Source: Pseudomonas mendocina (GTDB lineage Bacteria; Pseudomonadota; Gammaproteobacteria; Pseudomonadales; Pseudomonadaceae). Taken from it: a stretch of 64,000 bases of DNA. The translations under genes were made by a program, and so were the position numbers. Shown piece after piece: positions 1 through 64,000 of the stretch. Below the pieces are notes generated by a model. The model was given only the letters and a program-made list of their open reading frames with translations. It was not told the DNA's origin and made no database searches. Where the stretch lies: positions 620,001-684,000 of the forward strand of contig CP148074.1 in assembly GCA_037482215.1 (NCBI GenBank). The letters are read 5' to 3'. How positions within the stretch are numbered: the first letter of the stretch is position 1; every line of letters starts with the position of its first letter.

Positions 1-1
1 A

Positions 2-253
2 GATGTCGCCCCTCACTGGTTGATGCGCCTGTTTGGCGCGCAAGCGGCCACCTTCTCGTTGGGTGACAAAGGGTTAGCGGTCACGACCAAGAGCGGTGAG
101 AACTACCTGATCGAAGCGACGTCGCTGGCTAGGGCTGTTCGTGCTGTGCGTTGCTGTGATGTTGTCCCTCCAGTTCAATACTGCACAGCAGAGCCGCGAA
201 GTCAGAGTCGAGCAGGTGAATGCGCTGAGGGCGGGCGTCTACGATGGATTTGA
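2..253 (+). CDS. open frame cut by left window edge, unidentified
   Basis: The frame is open from the first bases of the window. Its first 40 or so residues (MRLFGAQAATFSLGDKGLAV and on) read like real protein, with alternating strands and charged turns. From about base 126 the translation turns Cys- and Arg-rich and overlaps the 3' end of the opposing antirepressor-like gene, so the true reading probably stops making sense there. I see it as the tail or a truncated remnant of a gene that begins left of the window. A helicase N-terminal segment is a weak guess from memory only. No function is claimed. Confidence 0.2.
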   Translation, partial: DVAPHWLMRLFGAQAATFSLGDKGLAVTTKSGENYLIEATSLARAVRAVRCCDVVPPVQYCTAEPRSQSRAGECAEGGRLRWI

Positions 254-854
254 TGATCGAATCGACCCGAGCCGATACGGGCATCTGACTCGGCATTTTC
301 GAGCGATCATGCTGATAGATGATCGTACTAAGCGAAGCTACTGCGCCGCGCAGTTGGTGCTCTTGGACATCAGCAATTTCAAAACCGTTTTTCACACTGA
401 ACTGTTCGGCGAGCTCTTTGAGCATGGTTTTACGCTTTCCTGGCTCAGCTTGTTGCGCTCGCCAATTCAGAATCCGCTTCAGAACTGCCGGTGCTGCTGT
501 TGCAGTCGGCGGTGTCGATGCTGCCATCGACGTGGGCTCACCAAAAAAGTGCGCGCGCAGCTGAGCGAGTCGTAAGCGAGCGGCAGGGGATACCTTTCGC
601 GAGCTAAGGCTTTTCAACCAAAACTCAAACTCTAGCTGTGGCAGGCACAGCATTCGTTTCAGCAGTGGTTCCCCAGGCAGGGCAACGTCATGCTCGGTCG
701 GGCTGTAGCGAGGGGGCTGCAGTTTGGCGGCTTGAGCATGCCAGTTAAGACCCATAGCTTCGCAAATGGGGCGTATCGGCCAGTAACGCTCATTGTCGCT
801 GCTGATCAGACTCGGAATCGACAGACCCTGGATTTTGATTTTGGTTGCGCGCAT
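129..854 (-). CDS. phage antirepressor-like protein (P22_AR_N type)
   Basis: A 241-residue protein. Residues 1 to about 100 resemble the P22 antirepressor N-terminal domain, with the pattern of an amide-rich strand, 'PIRPICEAMGLNW', a basic stretch and a terminal helix ending near 'RAHFFGEP'. Such domains occur in phage antirepressors that inactivate lysogenic repressors; the C-terminal half (helical, Arg/Lys-rich) is not recognised. I chose ATG 854 because GGGAGG lies 11 bases upstream and the start falls 4 bases after the stop of the preceding gene; an upstream ATG at 881 lacks a good ribosome site. It sits in one operon with the next gene, read from the promoter region facing the XRE repressor gene. 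That arrangement fits a small phage-derived regulatory module. The exact role is inferred. Confidence 0.6.
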   Translation of the reverse strand: MRATKIKIQGLSIPSLISSDNERYWPIRPICEAMGLNWHAQAAKLQPPRYSPTEHDVALPGEPLLKRMLCLPQLEFEFWLKSLSSRKVSPAARLRLAQLRAHFFGEPTSMAASTPPTATAAPAVLKRILNWRAQQAEPGKRKTMLKELAEQFSVKNGFEIADVQEHQLRGAVASLSTIIYQHDRSKMPSQMPVSARVDSIIKSIVDARPQRIHLLDSDFAALLCSIELEGQHHSNAQHEQP

Positions 855-858
855 CGGA

Positions 859-1344
859 TTACTGGCCTCCCGGAGCTGCATGGTTGGGGGAGGTGGCCGG
901 TGGGCGTTGATGCTGTCTGCTGAGGATCTTGTGCATTGTTTGCTTGGCCTCATCAGAGTACATCCATTGCAACCATGCCGCGTAGACGTGGGGTTTGGTG
1001 TTTTTCAGCCTGGAAATCGTGTTGGCGCTAGCTTCCAGAGATCGGCTGGCATCCCGGAATCGCACGGCATCTGCTCTGGCATCTGGACCTAGCTGGTCAA
1101 GGATCAGATCGATAAAGTCTGCGGCTAGCTGTAATGGCAAGTAGTACAGCGGTGATCCTGACTCAGGATCATCTTCAATTAGGAGCTCGTCCCCCCACGC
1201 CGAAGCTGCAGCTTGAGCCAAGGCGGTTGGTGCCCCGAGCGTGCGGAGCAGTGAGCCAAGTTCGATCCTGGTCTGCAGTGCTTGCTTGTCGAGCACGAAC
1301 AGGATTTCCGAATTGATCGGTGGTTTGTTGGTGAGGGTATTCAT
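859..1344 (-). CDS. hypothetical protein of accessory region
   Basis: A 161-residue acidic, mostly helical protein that I do not recognise. It starts with ATG 1344, preceded by AAGGAG (1350-1355 on the minus strand), and ends 4 bases before the antirepressor-like gene, so the two are probably co-transcribed. There is no signal peptide or membrane segment. The N-terminal half is rich in Leu and Ala ('LGSLLRTLGAPTALAQAAAS'), and the tail is Pro/Gln/His-rich and probably disordered. The gene is the first one read leftward from the operator-like region at 1361-1405, so the divergent XRE protein may control it. Element-borne by context. Confidence 0.6.
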   Translation of the reverse strand: MNTLTNKPPINSEILFVLDKQALQTRIELGSLLRTLGAPTALAQAAASAWGDELLIEDDPESGSPLYYLPLQLAADFIDLILDQLGPDARADAVRFRDASRSLEASANTISRLKNTKPHVYAAWLQWMYSDEAKQTMHKILSRQHQRPPATSPNHAAPGGQ

Positions 1345-1360
1345 GAAAAGCTCCTTGAAC

Positions 1361-1405
1361 CGATATCCAGATAATCTGTAAATCAGATATCTGTAGATTA
1401 GATAT
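1361..1405. promoter_or_regulatory. operator-like repeats between divergent genes
   Basis: The short A+T-rich interval between the leftward accessory operon and the rightward XRE gene contains a perfect 10-base palindrome CAGATATCTG (1384-1393), two direct copies of ATCTGTA (1374-1380 and 1389-1395), and flanking TAATCT / AGATTA half-sites (1372-1377 and 1395-1400). This is the layout of a phage-type repressor operator with overlapping divergent promoters. The binding protein is inferred to be the XRE protein. Confidence 0.55.
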
Positions 1406-1431
1406 ACCCTTGGCGGCTTGTCAAGCGTGAG

Positions 1432-1701
1432 GTGTACCCGTTGGAAAAGTCAGTGTATCGGGATGAGAACCTGGTGCTGCTCAGACTGCTAAAGCAGTGC
1501 CGAGTAGAGGCGGGTCTGACCCAGGCGGAGTTCGCTAAGGCGTTGGATCGCCCGCAGTCTTTTGCCAGCGATATCGAGCGCGGCTTGCGCCGGATTGATC
1601 TCGTTCAACTCCGTGACATCTGCCATGCGCTGGGTATGGGGCTTGTCGACTTTGTAGAGCGATTTGAAGCAGAGCTTTCTTCAAAAGGAGCAAGCGAGTA
1701 G
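1432..1701 (+). CDS. XRE-family helix-turn-helix repressor
   Basis: A Cro/C1-type DNA-binding protein of 89 residues from GTG 1432, or 86 from TTG 1441. The TTG has an AGGTG ribosome site six bases upstream and is a serious alternative; no ATG is available near the N-terminus. The HTH_3 domain spans about residues 17-75: 'LKQCRVEAGLTQAEFAKALD' then 'RPQSFASDIERGLRRIDL' as recognition helix and following helix. It is divergent from the antirepressor-like operon and shares the repeat-rich promoter interval with it, so it likely represses that operon and itself. An XRE repressor facing an antirepressor is a common prophage or mobile-element switch. Confidence 0.75.
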   Translation: MYPLEKSVYRDENLVLLRLLKQCRVEAGLTQAEFAKALDRPQSFASDIERGLRRIDLVQLRDICHALGMGLVDFVERFEAELSSKGASE

Positions 1702-1723
1702 GGCCTGCTCCTTTCGCAAGAGG

Positions 1724-2068
1724 CTAGTAACGCTCTTTCCGCAGCGCTTGCCAGGCGCCGGCATAGAGGGCAGCTGCATCCTCACTGAGGATGCGAATGG
1801 CTTGGATGCAGTTCTGCAGGCTCGAAGTGCTTAGTTCGTTCAGGTCTGGCGCGCTGCTGAGTACACAAAGCACTCCAAGGACGGCGGAGTGACGATGCGT
1901 TGCGGTATCGTAAAGATCGGGTGCAGCTGTATTGCTGGGGTAGCCGATAACGCAGAGAGGGTCACTGCTATGCAGCGGGGTGAAGCCATCGATTGTGCCG
2001 GTATCGGCATGACTGCTACCGGTACAAGACTCGGTGGTCTCGGTAGGGGAGGTGTTGGTTTCATTCAT
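1724..2068 (-). CDS. small hypothetical protein
   Basis: A 114-residue protein, unrecognised. Start taken at ATG 2068 (reading MNETNTSPTE); a longer frame exists upstream, but its first 37 residues are Cys/Arg-rich and lie over the inverted-repeat region. The first 50 residues are Thr/Ser/Asp-rich and probably disordered. The second half, with 'HSAVLGVLCVLSSAPDLNEL' and an end in 'AGAWQALRKERY', looks like a short helical domain of the kind found in small Pseudomonas proteins with no assigned function. It is convergent with the XRE gene, with only 22 bases between the stops. There is no signal peptide. Confidence 0.5.
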   Translation of the reverse strand: MNETNTSPTETTESCTGSSHADTGTIDGFTPLHSSDPLCVIGYPSNTAAPDLYDTATHRHSAVLGVLCVLSSAPDLNELSTSSLQNCIQAIRILSEDAAALYAGAWQALRKERY

Positions 2069-2443
2069 GGTGTGATCCTCAGAACGGATTAGTTCTGCCA
2101 CCCAACGCCAACTGGGTGAGCAGACCGCACGGGTTGGCGTACCGGTCTGAGGGCCGGCGCATCCGAAGATGCCCCGCACGGCCCGCCCATAAAGACACAG
2201 CCATGCTCAGAGCTAAGCCTTGCTTAGCCCTGTCTCAGACCGGAACGCCAATTCCGTCCCCTTTAGAAGGGGAGCACAAACCTATTGGAGTGCTACCTGA
2301 GTGTCAATCTGCGAGTGGGGCAGTTTTGCTGAGCTCCAAAGCAGCAAAAATGAAACGGTACGCAAAACGGTACGCAAATTTTTTATTCAGCCCCAAAACG
2401 ACAAAAGGCCAGCGCAGTGGCTGGCCTAAGTCGTTGTTTTATA
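2069..2443. repeat. non-coding stretch with nested inverted repeats next to tRNA
   Basis: This 375-base stretch has no convincing gene. It holds a long inverted repeat with 20-base arms (2132-2151 and 2234-2253, 17 of 20 matching), a further GTTGGCGT copy inverted at 2105-2112, the hairpins 2212-2228 (GCTAAGC / GCTTAGC) and 2258-2272 (CCCCTT / AAGGGG), an 8-base repeat TTTTGCTG / CAGCAAAA (2324-2331, 2342-2349), and a tandem direct repeat AAACGGTACGC starting at 2352 and 2363. It lies between the last accessory gene and the tRNA, where an attachment site or a regulatory RNA could sit. Confidence 0.5.
2403..2427 (-). terminator. Rho-independent terminator after the tRNA
   Basis: On the minus strand an 8-base stem AGGCCAGC / GCTGGCCT with a 6-base loop is followed by TTTT. 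It lies just downstream of the tRNA gene in its direction of transcription. Confidence 0.7.
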
Positions 2444-2520
2444 TGGTGGGCCCACACGGACTCGAACCGTGGACCAAAGGATTATGAGTCCTCTGCTCTA
2501 ACCGACTGAGCTATAGGCCC
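2444..2520 (-). tRNA. tRNA with CAU anticodon, probably tRNA-Ile2
   Basis: A 77-base cloverleaf on the minus strand with encoded CCA. The acceptor stem is GGGCCTA / TGGGCCC, the D arm contains AGCTCAGTCGGTTAGAGC, the anticodon loop is CTCATAA, and the T arm contains GGTTCGAGTCC. CAU can mean Met or, after lysidine modification by TilS, minor Ile. The variable region with 'TTTGGTC' resembles tRNA-Ile2 more than elongator tRNA-Met, from memory. It marks the boundary between accessory DNA on the left and the core genome on the right. Confidence 0.85.
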
Positions 2521-2630
2521 TCAGGGGTCGGGGGATTATAGCGAGGTGATTTGCCGATAGCCAAGCTAAAGCGTTGATGTAATTAGTTTTGTGCGGCAGG
2601 CACGATTTAAAAACGACTGGCCCATAAAGC

Positions 2631-2655
2631 AAAACCCCGGCAGTGCCGGGGTTTT
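2631..2655. terminator. bidirectional terminator after rpoD
   Basis: Symmetrical AAAACCCCGGCA / TGCCGGGGTTTT hairpin immediately after the rpoD stop codon, with A and T runs on both sides so that it can act in either direction. Confidence 0.85.
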
Positions 2656-2659
2656 GGTG

Positions 2660-4507
2660 TTACTCGTCGAGGAAGGAGCGAAGGTGCTCGCTACGCGTCG
2701 GGTGACGCAGTTTGCGTAGGGCCTTGGCCTCGATCTGACGGATACGTTCGCGGGTTACATCGAACTGTTTACCGACTTCCTCAAGGGTGTGGTCGGTGTT
2801 CATGTCGATGCCGAAGCGCATGCGCAGTACTTTGGCTTCACGGGCGGTGAGGCCGGAGAGTACTTCGCGGGTGGCTTCTTTGAGGCTTTCCACGGTCGCC
2901 ACGTCGATTGGCGATTGCATGGTGGAGTCCTCGATGAAGTCGCCCAGATGCGAATCTTCGTCGTCGCCGATCGGGGTTTCCATGGAGATCGGCTCTTTGG
3001 CGATCTTCAATACCTTGCGGATTTTGTCCTCTGGCATTTCCATGCGTTCGCCCAGCTCTTCCGGGGTCGGCTCGCGACCCATTTCCTGCAGCATCTGGCG
3101 GGAAATACGGTTGAGTTTGTTGATCGTCTCGATCATGTGTACCGGGATACGGATGGTCCGTGCCTGGTCAGCAATGGAGCGAGTGATCGCCTGGCGAATC
3201 CACCAGGTGGCGTAGGTGGAGAACTTGTAGCCGCGACGGTATTCGAACTTGTCCACCGCTTTCATCAGGCCGATGTTGCCTTCCTGAATCAGGTCGAGGA
3301 ACTGCAAACCGCGGTTGGTGTACTTCTTGGCGATGGAGATCACCAGACGCAGGTTCGCTTCAACCATCTCTTTCTTTGCGCGGCGGGCTTTGGCCTCACC
3401 GATGGACATGCGACGGTTGATGTCTTTGATCTCAGCCAGGCTGAGTTCGGTCTCGGCTTCCAGTGCGATCAGTTTTTGCTGGCAGCGCTGGATGTCTTCT
3501 TTCAGGTTGCCAATGGCTTCAGCGTATTTAGCTTTGCCTTTGGCCAGCTGGTCGGCCCAGCTTTCGTCGATTTCGTTGCCTGGGAACAGGCGCAGGAAGT
3601 CGGCGCGCGGCATGCGGGCATCACGCACGCACAGTTGCATGATGGCGCGTTCCTGAGCACGCAGGCGCTCCAGGGCGCTGCGAACATGAGCAACCAGGGT
3701 GTCGTACTGTTTCGGTACGAGCTTAATTGGCATGAAGAGGTCGGCCAGCTCGTTCAGGGCAGCGATACCCTGCTTGCTGCTGCGGCCGTTCTTTTTCAGT
3801 GCCTTTTTGGCGGCTTCGAGTGCTTCAGCTACTGCGGCAAAGCGGCGTTGCGCTTCTTCCGGGTCTGGGCCGCCGTCGCCTTCGTCTTCGTCGTCGGAGG
3901 CTTCTTCGTCGGCTTCTTCGTCGTCGCTTTCTTCGGCGGCTTCACCGTCTTTCAGTGGGACAGGTGCTGCTGTTTCGGCTGGCAGGGTGCCGTCATCCGG
4001 GTCGATGTAACCACTGAGGACTTCAACCAGGCGACCACCTTCGGTGGTGACGCGGTTGTATTCGGCGAGAATGCTGTCGACTGTACCTGGGAAGTGGGAG
4101 ATGGCTCCCATTACTTCGCGGATACCTTCTTCGATGCGTTTGGCGATTTCAATTTCGCCTTCGCGGGTCAGCAGTTCCACGGTACCCATTTCGCGCATGT
4201 ACATGCGCACTGGGTCAGTGGTGCGACCAATATCGGTTTCGACGGCTGCGAGTGCAGCGGCTGCCTCTTCGGCGGCTGCTTCATCAGTATCGGCTTCGGC
4301 CAACAACAGGGCATCCGCATCCGGGGCAGTCTCGAATACGTTGATCCCCATGTCGTTGATCATGCGGATGATGTCTTCCACCTGTTCCGGGTCGGAAATA
4401 TCCTCCGGCAAGTGGTCATTGACCTCCGCGTAAGTCAGGTAACCCTGCTCACGTCCACGGCTGATCAATTCTTTCAAACGAGATTGCTGTTGCGCTTTTC
4501 CGGACAT
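2660..4507 (-). CDS. rpoD: RNA polymerase primary sigma factor RpoD (sigma-70)
   Basis: The housekeeping sigma factor directs RNA polymerase to most promoters. At 615 residues it has the usual length. Visible parts in order: region 1.1 (about 1-85), region 1.2 beginning '[20 protein letters not shown]' near residue 95, an acidic Glu/Asp-rich non-conserved segment (about 190-215), regions 2.1-2.4 with '[20 protein letters not shown]' and '[20 protein letters not shown]', region 3, and region 4 with the helix-turn-helix '[20 protein letters not shown]' close to the C-terminus. It is the last gene of the classical macromolecular-synthesis operon rpsU-dnaG-rpoD, 67 bases after dnaG, and is followed by a strong terminator. 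Confidence 0.98.
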
Positions 4508-4574
4508 AACACCCTATCCATTGAAGGTCTTGGCGGGCAAAAAACAAGCGGAGGATTATACCCGAGTTACATAC

Positions 4575-6560
4575 TTATGCGCCAGTTGGGCGCGGGATAT
4601 CCCCAACAGAGTTGCGGGTAAGCAGGTTTCGCAGCTGGTCTTTTTCTTCCGCGCTTAGCTCGCTTTGACGCGCTTTGCGCAATAAATGTTCCAGGCTGCG
4701 CTCACGCTGACGGTCGACTAATCTATTTATAGTGTCGAAAAACTGTTGTTCAAGGTTGTCATCTGAAATTAACCATTCCTTTTCCGCTATAGCGCGAAGC
4801 AGTCGCCCTTGTTCGGTGCCGTGCCAGCGTGCAATGAGCTGCAGGGAACGCAAATTCGGATTTTTCTGTAGCGCGCCCAGCAAGGCGACCAGCAGTTGTG
4901 CGTAGGTGTCGTCTTCGGCTGCGAAGTGGCTAACATCTTCGACTTTCTGCGCCAGCTGTGGGTGGTGCAGTAGGGTGCGCAGGGCGGCTAGGTGCGGTGA
5001 TTCAACACTGATGGCGGTGCGCGGCTGGCGAGGTGTGAAGTCGCCTTTTTTGGTCCACTTGCCGCCTTCCTTCCTCCATTCGCCCTTGCCTTTTCCCTTG
5101 CTTTTAAAGTTGCCGCTGTCGAACTCAGGCGTCGGGATTGGCTGCATGTAGTCGCTGTGGCTAGCTTCTGCTTCGTAGAAGGCGCTGTCTGGCATGTCCG
5201 AGTAGTCGGGGTAGTCATGCCCGGAGGGTGTGCTCGGGGTGGGGGTGGCCTGGCTTGGTGGTGTCAGTTCATCGAGTGCCTGGCTGGTAAGGCCGGTAAT
5301 CTGACTGAGGCGCTGGCGCATCAGGGCGCGCAGTGTGTTGCCTGGGATCTTTTCAATCAGTGGGGCGGCTAGGGTGGTTAGGTGCGCCTTGCCTTCTAGT
5401 GAGCTGGGGTCTGCTTCTTCGCATAGGTGCTGGAAGAAGTAGTCGGCCAGTGGTTGCGCTTGCTGATTGATGCGCAGGCGGAAGGCCTCGGTGCCTTCTT
5501 GGCGTACTAGGGTGTCCGGGTCTTCGCCATCTGGCAAAAAGAGAAAGCGTGCGCGGCGGCCATCTTGCAGGTTGGGCAGTGTGGCTTCCAGTGCGCGCCA
5601 GGCTGCGTTGCGTCCGGCGGTGTCGCCGTCGAAACAAAAGAGGACGTTTGGCACGAGGCGGAACAGGCGCTTGAGATGTTCTTCGCTGGTGGCGGTACCG
5701 AGTGTGGCAACGGCATTGCGCAGGCCTTGTTGGGCGAGGGCGATAACGTCCATGTAGCCTTCCACAACCATGATTTCATCAAGGTTGCGATTGTGCTTGC
5801 GCGCTTCGAACAGGCCGTACAGCTCCTGGCCTTTATGGAATACCGGGGTTTCCGGGGAGTTCAGGTATTTGGGCTTCTCGTCGCCCAAGACTCGACCACC
5901 AAAGGCGATGACGCGCCCGCGAGTATCGCGGATCGGGAACATGATGCGGTCGCGGAAGCGGTCGTACTGTTTGCCTGTCTCGGCGTTTTCAACCAGCAGG
6001 CCGGCGTCGATCATGGCTTTATGTTGCAGCGTATCTCCGCCTAAGTGTTTGCGCAGGTTGTCCCAGCCGGGTGGGGCAAAGCCCATGCCGAAGTCCCGGG
6101 CGATTTCACCGGAAAGGCCGCGACCCTTTAGGTAGTCCACGGCGGCTTTGCGTTGTGGGTGGCTCTTGAGGGCTTGCTTGTAGTATTCGGCGGCTGCAGC
6201 GAGCAGCGGGTAAAGCGGTGAGTCCGTTGGCTGGCGCGGTTTACTGTTGCGTCCGCCTTCTTCCCGGGGGATTTCCATGCCGGCGCGCTTTGCCAGCTCT
6301 TCAATGGCCTGGGGGAAGTCCAGCTGGTCGTGGTCCATGATGAACCCCAAGGCGTTTCCGCCGGCGCCGCAACCAAAGCAGTAGTAGAACTGTTTGTCCG
6401 GGCTGACGCTGAACGAGGGGGTTTTCTCTTTGTGGAACGGGCAGCAAGCTGTGTAGTTCTTGCCAGCTTTTTTCAGTTGGACACGCGAAGCGACCACGTC
6501 GACGATGTCGGTGCGGTTGAGCAGATCATCGATAAAAGACTGTGGAATTAGGCCGGCCAT
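4575..6560 (-). CDS. dnaG: DNA primase DnaG
   Basis: Makes the RNA primers for chromosome replication and interacts with the DnaB helicase. The 661-residue protein has the CHC2 zinc-binding domain near the N-terminus ('CPFHKEKTPSFSVSPDKQFY' followed by CFGCG), the central primase core with the TOPRIM motifs 'VVEGYMDVIAL' and 'FCFDGDTAG', a Pro/Ser/Gly/Lys-rich linker (about 425-505) and a helical C-terminal helicase-binding domain. The start ATG 6560 gives the expected MAGLIPQSFI N-terminus. It is the middle gene of rpsU-dnaG-rpoD; a hairpin after rpsU (6658-6677) may tune how much transcription reaches it. Confidence 0.98.
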   Translation of the reverse strand: MAGLIPQSFIDDLLNRTDIVDVVASRVQLKKAGKNYTACCPFHKEKTPSFSVSPDKQFYYCFGCGAGGNALGFIMDHDQLDFPQAIEELAKRAGMEIPREEGGRNSKPRQPTDSPLYPLLAAAAEYYKQALKSHPQRKAAVDYLKGRGLSGEIARDFGMGFAPPGWDNLRKHLGGDTLQHKAMIDAGLLVENAETGKQYDRFRDRIMFPIRDTRGRVIAFGGRVLGDEKPKYLNSPETPVFHKGQELYGLFEARKHNRNLDEIMVVEGYMDVIALAQQGLRNAVATLGTATSEEHLKRLFRLVPNVLFCFDGDTAGRNAAWRALEATLPNLQDGRRARFLFLPDGEDPDTLVRQEGTEAFRLRINQQAQPLADYFFQHLCEEADPSSLEGKAHLTTLAAPLIEKIPGNTLRALMRQRLSQITGLTSQALDELTPPSQATPTPSTPSGHDYPDYSDMPDSAFYEAEASHSDYMQPIPTPEFDSGNFKSKGKGKGEWRKEGGKWTKKGDFTPRQPRTAISVESPHLAALRTLLHHPQLAQKVEDVSHFAAEDDTYAQLLVALLGALQKNPNLRSLQLIARWHGTEQGRLLRAIAEKEWLISDDNLEQQFFDTINRLVDRQRERSLEHLLRKARQSELSAEEKDQLRNLLTRNSVGDIPRPTGA

Positions 6561-6657
6561 AGGGACTCAGGATACTGCTCTGTGCGCTGGCAGAACAGAG
6601 AAATGCAGAAACTAAAAGACCCCGCGATCACTGAAATGATGCGGAGTCTAAAAGCGA

Positions 6658-6677
6658 AACCCGGCCGGAGCCGGGTT
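6658..6677 (-). terminator. hairpin between rpsU and dnaG
   Basis: An 8-base stem AACCCGGC / GCCGGGTT with a 4-base loop lies downstream of rpsU. Read on the minus strand, only a weak T-rich run (TTTCGCTTTT) follows, so it is likely a partial terminator or RNA-stabilising stem that lowers dnaG-rpoD expression relative to rpsU. Confidence 0.55.
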
Positions 6678-6698
6678 CGTTCGTTGCGCGAGTACTGA

Positions 6699-6914
6699 TT
6701 AGTACAGGCGAACGCTGCGGCGCTGTTCGCGCTGCACTTTCTTAGCGTGACGCTTAACAGCGGCAGCGGCTTTACGCTTACGCTCAGCGGTCGGCTTCTC
6801 GTAGAATTCACGGCTGCGAACTTCAGCCAGAATACCGGCTTTTTCGCAGGAGCGCTTGAAACGACGCAGAGCTACGTCGAAGGGTTCGTTCTCTTTAACT
6901 TTGACGGCTGGCAT
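6699..6914 (-). CDS. rpsU: 30S ribosomal protein S21
   Basis: A small basic ribosomal protein of the 30S subunit, needed for efficient initiation. The 71-residue sequence begins [20 protein letters not shown] and carries the Lys/Arg-rich helical tail '[20 protein letters not shown]' typical of the family; length is exactly as expected. It leads the rpsU-dnaG-rpoD operon and is divergent from tsaD, leaving about 205 bases (6915-7119) for the two promoters. Confidence 0.98.
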
Positions 6915-7119
6915 CCAGGGCGTACCTTTTTCTTTACCGGGGGTAACGTTACTCCTGGCAAGTGGTGCTGGAGAACGTAGTTTTTAAGGGTTGCGGATAT
7001 TACCGCCTTGTTATGAGGAATGCAAAGCCTCTCGGCGAAAAGCGCTGGCCGGGCCATGCTGCGGGCCATTATCATGCGCGGCCTCATTAGTTGCACACTT
7101 TACTACGAAGGCACTGCCC

Positions 7120-8145
7120 ATGCTGGTTCTGGGATTGGAAACCTCTTGCGACGAGACAGGTGTCGCGCTTTATGACAGCGAGCATGGCCTGCTCGGCGAT
7201 GCGCTGTTTAGTCAGATCGATCTGCACCGTGTTTACGGTGGTGTCGTGCCTGAGTTGGCCTCCCGAGACCACGTAAAACGCATGTTGCCGTTGATTCGGC
7301 AGGTGCTGGAACAGGCGCAGCGAAAGCCTGAAGACATTGACGCAGTAGCCTATACGGCGGGGCCAGGGCTGGTCGGTGCGCTGCTGGTTGGTGCCTCCTG
7401 CGCCCAAGCCCTAGCGTTTGCCTGGGGTATTCCTGCCCTTGGTGTTCACCATATGGAGGGACATCTTTTGGCGCCGATGCTGGAGGATCAACCGCCGGCA
7501 TTCCCGTTCGTCGCATTGTTGGTTTCCGGTGGACACACTCAGCTGGTTCGCGTGGATGGCATTGGCCATTATCAGTTGCTCGGCGAGTCGTTGGATGATG
7601 CCGCCGGGGAAGCTTTTGATAAAACCGCCAAGCTGATGGGGTTGCGTTATCCGGGGGGGCCTGAAATTGCTCGTCTGGCTCAGGACGGCACGCCGGGGCG
7701 CTTTAAGTTTCCGCGTCCAATGACGGATCGTCCGGGCCTGGAGTTCAGTTTTAGTGGTTTGAAGACGTTCACTCTGAATACCTGGCAGCAGTGTCAGGCT
7801 GAAGGGGATAACAGTGAGCAAACCCGCAGCGACATTGCTTTGGCCTTCCAAGATGCGGTGGTCGATACGCTGACGATCAAGTGCCGACGTGCACTTAAAC
7901 AGACCGGATTAAATAATCTAGTGATCGCTGGCGGTGTGAGCGCCAACAAGGCGCTGCGGCAGTCTCTGGAAAAGATGCTCGGTGAGTTGAACGGTGAAGT
8001 GTTCTACGCGCGTCCGGCGTTTTGTACAGATAACGGCGCGATGATCGCTTACGCGGGCTGTCAGCGGCTGCTGGCCGGGCAGCAGGAAGATTTGGGGATC
8101 AAGGTTCAGGCACGTTGGCCAATGGAGCAGTTGCCGGCTATTTGA
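7120..8145 (+). CDS. tsaD: tRNA N6-adenosine threonylcarbamoyltransferase TsaD
   Basis: Transfers threonylcarbamoyl from its adenylate to A37 of ANN-decoding tRNAs, together with TsaB and TsaE. The 341-residue protein is of usual length. It begins [19 protein letters not shown], has the metal-binding HxEGH motif with His111 and His115 ('[10 protein letters not shown]'), the nucleotide-binding '[10 protein letters not shown]' and the C-terminal '[13 protein letters not shown]' and '[11 protein letters not shown]' segments of the ASKHA fold. ATG 7120, with GAAGG upstream, was preferred to the open frame starting 43 codons earlier, whose extra residues do not resemble the family. The gene is monocistronic and divergent from rpsU. 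Confidence 0.97.
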
Positions 8146-8176
8146 GGCTAAGGTGAGCGGTGCTCATTTGGTCTGT

Positions 8177-8755
8177 TCAGAAATGTCGCTCACGCCCGGC
8201 AAACAGATCACGTAAATTGCTGCGGTGCCGCCAGACGATCAGTCCGCATAATACACAGACTGGCAAGAGTGCCGCGGGTTGCTGCCAAGCTAGCAGTGGC
8301 AGGGTTAGCGGTGTAGCGATCAGGGCCGCGAGTGAGCTGGTGCGTGTGAGCACAAACACCAGGGCCCAGCTGGCTAGGGCGAGTAAGGCGGCTGGAGGGT
8401 ACAGGCCTAGTAGCATGCCGGCGGCAGTGGCTACGCCTTTGCCTCCTCGGAAGTTGAAATAAAGTGGGTACAGGTGGCCGATAACGGCTGCGAGGCCAAT
8501 CCAGGCTTGCTCTTGCAGGCTTAGGTTAGCCAGTTTAGCGAGCAAAATAGGCAAAAGGCCTTTGAACAGGTCGCCAATCAGAGTAAAAACGGCGAGGCGT
8601 TTTCCCGCTACTCTGAGCATATTGGTAGCGCCTGGGTTGCCTGAACCGCTGGCGCGCGGATCTGGCCCGCCGGCCAGTTGGCTGAGCAGAATGGCGAACG
8701 ACAACGAGCCGAGCAGGTAGGCGAAAGTCGCCAACAGCCAAAACATGGTATCCAT
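8177..8755 (-). CDS. plsY: acyl-phosphate:glycerol-3-phosphate acyltransferase PlsY
   Basis: An inner-membrane enzyme that makes lysophosphatidate from acyl-phosphate, the first step of phospholipid synthesis. Of 192 residues, most form about five hydrophobic segments. The conserved loops are present: '[20 protein letters not shown]' (GSGN motif) near residue 33, '[12 protein letters not shown]' near 104, and 'FAGRERHF' at the C-terminus. The start could also be the ATG three codons downstream (8746), which matches the usual family N-terminus better; neither has a strong ribosome site. It is convergent with tsaD and divergent from folB. Confidence 0.95.
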
Positions 8756-8819
8756 TCCGGGCGAGGGAGCCCTGATTCTAGCGAGGTACGATCAGATTGT
8801 CGTGCCGTGGAGAGTATTG

Positions 8820-9176
8820 TTGGACACAGTTTTTATCGAAGGCCTTGAAGTCGACACGGTGATTGGTGCTTACGACTGGGAACGCACCATCCGCCAGTGT
8901 CTGCGCTTGGATTTGTATCTGGGGTGGGATAACCGCCCAGCCGCCGCAGGGGACGATTTGAGCAAGGCGCTGGATTATGCCCAGGTTTCCCTGCGTATCC
9001 AGGCCTTCGCCAGTGAGTCGCAGTTTATTTTGGTAGAGACGTTTGCTGAGCGTTTGGCCGAGTTGCTGATGAGCGAGTTCCAGATCCCGTGGGTGCGCCT
9101 GAAGCTGACTAAGCCAGGTGCAGTACCAGCCGCCGTGGGTGGTGTCGGCGTGGAGATTGAGCGCGGATGTCGCTAA
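8820..9176 (+). CDS. folB: dihydroneopterin aldolase FolB
   Basis: Converts 7,8-dihydroneopterin to 6-hydroxymethyl-dihydropterin and glycolaldehyde in folate synthesis. The start is an unusual TTG at 8820 with GGAG seven bases upstream, giving a 118-residue protein that begins (M)DTVFIEGLEVDTVIGAYDW, exactly the family N-terminus. A GTG at 8745 in the same frame would add 25 unrelated residues overlapping the plsY start, and was rejected. The catalytic Glu and Lys regions are visible ('IGAYDWER', 'LKLTKPGAVP'). It overlaps folK by 10 bases. Confidence 0.93.
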   Translation: MDTVFIEGLEVDTVIGAYDWERTIRQCLRLDLYLGWDNRPAAAGDDLSKALDYAQVSLRIQAFASESQFILVETFAERLAELLMSEFQIPWVRLKLTKPGAVPAAVGGVGVEIERGCR

Positions 9177-9706
9177 CTCCTGTGTTGTTGGGCCTTGGCA
9201 GCAATATCGAGCGAGAGACTCACTTGCGTGCCGGGTTAGATGCGCTTGCCGGGCTGTTGACGGATATGCGCTGTTCGCCCGTGTTCGAAAGCGAGCCGGT
9301 GGGTATTAAAAGTGGGCCGTTTTTCAATCTTGTGGTGTCAGGCAATAGTGCTTTGCCGCTGGGGGAGCTGGATCGTCGGCTGAAGTTTATTGAGGCTGAT
9401 AATGGCCGCTATGCGCCGGACCGCAAAGGATTGCCGCTGGATATAGATGTGTTGATGTTCGGCGATCTGGTGGGTAACTTCGATGGATTAATCCTGCCTC
9501 GCGCAGAAATTCTAAAAAACGCCTTTGTCCTTTGGCCGTTGTCCTTGCTGGTACCAGATGTGCTGCACCCTGAGCAGCAGCGCAGTTTCGGGCAGCTTTG
9601 GCAGGAGGCTGAGATTGCCCAGAAGCTGTGGCCAGCCGCTTTCTGTTGGAGGGCTCAGCAATTGACCCCGCAAGCCTTGCTAGATACCTGTACACGCGTG
9701 GGTTGA
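9167..9706 (+). CDS. folK: 2-amino-4-hydroxy-6-hydroxymethyldihydropteridine pyrophosphokinase FolK
   Basis: Pyrophosphorylates hydroxymethyl-dihydropterin, the step after FolB. The 179-residue protein shows 'LLGLGSNIERETHLRAGLDA', the substrate loop 'SEPVGIKSGPFFNLVV', and 'RKGLPLDIDVLMFGD' containing the conserved Asp pair (DIDxLMFGD) that binds magnesium. The C-terminal third is less conserved. The start ATG 9167 lies inside the end of folB, so translation is probably coupled. The frame ends 13 bases before the convergent yfiB. Confidence 0.93.
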   Translation: MSLTPVLLGLGSNIERETHLRAGLDALAGLLTDMRCSPVFESEPVGIKSGPFFNLVVSGNSALPLGELDRRLKFIEADNGRYAPDRKGLPLDIDVLMFGDLVGNFDGLILPRAEILKNAFVLWPLSLLVPDVLHPEQQRSFGQLWQEAEIAQKLWPAAFCWRAQQLTPQALLDTCTRVG

Positions 9707-9719
9707 GGCCCGCCAGTCG

Positions 9720-10199
9720 TCAGTTGCTGGGATCAATGATGATTACCACCCGGCGATTCTCCCGGCGGCCTTGTGCTGTGCTGTTGTCATGCACCGGTTT
9801 GGTGATGCCCATGCCGCGCACGCTGATCTTTTCTTCGCTCATGCCAGCGTTGATCATGGCCTGGGCTACGCTGTTGGCGCGTCGCGTCGACAGTTCTTCA
9901 TTGTATGCTGGTGTGCCGGTGCTATCCGCGTGACCTTCGAGGCGGGCGTGATCAATGCCAATACTCAGCAATTGCTGGGTGATATGGGTGATGCGGGTGT
10001 TCATCTCTGCCGACAACTGGTCAGAGTTGAGGGGAAATAGTAGTTTGGCTGACATATTCAGCTCCCAGCCGTCATCCGTCAGCGTGAAGCCCTCATATTG
10101 CAGAAGCTCTGTCTGCTGCTGGCTAAGGCCTGGGCTCTGACAACCGGTGAGCGTTGCAAGAACAAAAGGGAAAAACAGGCAGGAAAAAAGACGGTGCAA
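9720..10199 (-). CDS. yfiB: OmpA-domain outer-membrane lipoprotein YfiB
   Basis: YfiB is the outer-membrane, peptidoglycan-binding activator of the YfiBNR system: it sequesters YfiR and so releases the diguanylate cyclase YfiN. From a TTG start at 10199 (GGAGAGG upstream, 4 bases away) the protein has 159 residues, with a signal peptide and lipobox LTGC at residues 17-20, then an OmpA-like domain (about 55-155) with 'LEGHADSTGTPAYNEELSTR' and 'RRENRRVVIII'. A longer frame from 10241 runs into the preceding gene's end and was rejected. It is the last gene of yfiR-yfiN-yfiB, the same order as in P. aeruginosa. Confidence 0.88.
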   Translation of the reverse strand: MHRLFSCLFFPFVLATLTGCQSPGLSQQQTELLQYEGFTLTDDGWELNMSAKLLFPLNSDQLSAEMNTRITHITQQLLSIGIDHARLEGHADSTGTPAYNEELSTRRANSVAQAMINAGMSEEKISVRGMGITKPVHDNSTAQGRRENRRVVIIIDPSN

Positions 10200-10246
10200 A
10201 ATGCCTCTCCTTGTTAGCTGTTGACCCGTTGTGACGCGCAAATGCG

Positions 10247-11482
10247 TCAGGCCAAGTTGTGTCCATGCTGGTTGCGTTTGGCTTTATACATAGCAGCATC
10301 CGCCCGATGCAGTAAGCCTTCCGGGGTGTCAGCATGCTGTGGGTACATGGCGATACCAATACTCAAAGAGGTGCAGATTGTGCGGCCATCATCCAGCTGG
10401 ATCGGCTCCAGCATGCTGGCGTTTATTTTATCCGCAATTAGGCCTGCGTCATCTTCACTGAAGATAGGCTTGAGCAGTACGGCGAACTCATCACCGCCCA
10501 AGCGGGCAACCACATCATCTTCGCGCAGCTGAGCTTGTAAACGGCGAGCGATGGCGGTCAGCACTGTATCGCCAGCGGCATGCCCCAACTGATCGTTGAT
10601 TTCTTTGAAGCGGTTGCTGTCGAGAAACATCACGGCAATTGAGCTCTTGGCGCTGCGGGACTCACGAATCGCCTCCAGCAGCCGGGTATTAAAAAACGCA
10701 CGATTGGGCAGCCCGGTTAGGGCGTCGTGGCTGGCTTTGTGGGCCAGTGTGGCTTTTTCTGACTCCAGCTGGTGCTGCCAGGCTTCGAGCTGGTCCAGCA
10801 GGCTGTTGAAGTCATCGGCCAGATCGTTGAATTCCTCAATCTGAGTTGCAGGTACGCGCTGATTGAACTTGCGGTCCATTGAGATGCTATGGGCCAGTAA
10901 CGACAGGTGTCGCAAGGGACGTGTGATGACCCGCTGCATACGTTTGGATGCATAGACGGCTCCCACCGTACTCAGCGCCAGGCTGGCCAGCAGACCAATC
11001 AGACCATAGAACAGGTATTGCAGCATGCTGGAGCCTTGGCCGCGAATGTGCAGCTTGCCGATGACAGCATCATGATCTGTGATGGTGTGAGTCAGTTCGC
11101 CAGACAGCAGCAAATCTGCAGTCAGATCCTCTAGGGCACTGAGCACTCGGCGACGATTGGCTTCCCGGCTGGCGAGCAGGTGACCGTGCTCGTCATAGAC
11201 GGAAACCTGTGCGACGTCTTCGGTCTCTAGTACTTGGTTGAGGGCTTCCTGTACGGCCTCTCTGTCCTTGAATATAACGGCTGGTCCCAGACTGTACGCC
11301 ATGGAGCGGGCAATCAGTTGCAGGTTCTGAGTCGCATAACTGCTGAGGGTTATCAGGCTGATCAGCACCAGTGGCAAACAGGTTAGGCTGATTGCTAGCA
11401 AGGTGAGTCGCAGATGTGCCCGGTCCATCAGGCGGCGAAGGCTGGGGCTTGGTTGTGTGGGTATGGGCTTACGTCTGTTCAT
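10247..11482 (-). CDS. yfiN: membrane diguanylate cyclase YfiN (TpbB)
   Basis: Makes cyclic-di-GMP; high activity drives exopolysaccharide production and small-colony variants in Pseudomonas. The 411-residue protein has an N-terminal membrane helix (about 25-50), a periplasmic sensor domain (about 50-165), a second membrane helix (about 165-190), a HAMP segment and a C-terminal GGDEF domain. The active-site GGDEF is at residues 329-333, and an RxxD inhibitory site (REDD) sits five residues before it, so product inhibition is expected. There is no EAL domain. It overlaps yfiR by 4 bases at its start and is followed by yfiB, consistent with one mRNA and translational coupling. Confidence 0.92.
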   Translation of the reverse strand: MNRRKPIPTQPSPSLRRLMDRAHLRLTLLAISLTCLPLVLISLITLSSYATQNLQLIARSMAYSLGPAVIFKDREAVQEALNQVLETEDVAQVSVYDEHGHLLASREANRRRVLSALEDLTADLLLSGELTHTITDHDAVIGKLHIRGQGSSMLQYLFYGLIGLLASLALSTVGAVYASKRMQRVITRPLRHLSLLAHSISMDRKFNQRVPATQIEEFNDLADDFNSLLDQLEAWQHQLESEKATLAHKASHDALTGLPNRAFFNTRLLEAIRESRSAKSSIAVMFLDSNRFKEINDQLGHAAGDTVLTAIARRLQAQLREDDVVARLGGDEFAVLLKPIFSEDDAGLIADKINASMLEPIQLDDGRTICTSLSIGIAMYPQHADTPEGLLHRADAAMYKAKRNQHGHNLA

Positions 11483-12042
11483 GGCTGCGTCCCTGCGCGT
11501 TTGCCAAGTTGCAGAACATTGGGATGAATGCGGATACCGCTGCGGGCGATGGCATCCAGGTTGATCTGAAAACCAACGTTGCTATCAATCACTTTCAGGC
11601 AAAACATGCTGCCTTGGCTGCATCCCTGGTTATGTTCACTGATAGTGAGTACAGGAATGTCGGACAGTATCTGGAATAGCTTCTGACGCTTGGCAGGTGC
11701 GGCCGCCCCCAGGTAGACCGCGTTACATTCGGTTGCCAGTTGGGGGTTGTCGATTAGCAGTCGTTTTGTCCGGATGTCGTAGCGGGACGTGAGGGGCTGA
11801 TTTTGCCAGAGCTTATCGGCGTACTCTGTGGCGCCCACGATGCACAGGGTCAGCGGTTTAGGCAGGGCTGGCCAGCGCGCGTAATTAATAATGCCCAGCA
11901 CGACCTGAGCGGCATGCAAAGAGCGGCACTGCGCGCGGTTTTCACAGGGCGGGTCGGCTGGTGCAGCGATTGCCGAGGTGCTTAGAGCAGCATACAGCGC
12001 CGTCGCGAGGGCCGTCCTAGCCAGTGAGTGTGGGGAAATCAA
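11479..12042 (-). CDS. yfiR: periplasmic YfiN inhibitor YfiR
   Basis: YfiR binds the periplasmic domain of YfiN and keeps the cyclase off; redox stress that breaks its disulfides relieves repression. The 187-residue protein (DUF4154) has a signal peptide ending near AIAA (residue 27). Cysteines occur at 33, 39, 67, 106, 141 and 148. By remembered comparison with the P. aeruginosa protein, 67-106 and 141-148 match its two disulfide pairs, while 33 and 39 are extra. It is the first gene of the operon, with 215 bases of A+T-rich, gene-free DNA between it and cca that must hold the operon promoter. Confidence 0.9.
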   Translation of the reverse strand: MISPHSLARTALATALYAALSTSAIAAPADPPCENRAQCRSLHAAQVVLGIINYARWPALPKPLTLCIVGATEYADKLWQNQPLTSRYDIRTKRLLIDNPQLATECNAVYLGAAAPAKRQKLFQILSDIPVLTISEHNQGCSQGSMFCLKVIDSNVGFQINLDAIARSGIRIHPNVLQLGKRAGTQP

Positions 12043-12257
12043 CTCGGAAACTCCAATGCTGCCTTTGCACGCGTGTCGTGGCGTTGTGGCCCATTAGAGA
12101 GGTGAAAATGTGATTAGGTTCTGTACGGAAGTCTCGAAGATGGCTGTTTAATGGCAAAAAAATGACTTTATGTCGATAAATAAATAGGAAAAGTCGTATT
12201 TTTGACCGTTTTGGAGCGATTTGGCCAAGGCAGCAAGCCAGCTGGTGCTGGGTGCGC

Positions 12258-13490
12258 TCAGGACTTTAGGTGTTGGGTGCGAAACGCTTGGAGAGCGTCT
12301 AAGCGCGCTTTATCCAAAGCTTCACCTAATTCAGGGCCTTTGTACCCTTGATCAAGTAAGGGTTTGACTGAAACCTCTCGGGCAGCATGCATAGCTGCTC
12401 GCAGATATGCTGCTTGTGGATATTCACGATGTTCAAGGCCAAGACGGCCCCGTGCGTCCATTTCGCAGGCGGCGACGAACTCCTCAAAGCGCTGTGGGCG
12501 ACGGAATACGTCGAAGTTCTGCAGGAGCTTGAGCAAGGTTGCCGCCTTAAGCTCCAGGGCACGGTGACCGTGGGTATGGAATTCGCAGACTTTCAGGGCT
12601 AGCTCTTGGCAGTCTTTTGGCGCCTTGCAGCGCTGATTGATTGCAGTGACAAGCTTCAGTCCTCGGTGCTCGTGAGCAATATGACGGGGCCATTCGGCCT
12701 CGGGTGTCAGGCCTTTGCCCACATCATGCAGCAGGCATGCCCAGCGCACTGTCAGCGGCTGCTGATGCTCGACGCATTGACGCAAGACACTGAGGGTGTG
12801 CTCGCCGGTATCGATTTCCGGGTGATGGGTCGGTGGCTGCGGCACGCCGAACAAACGGTCGACTTCCGGCAGTAGAACGTTCAGGGCGCCGCAGTCGCGC
12901 AGCACTTGAATAAACACATCGGGCCGGGGCTCCATCAGGGCGCGGGAGATTTCTTTCCAGCTGCGCTCAGGTGTCAGGGCTTCCAGCTCGCCGGATTCGC
13001 TCAGCTCGCGCATTAGTACTAGGGTTTCATCCGCAACGCGGAACCCGAGCGGTGCATAGCGTGCAGCAAAGCGTGCAACCCGCAGTACGCGCAGCGGGTC
13101 TTCGCTAAAGGCCGGGGAAACATGGCGCAGCAAGCGGGCTTCAAGGTCACGTTGGCCGCCGTAAGGGTCGGTTATGTTGCCGTGTTCATCCTCGGCCATG
13201 GCATTGACGGTCAGGTCGCGGCGGATCAGGTCTTCTTCCAGTGTTACCTCCGGGCTGGCATGAAAGGTGAAGCCGCCGTAGCCATGGCCGCTTTTGCGCT
13301 CGGTGCGGGCCAGTGCATATTCTTCGCCACTTTTCGGGTGCAGAAATACCGGGAAGTCCGAGCCAACGGGTTTGTAGCCCTGCTCAAGCATTTGCTCGGC
13401 AGTGGCGCCGACAACAACCCAGTCGATGTCGGTCACGGGTTTGTGCAACAGGCGGTCGCGCACGGCGCCGCCGACTTTGTAAATCTGCAT
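12258..13490 (-). CDS. cca: multifunctional CCA tRNA nucleotidyltransferase
   Basis: Adds or repairs the 3'-CCA end of tRNAs. The 410-residue protein starts at ATG 13490 (GGAGG upstream), giving [20 protein letters not shown] with the GGxVRD loop, then the catalytic DID pair ('[10 protein letters not shown]'), the '[10 protein letters not shown]' motif and the head-neck-body helices. The C-terminal HD domain ('[10 protein letters not shown]', '[13 protein letters not shown]') is present, as in the proteobacterial enzymes with phosphatase and phosphodiesterase activity. The seven residues encoded upstream of 13490 were rejected. It is transcribed in the same direction as the small gene 13550-13786. 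Confidence 0.96.
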
Positions 13491-13549
13491 GGTGTGTCCT
13501 CCGAAGTGCACAGGATAACGGCTTACGGAGGCACTTGCCTGCTGGTTGT

Positions 13550-13786
13550 TCAGCTGCCGGAGCGGGGTAATTCATTCATGAGGTTTTGGACCGCCTGATC
13601 CAGGAAGGCCGCGCGGTCGTTTTCTGGACTGAGCGGCGTTTCGATTTGTCCCTCCCAGAGGATGCGCTGTTGGCTGTCACGCAGCTGCACACGCAAGGTG
13701 GCGGAGAGCGATTTCAGGCGGTGTAAGGCCTGATAGGGCCCGAGCTGCTCCGGAGGCGCAGTGTGCTCATTGAACCAGCACAGCAC
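13550..13786 (-). CDS. small conserved-looking protein, possibly 5'-truncated
   Basis: Reads 78 residues from a GTG at 13786 with no good ribosome site. The sequence is convincing as protein ('[20 protein letters not shown]' then '[12 protein letters not shown]'), with a beta-rich middle and a C-terminal helix. The frame is open upstream to 13829, where the stop codon is that of spoVR itself: the two genes are in the same frame, separated by one TGA and 14 codons without a standard ATG. I would expect a secreted or lipoprotein N-terminus for such a domain, and none is visible. It may be a short coupled gene, or a gene that lost its 5' end. A hypothetical gene occupies this position between cca and spoVR in P. 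aeruginosa. Confidence 0.5.
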
Positions 13787-13828
13787 GTGATTATCGGCGG
13801 GTTGTGCCTGGGCCTTGCTGCCAACCGA

Positions 13829-15394
13829 TCAAACGGGCGGCGGGAACGGATCAAATCGCAGATAGTCGGTAGCGCTTTCGGTGGCAGGTTTGGGTGGGAT
13901 GTGCCGTGTGTCTGTCAACTGATCGCCCTGATAAATCTCCAGATGAATATTGAAGCCCCACAGCCTATGCAGATGTTTGAGTACTTCGTCTGTGGAGCTG
14001 CCTAGGGGTTTGCGATCATGTTGTTGGTGGCGAAGGGTAAGTGAGCGGTCACCACGGCGGTCGATGCTCCAGATTTGTACGTTGGGCTCGCGGTTGCCGA
14101 GATTGTATTGGGCGGCCAACGACTCGCGGATGCTGTGATAGCCAGCTTCATCATGGATGGCAGGAACGTGAAGATGGCTCATGCGGTCGTCATCCAGCAC
14201 GCTGAACAACTTGAGGTCGCGGATGACCTTGGGTGACAGGTACTGCAGGATGAAGCTTTCATCCTTGAAGCTCTTCATGGCGAATTTCAGTGTGCTCAGC
14301 CAGTCGCTGCCTGCAATATCCGGGAACCAGAGGCGGTCTTCATCCGTTGGCTCTTCGCAGATGCGGCGAATATCGCGGTACATGGCAAAGCCCAGCGCGT
14401 AGGGGTTAATGCCGCTGTAGTAAGGGCTATCGAAGGGCGGTTGATAGACGACGCTGGTATGGGATTGCAGAAACTCCATCATGAAGCCGTCAGTCACCAA
14501 GCCTTCGTCATACAGGTCATTCATCAGGGTGTAGTGCCAGAAGGTCGCCCAGCCTTCGTTCATGACCTGGGTTTGCCGTTGTGGATAAAAATATTGGGCG
14601 ATCTTGCGCACGATACGAATGACTTCACGCTGCCAGGGCTCCAGCAGCGGGGCGTGCTTCTCTAGAAAATAGAGGATGTTCTCTTGGGGCTCGGCAGGGA
14701 AGCGGCTGGTGTCAGTCTCGTCTGTTTTGCTTGCACCTTTTGGAATGGTGCGCCAGAGGTCGTTGATCTGCCGTTGCAGGTGCTCTTCGCGTTCTTGCAT
14801 GCGCCGCCGTTCTTCTTCGGCGGATATCGGGTAGGGGCGTTTGTAGCGGTCTACGCCGTAGTTCATCAGGGCGTGGCAGGAGTCCAGCAGCTCCTCCACG
14901 GCATCAATGCCATAACGCTCTTCGCATTGGGTGATGTACTGCTTGGCGAAGACTAGGTAGTCGATGATCGAGCTGGCATCCGTCCAGGTGCGGAACAGGT
15001 AATTGCCCTTGAAGAAGCTGTTGTGGCCGTAGCAGGCGTGGGCAATCACCAGCGCCTGCATACAGATGGTGTTTTCTTCCATCAGATAGGCGATGCACGG
15101 ATCGGAGTTGATCACGATTTCGTAAGCCAGCCCCATTTGCCCGCGCTTGTAGCCTTTCTCTGTGTGCAGGAAGTGTTTGCCGTAAGACCAGTGGTGATAA
15201 CCCAGTGGCATGCCGACGGAGGCGTAGGCGTCCATCATCTGCTCGGCAGTGATCACCTCAATTTGGTTGGGGTAGGTGTCCAGTCCGTAACGTGCCGCCA
15301 GTTGGCCGATGGCCTGGTCGTATTCGCGGATCAGCTCGAAGGTCCATTCTGAGCCGGTAGAAATTGGCTGACGCGGCTTAGTAGCGTCTTTCAT
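13829..15394 (-). CDS. SpoVR family protein
   Basis: A 521-residue protein of the SpoVR/YcgB family, whose biochemical role is unknown but which is nearly always co-transcribed with PrkA-type kinase (yeaG) and yeaH. Family signs include '[20 protein letters not shown]' at the start, '[20 protein letters not shown]', '[20 protein letters not shown]' and '[20 protein letters not shown]'. The His- and Glu-rich motifs hint at a metal site. Its ATG overlaps the stop of yeaH by 4 bases, so it is the third gene of yeaG-yeaH-spoVR. In other bacteria this operon is under stationary-phase or nitrogen-stress control; no promoter was identified here. Confidence 0.93.
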
Positions 15395-16662
15395 GACGCG
15401 ATCCTCCGCTGAAACAGATTGCGGAATACCGGGTAGATGTCGGCTGCAGAGACCAGCTGCTGCTGGGCGAATGAGTCGGAGAAAGCTTCGCTCACCCTTT
15501 CATACTCGTGCCACAAGGCCTGGTGCTCGCGTGGCGTGATTTCCACGTAGGTGAAGTACTGCACAAACGGCATGATCTGTTTAATCAGTATGTCCCGGCA
15601 TACGGGGGAGTCATCATTCCAGTTATCGCCGTCGGAGGCTTGGGCGGCATAGATATTCCATTCGGTGATGGGATAGCGCTCAGCCATGACCTCCTGCATT
15701 AGCTTCAGCGCGCTGGAAACGATTGTCCCGCCGGTCTCGCGGGAATAGAAAAACTCTTCTTCATCCACCTCACGGGCGCTGGTGTGATGGCGGATAAAGA
15801 CCACTTCGATTTTTTCGTAGTTACGCTGCAGGAACAGATACAGCAGGATGAAGAAGCGTTTTGCGATGTCCTTGGTTGATTGGGTCATCGAGCCGGACAC
15901 GTCCATCAGGCAGAACATCACAGCTTTCGAGCTGGGCGTTGGGTGCTTTACCAGCAGGTTGTACTTGAGGTCGAAGGTGTCGAGGAAAGGGATGCGGTTG
16001 ATCCGCGTGCGCAGTTTTTCGCACTCCTGCTCAAGCGCTTGAATGTCGTTGAGGTTGTCCGGCTCCTCGCGCAGCAGGCGCTCCAGCTCGGCTTTGGCCT
16101 GTTTGAGCTTCTGCCGGCTGCTGCCGGACAGGGCAATACGGCGGGCGTGGGCTGAGCGCAAGGTGCGGACGATATTGATGCGTGACGGGTTGCCTTCGTT
16201 GCTGATCCCTGCGCGTACGGTTTTGAAGGTGTCGCTGCCGGTCAGGTGGCGTTTTACTAAATTGGGCAGTTCGAGGTCCTCGAACATAAAGTCGAGAAAC
16301 TCTTCTTGAGTGATCTGGAAGACGAACTCATCCATGCCTTCGCCGGAATTGCTGGCTTGCCCGGCACCTTGCCCGCCGCCACCGCCCTGTGGCCTCGGAA
16401 TGTTCTCGCCTGCAGTGAATTCACGGTTACCGGGGTGAACTGTGGTTTGCCGGCCCCCCTGGCCATGGTGCAGCACGGGCTCGTCGATATCGCGCCCGGG
16501 AATGCTGATCTGCTCGCCGTGCTCCATATCCGTAATGGAGCGGCGGGTGACCGCTTCTTCCACGGCCTTTTTGATGTGCTCACGGTAACGCCGCAGGAAG
16601 CGCTGGCGGTTTACCGTGCTCTTATTCTTGCCATTTAGGCGACGGTCGATCACATGGCTCAT
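15391..16662 (-). CDS. yeaH: UPF0229 family protein YeaH (VWA domain)
   Basis: A 423-residue protein of the UPF0229/YeaH family. The C-terminal half carries a von Willebrand A-like domain with the MIDAS signature DxSGS in '[20 protein letters not shown]' (about residues 240-260). The N-terminal part is basic with a Gly-rich linker ('[20 protein letters not shown]', about 92-111). It probably forms a functional unit with the YeaG kinase and the SpoVR protein, which flank it in the same operon. It starts 72 bases after the yeaG stop, an interval that contains a strong hairpin (16698-16724). Confidence 0.93.
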
Positions 16663-16697
16663 ACCTGTCCTCCGTGCGCGGGTGCTGGCCGGTGAGG

Positions 16698-16724
16698 CGG
16701 TTCCGGCGTCCGGCGCCGGAACCG
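16698..16724. repeat. perfect intra-operon hairpin
   Basis: An 11-base perfect stem CGGTTCCGGCG / CGCCGGAACCG with a 5-base loop (TCCGG) lies between yeaG and yeaH. There is no following T run on either strand, so it is more likely an RNA-stabilising or processing element, or a REP-like unit, than a terminator. Confidence 0.6.
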
Positions 16725-16734
16725 TCAGGCCGCA

Positions 16735-18657
16735 TTACTGCGATTTGCGTACGCGCAGATACCACTCGGAAAGCAGGCGGACCTGCTTGTCGGTGTAGCC
16801 GCGTTCCACCATGCGTGTGACAAAGTCGTTGTGCTTCTGCTGATCTTCTTTGCTGGCCTTGGCGTTGAAGCTGATAACCGGCAGCAGGTCTTCGGTGTTG
16901 GAGAACATTTTCTTCTCGATCACCACCCGCAGTTTTTCGTAGCTCAGCCAGGACGGGTTCTTGCCGTTGTTGTTGGCGCGGGCGCGCAGGACGAAGTTGA
17001 CGATCTCGTTGCGGAAGTCTTTCGGGTTGCTGATGCCTGCCGGCTTCTCGATTTTCTCCAGCTCCTCGTTGAGGGCCATGCGGTTGAGGATCTCCCCGGT
17101 TTCCGGGTCGCGGTACTCCTGATCCTGAATCCAGAAGTCGGCGTACAGGACATAACGGTCGAAGATGTTTTGGCCGTATTCGCTGTAGGACTCCAGATAA
17201 GCGGTCTGGATTTCCTTGCCGATAAACTCGATGTAGCGCGGCGCCAGGTATTCCTTGATAAAGCGCAGGTAGCGCTCGCGGACTTCGGCCGGGAACTGTT
17301 CCTGTTCAATCTGCTGTTCCAGCACATACAACAGGTGTACAGGGTTGGCGGCGACTTCGTGGGGGTCGAAGTTGAACACTTTGGAGAGAATCTTGAAGGC
17401 GAAACGGGTCGACAGGCCGTTCATGCCCTCGTCGACACCGGCGCTGTCGCGGTATTCCTGAATCGACTTGGCTTTAGGGTCGGTGTCTTTCAGGTTCTCG
17501 CCGTCATAGACGCGCATTTTCGAGTAGAGGTTGGAGTTTTCCGGCTCTTTCAGGCGGCTGAGTACGGAGAACTGCGCCAGCATCTTCAAGGTGTCTGGTG
17601 CGCAATGGGCGTTGGCCAGGGAACTGTTGAGCAGCAGTTTGTCGTAGATTTTGATCTCATCCGACACGCGCAGGCAGTACGGCACTTTAACGATGTAAAT
17701 CCGGTCGATGAACGCCTCGTTGTTCTTGTTGTTGCGGAAACTGTGCCATTCCGATTCGTTAGAGTGGGCCAGCAGGATGCCGCTGTAGGGGATCGCGCCG
17801 AGGCCTTCGGTGCTGTTGTAGTTGCCTTCCTGGGTGGCAGTCAGCAGTGGATGCAGCACCTTGAGCGGCGCTTTAAACATCTCCACAAACTCCATCAGGC
17901 CTTGGTTGGCCCGGCACAGGGCGCCGGAGTAGCTGTAGGCGTCGGCATCGTTCTGTGGGAAGTCCTCAAGTTTGCGGATATCGACCTTGCCCACCAGCGC
18001 AGAGATGTCTTGGTTGTTCTCGTCTCCGGGCTCGGTTTTGGCCACGGCTATCTGGTTGAGAATCGACGGATACAGCTTAACCACGCGGAACTTGCTGATA
18101 TCGCCGCCGAACTCCTGCAAACGTTTGGTTGCCCACGGGGACATGATGCTGTTCAGATAGCGGCGAGGGATGCCGTAATCCTCTTCCAGAATCGTGCCGT
18201 CTTCAGCGTCGCTAAACAGCCCCAGTGGTGACTCAAAGACTGGCGAACCCTTGATGGCGTAGAAGGGCACTTTCTCAATGAGGTGTTTGAGCTTTTCCGC
18301 CAGCGAGGACTTACCACCACCGACCGGGCCGAGTAGGTAGAGAATCTGTTTCTTCTCTTCCAGCCCTTGGGCTGCATGGCGGAAGTAGGAGACGATCTGG
18401 TCGATGCATTCTTCCATGCCGTGGAAGTCGGCAAAGGCCGGGTAACGGCGAATCACCTTGTTGGAGAAAATTCGCGACAAGCGGGTGTCATGGGTTGTGT
18501 CGATTAGCTCAGGTTCGCCAATAGCCATCAACAATCGCTCGGCTGCCGAGGCGTAAGCGCTGGGATCGGTTTTGCACAGTTCGAGGTATTCCTGGAGGGA
18601 GAGTTCCTCCTGGCGGGTGGCTTCGAAACGTTGCTGGAAGTGGCTGAAGATGCTCAT
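16735..18657 (-). CDS. yeaG: PrkA-type serine protein kinase YeaG
   Basis: A 640-residue AAA+-like protein kinase of the PrkA family, associated in enterobacteria with stationary phase and nitrogen or oxidative stress. The N-terminal PrkA AAA domain has a Walker A 'LLGPVGGGKSSLAEKL' near residue 107. The C-terminal PrkA domain carries the kinase-like part ('NELVNFV'-type helices, 'KNPSWLSYEKLRVVIEKKMF'). It is the first gene of yeaG-yeaH-spoVR. The 289-base interval to glpE (18658-18946) should hold the promoter; I see no gene there. Confidence 0.95.
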   Translation of the reverse strand: MSIFSHFQQRFEATRQEELSLQEYLELCKTDPSAYASAAERLLMAIGEPELIDTTHDTRLSRIFSNKVIRRYPAFADFHGMEECIDQIVSYFRHAAQGLEEKKQILYLLGPVGGGKSSLAEKLKHLIEKVPFYAIKGSPVFESPLGLFSDAEDGTILEEDYGIPRRYLNSIMSPWATKRLQEFGGDISKFRVVKLYPSILNQIAVAKTEPGDENNQDISALVGKVDIRKLEDFPQNDADAYSYSGALCRANQGLMEFVEMFKAPLKVLHPLLTATQEGNYNSTEGLGAIPYSGILLAHSNESEWHSFRNNKNNEAFIDRIYIVKVPYCLRVSDEIKIYDKLLLNSSLANAHCAPDTLKMLAQFSVLSRLKEPENSNLYSKMRVYDGENLKDTDPKAKSIQEYRDSAGVDEGMNGLSTRFAFKILSKVFNFDPHEVAANPVHLLYVLEQQIEQEQFPAEVRERYLRFIKEYLAPRYIEFIGKEIQTAYLESYSEYGQNIFDRYVLYADFWIQDQEYRDPETGEILNRMALNEELEKIEKPAGISNPKDFRNEIVNFVLRARANNNGKNPSWLSYEKLRVVIEKKMFSNTEDLLPVISFNAKASKEDQQKHNDFVTRMVERGYTDKQVRLLSEWYLRVRKSQ

Positions 18658-18946
18658 GACCTGACCTCGCTCGATGCTGAAAGCCTGGTCGGGGCGGGCC
18701 GGGTGCCAAGGTGCTCCACTGCACTACACAGCGGAAGTTCCCCCTAGATTGCCAGCTCGATATTGCATTGAGCCAGCGGCCCCAATCCCCGATGCCTAAT
18801 GGCCGGCTCTTACCTGTTTTGGATGGCCTGATTTAAGGATAGTTCGGAATCGGAGAGGTCAAGGCGGAGGGTGTAACAAGAACGACAAACTTCGCGGCTG
18901 ACAGCGCTGAAACCCTTGTGCTGTGCGGTTTGCAGCGCCGAAAAAA

Positions 18947-19276
18947 TTATTCGGAGACGCCGCTTTCTGTGTCGTTCGGATAAGTGGTACGCCACAACTC
19001 GAACCCACCGTCGAGGCTGTACACATCGGTAAAGCCCTGACTGATCAGGTAAGCGGCTGCACTTTGGCTGGAGTTACCGTGGTAGCAGGCGACAATCAGC
19101 GGGGCATCCAGATCGGCATGGGTGATGAAATCATGCAGTGAATGGTTGTCCAGATGCTTTGAACCAGTGATGTGGCTCATGGCATAGCTCTGCGGATCGC
19201 GGATATCGACCACGACAGCGCCATCCAGGCGCAGGGCTTGGGCTTGTTGCGGGGGGATGCGTTTGAACTCGCTCAT
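18947..19276 (-). CDS. glpE: thiosulfate sulfurtransferase GlpE (rhodanese)
   Basis: A single-domain rhodanese that transfers sulfane sulfur from thiosulfate to cyanide or thioredoxin. From ATG 19276 the protein has 109 residues, matching the family; the 24 residues encoded further upstream lie in apaH and were rejected. The active-site loop is '[15 protein letters not shown]' with Cys near residue 65, and '[16 protein letters not shown]' is the usual first rhodanese motif. It overlaps the end of apaH by 4 bases and closes the long rightmost-to-left operon lptD-surA-pdxA-rsmA-apaG-apaH-glpE. Confidence 0.92.
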
Positions 19277-20094
19277 GCTTGCTCCATACAGTCGCAGTTG
19301 TATTTGATGCCGCTGTCTATGTTCATCAGGGTCATGCTGGCGCCCCATACGCAGCCCGTATCCAGCGCTACGATGCCGGGTTCGTTGGCTTGGCCTTCGA
19401 GCGCTGCCCAGTGGCCAAAAATAATCCGTTGTTCGCGGGTTTTGCGCAGTTTATGGCTGAACCAAGGCGCGTAGCCTGCTGGGGCGCTATCGGCACCTTC
19501 TTTGGTTTTCAGATCAAGCGTGCCATCGGCTTTGCAGAAGCGCATACGGGTGAAGTAGTTAGTGATCACCCGTAGGCGGCTGACGCCTTGCAGCTCACCG
19601 TTCCATTTGGCCGGTTCGTTGCCGTACATGCCGTCGAGAAACAGCGGAAACCGAGCGTCGTCGCGCAGAGCTTCTTCGACCTCAGCAGCGCGGCGCAAAG
19701 CTTTGTCTATGCTCCATTGCGGCGGAATGCCTGCGTGTACCAAGGCAGTGTTGCGATCTTCGTCGTAGTGCAGGAGCTTTTGATGGCGTAGCCAGTCAAG
19801 TAAGTCAGCAGCATCGGGGGCCTCAATGATTTCCTTGAGGGTGTCACCTTTCTTCAGGCGCTCGATGTTGTTCGCCACTGCCAGTAGGTGCAGATCGTGG
19901 TTGCCCAGTACACAAACCAGCGACTCGCGGATGTTGTAGAGGTAGCGCAGGGTGCCTAGGGAGTCTGGGCCGCGATTGACTAAGTCTCCTACCAACCACA
20001 ACTTGTCCTTAGCTGGGTCAAAATCGACCCGCTCAAGTAAGCACTGCAGAGGCTTGATGCAGCCCTGAATATCCCCTACTGCATAGGTAGCCAT
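19273..20094 (-). CDS. apaH: bis(5'-nucleosyl)-tetraphosphatase, symmetrical (ApaH)
   Basis: Hydrolyses Ap4A to two ADP and also removes Np4-type caps from RNA. The 273-residue calcineurin-type phosphoesterase has the metal-ligand motifs in order: 'YAVGDIQGC' (GDxQG), '[13 protein letters not shown]' (GDLVNRG), '[11 protein letters not shown]' (GNHD) and the later His '[11 protein letters not shown]'. The start codon overlaps the apaG stop (TAATG), and the gene overlaps glpE by 4 bases, so translation is coupled across apaG-apaH-glpE. Confidence 0.97.
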
Positions 20095-20474
20095 TAGTGC
20101 AGGGCCCCCGGAACTGCTAAGCGAAAGGGGGCAATGATTGCGTTGAAGGTGTGATCGTCTTCAGCCTTCATCTGATAGGTGCCCTGCATGATGCCCACTT
20201 TTGTGGTCATCAAGGTGCCGCTGCTGTAGGTGTAACTCTCACCCGGCGCAATTAGTGGTTGCTGGCCGATTACGCCTGATCCGCGCACCTCTTGTACCTG
20301 CCCATCCCCATTGGTAATGACCCAGTGGCGTGAAAGTAATTGGGCGGCGAGTTCTCCATTATTGGTAATCGTCACCGTGTAAGAGAAGGCAAAGCGGCTT
20401 TGTTCCGGTTCAGACTGCTCTGGCAGATAGCGGCTGACGACACTGACATCAATGTTGTAAGGCGAATCACTCAT
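20094..20474 (-). CDS. apaG: Co2+/Mg2+ efflux-associated protein ApaG
   Basis: A 126-residue single-domain protein with an immunoglobulin-like fold, almost always next to apaH; the biochemical role is unsettled. The family sequence is clear: '[20 protein letters not shown]', '[20 protein letters not shown]' and '[20 protein letters not shown]'. ATG 20474 ([10 protein letters not shown]) gives the standard length; a GTG five codons earlier is possible, but neither has a good ribosome site. It sits 28 bases after rsmA and overlaps the apaH start. Confidence 0.95.
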
Positions 20475-20502
20475 AGGGTGGAAGCTCACTGGGCTGGGCT
20501 GC

Positions 20503-21306
20503 TCAGGTGGTTTGGTTTAAGTCGGCTAGTTTGTCTGCAAGTCGCACAAAGTCTGCCAAGTTAAGTTGTTCCGGGCGTAGGCCGCCGTCTACACCGGCTG
20601 ATTCGATGTGCTCGGCTGACAGTAAGCCCTTCAGCGTATTGCGCAGGGTTTTGCGGCGCATGTTGAAGGCTTCACGCACAACGCGCTCAAGCAGGCGAGG
20701 GTCTTTGGCTGGATGCGGCAGCACTTCGTGGGGCACCAGGCGAACGATGGCTGAGTCCACTTTAGGCGGTGGGTTAAAAGCGCCGGGGCCGACGTTGAAC
20801 AGGTGTTCGACACGGCAATGGTACTGAACCATGATCGACAGACGCCCCCAATCACCACCACCGGGCTCTGCGGCTAGGCGTTCGACCACTTCCTTTTGCA
20901 ACATGAAATGCATGTCGCGTATGAGGTGCGCGTTGTCGAGCAGATGGAAAATCAGGGGAGTGGAGATGTTATAGGGCAAGTTGCCGACCACGCGCAGCGA
21001 ACGCTCACCCGCATTCAGCTGATTAAAGTCGAACTTCAGGGCATCGCCCTGATTCAGGCGAAAACGTGGATTGTTGGCAAATTGAGCCAGCAGGATCGGC
21101 ACCAGATCACGGTCCAGCTCGATAACGTCCAATTGCGCACCGCTGCTCAGCAGGCCCTCTGTCAGGGCGCCTTGCCCAGGCCCAATTTCCAGCATGTGAT
21201 CGCCTTCACGGGCATGGATAGCGCGCAGAATGCGGTGGATAACGCCCGCATCATGCAGGAAGTTCTGGCCGAAACGCTTTCGCGCGCGGTGTTGGTACTC
21301 GGACAT
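20503..21306 (-). CDS. rsmA: 16S rRNA dimethyltransferase RsmA (KsgA)
   Basis: Dimethylates A1518 and A1519 in helix 45 of 16S rRNA using S-adenosylmethionine, late in 30S assembly. The 267-residue protein starts [20 protein letters not shown] and has the SAM-binding '[16 protein letters not shown]', the catalytic '[13 protein letters not shown]' (NLPY) and the C-terminal helical domain. It is 120 bases downstream of pdxA in the same operon, the usual pdxA-rsmA-apaG-apaH order. Confidence 0.97.
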
Positions 21307-21425
21307 GCAACAGCTCCAGGCGCGCCAGACTCAGGGGCTGACGCAAGATAACGACACTGAGAAGTCGTACAGTTTAACAGCATTACGTACTTTGACTGAG
21401 GAGTGGGCGGCCCTCAGTCGAATGC

Positions 21426-22427
21426 TCAGCAGGTGTTTGTCTGACTATCGGCCATCTGGTAAGCCGTTTGCAGGGCAACATTCAGGCTGCCAGTGTCGAT
21501 TTTTCCCGTGCCCGCCAGGTCCAGTGCTGTTCCGTGGTCCACTGAGGTGCGGATGATGGGGAGGCCTAAGGTGACGTTTACCGCTGCGCCGAAACCTTTG
21601 TATTTCAGTACTGGGAGGCCTTGATCGTGATACATGGCCAAGACTGCATCACAATGATCCAGATGTTTGGGGGTAAACAACGTATCGGCTGGAAGAGGCC
21701 CGATCAGGTTGATGCCTTCAGCGCGGAGGCGTTCCAGCGCGGGTTCAATCACCTCAATTTCTTCCCGGCCCAAATGACCGCCTTCACCCGCATGGGGGTT
21801 CAGGCCGCAGACCAGAATGCGTGGCTGAGCGATGCCAAACTTAGTCCGCAGATCATGATCAAGAATGCGGGTTACCCGGCTCAAGCGCTCTTCTGTAATT
21901 GCCGCTGCGATGTCCTTCAGAGGAAGGTGCGTTGTGACTAACGCTACGCGTAGGCCGTGGGTGGCCAGCATCATCACGACTTGCTCGGTGTGGGTCAGGT
22001 CAGCGAGGAACTCCGTATGTCCCGAGAAGGGGATACCAGCTTCGTTGATCACGCCTTTGTGTACAGGGGCGGTAATCATCCCCGCGAAATCCCCCTTCAC
22101 ACAGCCTTCAGCAGCGCGGGTGAGGGTTTGCAGTACATAGTGGCCATTGCGGGAATCCAGCTGACCAGCTTTGACGGGGCATGCCAGCGGTGTGTCCCAG
22201 GCATACAGGCTGCCAGCATCGGCTGGTAGCTCGGGCCAGTTATCTGGGGTAACCGCAATCACTTGGATGTTCAAGCCCAGTTCTTTGGCGCGTGCTTCCA
22301 GCAGTGATCGGCTGGCAATGGCGATCAGAATATGGGGTTGAGCTTCCCGGGCAAGCATCAGACACAGATCGGGGCCAATGCCAGCAGGTTCGCCTGGGGT
22401 CAGGGCAAAGCGATGTGGGGCGGTCAT
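21426..22427 (-). CDS. pdxA: 4-hydroxythreonine-4-phosphate dehydrogenase PdxA
   Basis: NAD-dependent oxidation of 4-phosphohydroxy-threonine in pyridoxal-phosphate synthesis. The 333-residue protein has '[20 protein letters not shown]' at the N-terminus, the metal-binding His residues in '[10 protein letters not shown]' and '[13 protein letters not shown]', and the '[17 protein letters not shown]' motif with its conserved His-Asp-Gln-Gly. The start is clear (ATG 22427). It lies 136 bases after surA; the interval contains an imperfect GC-rich hairpin around 22490-22520 (GCCCGGCT / AGCCGGGC), a possible attenuator or weak terminator. Confidence 0.97.
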
Positions 22428-22489
22428 TGCGATATCTCGTTGAGTGCAGCTGAGTGATTAACAGTAGACGGTAGTGCTGTGGCGAAAAA

Positions 22490-22520
22490 AAGCCCGGCTG
22501 TGCATATGCAAGAGCCGGGC
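22490..22520. terminator. hairpin between surA and pdxA
   Basis: GCCCGGCT (22491-22498) and AGCCGGGC (22512-22519) form an 8-base stem with a 13-base loop. AAAAAA precedes it on the plus strand, giving a T run after the stem on the minus strand, the direction of surA transcription. It may end a share of surA transcripts before pdxA. Confidence 0.6.
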
Positions 22521-22563
22521 TTTCATATCTGAGCCTATAGCTGGCGCCGGAGCGTCAGTATGA

Positions 22564-23856
22564 TCAGATTTTGATCTCGACGTAGGCTTCGTCGCGGATC
22601 TGGCGGAGCCAAGTTTGCAGCTCTTCGTCGTACTTGCGGTTACGTAGCACAGAAATCGCCTGTTGCTCACGGAACTGCGTGCTGTTGTCAGTGGCGCGGC
22701 GCCCCAACACTTCGAGTACGTGCCAGCCATACGGGCTCTTGAACGGTTTGGACAGTTCACCCGCAGGTGTGCTGTTCATGACCTCACGGAACTCAGGCAC
22801 GAGTGCATTCGGATCAATCCACTCCAGCGTACCGCCATTGAGGGCTGAGCCAGGATCTTCGGAGTAGCTCTTGGCCAGTTCACCGAAGTCTTCACCGGAC
22901 TTGATTCGCTCATAAAGGCGTTCAGCCAGACGCTTGGCTTCGGCTTCGCTACGAATCTCGCTGGGCTTGATCAGGATATGACGCACACTGACTTCATCAC
23001 GGACTTGATTGCCGCCACCGCGCTTTTCTAGCACTTTCAAAATGATGAAACCGCCTGGCGTACGAACCGGTTCTGTAATCTCACCAACCGGAAGTGCGCT
23101 GATCATGGCGTCGAACGGCGCAGGCAGCTGACCGGCTTTACGCCAGCCCATATCGCCGCCTTCCAGTGCGGTTTCACTGGCCGAACGGGCAATCGCCAGT
23201 TGGGCAAAGTCGGCACCTTGTTTCAACTGTTGGTACAGGTCGCGGGTTTGGCTCTCAGCTGCCTGAATTTCCTGAGGCGATGCACCATCACTGACTGGAA
23301 TCAGGATGTTGGCTAGGCGGAACTCTTCAGAGAGCTGCATTTTGCCCATGTCGGAGGCAAGGAAGTTTTGCACTTCCTGATCTGACACCTGCACGCGTTC
23401 TGCAACGCGACGTTGGCGTACGCGGCTGATGATCATCTCGCGGGCAACTTGGTCACGGGCGTCAGCAAACGACAAGCCGTCTGCTGCCAGCGCGGAGCGG
23501 AACTGCTCCACCGACATGCCATTGCGCTGGGCAATGGTGCCAATGGCTTGGTTCAGTTCTTCATCACCGATACGGATACCGGAGCGCTCACCGATTTGCA
23601 GCTGAATGTTCTCGATGATCAGGCGCTCAAGCACCTGCTGGGTGAGTACATGCTCAGGTGGCAGCTCTGCACCGCGCTTGGCGATCGTCTGTTGAACCTC
23701 ACGAAGGCGGGTGTCGAGCTGGCTCTGCATGATCACGTCGTTGTCGACGATGGCCACGACCCGGTCCAGCGGGCGAACTTCAGCCTGTGCGGCGGTTGCT
23801 GCAAGCAGGGCGCCCACCAACAGTGGGCGTACGAAATTAGAAAGCTTTGTCTTCAC
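22564..23856 (-). CDS. surA: periplasmic chaperone and peptidyl-prolyl isomerase SurA
   Basis: Escorts outer-membrane proteins, including LptD, across the periplasm. From GTG 23856 the protein has 430 residues with a signal peptide ending 'LLAATAAQA', an N-terminal chaperone domain ('[20 protein letters not shown]'), two parvulin domains (about 175-275 and 285-385; '[13 protein letters not shown]' and '[16 protein letters not shown]') and a short C-terminal helix. The start lies 20 bases inside the end of lptD, so the two are translationally coupled. The 36 residues readable further upstream belong to lptD DNA and were rejected. Confidence 0.96.
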
Positions 23857-26635
23857 GTGCGCGATAACCTTGAATGCCTTGGTCGAGGAATGACTCGACT
23901 TTATTGCCGACCACACCACCGAGTCCTTTAAGAACGATCTGCAGGAAGATGCCGCGATCACCTTTGTCGTTCCGTGCTGGGTCGAGGCTGACTTCGTCGT
24001 AGTCGATCCAGTAACGGCTGATCAGGCGCAGCTTCCAGCAGCAGCTGTCGTATTCGAAGCCGCCAAAGGCTTCCAGCGTACGGTCACGGCTGTAATCGTA
24101 TTGCCAGCGGGAAATCACACTCCACTGCGGAACCAGCGGCCAGATGACGGAGAAGTCATGCTGGTTGATCTTGTAGTAGTCCTTGATGAAGTTCGGATTG
24201 CCTTCTGTGCCATAGTCGCCACCATACTGCCATTGGCCCGAGGCTTCGTCGTAACGCATAGTGTCGTTACGGTAGCGGTACCCAAGGTTGACCACCTTAT
24301 TGACGTTATCTTCAGGCTGGTAGTGGAACATAGCACTGCCGGAGCGAGTACGGTGGCTATCCGGGTCCCAGTTGAAGTCCGAGCTGAAGCGCCAGTCGCG
24401 GTTGAAACGATAGAGGTACTCCAACGCATACGGGGAAACGTCAGACTGTGCTTCAGTGCGGTCACGGTAGTCGATGCCCGGCATCTGCACTTTGCGGTCA
24501 GCAAAATACAGTGCTTGGCCTACGCTGACGCGTTGGCGCTCAAAGCCGTTTTCCTCGATCCAGCGGCTGGTGACACCCAGCGACAGGCGGTTCTCATCGC
24601 CGATACGGTCTTTGCCGGTAAAGCGGTTTTCACGCCACAGCGAGGCATAGTTGAAGCTGCTCTCCGTGGTGTCGAATACTGGAATATCGGTCTGGTCTTC
24701 GTTTGGTACGTACAGGTAGAACAGGCGAGGTTCCAGAGTCTGGCGATAGTTTTTGCCGAAATACTGTGTGTCACGGTCAAAGTACAGACCGCTGTCCACA
24801 CTGAGCATGCCCACGCCGCGGTTTTGGCTGCCCCCAAGACTTTGCTTGGCTAAGTAGGCTGTATTGGGGTCATTCGGGTTTGCAGTGAGAATATCTCTCT
24901 TGCCCTGCTGATCCAAATCCAGGTCGTAGTTGGTTTGCAGGTATTTGATCTTCGGAGTAATGAAACCCCACGTCTTGGTGAGCGGCAAGCTGATGCTTGG
25001 CTCAACGTGGATACGATCACCATTAGCACGGGCCAGGCCTTTGATCCTTTCATCAAACCATGGGCCTTCGTTGACACCATCTTCATTGATGTAGTCGCCT
25101 GTCCTTAGGTCGCGATCAAACCGCACATATTCAGTACTGTAATCGAACTTCAGTCCGGCGGGATTGAACGGCAGCGTGCCATCCAGAGTCACTTGCGGCA
25201 GGCGATCATATGGCGTGACGTCAGTGATATTGGCCAGTTCATAAGCGTGCAGGTTCAGCTTGGCTGTGTAGCTGTCGCCACGGTACGTAAGGGTGCCGCG
25301 CTGATCGACATAGCTTCTGGTGCTGACGCCAAGGTCTGACTCAAGATCTTGGAAGTAATACGCATCACTGATATCAGTGTAGTCGACCTCTGCCAGCAGG
25401 CGGGAGTCGAGACCGGTGGTGTTCTGCCAGCTGTACATCCAGCGCTGGTCTTTGTAGCCCGTTTGCAGCTTGCGGTCGTCGTTGCTGTCATCCAGGTAAG
25501 CAGCGCCGATCTGACCTTCACTGCTCTTGGTCAGATAACGGAACTCGCCTTCCATCAGCAGGCCGCGGTCGCTCATGTAGGTTGGGTACAACGTGGCGTC
25601 GTAGTTAGGCGCCAGGTTGAAGTAATACGGCGTCTTCAGGGTTAGGCCATTGTCGCTGGACGAAGCAATGGTCGGCGGCAGGAAGCCGGACTGACGACGG
25701 TCATCGATCGGGAAGTAAATATACGGGGTGTAAAACACCGGAATATTTTTTACCCGAAGCGTAACGTTCGTGGCTGTGCCGAAGCCGGTGGCTGGGTTCA
25801 GGGTGATGTTATTACCCTTCAGGTGCCAAGCGTTGCTGCCCGGTTCACAGCTGGTATAAGTGCCGTCTTTGAGGCGAATAATGGCGCTTTCTTCACGTTT
25901 GGCATACAGGGCGTTGCCCCGGATATGGCTCTTGTGCAGAACGTATTCGGCATTATCGACGCGGGCTTCACCGTTATCCAGTTGCAGTTCGGCGCGGTCA
26001 CCCACAACAAGGGCGCCTTTGTCGCGCAGGCGAACGTTACCGACCAGCTCACCCAGGTTTTCGGCCTGGTGCAGGTTGGCTTCGTCAGCTTCAACTTGCA
26101 TGCTTGACTGGCGAACTACAACGTCGCCTGCCAGGGTCGCAATCTGCTGTTCCTGCTCGTAACGCGAAGCTTTGGCCGAGATGTACATCGGCGCTTGGCT
26201 CATCGGCGTGTTGTCGTCCATACCTGGGCGAGTCGGCTCGATATAAGCACCGGAGCAGTAAGGGCCAGCCTCAGCAAGTTGAGCTGGGGTTAACTGTTCA
26301 CGTGGCACCCAGTCCAGGTGGCTGTAGTCGGCGCTACGAGAGGCCAACGCCCTGCCACGGCTTTCTGTTACCAGAGTTGTCTGAGCGACTTTTTTGCCTG
26401 AGCTGGCTTCGCTCTCTCCCGAACTGCTGGCGACTGTGTCACGCTGTACAGGGCGCGCAGGCAGGGCAGCGTTGCTGGTTTTGGGCGCGCATGCCCAGCC
26501 GCCAGTGGCGGAAACCTGGCAATCAAACTGCTCGGCAGCGACGGCAAAAGGGATGGCTACTGGTTGGAGTGCAAGCATGCCTCCGGTGACCAGTAGAGGG
26601 AATTTTCTGCGGAACGCGGGGTATTTTACTGCCAT
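23837..26635 (-). CDS. lptD: LPS-assembly outer-membrane protein LptD
   Basis: The beta-barrel translocon that, with LptE, inserts lipopolysaccharide into the outer leaflet. The 932-residue protein has a signal sequence (about 1-33), a Ser/Thr-rich linker, a Pseudomonas-type N-terminal extension, the OstA/LptA-like periplasmic domain (about 140-270; '[20 protein letters not shown]') and a long C-terminal barrel. The cysteines expected for the interdomain disulfides are visible near the N-terminus (QFDCQVS, GWACAP) and at '[10 protein letters not shown]'. It is the first gene of the lptD-surA-pdxA-rsmA-apaG-apaH-glpE operon, divergent from amgK. Start ATG 26635. Confidence 0.97.
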
Positions 26636-26761
26636 CTTGTTTTTTCCGGGCTTCCTGCGCGTCTATGGCCGATAAGGCCGCACGCCTCTCGATGGGCTTC
26701 AAAAGATGCTGGATAATAAAGCATGACCCGCGCAACGGCTAGCGCCGTCGGAGACCATGTA

Positions 26762-28455
<1,694 letters not shown>

Positions 28456-29217
28456 ATGCTCTGGCCAGTAACAATTGCAGGAGCTCTTGCTGGGCTGGCA
28501 GTGGCCAGCATACCAGGGGCTTTGTTGGGCGGACTGCTAGGGCAAGTGGTTGATCGCCGCCTGAAGCTCGACTCGTGGGCGGCTATTCGCGAGCGTTTTT
28601 TTAAACAGCCTCCCCTTGATGATGAATGGCTGATGTTCGTGTTACTGGGACGTTTGGCAAAAAGCGGTGGTCGCGTCTTGCCCGCGCATATCCGCCAGGC
28701 GCGTGCAGAGATGCAGCGTTTAGGGCTAGATGCGCAGGGGCAGAGCAAAGCCATCGCGGCGTTTAATCGGGGCAAAACAGCGGTGGATAACTTGCGTCCA
28801 GCTCTGATTCGTCAGCAAGGTCGTGGTGAGGTGCTTCTGCAGGCCTGCTGGCGCATGGCGTGGGTGGATGGCGCGGTTGGGCGGGAGGAGCGTGAGCTGC
28901 TGCAACTGTGGGCGCGCTGGTTGGAGGTTTCTGCTGCCAAGCAAAACCAATACAAGGATGACGCTGGGCCCAAGCGCGAAACCGTCGCGGCGGCGCCAAG
29001 CACTGGGTATCAGCGGGCACTGGCCTTGCTCAAGGTCAGCGCGGATGACGAACCGGCGCAAATCAAGCGAGCCTACCGGCGTCTGCTCAGCCAGCATCAT
29101 CCGGACAAACTGGCGGGCAGTGGTGCGTCTGAAGGGCGTATTCGTGAGGCCACAGAAAAAACCCGTGAACTGCATCAAGCCTACGACCTGATCCGGCAGC
29201 GTCACGGGTTTCGCTGA
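28456..29217 (+). CDS. djlA: DjlA-like membrane co-chaperone with J domain
   Basis: A 253-residue protein with an N-terminal hydrophobic helix (about 1-30, Gly-rich, as in DjlA), a TerB-like helical domain (about 50-160) and a C-terminal J domain with the HPD tripeptide in 'RRLLSQHHPDKLAGSG' (about 217). It should stimulate the ATPase of DnaK at the inner-membrane face. The gene directly follows murU with no gap. It ends 1 base before the stop of the convergent DUF3530 gene. The symbol is used on domain architecture only. Confidence 0.85.
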   Translation: MLWPVTIAGALAGLAVASIPGALLGGLLGQVVDRRLKLDSWAAIRERFFKQPPLDDEWLMFVLLGRLAKSGGRVLPAHIRQARAEMQRLGLDAQGQSKAIAAFNRGKTAVDNLRPALIRQQGRGEVLLQACWRMAWVDGAVGREERELLQLWARWLEVSAAKQNQYKDDAGPKRETVAAAPSTGYQRALALLKVSADDEPAQIKRAYRRLLSQHHPDKLAGSGASEGRIREATEKTRELHQAYDLIRQRHGFR

Positions 29218-30222
29218 TTACTCGGCGTTTGCCTGAACGATCGTGCTCAGCCAGCCACGGATGCGGCGATTGAGTTGTTCCTGCTCCACATCCGGGTTAC
29301 CCGGCAGCGCTTTCATGGCGATTTGAATATAGGCCGGATGTTTCTGCCGCTTACTGGCTTGCGAGCGTTTGAGGGCAGACTGCCGGTCGGCATCCTGATC
29401 CTTATAGTAAAAATCGCCAGTGGCCAGTTTCAGCTGCGGAATTAATTCCTCCAGCGCTGGGCTATAGCCCTCAGGCAATTTGGCTGCAACCAGCAATAAG
29501 TTTTTCACAGAGGCTGGTTTGCGCTCAGAAAGATACCGGGCTGCCCAATAAGCCCCCGTTCCGTGACCCAGCAAAACAATGGTTTTGGCCTGTTGCTGTT
29601 CGGCATAGGCAATGGCAGCGTCGACGCGCTGCAAAATGTGCTCTGCTCGGGTTTTACGCAGCTCTTCAGGCTCAGGTGTGTGCTCGATTGGGGCCGACTC
29701 TGTGGCTGTGGAGGGAGCCGTATCGGCTGTTTCTTCCTGCTGTGTCTCGTCGGTGGTTGGCTCACTGGTGCTCGGCTCCGTTTCCACAGCGGGTGGGGCT
29801 GGACGCTTAAGGGAGATCGGGTTGACCGGGCTGGGTAACGTGACGCTCAGTGTGTGCCAGCCAGCGTCGGGTAATTTTTTACGCAATGGCCCGGCGCTTT
29901 TCGGCCAGTCAGCACTTTCATCATCGCCAGGCAGGAGAATAACCGCACCGCTGGGCTCGCCCACATTGGCGGGTAGCCAGAGGGCGAGAAATGTCTCATC
30001 ACCTGCCTGCAGTTGCTGTTGTTCTTTTTTATCCAGCTGATGTTCAAGCGCTTGAGCCTCAGCCTTGGTGCGATCAGCAATAGGTGGTCGTTCAACCTCA
30101 ACGGGTTGTGACTGTTCTTGTGTGTCGCTCGCTTCAGTTGGCGGCTCCTCTGCCCATGCAAGCGGAGTCAGGGAGGCGCACAAGACTAAGCAGAGCGGCA
30201 ACTGGGTTTTAAGGCGTGACAT
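29218..30222 (-). CDS. DUF3530 family exported protein
   Basis: A 334-residue protein from ATG 30222 with a signal peptide (MSRLKTQLPLCLVLCASLTP...AWA). An Arg/Glu-rich stretch follows, then an alpha/beta-hydrolase-like fold interrupted by a Thr/Glu/Pro-rich low-complexity insert (about 165-200). In the position of the nucleophile elbow the sequence is 'LLGHGTGAYWAARYL', GHGTG in place of the usual GxSxG, so ordinary esterase activity is doubtful. The same gene lies beside agtS in P. aeruginosa as I remember it. Function unknown. The region 30223-30501 upstream holds an inverted repeat (30343-30373). Confidence 0.8.
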   Translation of the reverse strand: MSRLKTQLPLCLVLCASLTPLAWAEEPPTEASDTQEQSQPVEVERPPIADRTKAEAQALEHQLDKKEQQQLQAGDETFLALWLPANVGEPSGAVILLPGDDESADWPKSAGPLRKKLPDAGWHTLSVTLPSPVNPISLKRPAPPAVETEPSTSEPTTDETQQEETADTAPSTATESAPIEHTPEPEELRKTRAEHILQRVDAAIAYAEQQQAKTIVLLGHGTGAYWAARYLSERKPASVKNLLLVAAKLPEGYSPALEELIPQLKLATGDFYYKDQDADRQSALKRSQASKRQKHPAYIQIAMKALPGNPDVEQEQLNRRIRGWLSTIVQANAE

Positions 30223-30342
30223 GTGAGGTTCCTTGGCGAGACCCGCGTGATAAGCCTGATCTGAGTCATTGTTTGATGAGCTAGGCGGCGATTGAGTGTG
30301 CAAAAAAGCGCTGTGACGGCTCATGGTGTTAGATACATGATT

Positions 30343-30373
30343 CGCAATACGAACGTACCATTCGTAAACTGCG
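30343..30373. promoter_or_regulatory. extended inverted repeat between DUF3530 gene and agtS
   Basis: TACGAA (30348-30353) and TTCGTA (30361-30366) form a 6-base inverted repeat, flanked symmetrically by CGCA (30343-30346) and TGCG (30370-30373). It lies in the intergenic region between the divergent DUF3530 and agtS genes and resembles an operator. The regulator is unknown. Confidence 0.4.
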
Positions 30374-30501
30374 CCTGCTGAGCGCTTTTATTCTGTCTAA
30401 GCCGTATCCGTAGCCCTGTATCAAAAGTGGGGGCAGCGAGGCGGTGTTTTTCCAGCCAGAAGAGCGTTTACCCGCCTTGAAGTATTAGGAGTACCAGCGC
30501 T

Positions 30502-32892
30502 TTGCGGTTTTTTCTAGTGTTGTTGTTATGGCCTGCACTTTTGATGGCAGAAACGTCCGTGATGCCATTGCGCCCGGCGTTAAGTCCGGAGCAGCAGGCA
30601 TGGCTGGAAGCTAATCCAAAGCTGCGTGTTGGTTTAATCATGCAGGCCCCTTGGGCTCAGTTTGACCGCCGGGAAAATGCGCTCAGCGGGGCCAACGTGG
30701 AACTGATGCAGCGTGTGCTGGAGAGCATCGGTGTTGAGCCCATTTGGCAGCGCTATACGGATCAAGCCGCTCTTGAGAAAGCCATCGCCCGAGGTCAGGT
30801 GGACCTGGCGCCGGGATTACAACAGACGCCAGCAGGGCTGCGCCGCTGGGATTTTTCCGATCCGTACATGCGCGTTCCGCATATGGTTGTGGGCGAGCGA
30901 CGTGCCAGCAGCACGGTGGATTTGGACAGCGTCCCCCGTGATGAACGTGTTGCCCTACGCGGCTCAGGTCAGGCTGCTGAATACCTGCGTACTACCCATC
31001 CACATTTGGACTTGCACCTAGTGGGCAGTGATCGTGATGCCATGGAGCGGGTATTACGCCAGGAAGTCAGCTATGCGGTGGTGGATGAGGCGCAGTTGAG
31101 TATCTTGCTTCAAGAGCCGGCCTTTATGGGGTTGAGCATTGTAGGGGATACCGGCCTGTCTCAGTTATTGAGGATTGCCACCCGCCGTGATCAGCCGATC
31201 CTGGGGGAAATTATTGTGGCGGTGTTGCAGGCTTATCCCGCCTCTGAGCTGGACCAGTTGCACAGTAAGTGGATGCCTCTGAATAGCCGTGATCAGGGCA
31301 ACCCCCTCGTATTCTGGCGCAGCTTCAGCTTTTTCCTGGCGTTTGCCCTTATGGGCGTTGGGATGATTGTCAGCTACCTGCTACGCCAACGCCGCACATT
31401 GGAACGGCAGTTGATCTCCGCGCGAACCGAACTCGCTCAGCGAGAAGAGGCTGCGCAGGCGTTACGACTCAGTCAGTTCTCCATTGATCAGAGCACTGTC
31501 GGCATTCTCTGGGTTAATTGGGACAGCCATGTGCGATATGCCAACCGTGCCGCCGAACGCATGCTGGGCTATGGCAGCAATCGGCTGGTGGACGTGCCAC
31601 TGCAACGTTTGGACGCGGGGATGAGCATGGATCGCTGGCTGATGTTGTGGCGTCAGGCGCGAAGTTCGGAATCGCTTCAAGGTTATGAGATCGACTACAT
31701 ACAGGCTGATGGTGGACGTTTGCCCGTAGAGATTTCCCTGAGCTTTCTGCGTTTTGGTATGAGTGAGTACCTGGTGGTGTTTCTCACTGACATCACCGAG
31801 CGGCGCAAAACTCAGGCGGCGCTGCTGGAAAGTGAGGCGAGATTAAAAGGGATTGCGGGCAACGTACCGGGGCTGGTGTTTCGTCTGGAACGGCTGCCAG
31901 GTGAGGATGCTGTGGAGTTCGCCTATATCAGTGAAGCCAGCCGCGAGCTGGTGGGCTATGCCCCGGAAGAGTTGCGTCCTCCAGAGAAAGGCATCCGCAG
32001 CCTGGTGCATCCCGATGACCTGAGCAATTACCGACGCATTCAGGATGCCGCCTTCAGCAGTGGCAGCGATTGGCGCTGGCAAGGGCGGATTGTGACCCGT
32101 GCCGGAGAGATTCGCTGGGCCGATATCAAGGCCACGACGCGAATCTTGGCCGAAGGTGTGGTGGTGTGGGACGGCATTGTCTGGGACATCACTGAGAACA
32201 AACAGGTTGAGCTTGAACTGGCAGATTCCCGAGCCCGACTGCGCGAGCTGGCCGCGCACCTGGAAAGCGTGCGCGAAGAAGAAAAAGCCCGTATTGCCCG
32301 GGAGGTGCACGATGAACTGGGGCAGGTACTGACTGTACTGAAGCTGGAAACCGCTATGTGTGAGCTGGCATTTGCAGGGCAGGTCCAAGGGCTGGATGCG
32401 CGTCTGCAAAGTATGAAGCGCTTGATTGCCCAGCTCTTCCAGCTGGTGCGGGATGTGGCCACAGCGTTGCGCCCGCCGATTCTGGATGCGGGCATTGCCT
32501 CAGCGATTGAGTGGCAGGTCCGCCGCTTTGAAGCGCGTACGCAAATTCCTTGTATGGCCGAGGTGCCTGAGGCGGTGCCTGTCATCAGTGATGCCAAGGC
32601 TATCGGCTTGTTCCGCATCCTTCAGGAGGCCCTGACTAATGTCATGCGTCATGCTCATGCACACAGTGTTCAGGTGTTCCTGAAAGTGGAGGATGGCAGC
32701 CTTTGGTTGACCATTACCGACGATGGCAAAGGGTTTTCCCCGCAAAAGCGGCAGGCAGGCCAGTCATTTGGCTTGGTCGGTATGCAAGAACGGGTGTTCA
32801 TGCTCGGTGGGCATTTGCAGATTGACAGCGAACCGGGCGAGGGGACTACCCTGATCGTGCAAGTGCCACTGGATGAGGAGGAAATCGCTTGA
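30502..32892 (+). CDS. agtS: hybrid-sensor-like histidine kinase AgtS
   Basis: The sensor of the AgtSR system, reported in P. aeruginosa to respond to 4-aminobutyrate and 5-aminovalerate. The start is TTG 30502 with AGGAG ten bases upstream. The 796-residue protein has a signal sequence, a periplasmic substrate-binding domain of the SBP_bac_3 type (about 30-255), one membrane helix (about 270-295, 'FFLAFALMGVGMIVSYLL'), two PAS domains with PAC (about 320-440 and 445-575), a HisKA_3 domain with the phosphorylated His603 in 'REVHDELGQ', and an HATPase domain ('DDGKGFSPQ'). It overlaps agtR by 4 bases. Confidence 0.88.
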   Translation: MRFFLVLLLWPALLMAETSVMPLRPALSPEQQAWLEANPKLRVGLIMQAPWAQFDRRENALSGANVELMQRVLESIGVEPIWQRYTDQAALEKAIARGQVDLAPGLQQTPAGLRRWDFSDPYMRVPHMVVGERRASSTVDLDSVPRDERVALRGSGQAAEYLRTTHPHLDLHLVGSDRDAMERVLRQEVSYAVVDEAQLSILLQEPAFMGLSIVGDTGLSQLLRIATRRDQPILGEIIVAVLQAYPASELDQLHSKWMPLNSRDQGNPLVFWRSFSFFLAFALMGVGMIVSYLLRQRRTLERQLISARTELAQREEAAQALRLSQFSIDQSTVGILWVNWDSHVRYANRAAERMLGYGSNRLVDVPLQRLDAGMSMDRWLMLWRQARSSESLQGYEIDYIQADGGRLPVEISLSFLRFGMSEYLVVFLTDITERRKTQAALLESEARLKGIAGNVPGLVFRLERLPGEDAVEFAYISEASRELVGYAPEELRPPEKGIRSLVHPDDLSNYRRIQDAAFSSGSDWRWQGRIVTRAGEIRWADIKATTRILAEGVVVWDGIVWDITENKQVELELADSRARLRELAAHLESVREEEKARIAREVHDELGQVLTVLKLETAMCELAFAGQVQGLDARLQSMKRLIAQLFQLVRDVATALRPPILDAGIASAIEWQVRRFEARTQIPCMAEVPEAVPVISDAKAIGLFRILQEALTNVMRHAHAHSVQVFLKVEDGSLWLTITDDGKGFSPQKRQAGQSFGLVGMQERVFMLGGHLQIDSEPGEGTTLIVQVPLDEEEIA

Positions 32893-33518
32893 TTCGTGTA
32901 GTAGTGGCTGAAGATCACACCATTGTCCGTGAAGGCATCAAACAGCTGATCGGAATGGCTCGTGACCTTGAAGTGGCGGGGGAGGCCGGCAACGGCGAGC
33001 AGCTGATGGAGACCCTGCGTAAGGTTGAGTGTGATGTCGTGCTGTTAGACATCTCAATGCCTGGTGTTAATGGCTTGGAAGCGATTCCACGTATTCGTGC
33101 TTTAGCCAACCCCCCGGCGATCCTGATGTTGTCTATGCATGATGAGGCCCAGATGGCAGCCCGTGCACTGAAAATTGGGGCCGCCGGGTACGCCACCAAA
33201 GACAGCGATCCTTCGTTGCTGGTTACGGCCATCCGCAAGGTGGCCAGCGGTGGACGCTACATTGACCCTGAACTAGCGGATCGCATGGTATTTGAGGTGG
33301 GGCTGACCGATTCGCGGCCACCTCACTCGCAGCTGTCCGAGCGGGAATTTTCGGTGTTTGAGCGCTTGGTGAAAGGCGAGGGGGTTAATGATATTGCCCT
33401 CCATCTGGCCGTCAGCAATAAAACCGTTAGCACCCATAAAGCACGTTTGATGCAGAAGTTAGGGCTGCATTCAGTCGCCGATCTGGTTCGCTACGCGGTG
33501 GAGCATAAACTGCTCTAA
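32889..33518 (+). CDS. agtR: LuxR/NarL-type response regulator AgtR
   Basis: The partner of AgtS, inferred to activate the downstream agtABCD transporter. The 209-residue protein starts with TTG 32889 overlapping the agtS stop. The receiver domain (1-120) has Asp54 as the phosphorylation site ('VVLLDISMPG') with acidic E8/D9 and Lys near 104. The LuxR-type HTH spans about 145-205 ('LSEREFSVFERLVKGEGVND', 'NKTVSTHKARLMQKLGLHSV'). A perfect inverted repeat between this gene and agtA (33646-33663) is a likely binding site. Confidence 0.9.
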   Translation: MIRVVVAEDHTIVREGIKQLIGMARDLEVAGEAGNGEQLMETLRKVECDVVLLDISMPGVNGLEAIPRIRALANPPAILMLSMHDEAQMAARALKIGAAGYATKDSDPSLLVTAIRKVASGGRYIDPELADRMVFEVGLTDSRPPHSQLSEREFSVFERLVKGEGVNDIALHLAVSNKTVSTHKARLMQKLGLHSVADLVRYAVEHKLL

Positions 33519-33645
33519 ATCGGTGCATTGAGGGTGGTTGTTAACGTCTGAATGTGAGGTGTGTCAGGCGTTGCAAGGGGTTCGCATGCGCCTTGGTGGT
33601 GCATGGCGTGCCCGGTTTTATGCCTCTGGTTAAATTCTTTTGTTT

Positions 33646-33663
33646 TGTAGGGATTGCCCTACA
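33646..33663. promoter_or_regulatory. candidate AgtR operator upstream of agtA
   Basis: A perfect 7-base inverted repeat TGTAGGG / CCCTACA separated by ATTG, 112 bases before the agtA start. NarL-type regulators often bind such short-spaced dyads. It lies in the 257-base gene-free interval between agtR and agtA. The assignment to AgtR is inference from position. Confidence 0.5.
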
Positions 33664-33775
33664 GCAAATACTCCTCCTGCCCGACAAAAGGTTGTCATCC
33701 CGCCTGATTCTTTCGTACCAATTCCCGCACTAGTCTTGTGCCATCCGCGTGAAGACAACAATAAAGGGTGTGGTA

Positions 33776-34885
33776 ATGACCGGGTCTCAGGCTAATGATG
33801 TATTGGTCAGCTTTCGTGGCGTGCAAAAAAGCTACGACGGCGAAAACCTGATCGTCAAAGATCTCAATCTGGACATCCGTAAGGGTGAGTTCCTGACCTT
33901 GCTGGGGCCGTCTGGCTCGGGCAAAACCACCAGCCTGATGATGCTGGCGGGTTTCGAAACCCCCACAGCAGGTGAAATCCTGCTGGGTGGCCGTTCCCTC
34001 AATCGTTTGCCTCCGCACAAGCGCGACATCGGCATGGTTTTCCAAAACTATGCCCTGTTCCCGCATATGACGGTGGCTGAGAACCTCGCCTTCCCGTTGA
34101 GCGTGCGTGGCATGTCCCGCACCGACAGCACCGAGCGAGTCAAGAAAGCGCTTTCCATGGTGCAGCTCGACAGCTTCCGCAACCGCTACCCAGGCCAGCT
34201 TTCCGGTGGTCAGCAGCAGCGTGTTGCGCTTGCCCGTGCCCTCGTGTTCGAACCCCAGCTGGTGCTGATGGATGAACCTCTGGGTGCATTGGATAAGCAA
34301 CTGCGTGAACACATGCAGATGGAAATCAAGCACCTGCACCAGCGCCTGGGCGTCACCGTTGTGTATGTGACTCACGACCAGGGCGAAGCACTGACCATGT
34401 CCGATCGTGTTGCGGTCTTCCACCAGGGTGAAATTCAGCAGATCGCTGATCCGCGCACCCTGTATGAGCAGCCGAGCAACACCTTCGTTGCCAACTTCAT
34501 TGGCGAAAACAACCGTATTTGTGGGCGTCTTGCCAGCCGTAACGGTGATCGTTGCACGATCACATTGCCGCGTGGTGAGCAGATCGAAGCGTTGGCGGTA
34601 AACGTTGGCGAGGTGGGTGAGCCCGTGACCCTGTCGATCCGTCCTGAACGAGTGCGCCTTAACGGGCACAGCGAGGCTTGCAGCAACCGGTTCTCCGGGC
34701 GCGTAGCTGAGTTTATTTACCTGGGCGATCACGTGCGGATTCGCATGGAGGTTTGCGGCAAGGACGATTTTTACGTGAAGCAACCAGTTGCCGAATTGGA
34801 CCCATCCTTGAGTGTCGGTGACCTGGTTCCGCTGGGCTGGCAAGTTGAACACGGCCGTGCCCTCGACCCGCTTCAGCAAGACTGA
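33776..34885 (+). CDS. agtA: ABC transporter ATPase AgtA (polyamine/GABA-type)
   Basis: The ATPase of the AgtABCD importer for 4-aminobutyrate and 5-aminovalerate. The 369-residue protein starts at ATG 33776 (AAAGGG upstream); an in-frame ATG nine codons earlier was rejected as lacking a ribosome site. It has Walker A 'LLGPSGSGKTTSLMMLAG' (about 43-60), signature 'LSGGQQQRVALARAL', Walker B 'LVLMDEPLGALD', the switch His 'VTHDQGEAL', and a C-terminal TOBE domain (about 285-360). It is the PotA type of MOI/spermidine-putrescine ATPase. First gene of agtABCD. Confidence 0.9.
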   Translation: MTGSQANDVLVSFRGVQKSYDGENLIVKDLNLDIRKGEFLTLLGPSGSGKTTSLMMLAGFETPTAGEILLGGRSLNRLPPHKRDIGMVFQNYALFPHMTVAENLAFPLSVRGMSRTDSTERVKKALSMVQLDSFRNRYPGQLSGGQQQRVALARALVFEPQLVLMDEPLGALDKQLREHMQMEIKHLHQRLGVTVVYVTHDQGEALTMSDRVAVFHQGEIQQIADPRTLYEQPSNTFVANFIGENNRICGRLASRNGDRCTITLPRGEQIEALAVNVGEVGEPVTLSIRPERVRLNGHSEACSNRFSGRVAEFIYLGDHVRIRMEVCGKDDFYVKQPVAELDPSLSVGDLVPLGWQVEHGRALDPLQQD

Positions 34886-34925
34886 GAGTCAACATCTGAG
34901 TAGATTTACAGAGGAGATTAGAACA

Positions 34926-35957
34926 ATGATGAAATCCCTGAAACTCGCGGTATTGGCTGCAAGCGTAGCGTGTGGGGCGCAGGCGCTGGCAGCAGATCTG
35001 ACCGCCATCTCTTTCGGCGGCGCCAGTAAAGATGCACAGGCTAAAGCCTTCTATGGTCCGTTCGAGCAAGCAAGCGGCCACAAGGTCATCGCTGGCGAGT
35101 ACAACGGCGAAATGGCTCGCGTCAAAGCCATGGTCGACACCAAAAGCGTGAGCTGGAACCTGCTGGAGGTTGAATCTCCAGAACTGACCCGCGGTTGTGA
35201 TGAAGGTCTGTTCGAGCAGCTGGACACCAGCGTGTTTGGTAATCCGGAAGACTTCATTCCAGGCACTATTCAGCCATGCGGCGTGGGCTTCTTCGTATGG
35301 TCCACCGTACTGGCTTACAACGCCGACAAACTGTCTGCCGCTCCGACCAGCTGGGCTGACTTCTGGGACGTGAAGAAATTCCCAGGCAAGCGTGGCCTGC
35401 GTAAAGGCGCCAAGTACACCCTCGAGTTCGCGCTGATGGCCGACGGTGTTGCGCCGAAGGACGTCTACGAAGTGCTGGCTACCCAAGAAGGCGTGGACCG
35501 TGCATTCCGTAAACTGGATGAACTGAAGCCGCACATTCAGTGGTGGGAAGCCGGTGCTCAGCCGCCTCAGTATCTGGTATCGGGCGACGTAGTAATGAGC
35601 TCGGCTTATAACGGCCGTATCGCAGCCGTACAGGGCGAAAGCAACCTGCAAGTCGTTTGGAACGGCGGCATCTATGACTTCGACTCCTGGGCCATCCCGA
35701 CTGGCGCCAAGAACAAGCAAGAGGCCATCGAGTTCATCAAGTTCGCGATTCAGCCAGAAGCTCAAAAGGTTTTCTCTGAAAACATCGCTTACGGTCCGAC
35801 CCGTAAAGACGCCATCAACCTGTTGGCTCCTGAGCGTCTGAACGTCATGCCGACCACACCGGAAAACATCAAGAACCAAGTGGCCATTGATGTGGTGTTC
35901 TGGGCTGACTACGGCGAGCAACTGGAACAGCGCTTCAACGCCTGGGCCGCTCGCTAA
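34926..35957 (+). CDS. agtB: periplasmic substrate-binding protein AgtB
   Basis: The PotD-type solute-binding protein of the same importer. From ATG 34926 (GAGGAG upstream; the second ATG at 34929 is an equal alternative) it has 343 residues, with a signal peptide ending near 'CGAQALAA', and the SBP_bac_8-like fold ('LTAISFGGASKDAQAKAFYG', 'VGFFVWSTVLAYNADKL', 'YDFDSWAIPTGAKNKQEAIE'). It follows agtA by 40 bases and precedes the two permeases by 136 bases, a usual gap where a binding-protein mRNA segment is separately stabilised. Confidence 0.88.
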   Translation: MMKSLKLAVLAASVACGAQALAADLTAISFGGASKDAQAKAFYGPFEQASGHKVIAGEYNGEMARVKAMVDTKSVSWNLLEVESPELTRGCDEGLFEQLDTSVFGNPEDFIPGTIQPCGVGFFVWSTVLAYNADKLSAAPTSWADFWDVKKFPGKRGLRKGAKYTLEFALMADGVAPKDVYEVLATQEGVDRAFRKLDELKPHIQWWEAGAQPPQYLVSGDVVMSSAYNGRIAAVQGESNLQVVWNGGIYDFDSWAIPTGAKNKQEAIEFIKFAIQPEAQKVFSENIAYGPTRKDAINLLAPERLNVMPTTPENIKNQVAIDVVFWADYGEQLEQRFNAWAAR

Positions 35958-36093
35958 GACCCCGGCTGCAGGCCTGTCACTGCACAACCTGCAGCCTGTT
36001 TTACAGAAAGCGTTGCCCAGTGCCTAAGTGGTATGGGCAGCGCGACCAGATTTCTTCGTCGCGCTATGCGACGGTTGTATGCGGAGTCACCCC

Positions 36094-37341
36094 ATGGCCA
36101 GCGTTCTGCCTGCCTCTGATATTCCCGGAACCAGCCTCAAGCAGCGTCTGGCCCGTGCCGAGCGCTTCAATCGCCTCAAGTCCAAGGCCTTGATCCTGCC
36201 GCTGCTGGTATTCCTCCTGCTGACCTTTATTGTGCCGATCGCCGCCTTGCTGTGGCGCAGCGTGGAAAACCCCGAAGTCGTCAGCTCCATGCCGCAAACG
36301 GTAGAAGCCATTGCCTCGTGGGATGGTCGTGGTTTGCCGGATGAGTCGGTCTACCGCGCCATGGCTTCGGACATTGTCGAAGCCCGCAAACAACGGGTGC
36401 TGGGCGATCTGTCAAAGCGCCTGAACATGGAGCAAGCGGGTTTTCGCAGCCTGATCAACAGTACGGCGCGTAAGTTGCCGCTGGCCACTGAGCCTGAGTC
36501 GTACAAGATTGCGCTGGAAACCATGGACGAGCGCTGGGGCGACCCGGCCTACTGGCAGGTGATTCGTCGCAACAGCAGTTCCGTAACGCCTTATTACCTG
36601 CTGGCGGCCCTGGATCACCGTATTGATGACCTTGGCGAGCTGGCTGCTGCTACGCCGGATCAAGCGATTTACCTGGATATCTTTGCCCGTACCTTCTGGA
36701 TGAGCTTGGTGATTACCGCCATCTGTCTGGTGCTGGCCTATCCGGTGGCCTACCTGCTGGCTAACCTGCCTGCGCGGCAGAGCAACCTGCTGATGATTTT
36801 GGTCCTGTTGCCGTTCTGGACTTCGATCTTGGTACGTGTTGCAGCTTGGATCGTACTGCTTCAGTCCGGTGGTTTGATCAACAGTGGTTTGATCGCCATG
36901 GGCATCATTGATGAGCCGCTGCAGTTGGTGTTCAACCGCGTCGGGGTTTACATCTCGATGGTGCACATCATGCTGCCGTTCATGATCCTGCCGATTTACA
37001 GCGTGATGAAAGGCATTTCGCCAACCTATATGCGTGCGGCCGTTTCGCTGGGTTGCCATCCGTTTGCCAGCTTCTGGCGCGTGTACTTCCCGCAAACCCT
37101 CGCCGGTGTGGGGGCTGGTGGCCTGCTGGTGTTCATCCTGTCGATTGGTTACTACATCACCCCGGCACTGCTGGGCAGCCCGAATGACCAGATGATCAGC
37201 TACTTCGTAGCCTTCTACACCAACGTGTCGATCAACTGGGGTATGGCGACTGCACTGGGCGGCTTGCTGCTGGCAGCCACACTGCTGCTGTATGTGGTGT
37301 ACGGCTGGCTGGTTGGTGCAAGCAAATTGAAGCTGGCCTGA
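36094..37341 (+). CDS. agtC: ABC transporter permease AgtC
   Basis: One of two inner-membrane permeases of AgtABCD. The 415-residue protein begins at ATG 36094 (GGAG upstream). It has a first membrane helix at about 30-50 ('LILPLLVFLLLTFIVPIAAL'), a long periplasmic loop of about 150 residues, and then the BPD_transp_1 domain with five more helices and the EAA-type loop 'YMRAAVSLGCHPFASFWRVY'. The PotB-like topology and the large loop fit this permease subclass. It precedes agtD by 72 bases. Confidence 0.88.
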   Translation: MASVLPASDIPGTSLKQRLARAERFNRLKSKALILPLLVFLLLTFIVPIAALLWRSVENPEVVSSMPQTVEAIASWDGRGLPDESVYRAMASDIVEARKQRVLGDLSKRLNMEQAGFRSLINSTARKLPLATEPESYKIALETMDERWGDPAYWQVIRRNSSSVTPYYLLAALDHRIDDLGELAAATPDQAIYLDIFARTFWMSLVITAICLVLAYPVAYLLANLPARQSNLLMILVLLPFWTSILVRVAAWIVLLQSGGLINSGLIAMGIIDEPLQLVFNRVGVYISMVHIMLPFMILPIYSVMKGISPTYMRAAVSLGCHPFASFWRVYFPQTLAGVGAGGLLVFILSIGYYITPALLGSPNDQMISYFVAFYTNVSINWGMATALGGLLLAATLLLYVVYGWLVGASKLKLA

Positions 37342-37413
37342 GTCAGGCCGCTGAAGACGGGCTGGCAGCGTAATGCGCCAGCCCGGTCAGACAGGAATTT
37401 TCGGAGATAGAGC

Positions 37414-38241
37414 ATGCTCAGTCCATACATGTCGCCCATCGAACGCATCTGGCACTACAGCCTGCGCACCCTCGTCGCGCTGGTGCTGCTGTTCCTGATT
37501 CTGCCGGTGTTGGTCATCGTTCCGTTGTCGTTCAACTCGGGAACTTTTCTGGTTTACCCGCTGCAAGGTTTTTCCCTGCGTTGGTATGAAGCATTTTTCA
37601 CCTCAGCTGAGTGGATGCGCTCGCTGAAAAACAGCATGATCGTCGCGCCTGCCGCCACGGTGCTGGCAATGGTCTTCGGTACCTTGGCTTCCATTGGCCT
37701 GACCCGGGGTGAGTTCCGTGGCAAGGCGCTGGTGATGAGCTTGTTGATCTCGCCGATGATCGTCCCGGTGGTCATCGTTGGTGTGGCCAGCTACTTGTTC
37801 TTTGCTCCGCTGGGGCTGGGCAACAGCTACATTTCGCTGATCGTGGTACACGCGGTACTGGGTGTGCCGTTTGTGATCATCACCGTGTCCGCGACTCTGC
37901 AAGGCTTTAACCATAACCTGGTGCGTGCTGCAGCCAGCCTGGGGGCATCTCCGCTGACCACCTTCCGCCGTGTCACTCTGCCGCTGATTGCGCCGGGTGT
38001 GATCAGTGGTGGTCTGTTCGCCTTCGCCACCTCGTTCGATGAAGTGGTGGTGACCCTGTTCCTTGCAGGCCCGGAGCAAGCCACCCTGCCACGGCAAATG
38101 TTCAGCGGTATTCGTGAGAACTTGTCGCCGACCATTGCGGCAGCAGCCACGCTGCTGATTGGCTTTTCTATCCTGCTGTTGCTGACACTGGAATGGCTGC
38201 GCGGTCGCAGCGAGAAAATGCGTACCCAACTGCCGGAATAA
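37414..38241 (+). CDS. agtD: ABC transporter permease AgtD
   Basis: The second permease of AgtABCD, PotC-like, 275 residues with six hydrophobic segments. The EAA loop is 'VRAAASLGASPLTTFRRVTL'. ATG 37414 has CGGAG upstream. It is the last gene of agtABCD and is followed by a GC-rich hairpin (38272-38295) before rpe. Confidence 0.88.
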   Translation: MLSPYMSPIERIWHYSLRTLVALVLLFLILPVLVIVPLSFNSGTFLVYPLQGFSLRWYEAFFTSAEWMRSLKNSMIVAPAATVLAMVFGTLASIGLTRGEFRGKALVMSLLISPMIVPVVIVGVASYLFFAPLGLGNSYISLIVVHAVLGVPFVIITVSATLQGFNHNLVRAAASLGASPLTTFRRVTLPLIAPGVISGGLFAFATSFDEVVVTLFLAGPEQATLPRQMFSGIRENLSPTIAAAATLLIGFSILLLLTLEWLRGRSEKMRTQLPE

Positions 38242-38271
38242 GCATCAGCTAGCGTTATAACCGCAGTGCTA

Positions 38272-38295
38272 AACGAGCCCGCTTGCGGGCTCGTT
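38272..38295 (+). terminator. hairpin after agtD
   Basis: An 11-base perfect stem AACGAGCCCGC / GCGGGCTCGTT with a TT loop. There is no long T run, but its strength and position 30 bases after the operon make it a likely terminator between agtABCD and rpe. Confidence 0.6.
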
Positions 38296-38370
38296 GGTCA
38301 ACTGACGGCGGCAGCTTGCCATCGCCTCGGGTACAATGTGCGGCTTTCGTGAATGCCACTGAGGTGCGCC

Positions 38371-39045
38371 ATGCAACCCTTCGCCATCGCTCCGTCAATT
38401 CTGTCTGCCGACTTCGCCCGCCTGGGTGAGGATGTGGACAAGGTATTAGCTGCCGGGGCAGACATCGTTCATTTCGATGTAATGGATAACCACTATGTTC
38501 CTAACCTGACCATCGGCCCGATGGTGTGTGCTGCCTTGCGCAAATACGGTGTGACTGCACCGATTGATGTGCACCTGATGGTAAAGCCGGTTGATCGGAT
38601 CATTGGTGACTTCATTGAAGCAGGCGCCACCTACATCACCTTCCACCCGGAAGCCTCCGAGCACATTGATCGCTCGCTGCAACTGGTGCGTGATGGTGGG
38701 TGCAAGTCGGGCTTGGTATTCAACCCAGCGACGCCGCTGGATGTACTCAAGCACGTGATGGATAAGGTCGACATGATCCTGCTGATGAGCGTGAACCCCG
38801 GTTTTGGTGGTCAGAAGTTCATTCCACATACCTTGGAAAAACTCCGTGAGGCCCGCGCCCTGATCGACGCATCCGGTCGCGATATTCGCCTGGAAATCGA
38901 CGGCGGGGTGAATGTGCAGAACATCCGCTCCATCGCTGAAGCTGGCGCTGATACTTTTGTTGCCGGTTCGGCCATTTTTAATCAGCCGGACTACAAAGCC
39001 GTCATCGACAGCATGCGTGCCGAACTGGCTCAGGTGCGTGGGTGA
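38371..39045 (+). CDS. rpe: ribulose-phosphate 3-epimerase
   Basis: Interconverts ribulose-5-phosphate and xylulose-5-phosphate in the pentose-phosphate pathway. The 224-residue TIM barrel starts at ATG 38371 (GAGG upstream). Motifs: '[20 protein letters not shown]', '[17 protein letters not shown]' with the metal His/Asp, '[14 protein letters not shown]' and '[12 protein letters not shown]' with the second catalytic Asp. Six residues readable upstream were rejected. It overlaps gph by 4 bases. Confidence 0.97.
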
Positions 39046-39731
39046 GCCTGCTCAGGCAACTGTTCCAGGGTGAGCTGCCAAAGCTGGTGATGTTCGATCT
39101 GGACGGCACCTTGCTTGACTCGGTGCCCGACCTGGCCGCCGCTGTTGATCGCACCTTGCTGGATCTGGGCCGCCCCGCAGCCGGGGCGGATAAAGTGCGT
39201 AATTGGGTTGGCAACGGTGCCCGCGTATTGGTACGCCGGGCGCTGGCTGACGGTATTGAGCATGACGGTGTGGATGACCAACTGGCCGCCCAGGCGCTGG
39301 AGCTGTTTATGCAGCACTACGCCGAGAGCCATGACTTGTCTCAGGTCTACCCCGGCGTGCAGCAAACACTGGACTGGCTGCGTGAGCAGGATGTTGAGCT
39401 GGCGCTGGTCACCAATAAACCAGAGCGTTTTGTCGCACCGCTGCTGGATCAGAAACAGTTGGGTGGGTACTTCCGCTGGATTATCGGCGGCGATACCTTG
39501 CCCCAGCAGAAGCCTGACCCGGCCGGACTGCTGCATGTGATGAAAATGGCACGGGTTGAGCCAGCCTGTGCATTGTTTGTGGGTGACTCTCGCACTGATG
39601 TGCAAGCTGCTAAGGCCGCCGGTGTGTCCTGTGTTGCGCTGAGCTATGGCTACAACCATGGACGGCCAATCGCTGAAGAGAAGCCTGACGTTGTATTGGA
39701 TTCACTCAGCGGTTTGATGCAGGCACGCTGA
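39042..39731 (+). CDS. gph: phosphoglycolate phosphatase
   Basis: A HAD-family phosphatase that removes 2-phosphoglycolate, 229 residues from GTG 39042 overlapping the rpe stop. Motif I is '[12 protein letters not shown]' (nucleophile Asp), the cap domain follows, motif II '[11 protein letters not shown]', and motif III/IV '[12 protein letters not shown]' and '[16 protein letters not shown]'. The rpe-gph-trpE order is usual in pseudomonads; a hairpin (39743-39777) and a Trp leader lie between gph and trpE. Confidence 0.95.
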
Positions 39732-39742
39732 AGTATCTGTTT

Positions 39743-39777
39743 GCAGGGCATGTGGGTTGATTCAACCCCAGCCCTGC
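39743..39777. terminator. large hairpin between gph and trpE leader
   Basis: Nested stems GCAGGGC / GCCCTGC (39743-39749, 39771-39777) and GGGTTG / CAACCC (39754-39759, 39763-39768) close over an ATT loop, forming an almost continuous 13-pair hairpin 12 bases after the gph stop. It lacks a T run. It probably ends rpe-gph transcription or protects its 3' end. Confidence 0.6.
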
Positions 39778-39864
39778 GCTAGTGTGGCCAAACCATTCCC
39801 GCCTGAATAAAAAGAGAGTTTCGTGGTGGTTGTTATCTGCAAGCGCTGGTCCGCCGGAATCAGT

Positions 39865-39909
39865 ATGAACATCATCAAGGCTTTAGCCCGTTGGCGCTGG
39901 CGCCACTGA
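39865..39909 (+). CDS. trpE leader peptide with two Trp codons
   Basis: A 14-codon open frame (MNIIKALARWRWRH) 69 bases before trpE, with Trp codons at positions 10 and 12. CCGGAA lies 7 bases upstream of its ATG. The two Trp codons sit inside a hairpin TGGCGC / GCGCCA (39892-39905). Attenuation of trpE has been reported in P. putida, and this peptide fits that scheme. No standard T-run terminator is visible before trpE; the nearest candidate is GCCGT / ACGGC (about 39923-39936), so the exact mechanism is unclear. Confidence 0.75.
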   Translation: MNIIKALARWRWRH

Positions 39910-39978
39910 ATATGATTCTGGCCGTATAGACGGCACGCTCGCACACAACCGTTTTAACCTCATGCCACGAGGCTGATC

Positions 39979-41460
39979 ATGACCCGCGAAGAATTTCAGC
40001 GCCTAGCCGCAGAAGGCTATAACCGTATTCCTGTTGCCTGCGAATCCCTGGTGGATTTCGACACGCCGCTGTCCATTTATCTGAAGTTGGCCGACGAGCC
40101 CAACACCTACCTGCTTGAGTCTGTGCAAGGCGGGGAGAAGTGGGGGCGTTACTCGATCATCGGCCTGCCAGCCCGTACCGTGCTGCGTGCTCATGATCAT
40201 GATGTGCGCATCACCGTAGATGGCATCGAAACTGAACGCCACCAGTGCGAAGACCCATTGGCGTTCGTTGAGCAGTTCAAGGACCGCTACAAGGTCCCGA
40301 CCCTGTCGGGCTTGCCGCGCTTCAACGGTGGTTTGGTGGGCTACTTTGGTTACGACAGTGTGCGCTATGTCGAAACCAAACTGGCTGGTGGTGCAAACAC
40401 GGATACGCTGGGCACCCCAGACATCCTGCTGATGGTCTCGGACGCCGTCGTCGTATTCGATAACCTGGCCGGTAAGATGCACGCCATTGTGTTGGTAGAC
40501 CCGGCTGAAGACAACGCGTTGGAAAACGGCCAGGCGCGCTTGCAGGAAATCCTGCACAAGTTGCGTCAGCCGATCACGCCGCGCTTGGGTGTAGACCTGT
40601 CTGCCCCGCTGGCAGCGGAGCCGGATTTCGTGTCCAGCTTCAAGCGTGATGACTACGAAAACGCCGTCAAAGCGATTAAGGAGTACATCCTCGCCGGTGA
40701 CTGCATGCAGGTGGTGATTTCCCAGCGCATGTCGATCCCGTTCAAGGCAGCTCCAATCGACCTGTACCGTGCACTGCGTTGCATCAACCCGACGCCGTAC
40801 ATGTACTTCTTCAACTTCGGCGACTTCCATGTGGTTGGCAGCTCGCCGGAAGTGCTGGTTCGTCTGGAAGACGGCTTGGTCACCGTGCGTCCTATCGCAG
40901 GTACCCGTCCGCGCGGAGCCAACGAAGAGGCCGATCTGGCCTTGGAAGAAGATTTGCTGTCGGATGCCAAAGAGATCGCCGAGCACCTGATGCTGATCGA
41001 CTTGGGCCGCAACGATGTGGGCCGTGTTGCCAGCACCGGCAGCGTGAAAGTCACCGAGAAAATGGTGATTGAGCGTTATTCCAACGTGATGCACATCGTC
41101 TCCAACGTCACCGGCCAGCTCAAGCCTGAGTTGACTGCTATGGATGCGCTGCGAGCGATTCTCCCGGCGGGTACGCTTTCTGGTGCGCCGAAAATTCGCG
41201 CCATGGAAATCATCGACGAGCTGGAGCCGGTTAAGCGTGGCGTTTACGGCGGCGCTGTGGGCTATCTGGCCTGGAACGGCAACATGGACACCGCCATTGC
41301 CATCCGTACCGCCGTGATCAAAGACGGCGAGCTGCATGTGCAAGCGGGGGCCGGCATTGTGGCTGACTCGGTTCCGGCCTTGGAATGGGAAGAAACCCTG
41401 AACAAACGCCGCGCCATGTTCCGTGCTGTCGCACTGGCAGAACAGAGCATCAAGGGCTGA
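39979..41460 (+). CDS. trpE: anthranilate synthase component I
   Basis: Converts chorismate to anthranilate with ammonia supplied by TrpG. The 493-residue protein has the Trp-binding LLES motif near residue 48 ('[19 protein letters not shown]'), which makes feedback inhibition likely, and the C-terminal chorismate-binding domain with '[20 protein letters not shown]', '[15 protein letters not shown]' and '[20 protein letters not shown]'. It is separated from its partner genes trpGDC by about 10 kb. It ends 5 bases before the stop of the convergent LysR gene. Confidence 0.97.
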
Positions 41461-41464
41461 TCAC

Positions 41465-42379
41465 TTAGATCAGCGTTTGACGCCAGCGCTGTGCGGAAGT
41501 CTTCAACTGGTTTTTCAACCACTGATTGAAGGCTTCCACGCTCGGCCGCTGACTTTTCTCCGGCGTGCTGATCAAGTAATAGCCGCGCAGTGAATCAATG
41601 GCGATGTCGAAGGGGCTGACCAATAGCCCCTGAGCCAAGGCATCGCCGCTGAGCAAATTATCCCCCATAGCCACACCTTGCCCTGCAATACAGGCCGCTT
41701 GGGCGCAGTTGGCATCGTCAAACACCACACCACTGTGCTGTTCTAAATCCAGGTGCTTAGCCCGGGCGGCATTCAGCCAGACACGCCAGTCACTGTGATC
41801 ATTCATATGCAATAACGGGAAGCGGCTGAGGTCGTGTACGGATTTGAGCCCGCCCAACGCGTGGATCAGGCGCGGGCTGCATACCGGGAAGAAACGCAGC
41901 GGCACAATCGGCTCCACCTGCATGTTTGGCCAGTCGCCAATGCCGTAGGCAATAAACAGATCAGCCTGGCTATTGCTGACATCATCCGGGCTGCGCGGTG
42001 AGATCAGTTGCAGTTGTACCTGTGGAAACTGTCGAACAAAGTCGCCGATATGCTGACACAGCCAGTAACTGGCAAAGCCAGGGGGGCAACTAACGGTCAG
42101 TCGTCCGCCGACGCTAATGCTGTCGATACTTCGCCCCGCTTCTTCCAGTGCGTTGAGTATCCGGTGTACGTCTCGAGCATAGCGCTCACCCGCACTGGTC
42201 AGGACAATCCCTCGGCCCTGACGCTCAGTCAAGGTGAAGCCCAAGCTGTTTTCGAGGCTACTGATCTGGTGGCTGATGGCGCTGCGGGTCAGGCTTAACT
42301 CATCGGCTGCGGCAGAGACGCTGCCCAGCCGGGCAATGGCATCCAGTGCGCGCAGGGCGGTCATGGAGGGTAAGCGCAT
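41465..42379 (-). CDS. LysR-family regulator (GcvA-like) of the catabolic cluster
   Basis: A 304-residue LysR-type transcription factor. The winged helix-turn-helix is at about 5-65 ('MTALRALDAIARLGSVSAAA', 'LTRSAISHQISSLENSLGFT'), and the ligand-binding domain of the GcvA/AmpR type follows ('GGRLTVSCPPGFASYWL', 'PVCSPRLIHALGGL'). It is divergent from the amidohydrolase gene over 198 bases. A motif TATTTTCACCGA lies just upstream of it (42394-42405, minus orientation) and recurs before both forward transcription units, so it probably controls the cluster and itself. The inducer is unknown; an amino acid or guanidino compound is inferred. Confidence 0.88.
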   Translation of the reverse strand: MRLPSMTALRALDAIARLGSVSAAADELSLTRSAISHQISSLENSLGFTLTERQGRGIVLTSAGERYARDVHRILNALEEAGRSIDSISVGGRLTVSCPPGFASYWLCQHIGDFVRQFPQVQLQLISPRSPDDVSNSQADLFIAYGIGDWPNMQVEPIVPLRFFPVCSPRLIHALGGLKSVHDLSRFPLLHMNDHSDWRVWLNAARAKHLDLEQHSGVVFDDANCAQAACIAGQGVAMGDNLLSGDALAQGLLVSPFDIAIDSLRGYYLISTPEKSQRPSVEAFNQWLKNQLKTSAQRWRQTLI

Positions 42380-42393
42380 GGGCTCAAATCTGT

Positions 42394-42405
42394 TCGGTGA
42401 AAATA
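42394..42405 (-). promoter_or_regulatory. core motif copy C, upstream of LysR gene
   Basis: TATTTTCACCGA on the minus strand, 15 bases before the LysR start. It matches the core of the 33-base elements at 42429-42461 and 45297-45329 (TATCTCACCAA and TATTTCACCGA). Its position suggests autoregulation. Confidence 0.4.
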
Positions 42406-42428
42406 TCTGAACAGTAGCGACTAAATAA

Positions 42429-42461
42429 TTCGATTGTTGTGTGTTTTATCTCACCAATACT
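42429..42461 (+). promoter_or_regulatory. 33-base element A, upstream of amidohydrolase
   Basis: Begins TTCGATTGTTG and ends TCACCAATACT. It matches element B at 45297-45329 in 27 of 33 positions. It contains ATTG...CAAT as inverted half-sites and an ATACT that could be part of a -10 box. It lies 116 bases before the amidohydrolase start, in the divergent LysR-gene promoter region. Confidence 0.55.
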
Positions 42462-42577
42462 AGGCCCTAGAGCGCTTCGGTCTGGATGTGTTGAGCACTT
42501 CACGTTCCTGGCCGCAGCGCGTTGATCAATAGCGCTGTTGTGCCGTGACACAACGGCCTGTGCCGGTGAGGTATTCC

Positions 42578-44293
42578 ATGTCCGTATCCCACGCTTCGGC
42601 TTTGCCTGCCGATCTGCTGCTGATTAATGGCCGTATTTATACGGTTGAGGATCAGCACCCCTGGGCCGAAGCGGTGGCCGTACGCGATGGCCGCTTTGTG
42701 GCGGTGGGCAGTAACAGTGACGTGTTGATTTGGCAGGGGCCGAAGACCCAAGTGGTCGATCTGCGTGGACGTTTTGTGATGCCCGGCCTGTATGACATGC
42801 ACACCCATCCGGACTTGAAGCTAGCGCCGGGCTATGCCGGGTACTTGGACGTAGGCAGTGAAGACCCCACGGTCGAGCGGGTGGAGCAGGCCATTCTCGA
42901 CTACTGCGCAGAGCATCCCGGAGATGGCTGGGTGTACGGACAATACTTCGTGCGTTATCGCTTCAAGCAGGCGGGGTTGGTGCCGGGGCGCGAGTGGTTG
43001 GACTCCGTCGTAGCAGACCGCCCGGTGGCGATCCTCGATCGCTCCTGGGGCTGCATGATGGTCAACTCCAAAGCGCTGGAGCTGGCGGGGATTGATGCCG
43101 ATACGGTCGATCCGCGCCACGGCTATATCGAACGCGACAGTTTTAGCGGCGAGCCCACCGGCATTCTGGTGGATGGCGCCTATGCGCTGATTCACGCGGC
43201 AATGCCGCCGACGCCCCTGGCCGCATTGATTCGGGCCTACCGCGAAGGCGTCTGGCTACAGAGTTCGATGGGCGTGGTGGGCAGTAAATATGTGCATGTC
43301 TGCGAGCACCGCCTGAATGCTCTGCGGAGTATTGATCAGGCCGGTGAGTTGTCGGTGCGCATCGAAGCGGCGATCAGTTGGCAGGACGATATCTTCCCGG
43401 TGAAGCGCCGCTGGGAGTTGCTCAGCGGCGAGCGCCACTTCTATCGCAGTGCCCGCTTGAACGCCAACGCGGTGAAGTTCCACTTTGACGGCACCCATGA
43501 GTCGCGCTCCTCATTCCTGTCCAGCCCCTGGCCGGGCGAGCAGAGCTGGCGCGGCCACCTCAACCTGACCCCGGAGCATCTGCTGGACATGCTGGTGGAT
43601 ATGGATCGCCGGGGTATCCGGGTGATCGCCCACTGCACCGGTGATGGTGCATCGGATGTGTTCCTCAATGCAGTGGCCCTGACCCGGCAGATCAACGGCG
43701 AAAGCGGTGTGCGCCACCAGTGTGCTCACAGCACGACATTGCTCGATGCCAACCTCGGTCGTTTTGCTGAACTGAATGTGGTGGCGGAATTCTCACCGGT
43801 AGGTTGGTATCCCTCGGCATTTGCCAATGCCCGCAGCGTGTTCGGCGAACAGCGCATGCAGCGCGCTTATAACTTTAAGGGCGTGTTGGCGCACGGCGGG
43901 GTGGCGGTGATGGGTACCGACTGGCCTGTCTCCAGTATCAATCCGTGGATCGGTTTTGAGGCCATGCTGACCCGCGCCAACCCGTTCGGCGATGTGCCTG
44001 GGCATTTTTACGGCGAGCCCATCAGCCTTGAGCAGGCAATGCGAGTGATGACCATCAACGGTGCTTGGAGCATGGGCATAGAGCAGAGTGCGGGCTCAAT
44101 CAGAGTGGGTAAGTCAGCTGACCTGATTGTGCTGGACCGTGATCTGTTCAGTCAGCCGGCCCAGGGTTTTGTGCAGGCCACGCAGGTGGAGCTGACGCTG
44201 TTGGAAGGGCAGTTCACCTGGGATCGCCATGGCGAATTGGATGCCACACAACAGAGGGCGCTATGGCGCAAGGAGGTACCCGATGTTTTGTGA
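42578..44293 (+). CDS. amidohydrolase family 3 (YtcJ/NfdA-like) metal-dependent hydrolase
   Basis: A 571-residue protein of the amidohydrolase superfamily, type 3. The metal-binding HxH is at His75 and His77 ('LYDMHTHPD'); later ligands are likely the His in 'VIAHCTGDGASD' and 'RHQCAHSTTL', and the catalytic Asp in 'AVMGTDWPVSSINP'. The N- and C-terminal ends form the usual composite beta domain ('LLINGRIYTVEDQHPWAEAV', 'GKSADLIVLDRDLF'). Relatives include N-substituted formamide deformylases, so release of an amine from an N-acyl compound is possible. ATG 42578 (GTGAGG upstream) was chosen over GTG 42545. It overlaps the CobW-type GTPase gene by 11 bases. The substrate is not known. Confidence 0.82.
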   Translation: MSVSHASALPADLLLINGRIYTVEDQHPWAEAVAVRDGRFVAVGSNSDVLIWQGPKTQVVDLRGRFVMPGLYDMHTHPDLKLAPGYAGYLDVGSEDPTVERVEQAILDYCAEHPGDGWVYGQYFVRYRFKQAGLVPGREWLDSVVADRPVAILDRSWGCMMVNSKALELAGIDADTVDPRHGYIERDSFSGEPTGILVDGAYALIHAAMPPTPLAALIRAYREGVWLQSSMGVVGSKYVHVCEHRLNALRSIDQAGELSVRIEAAISWQDDIFPVKRRWELLSGERHFYRSARLNANAVKFHFDGTHESRSSFLSSPWPGEQSWRGHLNLTPEHLLDMLVDMDRRGIRVIAHCTGDGASDVFLNAVALTRQINGESGVRHQCAHSTTLLDANLGRFAELNVVAEFSPVGWYPSAFANARSVFGEQRMQRAYNFKGVLAHGGVAVMGTDWPVSSINPWIGFEAMLTRANPFGDVPGHFYGEPISLEQAMRVMTINGAWSMGIEQSAGSIRVGKSADLIVLDRDLFSQPAQGFVQATQVELTLLEGQFTWDRHGELDATQQRALWRKEVPDVL

Positions 44294-45278
44294 GGCGCGG
44301 ATACCGGAGTCGGTCTCTGTCACCTTGATTAGCGGATTTCTCGGTGCCGGAAAAACCACTTTGCTCAATCACCTGCTGACTCATGTACAGGGGCAACGCT
44401 TAGCGGTATTGGTGAATGATTTTGGCGCCATCAATATCGACAGTGAGCTGATTGTGCAGCAGAGCCAGAGCATGTTGACCCTGGCCAATGGCTGCATGTG
44501 TTGCACCATTGAAAGTGACCTGATTGCGCAGCTGGAAGAGTTGCTTGGCCCGGATGGGCCGCAGCCGGAGCGCTTGCTCATTGAGGCCAGCGGGCTGTCC
44601 AGCCCACAGAAAATTGCCAGCACCCTGCGTTATCCACAGTTCCGTCAGCGCCTGCACATCGACGCCATCATCACCTTGGTGGATGCAGAGCACTACGCCC
44701 AGCTGCCGGAATCCATGGCGGCGCTGGCGCAGGAGCAGTTGGACGTGGCGGACATCATCGTGCTGAACAAGGTTGATCGGGTTACATCCAGTCAACTAAG
44801 CCAGCTCAAGCAGCATTGGCTGTACCCCGGAGCACGCATCATCGAAAGTCGTTACGCCGCTGTAGCTCCGGAATTATTGCTGGGCTATGGCGGCAGTACG
44901 TTCGGCCGCTCGCTCAGGCCGGTTGCTTCATCTGTTCATGCCGAGCAGTTCGTTTCCCACAGCTTCGAGACGCCGCGTTTGTTTCGTCTGGCGCCCTTGC
45001 GTCGCCTATTACGGCGCCTGCCTGAAGGTATCTATAGAGCGAAAGGTGTCCTTCGGTTGGAGGGATATCCGGACCGGCGCTGCTTGTTGCATCTCGTAGG
45101 GATGCGCAGCGAGTTGACTTTGGATCGGCCAGCGCATGGCGTGCCTGAACACAGCCAACTGGTACTGATTGGATTGCGTGGGGCGATGGATCCCGAGCGC
45201 CTGAGAGCCAGTCTGTTGGGCTGTCTGGTGCCTGAAGTTACGCACGGTGAGCCGGTTGCAATTGGTGAATTTGACTAA
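44283..45278 (+). CDS. CobW/COG0523 family GTPase (metal chaperone type)
   Basis: A 331-residue G3E-family GTPase with Walker A 'LISGFLGAGKTTLLNHLL' (about 14-31), the metal-binding CxCC in 'ANGCMCCTIES' (about 64-74), 'LIEASGLSSP' and the guanine-specificity 'VLNKVDRV', followed by the CobW_C domain. Such proteins deliver or guard metals for partner enzymes. Start ATG 44283 has a perfect AAGGAGG seven bases upstream and lies inside the end of the amidohydrolase gene. That tight coupling suggests it services the metal site of the amidohydrolase. Confidence 0.88.
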   Translation: MFCEARIPESVSVTLISGFLGAGKTTLLNHLLTHVQGQRLAVLVNDFGAINIDSELIVQQSQSMLTLANGCMCCTIESDLIAQLEELLGPDGPQPERLLIEASGLSSPQKIASTLRYPQFRQRLHIDAIITLVDAEHYAQLPESMAALAQEQLDVADIIVLNKVDRVTSSQLSQLKQHWLYPGARIIESRYAAVAPELLLGYGGSTFGRSLRPVASSVHAEQFVSHSFETPRLFRLAPLRRLLRRLPEGIYRAKGVLRLEGYPDRRCLLHLVGMRSELTLDRPAHGVPEHSQLVLIGLRGAMDPERLRASLLGCLVPEVTHGEPVAIGEFD

Positions 45279-45296
45279 ACGATGAGGCGAATTCTT

Positions 45297-45329
45297 TTCG
45301 ATTGTTGCCGTTTTTATTTCACCGATACT
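45297..45329 (+). promoter_or_regulatory. 33-base element B, upstream of AruI-like gene
   Basis: Begins TTCGATTGTTG and ends TCACCGATACT, matching element A in 27 of 33 positions. It lies 76 bases before the AruI-like start in a 127-base gap after the GTPase gene, so it likely carries a second promoter of the same regulon. Confidence 0.55.
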
Positions 45330-45405
45330 GGCTGTGCAACGTAACGCTGGCTGGCCTGAAAAGCCCGAGCCAGAGCCTCTACGCAAACAATAATGAGGTG
45401 CGCGA

Positions 45406-47010
45406 ATGATCAGTTGTGCCCAAGCCCTGGTGAAATTGCTGGAAGCCTATGAGGTGGACTCGGTATTCGGCATCCCAGGCGTCCACACCCTTGAGTTGTA
45501 CCGGGCGCTGCATGGCAGCAGCTTGCGGCATGTCAGCCCCCGGCATGAGCAAGGTGCGGGTTTTATGGCTGACGGTTACGCACGGGTCAGTGGCAAGCCC
45601 GGGGTGTGCTTCATCATCACTGGGCCGGGTATGACCAATATTCTCACCGCGATGGGCCAAGCCTACGCGGACTCCATACCGATGCTGGTGATCTCAACCA
45701 GCTTGCGCCGCGAACATCAGCATCTGGGGCACGGCCACCTGCATGAAATGCCGAACCAACAGGCGCTGGTGGCGGGTGTTTGTGCGTTTAGCCATAGCGT
45801 TCAATGTCCGTCGCAGTTACCAGAGGTACTGGCCCGAGCCTTTGCCCTGTTCTCCTGTGATCGTCCGCGTCCAGTGCACATTGAAATTCCATTGGACGTG
45901 CTGGCCATGTCCGCCGCAAACATTGATCTCAAGCCGAGGGCATTGCCCAGACCTCCGCAACCGGCTGCGTTGGATTTGATCAAGGCCGTTGCACTGTTGG
46001 ATGAAAGTGAAAAACCGCTGATCCTCGCCGGAGGTGGTGCGCGCCATGTGGGGGCTCTGCTCGATGACTTGGCTATGCGATTGTGTGCCCCGGTGGCATT
46101 GACCACCAACGCCCGTGGTCTGCTGCCTATCGGTCACCCATTGCTATTAGATGGTGTTATGTCGGGTGCACATGGCCGCGAGTTACTGGATGAGGCCGAT
46201 GTGGTACTGGCTGTAGGCACTGAACTGGGAGAAACCGACTACGACTTTTTCGGTCATGGGCCTTTATCGTTCAAGGGCAAACTGATTCGTGTGGATATCG
46301 ACCCACAACAGGCGTTGGGATTGCATCCGGCAGATGTAAGCTTGGTCGGCGATGCGATGTCCGCCTTGCAGGTGCTGCTGAACTCGGTCGCCAATCACTC
46401 ACGAAGTGGTGAGTGGGCAATGTCATCCGTACGCCGTGTTAATACGGCAGAGCGCGAGAGCTGGACGCCTCGTCAACAGACTCTGCAAGCGGTGCTGAAC
46501 TGTCTGCGTGACGGTCTGCCGCAACCGGTGCTGGTGGGGGACTCCACTCAGCCCGTCTATCAAGGCGCCCTCGGTTACCGGGCATCGCAGGTTAATAGTT
46601 GGTTCAATGCGGGAACAGGATTTGGCACGTTGGGCTATGCCCTGCCAGCAGCCGTTGGCGCCAAGCTGGGAGCGCCAGAGCAGCAGGTGGTGGCGATCAT
46701 CGGCGATGGCGGCCTGCAGTTTTCCAGTGCTGAGTTGTTATCCGCGCGCGAGGCAGGCGTCGGCCTGCTGATTGTGCTCTGGAACAACCAGTGTTACGGC
46801 GAAATACGCGACTACATGCAGGCCCGGCAGGTGCCGCCGTTGGGCGTTGATATCCTGACTCCAGACTTTTCCGCGCTGGCAGCTGCTTATGGCATTCATT
46901 ACCACTGCCTGAACAACCTACCGCAATTACGCCAGTTACTGCCGCAGTTGGCCGCTACGGCTGACGTGCACCTGCTTGAACTATCAGCACAAGATTGGCT
47001 GGCGGCTTGA
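45406..47010 (+). CDS. aruI: ThDP-dependent 2-ketoarginine decarboxylase-like enzyme (AruI-like)
   Basis: A 534-residue thiamine-diphosphate enzyme of the acetolactate-synthase/benzoylformate-decarboxylase type. Catalytic Glu48 is in 'RHVSPRHEQGAGFMADGYAR'; the ThDP/Mg motif begins GDGG at 433-436 and ends 'IVLWNNQCYGE'. From memory the N-terminal third closely follows P. aeruginosa AruI, the 5-guanidino-2-oxopentanoate decarboxylase of the arginine transaminase pathway, which yields 4-guanidinobutyraldehyde. The AruH-like transaminase in the same operon supports this. A closely related 2-keto acid decarboxylase is the main alternative. ATG 45406 with GAGGTG upstream. Confidence 0.78.
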   Translation: MISCAQALVKLLEAYEVDSVFGIPGVHTLELYRALHGSSLRHVSPRHEQGAGFMADGYARVSGKPGVCFIITGPGMTNILTAMGQAYADSIPMLVISTSLRREHQHLGHGHLHEMPNQQALVAGVCAFSHSVQCPSQLPEVLARAFALFSCDRPRPVHIEIPLDVLAMSAANIDLKPRALPRPPQPAALDLIKAVALLDESEKPLILAGGGARHVGALLDDLAMRLCAPVALTTNARGLLPIGHPLLLDGVMSGAHGRELLDEADVVLAVGTELGETDYDFFGHGPLSFKGKLIRVDIDPQQALGLHPADVSLVGDAMSALQVLLNSVANHSRSGEWAMSSVRRVNTAERESWTPRQQTLQAVLNCLRDGLPQPVLVGDSTQPVYQGALGYRASQVNSWFNAGTGFGTLGYALPAAVGAKLGAPEQQVVAIIGDGGLQFSSAELLSAREAGVGLLIVLWNNQCYGEIRDYMQARQVPPLGVDILTPDFSALAAAYGIHYHCLNNLPQLRQLLPQLAATADVHLLELSAQDWLAA

Positions 47011-47052
47011 CCAGTCGCTGAGGCACTTCATCAAAAACAAGGAGACATGCCC

Positions 47053-47856
47053 ATGTCGCATCAAGCGAGTGTGGCTGCTGGCCCTTCGCCGGTGGTAGCG
47101 ATTGATGAGTTGCACAAAAATTACGGCGAGCACCATGTCCTCAAAGGGATTTCGCTGCGGGCCCATGAGGGGGATGTCGTGTCATTGATCGGCGCGAGCG
47201 GATCGGGCAAGAGCACGCTGTTGCGTTGCATCAACCTGCTGGAAATCCCCGATGCCGGGCGCATCTGCATCAACGGTGAAGAGGTTCGCTTAGGCCGCGA
47301 ACGCAATGGCACCCCGAAGATTCTCCAGCCGCGTCAGGTTGAGCGGCTGCGCACTCAACTGAGCATGGTCTTTCAGAGTTTTAACCTGTGGCCGCACCGC
47401 ACTGTGCTGGAGAATGTGATCGAAGCGCCTGTGTATGTGCTGGGTGAAAAACGTCAGGCGGCCATCGCTCACGCCGAGCATCTGCTGGAAAAAGTCGGCA
47501 TGGCCGACAAGCGCCACAGCTATCCGGCATTCCTATCGGGGGGGCAGCAACAACGAGTCGCCATTGCCCGTGCGCTGGCCATGCGCCCCAAAGTCATGCT
47601 GTTTGACGAGCCTACCTCTGCCCTGGACCCGGAAATGGTTGGTGAGGTGCTGAAGGTTATTCGCGGCATTGCCGAGGAGGGCTGCAGCATGATTCTGGTC
47701 ACTCACGAAATGGCCTTTGCCCGCGATGTTTCCAGCCATGTGGTGTACCTGCATCAGGGCGTGGTGGAAGAAGAGGGACCGCCACAGCAGGTGATGCTGG
47801 ACCCGCGCAGCGAGCGCTGCCGCCAGTTTGTGATGGCACAGGACAACCGCTGTTGA
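47053..47856 (+). CDS. polar amino-acid ABC transporter ATPase (HisP-like)
   Basis: A 267-residue ATPase with Walker A 'IGASGSGKSTLLRCIN', signature 'LSGGQQQRVAIARALAM', Walker B 'VMLFDEPTSALDPEMV' and switch His 'LVTHEMAFARDV'. This is the HisP/GlnQ/OccP type of histidine, arginine and opine importers. ATG 47053 is 8 bases after GGAG; the ATG at 47047 is too close to the ribosome site. It lies 42 bases after the AruI-like gene in an operon with the binding protein and two permeases. Specificity for arginine or a related guanidino compound is inferred from the AruI- and AruH-like enzymes on either side. Confidence 0.88.
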   Translation: MSHQASVAAGPSPVVAIDELHKNYGEHHVLKGISLRAHEGDVVSLIGASGSGKSTLLRCINLLEIPDAGRICINGEEVRLGRERNGTPKILQPRQVERLRTQLSMVFQSFNLWPHRTVLENVIEAPVYVLGEKRQAAIAHAEHLLEKVGMADKRHSYPAFLSGGQQQRVAIARALAMRPKVMLFDEPTSALDPEMVGEVLKVIRGIAEEGCSMILVTHEMAFARDVSSHVVYLHQGVVEEEGPPQQVMLDPRSERCRQFVMAQDNRC

Positions 47857-47892
47857 GGTGAGCGGCACACAACCACGGATGAGGAGGCAAGC

Positions 47893-48660
47893 ATGAACAG
47901 AAAACTTCTCAGCCTGCTCGGCAGCTGTTTGCTGATTAGCAGCCTGAATGTGGCGCATGCGGACGAGCAGTTGGTGTTCGCCATCGCACAGGAAGCGTAC
48001 CCGCCGTTTTCATACAAAAACGGGCATGGTCAGTGGAGTGGATTCGACCCGGATCTGATCACCGCCTTGTGCCGCCAATTGCACACTGAATGCAGCCTGC
48101 GGGAAATGGCCTGGGATGGACTGATCCCGGCCCTCAACTCTAAACAGGTGGATGTGGTGCTGAACTCCTTGTCGATCACCTCCGAGCGCAAGCAGGTGGT
48201 CGATTTCACCCGCCCCTATCTGCAAACCCCAGCCCTGTGGATAGGTGAGCGCGACGTGGCATTGCAGCTGACGCCCGACGGATTACGCGGCAAATCCATC
48301 GGCGTACAGGCATCTACCAGTCACGCGGCCTATATCAAAGCCAATTACCGCCAGGGCTCGCGCATTCGTTATTACAACAATCAGGACGACATCCTTGCTG
48401 ACCTGCGCAATGGCCGTATTGACGTGATGTTGGCCGACCAGATCTCCGTGCAGCCCATGCTGGCCCAGACCGATAACGCCGGACTGGAGGCCAAAGGCCT
48501 GGCTCCGCCTGACCCCTTGTTTGGCGAGGGCATCGGGGTCGCAGTGCGTAAAGGCAATGATGATCTGCGCCAACGCCTGAATCAGGCCCTCAATGCACTG
48601 GATCGCAACGGCAGTCTTGCCGGGTTACGCGCCAAGTACCTCGGCGTACTCATGGAATAA
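47893..48660 (+). CDS. periplasmic amino-acid-binding protein
   Basis: A 255-residue SBP_bac_3 protein with a signal peptide (MNRKLLSLLGSCLLISSLNV...AHA). The fold is of the Lys/Arg/Orn- and His-binding type ('VFAIAQEAYPPFSYKNGHGQ', 'SGFDPDLITALCRQL', 'VVLNSLSITSERKQVVDFTR'). The Cys pair near 58 and 64 resembles the disulfide of LAO-binding proteins. ATG 47893 has GAGGAGG upstream. Third gene of the AruI-like operon. The ligand is not proven. Confidence 0.87.
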   Translation: MNRKLLSLLGSCLLISSLNVAHADEQLVFAIAQEAYPPFSYKNGHGQWSGFDPDLITALCRQLHTECSLREMAWDGLIPALNSKQVDVVLNSLSITSERKQVVDFTRPYLQTPALWIGERDVALQLTPDGLRGKSIGVQASTSHAAYIKANYRQGSRIRYYNNQDDILADLRNGRIDVMLADQISVQPMLAQTDNAGLEAKGLAPPDPLFGEGIGVAVRKGNDDLRQRLNQALNALDRNGSLAGLRAKYLGVLME

Positions 48661-48695
48661 GTCAGGGCCCGGCAGCTCGGGCCAGAGGGATAAAT

Positions 48696-49409
48696 ATGAC
48701 GATTGCACAGTTGTATCAGCTGTTTTGGGCTGACGGTTGGTTGCAGGCGCTTGCCGAGGGGGCGACAAGGACGCTTGGCATCTCAATGGGGGCTTTTGCT
48801 TTGGGACTGCTGATTGGCCTGGTGGTGGCCATGATGAAACTGAAGGGGCCACGCTGGATGGTGTATTGGGCCAACGTGTACACCACGCTATACCGGGCAG
48901 TGCCTGAGCTGCTACTGATTCTGCTGCTGTATTTCGCCGGGGCAGACCTGATCAACAGCTTTATGGCGCTGATAGGGCAACCCAGTGTCGAGGTCAATGG
49001 CTTTGCGGCAGCCATCGTGATTCTCGGTGTTGTGCAGGGCGCCTACAGTGCCGAGATCATCCGCGGGGCGATTCAGGCTATTGCGCCGGGGCAAATTGAA
49101 GCGGCGCGTTCATTGGGAATGTCCCGTGTGTTGCTGCTCTGGCGGGTGCAACTGCCAAGCATGCTGCCATTTGCTGTGGCCGGGCTGTTTAACCTGTGGC
49201 TGGTGCTGGTTAAAGACAGTGCCTTGATCAGTGTGGTCGGTTATGGCGAGTTGCTTACGGCTGGTCGGCAAGCGGCGGCAACAACCAAGCACTACCTGAC
49301 CTTCTATCTTGCGGTTGCCCTGTTTTACTACGTCATCACCCTGTTCACCGGCGTGCTGTTGCGGCTCTGTGAGGCCCGCTTCGAGCGTTGGATGCCTCGG
49401 CACAGCTAG
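48696..49409 (+). CDS. amino-acid ABC transporter permease (HisQ-like)
   Basis: A 237-residue permease with about five membrane helices and the EAA loop 'EAARSLGMSRVLLLWRVQLP'. 'LYRAVPELLLILLLYFAGAD' is the usual early His/Glu-family permease motif. It starts at ATG 48696 (AGAGGG upstream) and is 12 bases before the second permease. Works with the HisP-like ATPase and the binding protein. Confidence 0.87.
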   Translation: MTIAQLYQLFWADGWLQALAEGATRTLGISMGAFALGLLIGLVVAMMKLKGPRWMVYWANVYTTLYRAVPELLLILLLYFAGADLINSFMALIGQPSVEVNGFAAAIVILGVVQGAYSAEIIRGAIQAIAPGQIEAARSLGMSRVLLLWRVQLPSMLPFAVAGLFNLWLVLVKDSALISVVGYGELLTAGRQAAATTKHYLTFYLAVALFYYVITLFTGVLLRLCEARFERWMPRHS

Positions 49410-49421
49410 GAGTAAATATCC

Positions 49422-50120
49422 ATGAACTTTTCTTGGTTCAATGAATTCAGCCCTGAGCTGGTGCAGGGGGCTTGGGTCACTGTGCAGCTGCTGCTGATCA
49501 GCGCAGTGATTGGTTTCTCACTGGCCCTGCTGGTGGCCTTTGCCCGCCTGTCCAGCTGTCTACCTGTAGCGTTGCTGGGACGTTTTTATGTCAGCGTGCT
49601 GCGTGGGACACCGTTGCTGGTACAGATATTCATCTTCTATTACGGCGTAGGCATGTTGTTGGCGGGTTGGCCCTGGTTACGCGCCAGTTGGTTGTGGCCG
49701 TATCTGCGTGAAGGCTTTTTCTACGTGGCAGTCGCCCTGAGCCTGAGCGTCTCGGCCTACGTCGGTGAGGTTCTGCGTGCGGGATTACGCGCTGTCCCCA
49801 AAGGCGAGCTTGAAGCCGCGCGGGCGTATGGCATGAGTCCGCTGATGGTGATTCGCCGCGTGTGGCTGGTACGGGCTCTGCAACAGCTGCGCCCGACCTT
49901 GGCCGGAGAGGCGGTGATGCTGCTCAAGTCCACTGCGCTTGCCTCAACTGTCGCCCTGATGGACCTGCTCGGCGCCGCCAACTTGGTCCGCGCACAAACC
50001 CTGAAAGTCTACGAACCGCTGCTGTTGGTGGCGGTGGTCTACATCGTTCTGGCATTCGCCATTGAGCAGTCAATCGCCCGTTTGGGACACAAGCCCCAGG
50101 CGCGGCCAAGGATGGATTAA
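49422..50120 (+). CDS. amino-acid ABC transporter permease (HisM-like)
   Basis: A 232-residue permease, pair of the preceding one, with the motif 'VSVLRGTPLLVQIFIFYYGV' and the EAA loop 'EAARAYGMSPLMVIRRVWLV'. ATG 49422 has AGGAG upstream. It is followed after 16 bases by the AruH-like gene, so uptake and catabolism are in one transcript. Confidence 0.87.
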   Translation: MNFSWFNEFSPELVQGAWVTVQLLLISAVIGFSLALLVAFARLSSCLPVALLGRFYVSVLRGTPLLVQIFIFYYGVGMLLAGWPWLRASWLWPYLREGFFYVAVALSLSVSAYVGEVLRAGLRAVPKGELEAARAYGMSPLMVIRRVWLVRALQQLRPTLAGEAVMLLKSTALASTVALMDLLGAANLVRAQTLKVYEPLLLVAVVYIVLAFAIEQSIARLGHKPQARPRMD

Positions 50121-50136
50121 GTCCAAGGAGATCGTT

Positions 50137-51330
50137 ATGCAGTATTCCTCTCTGGTAGAGCGCATTGCCGGTGAAAGCGTCAGCGCCTGGGACATTCACT
50201 ACGCAGCCTGCGAAGCCCAGGCCCGTGGCGAAGATGTCATTGTCCTGAGTATCGGCGACCCAGACTTTGCTACCGATGCCGCAATCTGTGATGCCGCTAT
50301 CCAAGGGCTGCGTGATGGCGATACCCATTACACACCGGTCACCGGGCGTTTGCCTCTGCGCGAGGCGATTGCGGCTAAGCAGCAGCGTTTGGCTGGCATC
50401 CCACTGACGGCTGATCAGGTCACGTTGGTGGCGGGCGCACAGAACGGCTTATACGCTACAGCCATGTGCCTGTTCGAAACGGGCGATGAGGTGCTGGTGC
50501 CTGAACCGATGTACCTCACCTATGCCGCCAGCATTCAGGCAAGTGGTGCCACGTTGATTCCGATCCCTCAGCCCAGTGCCGGTGATTTTCGCCTCACCGC
50601 AGAAGCGCTGGCAGCACTTATAACGCCACTGACACGTGGTATCGCTTTGGCTACGCCAAACAACCCGACGGGCAACGTTTATACCGCTGCTGAGTTGGAA
50701 GCGGTTGCTCAGTTGGCTCGCGAGCATGATCTGTGGGTACTGTCTGATGAAGTTTACGGACAGCTCACCTATGAGCAGTCGCACCAAAGCATTGCAGCGC
50801 TGCCCGGCATGGCCGAACGCACAGTGCTGATCAACAGCCTGTCGAAATCCCATGCCATGACCGGTTGGCGCGTTGGCTGGGTGGCGGGGCCAAAGGACCT
50901 GATCAGTCATCTGGATAACTTGCTGCTGTGTATGCTTTACGGCCTTCCTGGATTTATACAGAGTGCCGCACTCAAGGCTCTGGAGCTGGACGAAGCGATC
51001 GTCGGGCATGCCCGTGAGTTGTTCCGCCGCCGCCGCGACCTTGTTGTGCGAGCGCTGAGTGGTGTACCGCTGCTGCGCTACAAAGTGCCAGAGGCCGGTA
51101 TGTTTATGCTGTTGGATGTGCGTGGCACGGGCCTGACTAGTCAGCAGTTCGCTTGGGGGTTGTTCGAACATGGCGGTGTTTCGGTGCTGGATGCTGAAGC
51201 CTTTGGTGCCAGTTGCCGAGGGTTTGTGCGCTTGTCATTTACAGTCGATGACGGCGCACTGAGTGAGGCCTGTAAGCGAATTGCTGCGTATGTGGCGTGT
51301 TTGAGCGCTGCCGCCGAGGTTTGTCGCTAG
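50137..51330 (+). CDS. aruH: arginine:pyruvate transaminase-like enzyme (AruH-like)
   Basis: A 397-residue fold-type I PLP aminotransferase. The Schiff-base Lys237 is in 'LINSLSKSHAMTGWRVGWVA'; 'ALATPNNPTGNVY' and 'DEVYGQLTYE' give the cofactor Asn and Asp/Tyr. From memory it follows P. aeruginosa AruH closely in the N-terminus ('IAGESVSAWDIHYAACEAQA'), PLP loop and C-terminal part. AruH transfers the amino group of arginine to pyruvate, giving 2-ketoarginine for AruI. ATG 50137 has AAGGAG upstream; the longer frame from 50062 overlaps the permease. Last gene of the operon. Aspartate or aromatic transaminase activity is the alternative. Confidence 0.78.
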   Translation: MQYSSLVERIAGESVSAWDIHYAACEAQARGEDVIVLSIGDPDFATDAAICDAAIQGLRDGDTHYTPVTGRLPLREAIAAKQQRLAGIPLTADQVTLVAGAQNGLYATAMCLFETGDEVLVPEPMYLTYAASIQASGATLIPIPQPSAGDFRLTAEALAALITPLTRGIALATPNNPTGNVYTAAELEAVAQLAREHDLWVLSDEVYGQLTYEQSHQSIAALPGMAERTVLINSLSKSHAMTGWRVGWVAGPKDLISHLDNLLLCMLYGLPGFIQSAALKALELDEAIVGHARELFRRRRDLVVRALSGVPLLRYKVPEAGMFMLLDVRGTGLTSQQFAWGLFEHGGVSVLDAEAFGASCRGFVRLSFTVDDGALSEACKRIAAYVACLSAAAEVCR

Positions 51331-51739
51331 GGGAAAAAGCCATCGACTTGTTTTGTCGATGGGCGTTACAATCCGGGCAACTCTAGGCGCGGCGAATGCT
51401 GCGCCTGCAACTCTCAGGCTAGGTAACATGACCTCGACCGTGACGCTCAGTGTAAATCTGTGGTGGCGCTTCCATTAGGAAGCGGCGCGTCGTTGCGGTT
51501 CAAAACCCAACCCTGCCGCCATCATCGGCAAGCAGGTTTCAGGATTTACATAGCTCACCGGTGTGGCGGCTCCAACCCCTAGGAGAAGGCCACATGATCA
51601 CATTACTCCCCCAGCTGTACCGTTCGCTGCCAGGCACATGGCTGGCGGAGCGATGGCCTGTTTCCGCTGTTCTCACTAAGCGCTGCTCTATTCTGCTTAA
51701 TGCCCTGATTGACCTTAAAATCAAAAGGTTGGGATTGAT
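51331..51739 (+). promoter_or_regulatory. trpGDC promoter and leader region
   Basis: This 409-base interval holds an 8-base inverted repeat CCATCGAC / GTCGATGG (51340-51362, loop TTGTTTT), which could end the upstream operon or be an operator; TACAAT at 51367-51372 as a -10 candidate with a weak TCGACT 18 bases upstream; the Trp leader peptide (51428-51478) ending in a GCTTCC / GGAAGC hairpin (51468-51483); a TGCCG / CGGCA stem near 51521-51537; and a 51-codon open frame running into trpG. Confidence 0.6.
51428..51478 (+). CDS. trpL: trpGDC leader peptide with tandem Trp codons
   Basis: A 16-codon frame MTSTVTLSVNLWWRFH with adjacent Trp codons at 12 and 13, the classical attenuator layout. 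AGG lies 4 bases before the ATG. The hairpin GCTTCC ATTA GGAAGC (51468-51483) covers the stop codon. Attenuation of trpGDC has been described in P. putida, so low charged tRNA-Trp should raise read-through here. Confidence 0.78.
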   Translation: MTSTVTLSVNLWWRFH

Positions 51740-51749
51740 ATGCTGTTAA
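51594..51749 (+). CDS. 51-residue open frame coupled to trpG
   Basis: ATG 51594 is preceded by an excellent AGGAGAAGG, better than that of trpG. The frame ([20 protein letters not shown] and on) is amphipathic and basic, contains two Trp codons, and ends 10 bases inside trpG. Its overlap suggests that its translation feeds ribosomes to trpG. No known family is recognised. It may be a real small protein, a second leader, or a chance frame. Confidence 0.4.
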
Positions 51750-52333
51750 TGATCGATAACTACGACTCCTTTACCTACAACGTCGTGCAGTACCTCGGTG
51801 AGTTGGGCGCTGACGTTCATGTCATCCGCAACGACGAACTGACCATCGCTGAAATCGAAGCGCTCAAACCCGAACGCATTGTGGTCTCTCCTGGCCCTTG
51901 CACACCCACCGAGGCGGGCGTTTCTATCGAAGCAATCCTGCATTTTGCTGGCAAACTGCCGATTCTGGGCGTGTGCCTGGGCCACCAGAGCATTGGTCAG
52001 GCCTTTGGCGGCGATGTAGTGCGTGCGCGTCAGGCCATGCACGGTAAAACCAGCCCGGTATTCCATCGGGATCAGGGTGTGTTCACAGGCCTGAACAATC
52101 CGCTGACCGTCACTCGCTACCACTCACTCGTGGTTAAGCGTGAAACCCTGCCGGACTGTTTGGAAATCACCGCCTGGACTCAGCATGACGATGGTTCAGT
52201 GGATGAAATCATGGGCCTGCGCCACAAGACCCTCCACATCGAGGGCGTGCAGTTTCATCCAGAGTCGATCCTGACTGAGCAGGGCCACGAACTTTTTGCC
52301 AACTTTCTCAAACAACAAGGAGGCGTGCGCTGA
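51740..52333 (+). CDS. trpG: anthranilate synthase component II (glutamine amidotransferase)
   Basis: Supplies ammonia from glutamine to TrpE. The 197-residue class-I amidotransferase begins [20 protein letters not shown], has the nucleophile Cys in '[17 protein letters not shown]' (about residue 79) and the His-Glu pair in '[13 protein letters not shown]' (about 170-175). Its start overlaps the preceding small frame, and its stop overlaps trpD by one base (TGATG). First enzyme gene of trpGDC. Confidence 0.97.
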
Positions 52334-53382
52334 TGGATATCAAGCAAGCCCTGAACCGTGTGGTCAATCAACTGGATCTAACCACCGAAGAAATGCAAAG
52401 CGTGATGCGCGAAATCATGACCGGCCAATGCAGCGACGCGCAGATTGGCGCGTTCCTGATGGGCATGCGCATGAAGAGCGAAACCATCGACGAAATCGTC
52501 GGTGCGGTTTCGGTGATGCGCGAATTGGCTAGCAAGGTTGAGCTTTCCAGCCTTGATAATGTGGTGGATGTGGTGGGCACCGGCGGTGATGGTGCCAACA
52601 TCTTCAACGTGTCGACTGCCGCGAGCTTTGTGGTGGCGGCCGCCGGAGGCAAAGTGGCCAAGCACGGCAACCGTGCTGTCTCCGGTAAGAGCGGCAGTGC
52701 CGATCTGCTTGAAGCCGCAGGTGTTTACCTCAACCTAGATGCCGAGCAGGTGAAGCGCTGCATTGAGAATGTCGGCGTGGGTTTTATGTTCGCTCAGGTC
52801 CATCATTCGGCGATGAAACACGCGGCCATTCCGCGTCGTGACCTGGGCCTGCGTACCATTTTCAATATGCTCGGCCCGCTGACTAACCCAGCGGGTGTCA
52901 AACATCAGGTAGTCGGTGTATTCAATCAGGCCCTGTGCCGACCGCTGGCCGAAGTGCTCAAGCGTCTGGGCAGCAAGCACATTCTGGTTGTGCACTCCCG
53001 TGATGGTCTGGACGAGTTCAGCCTGGCCTCAGCCACCTACGTAGCGGAGCTGAAAAATGGTGAAATCACTGAGTATGAAGTGCTGCCAGAAGATGTCGGC
53101 CTGAAAAGCCAGAGCCTTGTAGGGCTGTCTGTGGACAGCTCGGAGGCGTCGCTGGCGCTGATCCGCGATGCATTGACTCGTCGTAAGACGGAGGCAGGGC
53201 AGAAGGGGGCAGATATGATAGTGCTTAATGCAGGCGCTGCTCTGTATGCTGCCGATATCGCCAGTTCGCTAAAAGAGGGCGTGGCTCTGGCGCACGATGC
53301 TTTGCACACAGGCTTGGCCTGGGAAAAGCTGACTGAACTGGCGTCCTTTACTTGTGTATTCAAAGAGGAGAATGCCAGGTGA
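52333..53382 (+). CDS. trpD: anthranilate phosphoribosyltransferase
   Basis: Joins anthranilate to phosphoribosyl pyrophosphate. The 349-residue protein has the PRPP-binding '[20 protein letters not shown]' (GTGGD, about residues 78-95), '[20 protein letters not shown]' and the metal-binding '[11 protein letters not shown]' region with Asp-Glu. It overlaps trpG by one base and trpC by 4 bases. Confidence 0.97.
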
Positions 53383-54215
53383 GTATTCCAACTGTTCTGG
53401 AAAAAATTCTGGCCCGTAAGGCTGAAGAAGTTGCGGCCCGCCGCGCCATTGTCAGCCTGGCGGAGCTGGAGCAACAGGCTAGGACTGCCGATCCGGCCCG
53501 TGGTTTTGCTCAGGCGCTGATTAATCAGGCCCACAGCAAAAAGCCCGCTGTAATTGCGGAGGTCAAGAAGGCTTCGCCGAGTAAAGGTATTCTGCGTGAG
53601 GACTTCGTGCCTGCCGAGATTGCCAAAAGTTACGAAGCGGGCGGAGCGACCTGCCTGTCGGTGCTCACCGACATCGACTTCTTTCAGGGCTCAGACCGCT
53701 ATTTGCAAGAGGCCCGCAGTGCCTGCTCGCTTCCGGTCATCCGTAAGGACTTCATGATCGATCCGTATCAGATCGTCGAGGCCCGCGCGCTTGGGGCCGA
53801 CTGCGTACTGCTGATCGTCGCCGCTCTGGAAGATGCCCAGATGGCCGAGCTGGCTGCCACAGCCAAAGCTTTCAATCTGGATGTACTGGTGGAAGTACAT
53901 GACGGCGATGAGCTGGAGCGTGCCTTGAATACGTTGGACACGCCGCTGCTGGGTATCAACAACCGCAATCTGCACACCTTTGAACTGAGCCTGGATACCA
54001 CACTCGACCTGCTGCCGCGTGTCCCTCGTGACCGGCTGGTGGTAACCGAGAGCGGTATCCTCAACCGTGCCGATGTCGAGCTGATGCAAATCAGTGACGT
54101 CTATGCCTTCCTTGTCGGTGAGGCCTTTATGCGGGCCGACAACCCAGGGGCCGAGTTGGAGCGGCTGTTCTTCCCGGAGCGCCATCGCGCTATCAACGTG
54201 CCAGACGTTGACTGA
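53379..54215 (+). CDS. trpC: indole-3-glycerol phosphate synthase
   Basis: Closes the indole ring of the Trp precursor. The 278-residue TIM barrel starts at GTG 53379 (AAAGAGGAG upstream), overlapping the trpD stop. Motifs: '[20 protein letters not shown]' (catalytic Lys-Ser), '[20 protein letters not shown]', '[20 protein letters not shown]' and '[13 protein letters not shown]'. It is not fused to TrpF. It is followed by a strong bidirectional terminator shared with vfr. Confidence 0.97.
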
Positions 54216-54230
54216 CCTGCTCAGGGCAAA

Positions 54231-54259
54231 AAAAAGCCGACCATCCGGGTCGGCTTTTT
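54231..54259. terminator. bidirectional terminator between trpC and vfr
   Basis: Stem AGCCGACC / GGTCGGCT with a 5-base loop, A run before and T run after, between two converging genes. Confidence 0.9.
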
Positions 54260-54274
54260 AATGTCTGGGAATAT

Positions 54275-54919
54275 TTAGCGTGTTCCAAATACCACCATGG
54301 TTTTCCCTTTAACGTGCACTAAACCCTGTTCTTCAAGGGATTTCAGTACGCGGCCGACCATCTCCCGCGAGCAACCGACAATACGGCCGATCTCCTGGCG
54401 GGTAATCTTGATTTGCATGCCGTCAGGGTGAGTCATCGCATCAGGCTGTTTGCACAGATCCAGCAGGGTGCGTGCAACACGTCCGGTCACGTCAAGGAAA
54501 GCCAGATCGCCCACTTTGCGTGTGGTGTTGCGCAAGCGCTCTGCCATCTGGCTGCCCAGCGCATAAAGAATGTCCGGATCCTGTTGGGTGAGCTCACGGA
54601 ATTTGGTGTAACTCAGCTCGGCTACTTCGCACTCAGTTTTGGCACGAACCCAGGCGCTGCGTTCTTTCTCGGTTCCTTCTTTCTCAAACAGGCCCATCTC
54701 CCCAAAGAAGTCGCCTGCATTGAGGTACGCAATGATCATCTCCCGACCGTCATCGTCTTCGATCAGGATGGTGACCGAACCCTTGATGATGAAAAACAGC
54801 GTCTCGCAACGATCGCCTGCATAAATGATGGTGCTTTTGGCTGTGTAACGGCGGCGATGACAATGAGCAAGAAGCTTGTCGAGATTTTTAATTTTAGGTG
54901 TAAGGGTAATAGCTACCAT
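54275..54919 (-). CDS. vfr: cAMP-responsive virulence regulator Vfr (CRP family)
   Basis: The Pseudomonas homologue of CRP, a cAMP-dependent activator of virulence, type IV pilus and quorum-sensing genes. The 214-residue protein has a cyclic-nucleotide-binding domain (about 15-125; '[16 protein letters not shown]' as the phosphate-binding cassette with FGE, then '[16 protein letters not shown]'), a long hinge helix and a winged HTH ('[20 protein letters not shown]', about 167-186). ATG 54919. It is convergent with trpC. The 223-base upstream interval is A+T-rich; a clear CRP-type site could not be picked out by eye. Confidence 0.95.
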
Positions 54920-55142
54920 GCCCGAATCCCGAATGTATAAAAAATGTGCCGTAAGCGGCTGTCGTTCTAGTTCTTATGTGACCAAGTGTGCCAGCAATCG
55001 GTGCTGAGCTTAAGCGAACCCCTTGGTACCTGCTGTGGAATTGCGACCCAGCTAACATCTTGATAGTGATTTAGCCGTTGGAAAATTTTTAAAAGTGCTG
55101 TGCTAAGCTTTCCTCCTTTTTTCAAACAGCGGAGCCGGAGAG

Positions 55143-55568
55143 ATGAAAGCGCGTATTCAGTGGGCGGGTGAGGCCCTGTTTATAGGCGAATCGGGTAGCG
55201 GTCACGCTGTTGTAATGGATGGCCCTCCTGAGAGTGGTGGCCGTAACCTTGGCGTTCGTCCCATGGAAATGGTGTTGATCGGCCTCGGCGGGTGCAGCAA
55301 TTTTGATGTTGTCAGCATCTTGAAAAAGTCGCGTCAGGCTGTTGAAAGCTGTGAGGCGTTTCTTGAGGCCGAGCGTGCAGATCAGGAACCCAAAGTGTTC
55401 ACCAAGATCCATCTGCATTTTGTAGTCAAAGGTCGCAGCCTGAAAGAAGCACAGGTTAAGCGTGCAGTGGATCTGTCTGCAGAAAAATATTGTTCGGCGT
55501 CCATTATGCTTGGACGTGCTGGTGTTGAAATCACCCATAGTTACGAAATTGTAGAGCTGGGTGAATAA
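55143..55568 (+). CDS. OsmC family protein
   Basis: A 141-residue OsmC/YhfA-type protein. Family peroxidases use two cysteines; here 'IGLGGCSNFDVV' (about residue 52) and 'SAEKYCSASIML' (about 119) are in the expected positions. Some members of this small subfamily are of unknown activity, so thiol peroxidase function is only likely. It starts at ATG 55143 with GGAG upstream and is followed by a bidirectional terminator shared with coq7. In P. aeruginosa the gene between this one and coq7 is speD, which is absent here. Confidence 0.85.
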   Translation: MKARIQWAGEALFIGESGSGHAVVMDGPPESGGRNLGVRPMEMVLIGLGGCSNFDVVSILKKSRQAVESCEAFLEAERADQEPKVFTKIHLHFVVKGRSLKEAQVKRAVDLSAEKYCSASIMLGRAGVEITHSYEIVELGE

Positions 55569-55589
55569 CTAGGATATTGCCTATTTGCT

Positions 55590-55620
55590 AACAAAAAGCG
55601 CCCATTAGGCGCTTTTTGTT
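55590..55620. terminator. bidirectional terminator between osmC-like gene and coq7
   Basis: AACAAAAAGCGCC / GGCGCTTTTTGTT, a 13-base perfect inverted repeat with a 5-base loop between convergent genes. Confidence 0.92.
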
Positions 55621-55629
55621 ACTTTGGTG

Positions 55630-56277
55630 CTAAATTCGATAGGTGCTTTTGGTCATAACCTTGGCCAGAAGGCTCATGCCGAACTTCACTGGAGCAGGGA
55701 AGCGCAGACCGCCTGCATCGAGCGCATTGGTCGAGTGTTGCTGCTCATCGATGCGCATTTGTTCGAGAATAGCCCGGGATTTCTGGTCCTCTTCAGGAAT
55801 CTGTTCCAGGTGCTCATCCAGGTGTTTAACTACCTGATCTTCCGTCGCCGCGACAAAGCCGAGACTGACTCGGTCACTGATCAGCCCCGCAGCGGCGCCA
55901 ATTCCAAATGACAAACCGTAGAACAGAGGGTTAAGCACACTCGGTTGGCTGCCCAGTTGGCGAATCCGTTGTTCACACCAAGCCAGATGATCAATTTCCT
56001 CATCGGCGGCATGTTCCATGGCTTCGCGTATTTCCGGAAGCTTGGCGGTCAGCGCTTGGCCTTGATACAGCGCTTGGGCACAGACCTCACCGGTGTGGTT
56101 GATCCGCATCAGGCCCGCAATATGTTTGGTTTGCTTAGCATCCAGCTCCGACTCGGGCTGCGCAAAGGCTGGAGATTGGCGGGTTGGCTGGCCGCTGAAC
56201 GGCAGCAAGGTACGCAGGGCAGTGTCGGCTTGTAGCAACAAGCGGTCGACAGGTGAGAAGTGGCGTTCGCTGGCCAT
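55630..56277 (-). CDS. coq7: demethoxyubiquinone hydroxylase Coq7
   Basis: Non-haem di-iron hydroxylase of the last ring hydroxylation in ubiquinone synthesis. The 215-residue protein has the two-helix iron-binding pairs '[20 protein letters not shown]' and '[20 protein letters not shown]' (ExxH), and the second set '[13 protein letters not shown]' and '[12 protein letters not shown]' (ExxH). ATG 56277. It is upstream of the terminator shared with the OsmC-family gene and separate from the SDR gene by 128 bases. Confidence 0.95.
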
Positions 56278-56405
56278 ATGGACCTCCGGCGATAACTAGG
56301 CAGTCAGTTTACCTCAATCCTTGCCCATCGGTTTGATCAGGATCAGCCTCGCTCCGAGGGCAGAGCAGTCGCTACTTGGGGTAATAGGCATCTTTGCCAG
56401 CCCGT

Positions 56406-57197
56406 TCAGTTGCGTCTGATGAAGCGTTTGTTGATCTTGCCGCTGGCAACTCGCATCAAGCTGCGTGGCAGGAACCGCGGTATCAGCGTCAGCATACGAT
56501 TGCGCCAACCTGGAATGATGATGGCTTTGTTTTTATCCAGTGCTTTAACTGTGATTAACGCGACCTCCTCGGGGCTCATCATCAGCTTAGTACCTTGCAG
56601 CCCTTTGACACTCATGTTGGCTGTGCGGAAGAAGGCGCTTTGGGTTGGGCCGGGACACAGTACGGAGACTTTAACGCCGTAGGGCTTTAGGTCCTCTCGT
56701 AGCCCCTCAGACAGACTCAGTACATAAGCCTTGCTCGCGTAGTAGTTACTCATTCCGGGGCCTGGCTGAAACGCTGCAACAGAGGCAATGTTGAGGATTT
56801 GACCGTGTCCTTGCCCAGCCATAATTCCACCGATGGAGTGGCACAAGCGCGCAAGCGCCAGGACATTCAGTTCGATCAAGCGTTGCTCCTGCCCCCAATC
56901 CTGGCTGACGAAACTGCCGGAGGTGCCTATGCCTGCATTGTTTATCAGCAGGTCGATACTATGTGCGCCTTGCTCAAGTTCGAGCAGAAGGCCAGTTACT
57001 TGTAGCGGTTGGCTCAGGTCGCAGGTGTGAAAGAGGACTTGCACGGAGAAACGCTGGCTCAACTCACAGGCGATACTCTCCAGTGCGTCACGCTGCCGGG
57101 CAACCAGAATCAGGTTGCGCCCGCGGCGGGCCAAGGCCTCAGCCAAAGCAAGGCCGATACCACTGGATGCGCCGGTGATGAGAGCGAAGTGAGCCAT
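56406..57197 (-). CDS. short-chain dehydrogenase/reductase
   Basis: A 263-residue classical SDR: the NAD(P) motif TGxxxGIG in 'ALITGASSGIGLALAEALAR' (residues 5-24), 'LINNAGIG' (NAG), catalytic Ser in 'ILNIASVAAFQPG' and the YxxxK pair in 'YYASKAYVLSLSEGL'. The C-terminal part is basic. The substrate is unknown. A similar SDR occurs near coq7 in P. aeruginosa. Start ATG 57197; no strong ribosome site is needed to choose it, as no alternative is near. Confidence 0.9.
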   Translation of the reverse strand: MAHFALITGASSGIGLALAEALARRGRNLILVARQRDALESIACELSQRFSVQVLFHTCDLSQPLQVTGLLLELEQGAHSIDLLINNAGIGTSGSFVSQDWGQEQRLIELNVLALARLCHSIGGIMAGQGHGQILNIASVAAFQPGPGMSNYYASKAYVLSLSEGLREDLKPYGVKVSVLCPGPTQSAFFRTANMSVKGLQGTKLMMSPEEVALITVKALDKNKAIIIPGWRNRMLTLIPRFLPRSLMRVASGKINKRFIRRN

Positions 57198-57341
57198 TGG
57201 GGTTCTCCTGAGGGTTGTCCCGGGTGCAGGCCTGTTACATAAGATACGTGTGCGCTGAAACTTTTGCAGTGGCTGGAGGTTGCCATGAGGGGGGCTACCG
57301 CAGGCTGCTATTGTGCCTACCTGCGGTAGTTAAAGGTGATG

Positions 57342-58298
57342 TTATTTCACTGCCGAGTCGATGTAGGCCATGTAGCTGGGGATCAGGATCGCCGCGAGAA
57401 TGCCGCCAATGATGAAAACTACCCAGAGTGCGGCCAGTACTTTGACTGCGGTGCTGTTTGGCGGTGGTGGCGGCCCGTAGCGGTTCGCCTCGGTGCTGCC
57501 CGGAACAAGAAACATGAGCAGTGAGAACACACCACCGATGGCGGGCACCAGATTCAGTAATATGAGCCAGCCCGACCAGCCTATGTCATGTATCCGTTGG
57601 ACGCCGATCATGACGGATACCACCAGCATGCCCACTAGCCCGATCACGCCCACGATAACCGACAGCACACCAGTGCCATCGCCAGCAGCAAACAAGCCAG
57701 CAAAAATGCCGATGGCTGGAACGAATGCCAGCGCCATGACCATCGACCAGGCCAAGTAACGTAAGCGGCCGATGCGTCCGTCTGTTGTGAATACTTTGAG
57801 TGTGCCGAACTCAGGCAGGTTTTCGCTCACCGCCGACTTAGGGGGGGCATACGGAGTTGCGGGTTGTTCGGCAGAAACAGACTTGGTTTGTTCCAGCTGT
57901 GAATGACGGGCGAGGTATTTTTCAATGATGATGCCACATGCAGCGCACTCAGAGCTGGCAGCTTGTTGGTGACCGCATTTAGGACAGGTCATCTGCGCTG
58001 CTGCCACTGGCGCGGAGCTTGGCGCTGGATGGTCTTCGGTTTCAACCAAGGTCAGGCTGGCGCTTATATCCCGTTCAATCGTGACCTGCGCACCGGCTTT
58101 TTGCAGGGCATTGAAATATTGTTTGGCTTCGGCTTCGTCAAGATCGCGTTTGATCTCAACCGCGCCGCCCTTAAACAATGTATTGATGCGATCAAGATCG
58201 CTTTTGAACAGTCTGACCAAGTTATCTTTAACCGTATTAAGGTCATGACCCGGCAATACTTCGCCTGAGAAGACAATCTTGTATCGGGTATCTGTCAT
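57342..58298 (-). CDS. DUF805 membrane protein with N-terminal domain and zinc ribbon
   Basis: A 318-residue protein from ATG 58298 (AAGGA eight bases upstream). Residues 1-80 form a small alpha/beta domain ('YKIVFSGEVLPGHDLNTVKD'...) often seen at the N-terminus of Pseudomonas envelope proteins; it is followed by a zinc-ribbon pair of CxxC motifs ('CPKCGHQQ', 'CAACGIIIEKY', about 106-128), a linker, and the DUF805 domain with about four membrane helices ('GRIGRLRYLAWSMVMALAFV' to the end). It probably sits in the inner membrane; function unknown. It is oriented with its neighbours and may be an independent unit. Confidence 0.75.
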   Translation of the reverse strand: MTDTRYKIVFSGEVLPGHDLNTVKDNLVRLFKSDLDRINTLFKGGAVEIKRDLDEAEAKQYFNALQKAGAQVTIERDISASLTLVETEDHPAPSSAPVAAAQMTCPKCGHQQAASSECAACGIIIEKYLARHSQLEQTKSVSAEQPATPYAPPKSAVSENLPEFGTLKVFTTDGRIGRLRYLAWSMVMALAFVPAIGIFAGLFAAGDGTGVLSVIVGVIGLVGMLVVSVMIGVQRIHDIGWSGWLILLNLVPAIGGVFSLLMFLVPGSTEANRYGPPPPPNSTAVKVLAALWVVFIIGGILAAILIPSYMAYIDSAVK

Positions 58299-58530
58299 GC
58301 CGTGCATCCTTGGGTATGTCAGGAGTGAAAGATTAAAGACTATCTGTCGGGTAGAGGCTCAAACAAGGGCTGTACCGTCTTTCTTTGTTCTTTGCGGGTT
58401 GACATCCCTGCAGGAGAAGCAGTGGACTCAAAGGTTCTGCACTCTTCAAACAGTTAGGTACATCGCGCTAATTAGTGGGGCGAAGTCTGAATCGCTTGCC
58501 TCGCCCACACTATCGGTTTGGTCACTCGTT

Positions 58531-59490
58531 TTACCGTAGCGTATGGGTAAACAGCTGGGTGCGCTGCAGGGCTGCGCGGTATTCATGGTCAAGGCGTTCT
58601 ATCAACGTCTGAATACTAGGGATGTCAGTGATGTTGCCAACGCCTTGTCCCGCAGACCAGACAGTCTTCCAAGCCTTGGCTTCATCATTCATGGGTTTGA
58701 GTTTGTCCCCATAATTGATATCAGCTTTGTTTTGCAGTTGTGCCAGATCGTACCCGGCCTGCTCCAAACTCTGCCGCATGAAGCTAGCCGGTACACCCGA
58801 TACTGCCGGGGTGTGGATGATATCGGCGGCCTTAGCCTCAATAATCATTTGCTTGTAGGCGTCCGAAGCGCCATTCAGGTGGGTGGCGATCAGGCGTGTG
58901 CCCATGTACGCGAGGTCGGCTCCCATTAACTGTGCTGCCAACACCTCGTGACCCTGATTAATGCAACCGGCCAGGAGCAGAGTTTTGTCGAAGAACTGAC
59001 GGATCTCTGCGATCAGCGCAAACGGGCTCCAGGTGCCGGCATGCCCACCGGCCCCAGCGGCAACGGCAATCAGGCCATCGACACCGGCCTCAGCCGCCTT
59101 CTCAGCATGGCGGCGCGTGGTGACATCGTGGAAAACCAGTCCGCCATAACTGTGAACCGCATCGACCACATCTTTTACTGCGCCCAGGCTGGTGATGACG
59201 ATCGGCACACGTTGCTCAACGCATATCTGCAAGTCAGCCTGTAGGCGTGGGTTAGTACCGTGCACGATCAGATTGACGGCATACGGTGCGGCATCTTCCT
59301 TTAAATTGGCGTTGATTTGCTCCAGCCATTCCCGAAATCCACTGCTTTCGCGCTGATTCAGGGCGGGGAAACTGCCGACGATGCCATTGTTACAGCATGC
59401 GCTCACCAGTTGAGGATCAGAAACCAGAAACATGGGAGCCGCCACAATGGGCAGGCGCAGTTTGTTTTTAAGCAGTGTGGGCAGCGTCAT
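58531..59490 (-). CDS. nitronate monooxygenase-like flavoprotein
   Basis: A 319-residue FMN-dependent TIM-barrel enzyme of the nitronate monooxygenase / 2-nitropropane dioxygenase family. 'LPIVAAPMFLVSDPQLVSAC' begins the barrel, 'GLIAVAAGAGGHAGTWSPFA' is the FMN/His motif with the catalytic His expected there, and 'GADLAYMGTRLIATHLNGAS' follows. The exact substrate is unknown. ATG 59490. It is 23 bases from the end of hemJ, suggesting a shared transcript. Confidence 0.88.
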   Translation of the reverse strand: MTLPTLLKNKLRLPIVAAPMFLVSDPQLVSACCNNGIVGSFPALNQRESSGFREWLEQINANLKEDAAPYAVNLIVHGTNPRLQADLQICVEQRVPIVITSLGAVKDVVDAVHSYGGLVFHDVTTRRHAEKAAEAGVDGLIAVAAGAGGHAGTWSPFALIAEIRQFFDKTLLLAGCINQGHEVLAAQLMGADLAYMGTRLIATHLNGASDAYKQMIIEAKAADIIHTPAVSGVPASFMRQSLEQAGYDLAQLQNKADINYGDKLKPMNDEAKAWKTVWSAGQGVGNITDIPSIQTLIERLDHEYRAALQRTQLFTHTLR

Positions 59491-59513
59491 GGAGCAGTCC
59501 TTTAGCCGTTAAG

Positions 59514-59942
59514 TTAGAAAGGGCGCACTACAACCAGTATTACGATCCCTAACAGGGCTAGTACAGGCGCCTCATTGAACCAGCGGAAAAACACATGGCC
59601 GCGTTGATTATTGCCCGTAGCGAAGGCTTTGACCTGAGCACCACAGAACAGCTGGTACACCACCAGCAGCGCCACCAGCGTCAGTTTTGCGTGCATCCAG
59701 CCCTGGCTGAAGTAATAGCTGGGGTTAAGGCTGATCAACCAAGCGCCCATCGCCAGGGTCAAAATCATGGATGGCCACATGATCCCACGGTAGAGCTTAC
59801 GCTCCATGGTGCAGAAACGCTGATGGCTGATCTCATCCGTGCTCATGGCGTGGTACACGAAAAGTCGTGGTAGGTAAAACAGCCCGGCAAACCAACAGAC
59901 CATGGCGATAATGTGCAGGGCCTTGAGCCACAGATAGAGCAT
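59514..59942 (-). CDS. hemJ: protoporphyrinogen IX oxidase HemJ
   Basis: A haem-pathway enzyme of the inner membrane that replaces HemG/HemY in many Proteobacteria. The 142-residue protein has four hydrophobic helices, a conserved His near the start ('WLKALHIIAMVCWFAGLFYL'), 'WPSMILTLAMGAWL' and the Lys/His region 'GWMHAKLTLVALL'. ATG 59942 (GAGG upstream) gives the family length; 46 residues read upstream overlap the argC promoter region and were rejected. Divergent from argC. Confidence 0.92.
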   Translation of the reverse strand: MLYLWLKALHIIAMVCWFAGLFYLPRLFVYHAMSTDEISHQRFCTMERKLYRGIMWPSMILTLAMGAWLISLNPSYYFSQGWMHAKLTLVALLVVYQLFCGAQVKAFATGNNQRGHVFFRWFNEAPVLALLGIVILVVVRPF

Positions 59943-60079
59943 AGTGAACCTCGATACGGAAACTGATCTGCGATAGTAGTGTGCTGTGTTTGTTGCGTCA
60001 TCCGGCAGTAAAATTTGGCCCGTGGCCATGGCGGCTTTATCATCAACAGTTTTCCATCCCAGCTCATAAGGGGCATTCA

Positions 60080-61114
60080 ATGATCAAGGTCGGTATCGTC
60101 GGCGGCACGGGTTACACCGGTGTCGAATTGCTGCGTCTGCTGGCGCAGCACCCGCAGGCTCAGGTTGAGGTCATCACCTCACGTTCCGAGGCGGGTGTAC
60201 GCGTCGACGAGATGTATCCGAACCTGCGCGGTCATTACGACAATCTGGCGTTCAGCGTTCCAGATGTGGCGACACTGGGGGCATGCGATGTGGTGTTCTT
60301 CGCTACCCCCCATGGCGTGGCCCATGCGCTGGCGGGTGAGCTGCTGGCCACTGGCACTAAAGTGATTGATCTGTCGGCAGACTTCCGCCTGCAAGACGCC
60401 GAAGAATGGTCCAAGTGGTACAACCAGCCCCATGGTGCACCGGATCTGCTCCCGGAGGCCGTCTATGGTTTGCCGGAGGTTAACCGTGAAGCCATTAAGC
60501 AGGCTCGCCTTATTGCAGTGCCCGGATGCTATCCAACTGCAACTCAACTGGCTTTGATCCCGTTATTGGAGGCCGGTATCGCGGATACCGCACAATTGAT
60601 TGCCGACTGCAAATCCGGGGTTAGCGGAGCAGGCCGTGGCGCCAGCGTCGGCTCTTTGTTCAGTGAGGCGGGAGAGAGCATGAAGGCCTATGGGGTTAAA
60701 GGGCATCGTCATTTGCCTGAGATCCGTCAAGGCTTGCGCCGTGCAGCGGGTAAGGATGTCGGCCTGACTTTTGTGCCTCATCTGACTCCGATGATTCGTG
60801 GCATCCATGCCACTGTGTATGCAACCGTGGTCGATCGTTCGGTCGATTTGCAAGCGCTATACGAGCAGCGTTACGCCAATGAGCCTTTTGTTGACGTAAT
60901 GCCCGCTGGCAGCCACCCAGAGACTCGCAGTGTGCGAGGCGCCAACGTGTGCCGTATTGCTGTACATCGTCCGCAGGATGGTGATCTGGTAGTGGTTCTT
61001 TCCGTAATCGACAACCTGGTCAAAGGCGCTTCCGGTCAGGCAGTTCAGAATATGAACATCCTCTTTGGCCTGGATGAGCGTGCCGGCCTTGGACACGCTG
61101 CACTGCTTCCCTGA
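60080..61114 (+). CDS. argC: N-acetyl-gamma-glutamyl-phosphate reductase
   Basis: NADPH-dependent third step of arginine synthesis. The 344-residue protein starts at ATG 60080 (AAGGGG upstream) with the Rossmann motif '[20 protein letters not shown]', the catalytic Cys150 in '[20 protein letters not shown]', and the His in '[14 protein letters not shown]'. The 33 residues readable upstream were rejected. Its stop overlaps the next gene by one base (TGATG). Confidence 0.96.
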
Positions 61115-61821
61115 TGAGTGGCTGGGAGGTTTTACCGGCCAATCCTCGGCGTAGCAAACGCGCGATCTTGTTTAGCGGAGTGCTGTTTATCAGCATTCCG
61201 CTGGCTTTTTGGGCTGGTAGTGAGTGGCAGCAAGGACGCTCGGGGGCTTCAGGAGATGCCCAGCAAATAGACCAGCTCGAACAAGAGCTTGAAGAGTTAC
61301 GGCAACAGATGGTGGTGCTCAAGAGTGCCGAGCAGTTGAGTCTGCAAGCCAATGAACAGAGTCGACTCACCATCAAACTGTTGGAAGAGCAAATCTATAA
61401 GCAGCAACAGGATCTGGCTTTCTACAAAGGTGTGGTTGCGCCAGAGAGTCGGCAAGAAGTCCTCAATATCAAAGCATTTGAGCTCTTACCAACAGAATCT
61501 GAGGGGCGATACCGGTATAAAGTGCTCCTAAACCGCCTTGGCAAAGGAGATAAACCGCTTCAAGGACGGTTGCACATTTCGGTATCGGGCAAGCACGACG
61601 GAAAAGCGCAAACCCTCTCACTAGCTGAACTCGTCGATGGCATAGCAGGCAGTCAGGGGGAGCCCGTTGAGTTTTCCTTCCGGCATTTTCTGGCTGTGCC
61701 TGAAGCAGCTCAGTTTGCCGAAATGCAGCTGCCGGTGGGTTTTGACGCGGAAAAGGTCATTATCAAAGCCGAGATCAAGGGTCAGAGTAGCGTTGTTCAG
61801 ACGTTTGACTGGAAAAAGTAA
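61114..61821 (+). CDS. coiled-coil membrane protein (DUF6776-like)
   Basis: A 235-residue protein with one N-terminal membrane helix (about 17-36, 'AILFSGVLFISIPLAFWAGS'), a coiled coil (about 48-105, Gln/Glu/Leu-rich) and a C-terminal beta-rich domain ('LLPTESEGRYRYKVLLNRLG'). The pairing of argC, a protein of this architecture and a bactofilin is a conserved Pseudomonas arrangement as I remember it. It overlaps argC by one base and precedes the bactofilin by 14 bases. It could anchor or regulate the bactofilin at the membrane. Function otherwise unknown. Confidence 0.78.
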   Translation: MSGWEVLPANPRRSKRAILFSGVLFISIPLAFWAGSEWQQGRSGASGDAQQIDQLEQELEELRQQMVVLKSAEQLSLQANEQSRLTIKLLEEQIYKQQQDLAFYKGVVAPESRQEVLNIKAFELLPTESEGRYRYKVLLNRLGKGDKPLQGRLHISVSGKHDGKAQTLSLAELVDGIAGSQGEPVEFSFRHFLAVPEAAQFAEMQLPVGFDAEKVIIKAEIKGQSSVVQTFDWKK

Positions 61822-61835
61822 GGGTAATTTTATAA

Positions 61836-62243
61836 ATGTGGAATAAAGGTAAATCCGGTCCGGATTTGCAGCGCTACGCAGGTAAGACCAGCTTATTGGC
61901 TGTCGGAGCAGAACTGCATGGTGAGTTGCGTTTTGAGGGCGCTGTGCAGGTTGACGGTACAGTCAGAGGTAATTTGCAGGCGGTGGATGGCATGGTACGT
62001 ATTAGTGCCAATGGTCGTGTTGAAGGTGAGGTAAAGGCCCCCCATATCATTGTTGACGGTGAGGTCCTGGGTGATATCTACGCCATTCAGCACCTGGAGC
62101 TGGGAGCCAAAGCCCGAATCAAAGGTAATCTCCACTACGGTGTGATGGAAATGGCTATGGGGGCGCAAGTCGAAGGCCAGCTTTGTCGTATGCATGATGA
62201 GCCGCGACCGTTGGAGTTGCCGCATCGCGTCGACGGAGAATAG
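61836..62243 (+). CDS. bactofilin family cytoskeletal protein
   Basis: A 135-residue polymer-forming protein of the bactofilin (DUF583) type. The right-handed beta-helix repeats are visible as short, regular strands with Gly turns ('HGELRFEGAVQVDGTVRGNL', 'VRISANGRVEGEVKAPHIIV', 'GDIYAIQHLELGAKARIKGN'), flanked by short tails. It likely forms filaments at the cell envelope. ATG 61836 with AAGGGT upstream. It is the third gene of argC-DUF6776-bactofilin. Confidence 0.9.
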   Translation: MWNKGKSGPDLQRYAGKTSLLAVGAELHGELRFEGAVQVDGTVRGNLQAVDGMVRISANGRVEGEVKAPHIIVDGEVLGDIYAIQHLELGAKARIKGNLHYGVMEMAMGAQVEGQLCRMHDEPRPLELPHRVDGE

Positions 62244-62318
62244 TTGACCGCTTTTCTAGGGTAAGCGGATAATGTGAAGCAGAACGCAGTATGGCCCTAG
62301 CGCCGGGAGTTAATCAGC

Positions 62319-62669
62319 ATGAGCGTTGAATCATTCACCCCCACCCCTCTGCTTTTTACAGAAGGGGCAGCCAACAAGGTAAAAACCTTGGTCAGTGAGG
62401 AAGGCAATCCGCGTCTGAAGTTGCGTGTGTTTGTCACGGGCGGCGGATGCTCAGGATTCCAATACGGCTTCACTTTTGATGAGGACGTGGCGGACGACGA
62501 CACCATCGTTGAGCGCGAAGGTGTGAGCTTGGTAGTCGATCCAATGAGCTTTCAGTATCTGGTTGGTGCGGAAGTCGATTATCAGGAAGGGCTCGAAGGT
62601 TCTCGATTCGTTATTAAGAATCCCAACGCCACCACCACCTGTGGCTGTGGTTCCTCGTTCTCGATCTGA
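62319..62669 (+). CDS. erpA: iron-sulfur cluster insertion protein ErpA
   Basis: A-type carrier that transfers [4Fe-4S] clusters to apoproteins. The 116-residue protein has the three ligand cysteines Cys44, Cys108 and Cys110 ('[12 protein letters not shown]', '[11 protein letters not shown]'). The start ATG 62319 matches the family N-terminus. It lies 75 bases after the bactofilin and is followed by a bidirectional terminator shared with anmK. Confidence 0.96.
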
Positions 62670-62682
62670 TATCAGTCCCAAT

Positions 62683-62711
62683 AAAAACGCCGCATTCATT
62701 GCGGCGTTTTT
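62683..62711. terminator. bidirectional terminator between erpA and anmK
   Basis: AAAAACGCCGC / GCGGCGTTTTT with a 7-base loop (ATTCATT) between convergent genes. Confidence 0.93.
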
Positions 62712-62722
62712 GTTTGCGGTAT

Positions 62723-64000
<1,278 letters not shown>

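Follow-up and report, generated by a model that had tools for sequence, protein, structure and literature searches.

A nine-gene catabolic cluster inserted between trpE and trpG of Pseudomonas mendocina: a possible operon for salvage of an arginine-type amino acid

The ATA pathway of Pseudomonas aeruginosa (aruIH) employs an AruH-family transaminase and an NF005712-family decarboxylase. Proteins annotated as AotO, from the aot operon, are beta-Asp-Arg/beta-Asp-Lys dipeptidases according to extracts of PMC10206079, and amide cleavage is likewise described for YtcJ-type enzymes, namely epsilon-lysine acylases (extracts of PMC10699109) and taurine-conjugate hydrolases (extracts of the preprint PMC13081902). 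A cysteine motif of the GCMCC type is described for CobW/COG0523 proteins in a portion of PMC2770081 and, in excerpts of PMC8319346, tailocins were sought between mutS and cinA and between trpE and trpG. No paper joining the genes reported below was found in the open-licence literature.

The window, i.e., the whole 64,000-nucleotide stretch of P. mendocina DNA analyzed here, was read by its open reading frames and profile matches. Nine open genes at 41465-51330 are flanked by trpE and trpG (Table 1), which confirmed the content and order given in an earlier note made from the letters alone. The LysR gene, on the minus strand, is divergently oriented from the operon, the remaining eight genes being on the plus strand, and the amidohydrolase (AmH) probably starts at ATG 42578. 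No Rfam family was detected at E <= 1 across 41300-51900, and simple scans returned one promoter site (4.2 in shuffles) and nine terminators (8.8 in shuffles).

Table 1. Genes of the cluster and its flanks, in positions of the window.
Feature	Position	Strand	Basis
trpE, left flank of insertion	39979..41460	+	
LysR-family regulator, GcvA-like	41465..42379	-	LysR_substrate + HTH_1; NF008352 272 bits, below cut-off 288
AmH, YtcJ-type Amidohydro_3 metallohydrolase	42545..44293	+	Amidohydro_3 258 bits
CobW/COG0523 GTPase, GCMCC motif	44283..45278	+	cobW 175 bits, CobW_C 59 bits
TPP, thiamine-diphosphate 2-keto-acid decarboxylase, clade A	45406..47010	+	NF005712 subfamily (5-guanidino-2-oxopentanoate decarboxylase)
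ABC importer ATPase, polar amino-acid type, HisP-like	47047..47856	+	profile matches
Periplasmic binding protein, Lys/Arg/Orn type	47893..48660	+	SBP_bac_3; sequence comparison
ABC permease A, ArtQ/HisQ-like	48696..49409	+	BPD permease domain; profile match
ABC permease B, HisM/ArtM-like	49422..50120	+	BPD permease domain; profile match
AT, AruH-type class I aminotransferase	50137..51330	+	Aminotran_1_2
trpG, right flank of insertion	51740..52333	+	

These genes are best read as modular equipment for salvaging an amino acid of the arginine type, probably one bound as an amide. More specifically, and with a confidence that stops just short of even, we propose a LysR-controlled scavenging operon for arginine or an arginine amide conjugate, working by hydrolysis, transamination and decarboxylation; this general plan, already outlined in the earlier note, is supported. 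The ABC importer would take up a cationic compound with a free alpha-amino-acid group. This could be plain arginine, or else an amide of arginine or of a closely related compound, for instance one acylated on the side chain or a conjugate resembling a dipeptide. Such an amide would be opened by the two-metal AmH, the translationally coupled CobW GTPase loading AmH or keeping it active. AT would yield 2-ketoarginine or a near analogue, TPP would convert 2-ketoarginine into 4-guanidinobutyraldehyde, and an aldehyde dehydrogenase and a guanidinobutyrase encoded elsewhere would lead to GABA, urea and succinate. Observed directly are the gene content, the families, their co-occurrence, the insertion and the presence of the later genes, whereas we infer from the evidence that follows the substrate, the order of the steps, their regulation and the delivery of metal.

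The trpE-trpD gap measures 626-644 bases in the relatives G014, G109 and G075 (trpE 92-93% identical), which fits trpG only, and ranges from 0.6 to 24 kb across 134 genomes. In G014 and G109, where the DNA of the gap itself was read, trpG starts approximately 11-12 bp past the trpE stop. The nine-gene cluster is inserted at a site that varies between genomes and is absent from these three close relatives, and comparison of the interval supported the variable insertion site that had been suggested, one known for tailocins (excerpts of PMC8319346). No phage-tail or tailocin genes were found in the trpE-trpG gap of the window, which holds only the nine named genes. Further, no AruH-type protein was detected at E <= 1e-70 in the insert-less G014 and G109.

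AT matches AruH of P. aeruginosa PA7 at 52% (30% for the next best by score in the source genome) and retains the AruH-type sequence blocks end to end in the alignment, while TPP reaches 746 bits on NF005712 against a cut-off of 500 (AruI, 790 bits) and matches AruI of PA7 at 47%. This closeness of AT to AruH, as well as the TPP score above the cut-off, argues for the proposed scavenging of arginine or an arginine conjugate. Counting against it, the AT clade is separate from AruH in the tree, with a support of 100/100 for the window's clade, and the AruI pair falls outside the other 30 rows of the midpoint-rooted TPP tree. The AruH- and AruI-like enzymes first described are therefore of the right families but, at such identities and in separate clades, not orthologues. 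The "5-guanidino-2-oxopentanoate decarboxylase" family itself divides into several clades, whose substrates may not be the same. The separate clades also favor a fairly unlikely alternative, in which the plan is unchanged but the amino acid is a different basic or polar one (e.g., histidine, lysine, ornithine or a modified compound such as hydroxylated arginine), against which stands the conservation of the AruH-type blocks throughout AT. A specific link of AT to GntC, its top NCBIfam model, was rejected as the score was below the cut-off and AruH scores likewise (295.7 vs 316.6 bits).

The window itself lacks the later enzymes, as stated in the earlier note, but candidate genes for them are present elsewhere in the source genome (G000). 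A guanidinobutyrase-like (gbuA-like) gene (PF00491, 316 bits; 91% to its PA7 counterpart) is located at G000:C1:133488-134306, and a second NF005712 TPP and an ALDH-like gene share its stretch, around 0.5 Mb from the cluster. Together with the lack of AruH-type proteins in G014 and G109, these three genes support the use of arginine or an arginine conjugate, although a second NF005712 enzyme already in the genome also speaks for a different amino acid as substrate of the cluster.

Regarding the importer, the nearest solved relative of the binding protein by sequence is the arginine-binding protein 3tql, and two residues, an Arg and an Asp, that should bind the alpha-carboxylate and the alpha-amino group are kept in 13/13 aligned rows; both findings are in favor of arginine or an arginine conjugate. 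The binding protein scores 203.6 bits on TIGR01096, below the cut-off of 256, its Lys/Arg/Orn assignment being at the family level only, and the subunits of the importer match models for histidine, lysine/arginine/ornithine, glutamine, cystine and ectoine, with all specific models below cut-off. At family level, the predicted importer for arginine or a derivative was upheld as one of the cationic-amino-acid type, while the mixed matches would suit histidine, lysine or ornithine as well. Since the binding protein keeps the residues for a free alpha-amino group, any acyl group would probably sit elsewhere than on the alpha nitrogen; of the N-substituent hydrolysis postulated earlier, the hydrolytic step fits, but removal from the alpha nitrogen is less likely. 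A binding protein seemingly built for a free amino acid would also suit simple arginine transamination served by a dedicated importer, for which AT, TPP and importer are enough, with AmH-CobW as a passenger acting on another compound. This possibility, which we regard as unlikely, is likewise in line with the lack of AruH-type enzymes in the insert-less relatives. Elsewhere, an AruH-type AT occurs as a fusion with a HisP-type ATPase, in an operon that also encodes a binding protein, permeases and a protein resembling the AotO-like one at 28-31%; a related transaminase being here part of one protein with the ATPase of an importer, the link to transport is supported and, with it, the uptake of arginine or an arginine conjugate. 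In the source genome, no AotO-like protein was detected at E <= 1e-5.

CobW starts at 44283, ahead of the AmH stop at 44293, and adjoins AmH in all 35 AmH loci read within the genus, an overlap and adjacency suggesting that CobW delivers metal to AmH. The CobW of the window is a G3E GTPase with the CxCC motif, GCMCC being seen in the translation. The Amidohydro_3 score of AmH compares with a gathering score of 29.7, and its candidate metal ligands H75, H77, K300, H352, H384 and D448 (P0001 numbering), in roles that we presume from superfamily knowledge, are invariant in 20 aligned sequences including the window's. No Zur-like box was found in the window at up to three mismatches from what we take to be the Zur consensus, and Zur control of AmH-CobW was rejected. 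At class level, AmH was present at E <= 1e-180 in 1/369 genomes, the window's own; ten plasmid records carried relatives, one at 69% and nine below 35%, and none was confirmed on viral contigs.

Within the genus, AmH was detected in 34/298 genomes and clade-A TPP in 32, with both in 31 (Fisher p 1.6e-37, a value inflated by kinship), and in 6 of these 31 at separate loci. Architecture counts were taken by tblastn, because the ORF caller often chose antisense frames in GC-rich DNA. Relatives of the cluster differ from it in gene arrangement and importer and have additional amide hydrolases, namely M20 (at loci in 8 genomes) and an AotO-like protein (at loci in 6), and most other loci read have LysR homologues (61-69%) near clade-A TPP or AmH. 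The co-occurrence of AmH and TPP and the joining of other amide hydrolases to this core support the main proposal, and the presence of both genes in 31 genomes, even at separate loci, argues against AmH as a passenger. So does L255, a distant locus of the same order, where AmH, an NF005712-like TPP and M20 are again together. The cluster is restricted neither to the trp site nor to the source genome, and has many relatives.

Other loci weaken the link. In 11/31 genomes, AmH and TPP accompany a PotD-type importer, mostly also a class II aldolase, with no AT or polar importer in the stretch read; this counts against the main proposal and in favor of another amino acid. Three genus genomes carry AmH without clade-A TPP (one, G041, also lacking an AruH-type protein at E <= 1e-70), and clade-A TPP and AT occur at six loci without AmH, both likewise unfavorable. 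Outside the genus, seven AmH loci were read (three in the same family), all with CobW and only one with TPP and M20, so the AmH-CobW pair has a life independent of TPP, which tells against the main proposal and would fit the passenger role. The kit as a whole is reassembled around no fewer than four kinds of transporter (polar ABC, PotD-type ABC, Gate-domain permease and TRAP).

On a Halioglobus plasmid, AmH-CobW follows two genes, one of the DDAH/arginine-deiminase family and one of the carbamoylase family. Such neighbors, as well as the AotO-like ones, suggest arginine chemistry rather than that of another amino acid, and the DDAH-family gene, like the amide-cleaving activity of YtcJ-type enzymes, supports the main proposal. 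The plasmid would also accord with AmH acting downstream of TPP, on a cyclised or guanidino product, by ring opening or guanidino removal, as would the tighter tie of AmH to TPP than to importer or AT (31/32 clade-A TPP genomes) and the genes resembling aminotransferases and aldehyde dehydrogenases within 10 kb at three loci of other families, named by eye except for two ALDH matches. We consider such a late step very unlikely, as the YtcJ-type enzymes in the extracts of PMC13081902 and PMC10699109 cleave linear amides, and a Pararhizobium locus has the M20 hydrolase without AmH-CobW.

Returning to the salvage of an arginine conjugate, AmH-CobW, sometimes with M20, might constitute an undescribed metal-dependent hydrolase of a natural side-chain-acylated or dipeptide-like arginine conjugate, feeding a dedicated decarboxylation route; in this specific form, the proposal is doubtful. 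If right, it would provide a testable function for this YtcJ-type enzyme, which is highly conserved, and for the CobW that partners it, and explain the recurrence of arginine-transamination genes beside importers and amide hydrolases. Many Pseudomonas would then hold a movable kit for a nameless arginine-type nutrient, whose use with at least four transporter types would reveal it as common and unrecognised.

Compared with known systems, the insertion place is identical to that of the trpE-trpG tailocin (R/F pyocin) site, whereas the cargo is catabolic. AmH shares its Pfam family, with candidate ligands kept, with the epsilon-lysine acylase, the taurine-conjugate hydrolase BwBSH1 and NfdA; it is 31% to a protein annotated nfdA, is likened to the other two by family only, and differs from all of them in its coupling to a CobW GTPase. 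The aot operon with AotO/CphZ (cyanophycin dipeptide hydrolase) pairs a polar amino-acid importer with an amide hydrolase, as the window does, and six sister clusters of the window operon carry an AotO homologue, but the window has a YtcJ-type amidohydrolase and added catabolic enzymes instead. Finally, the ATA pathway has both enzyme families in common with the cluster, and a guanidinobutyrase-like gene is also present in the source genome; in contrast to that pathway, the cluster adds an importer of its own, a LysR regulator, an amidohydrolase and CobW, with enzymes in separate clades.

The window (620001-684000 of its contig) belongs to a complete genome of 4.76 Mb, and nine open genes fill its trpE-trpG interval. 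Profile searches with Pfam and NCBIfam returned the same gene names as the earlier note; these include a YtcJ-type amidohydrolase (AmH), whose stop codon is overlapped by the start of a CobW GTPase gene, a thiamine-diphosphate decarboxylase of the NF005712 subfamily (TPP) and an AruH-type class I aminotransferase (AT). The individual cluster genes have 57-61% GC, much like trpE, trpG and trpD (56-59%). The stretch between the cluster and trpG showed no similarity in the loci compared, its own genome excepted, and no Rfam match.

Coordinates and content of the features discussed
Feature	Coordinates	Content
trpE, window	39979-41460	
Cluster, window	41465-51330	LysR regulator (minus strand, first gene); then, on the plus strand, AmH, CobW GTPase, TPP, ABC ATPase, binding protein, two permeases, AT
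Cluster to trpG, window	51331-51739	409 bp without a named gene
trpG, window	51740-52333	
L255 (G1004)	6788-17392	AmH and NF005712-like decarboxylase in tandem; M20, TRAP-like genes (by eye) and CobW near
L236, Halioglobus plasmid CP019045.1	5559-11681	DDAH/arginine-deiminase-family, carbamoylase-family, MFS, then AmH (68%) and CobW (45%)
L240, NZ_CP119569.1	426-10817	

In two close relatives without an insert (G014 and G109), only some 11-12 bp separate the trpE stop from the trpG start. We searched 139 genomes for trpE (found in 136) and trpD (137) and measured the gap, trpG included, in the 134 where both share contig and strand. The gap was below 0.8 kb in 49 genomes, 0.8-2 kb in two, 2-5 kb in 74 and 8-24 kb in nine, the window being among the latter. 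Eleven further gaps were inspected: two empty, one of the 74 and eight other large ones, the two largest in part. By eye, five of the nine filled gaps hold an autotransporter-esterase-like gene, accompanied in one by a polysaccharide set, in another by sugar/binding-protein genes and in two by phage-tail-like genes; the other four contain 5-oxoprolinase-like genes, together with phage-like ones in a single case. The proposal that this interval is an insertion hotspot is thus borne out. A published study already handles the interval as a tailocin site and, in the part of it available, reports none there in its isolates (PMC8319346).

Within the genus, AmH (at least 61% identity) was found in 34 of 298 genomes and the window-type decarboxylase group, clade-A TPP (at least 67%), in 32, with both in 31; the two classes are clear, as the next matches drop to 36% and 56%, respectively. 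The significance of the co-occurrence (Fisher p = 1.6e-37) is inflated by genome kinship. AmH occurs without clade-A TPP in G041, G042 and G060, and the reverse holds for G223, a genome 73% complete. The first architecture (14 genomes) brings TPP, AT, the polar importer, AmH and CobW together in a single region, AmH being split in G191 into two pieces about 36 kb apart. The second (11 genomes; spread across two contigs in G232) comprises a PotD-type importer, LysR, TPP, AmH and CobW, with a class II aldolase in 10 of the 11, and neither AT nor a polar importer within the stretch read. The third (six genomes) is the second minus TPP, complemented by a distinct locus that holds an AotO/CphZ-related (AotO-like) gene, TPP, an extra amide hydrolase (M20), polar importer and AT, the importer portion being incomplete in G021. 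CobW adjoins AmH in all 35 AmH loci read. The 11 genomes of the second architecture, without a window-type AT, encode other AruH-family proteins (49-58%). Nine named loci (L036-L044) showed the same architecture types, but come from nine of the same genomes and hence are not independent. Separately, the loci of G041, G042 and G060 (L117-L119) combine AmH (76-79%) and CobW with a Gate-domain permease, a class II aldolase and a second NF005712 enzyme; in G060, a short adjacent ORF resembles, by eye, an AT remnant.

Seven more AmH loci were found among 390 genomes of the same order. CobW lies beside AmH in six; in the seventh (L255), the only one with TPP and M20, some 6 kb separate CobW from AmH. 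Aminotransferase- or aldehyde-dehydrogenase-like genes lie within 10 kb at three, and at three others, all belonging to a single genus within the same family, AmH-CobW has only a regulator-like neighbour. In Pararhizobium sp. YC-54 (L101), an M20 gene (57%) accompanies LysR, a PotD-type importer and TPP, with AmH absent.

The AruH/AruI-like naming of the earlier note holds at family level: in P. aeruginosa PA7, a 52% AT homologue adjoins a 47% TPP homologue, a pair that we take to be aruH and aruI from the PAO1 gene order. The two enzymes do not group as orthologues of AruH and AruI: the window's AT clusters with sister-cluster sequences (nine rows) and its TPP in a seven-row clade, both with 100/100 support and apart from AruH and AruI. 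As the trees are midpoint-rooted with deep placements on long branches, we claim separate clades on sequence grounds and no branching order. In the window's genome, the AT homologue with the next-highest score reaches 30%. AruH itself is described, in the portion of the source available, as an arginine:pyruvate transaminase that also acts to some extent on other amino acids (PMC13387015).

The later enzymes had been placed outside the window. At 137 kb of the same genome there is a second NF005712 enzyme (860 bits, 51-52% to the first), near a PF00491 ureohydrolase 91% identical to its PA7 counterpart, presumably gbuA; two transporter-like genes and an aldehyde-dehydrogenase-like gene share this stretch, preceded by gabD- and gabT-like genes (by eye). 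Judging by these assignments, the missing steps can be supplied from elsewhere in the genome.

AmH is strongly conserved at the level of sequence: 1124 of 7999 candidates scored matched at E <= 1e-60, all 120 of these listed with at least 64% identity, and none of the expected metal ligands varies across the 20 aligned sequences. YtcJ-type enzymes with amide substrates appear in the available parts of one paper (PMC10699109) and a preprint (PMC13081902). M20 matched only TIGR01891, under its cut-off, and no Pfam family at 1e-5. The AotO-like protein belongs to the AstE_AspA_cat family and is 41% identical to a PA7 gene among importer genes, whose order we take to be that of the aot operon. Proteins carrying an AotO-type annotation are described as beta-Asp-Arg/beta-Asp-Lys dipeptidases (PMC10206079).

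The nearest solved relative of the binding protein by sequence is an arginine-binding protein. The Arg and Asp columns, which we assume, from the Lys/Arg/Orn-binding protein, to hold the alpha-carboxylate and alpha-amino groups, are kept in 13 of 13 aligned rows. Nopaline is substituted on the alpha nitrogen, and nopaline-binding proteins have Ser in the Asp column. This pattern speaks against a substrate with a simple alpha-N-acyl group and in favour of an amino acid that is free, conjugated on its side chain or part of a dipeptide whose N-terminus is free.

The genes form a real kit, both conserved and modular, and the likeliest function is to salvage an amino acid of the arginine type that is probably amide-linked. 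Hydrolysis would be followed by transamination and decarboxylation; we infer the substrate, this order and the role of CobW. A search of the open-licence literature found no publication joining these genes.

Transport and transamination are linked. In 11 of 20 genomes searched, an AT of 56-58% identity is encoded within a long open frame (680-742 codons), and all three long frames translated (L226, L227 and L230, from G246, G204 and G275) fuse AT to a HisP-type ATPase. Downstream, in three regions read (L232-L234, two from genomes also used for translation), follow a binding protein, two permeases, a DMT-like gene and an AstE/AspA-like gene 28-31% identical to the AotO-like protein. On an Agrobacterium rubi plasmid (NZ_CP049208.1), an annotated 2 kb aminotransferase gene is followed by a binding protein, permeases and a DMT transporter. 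A Pararhizobium conjugative plasmid (L240) carries a polar importer, argE, LysR, an aldehyde dehydrogenase, a 45% AT and a succinate-semialdehyde dehydrogenase beside traR, an arrangement that, by analogy, recalls opine catabolism.
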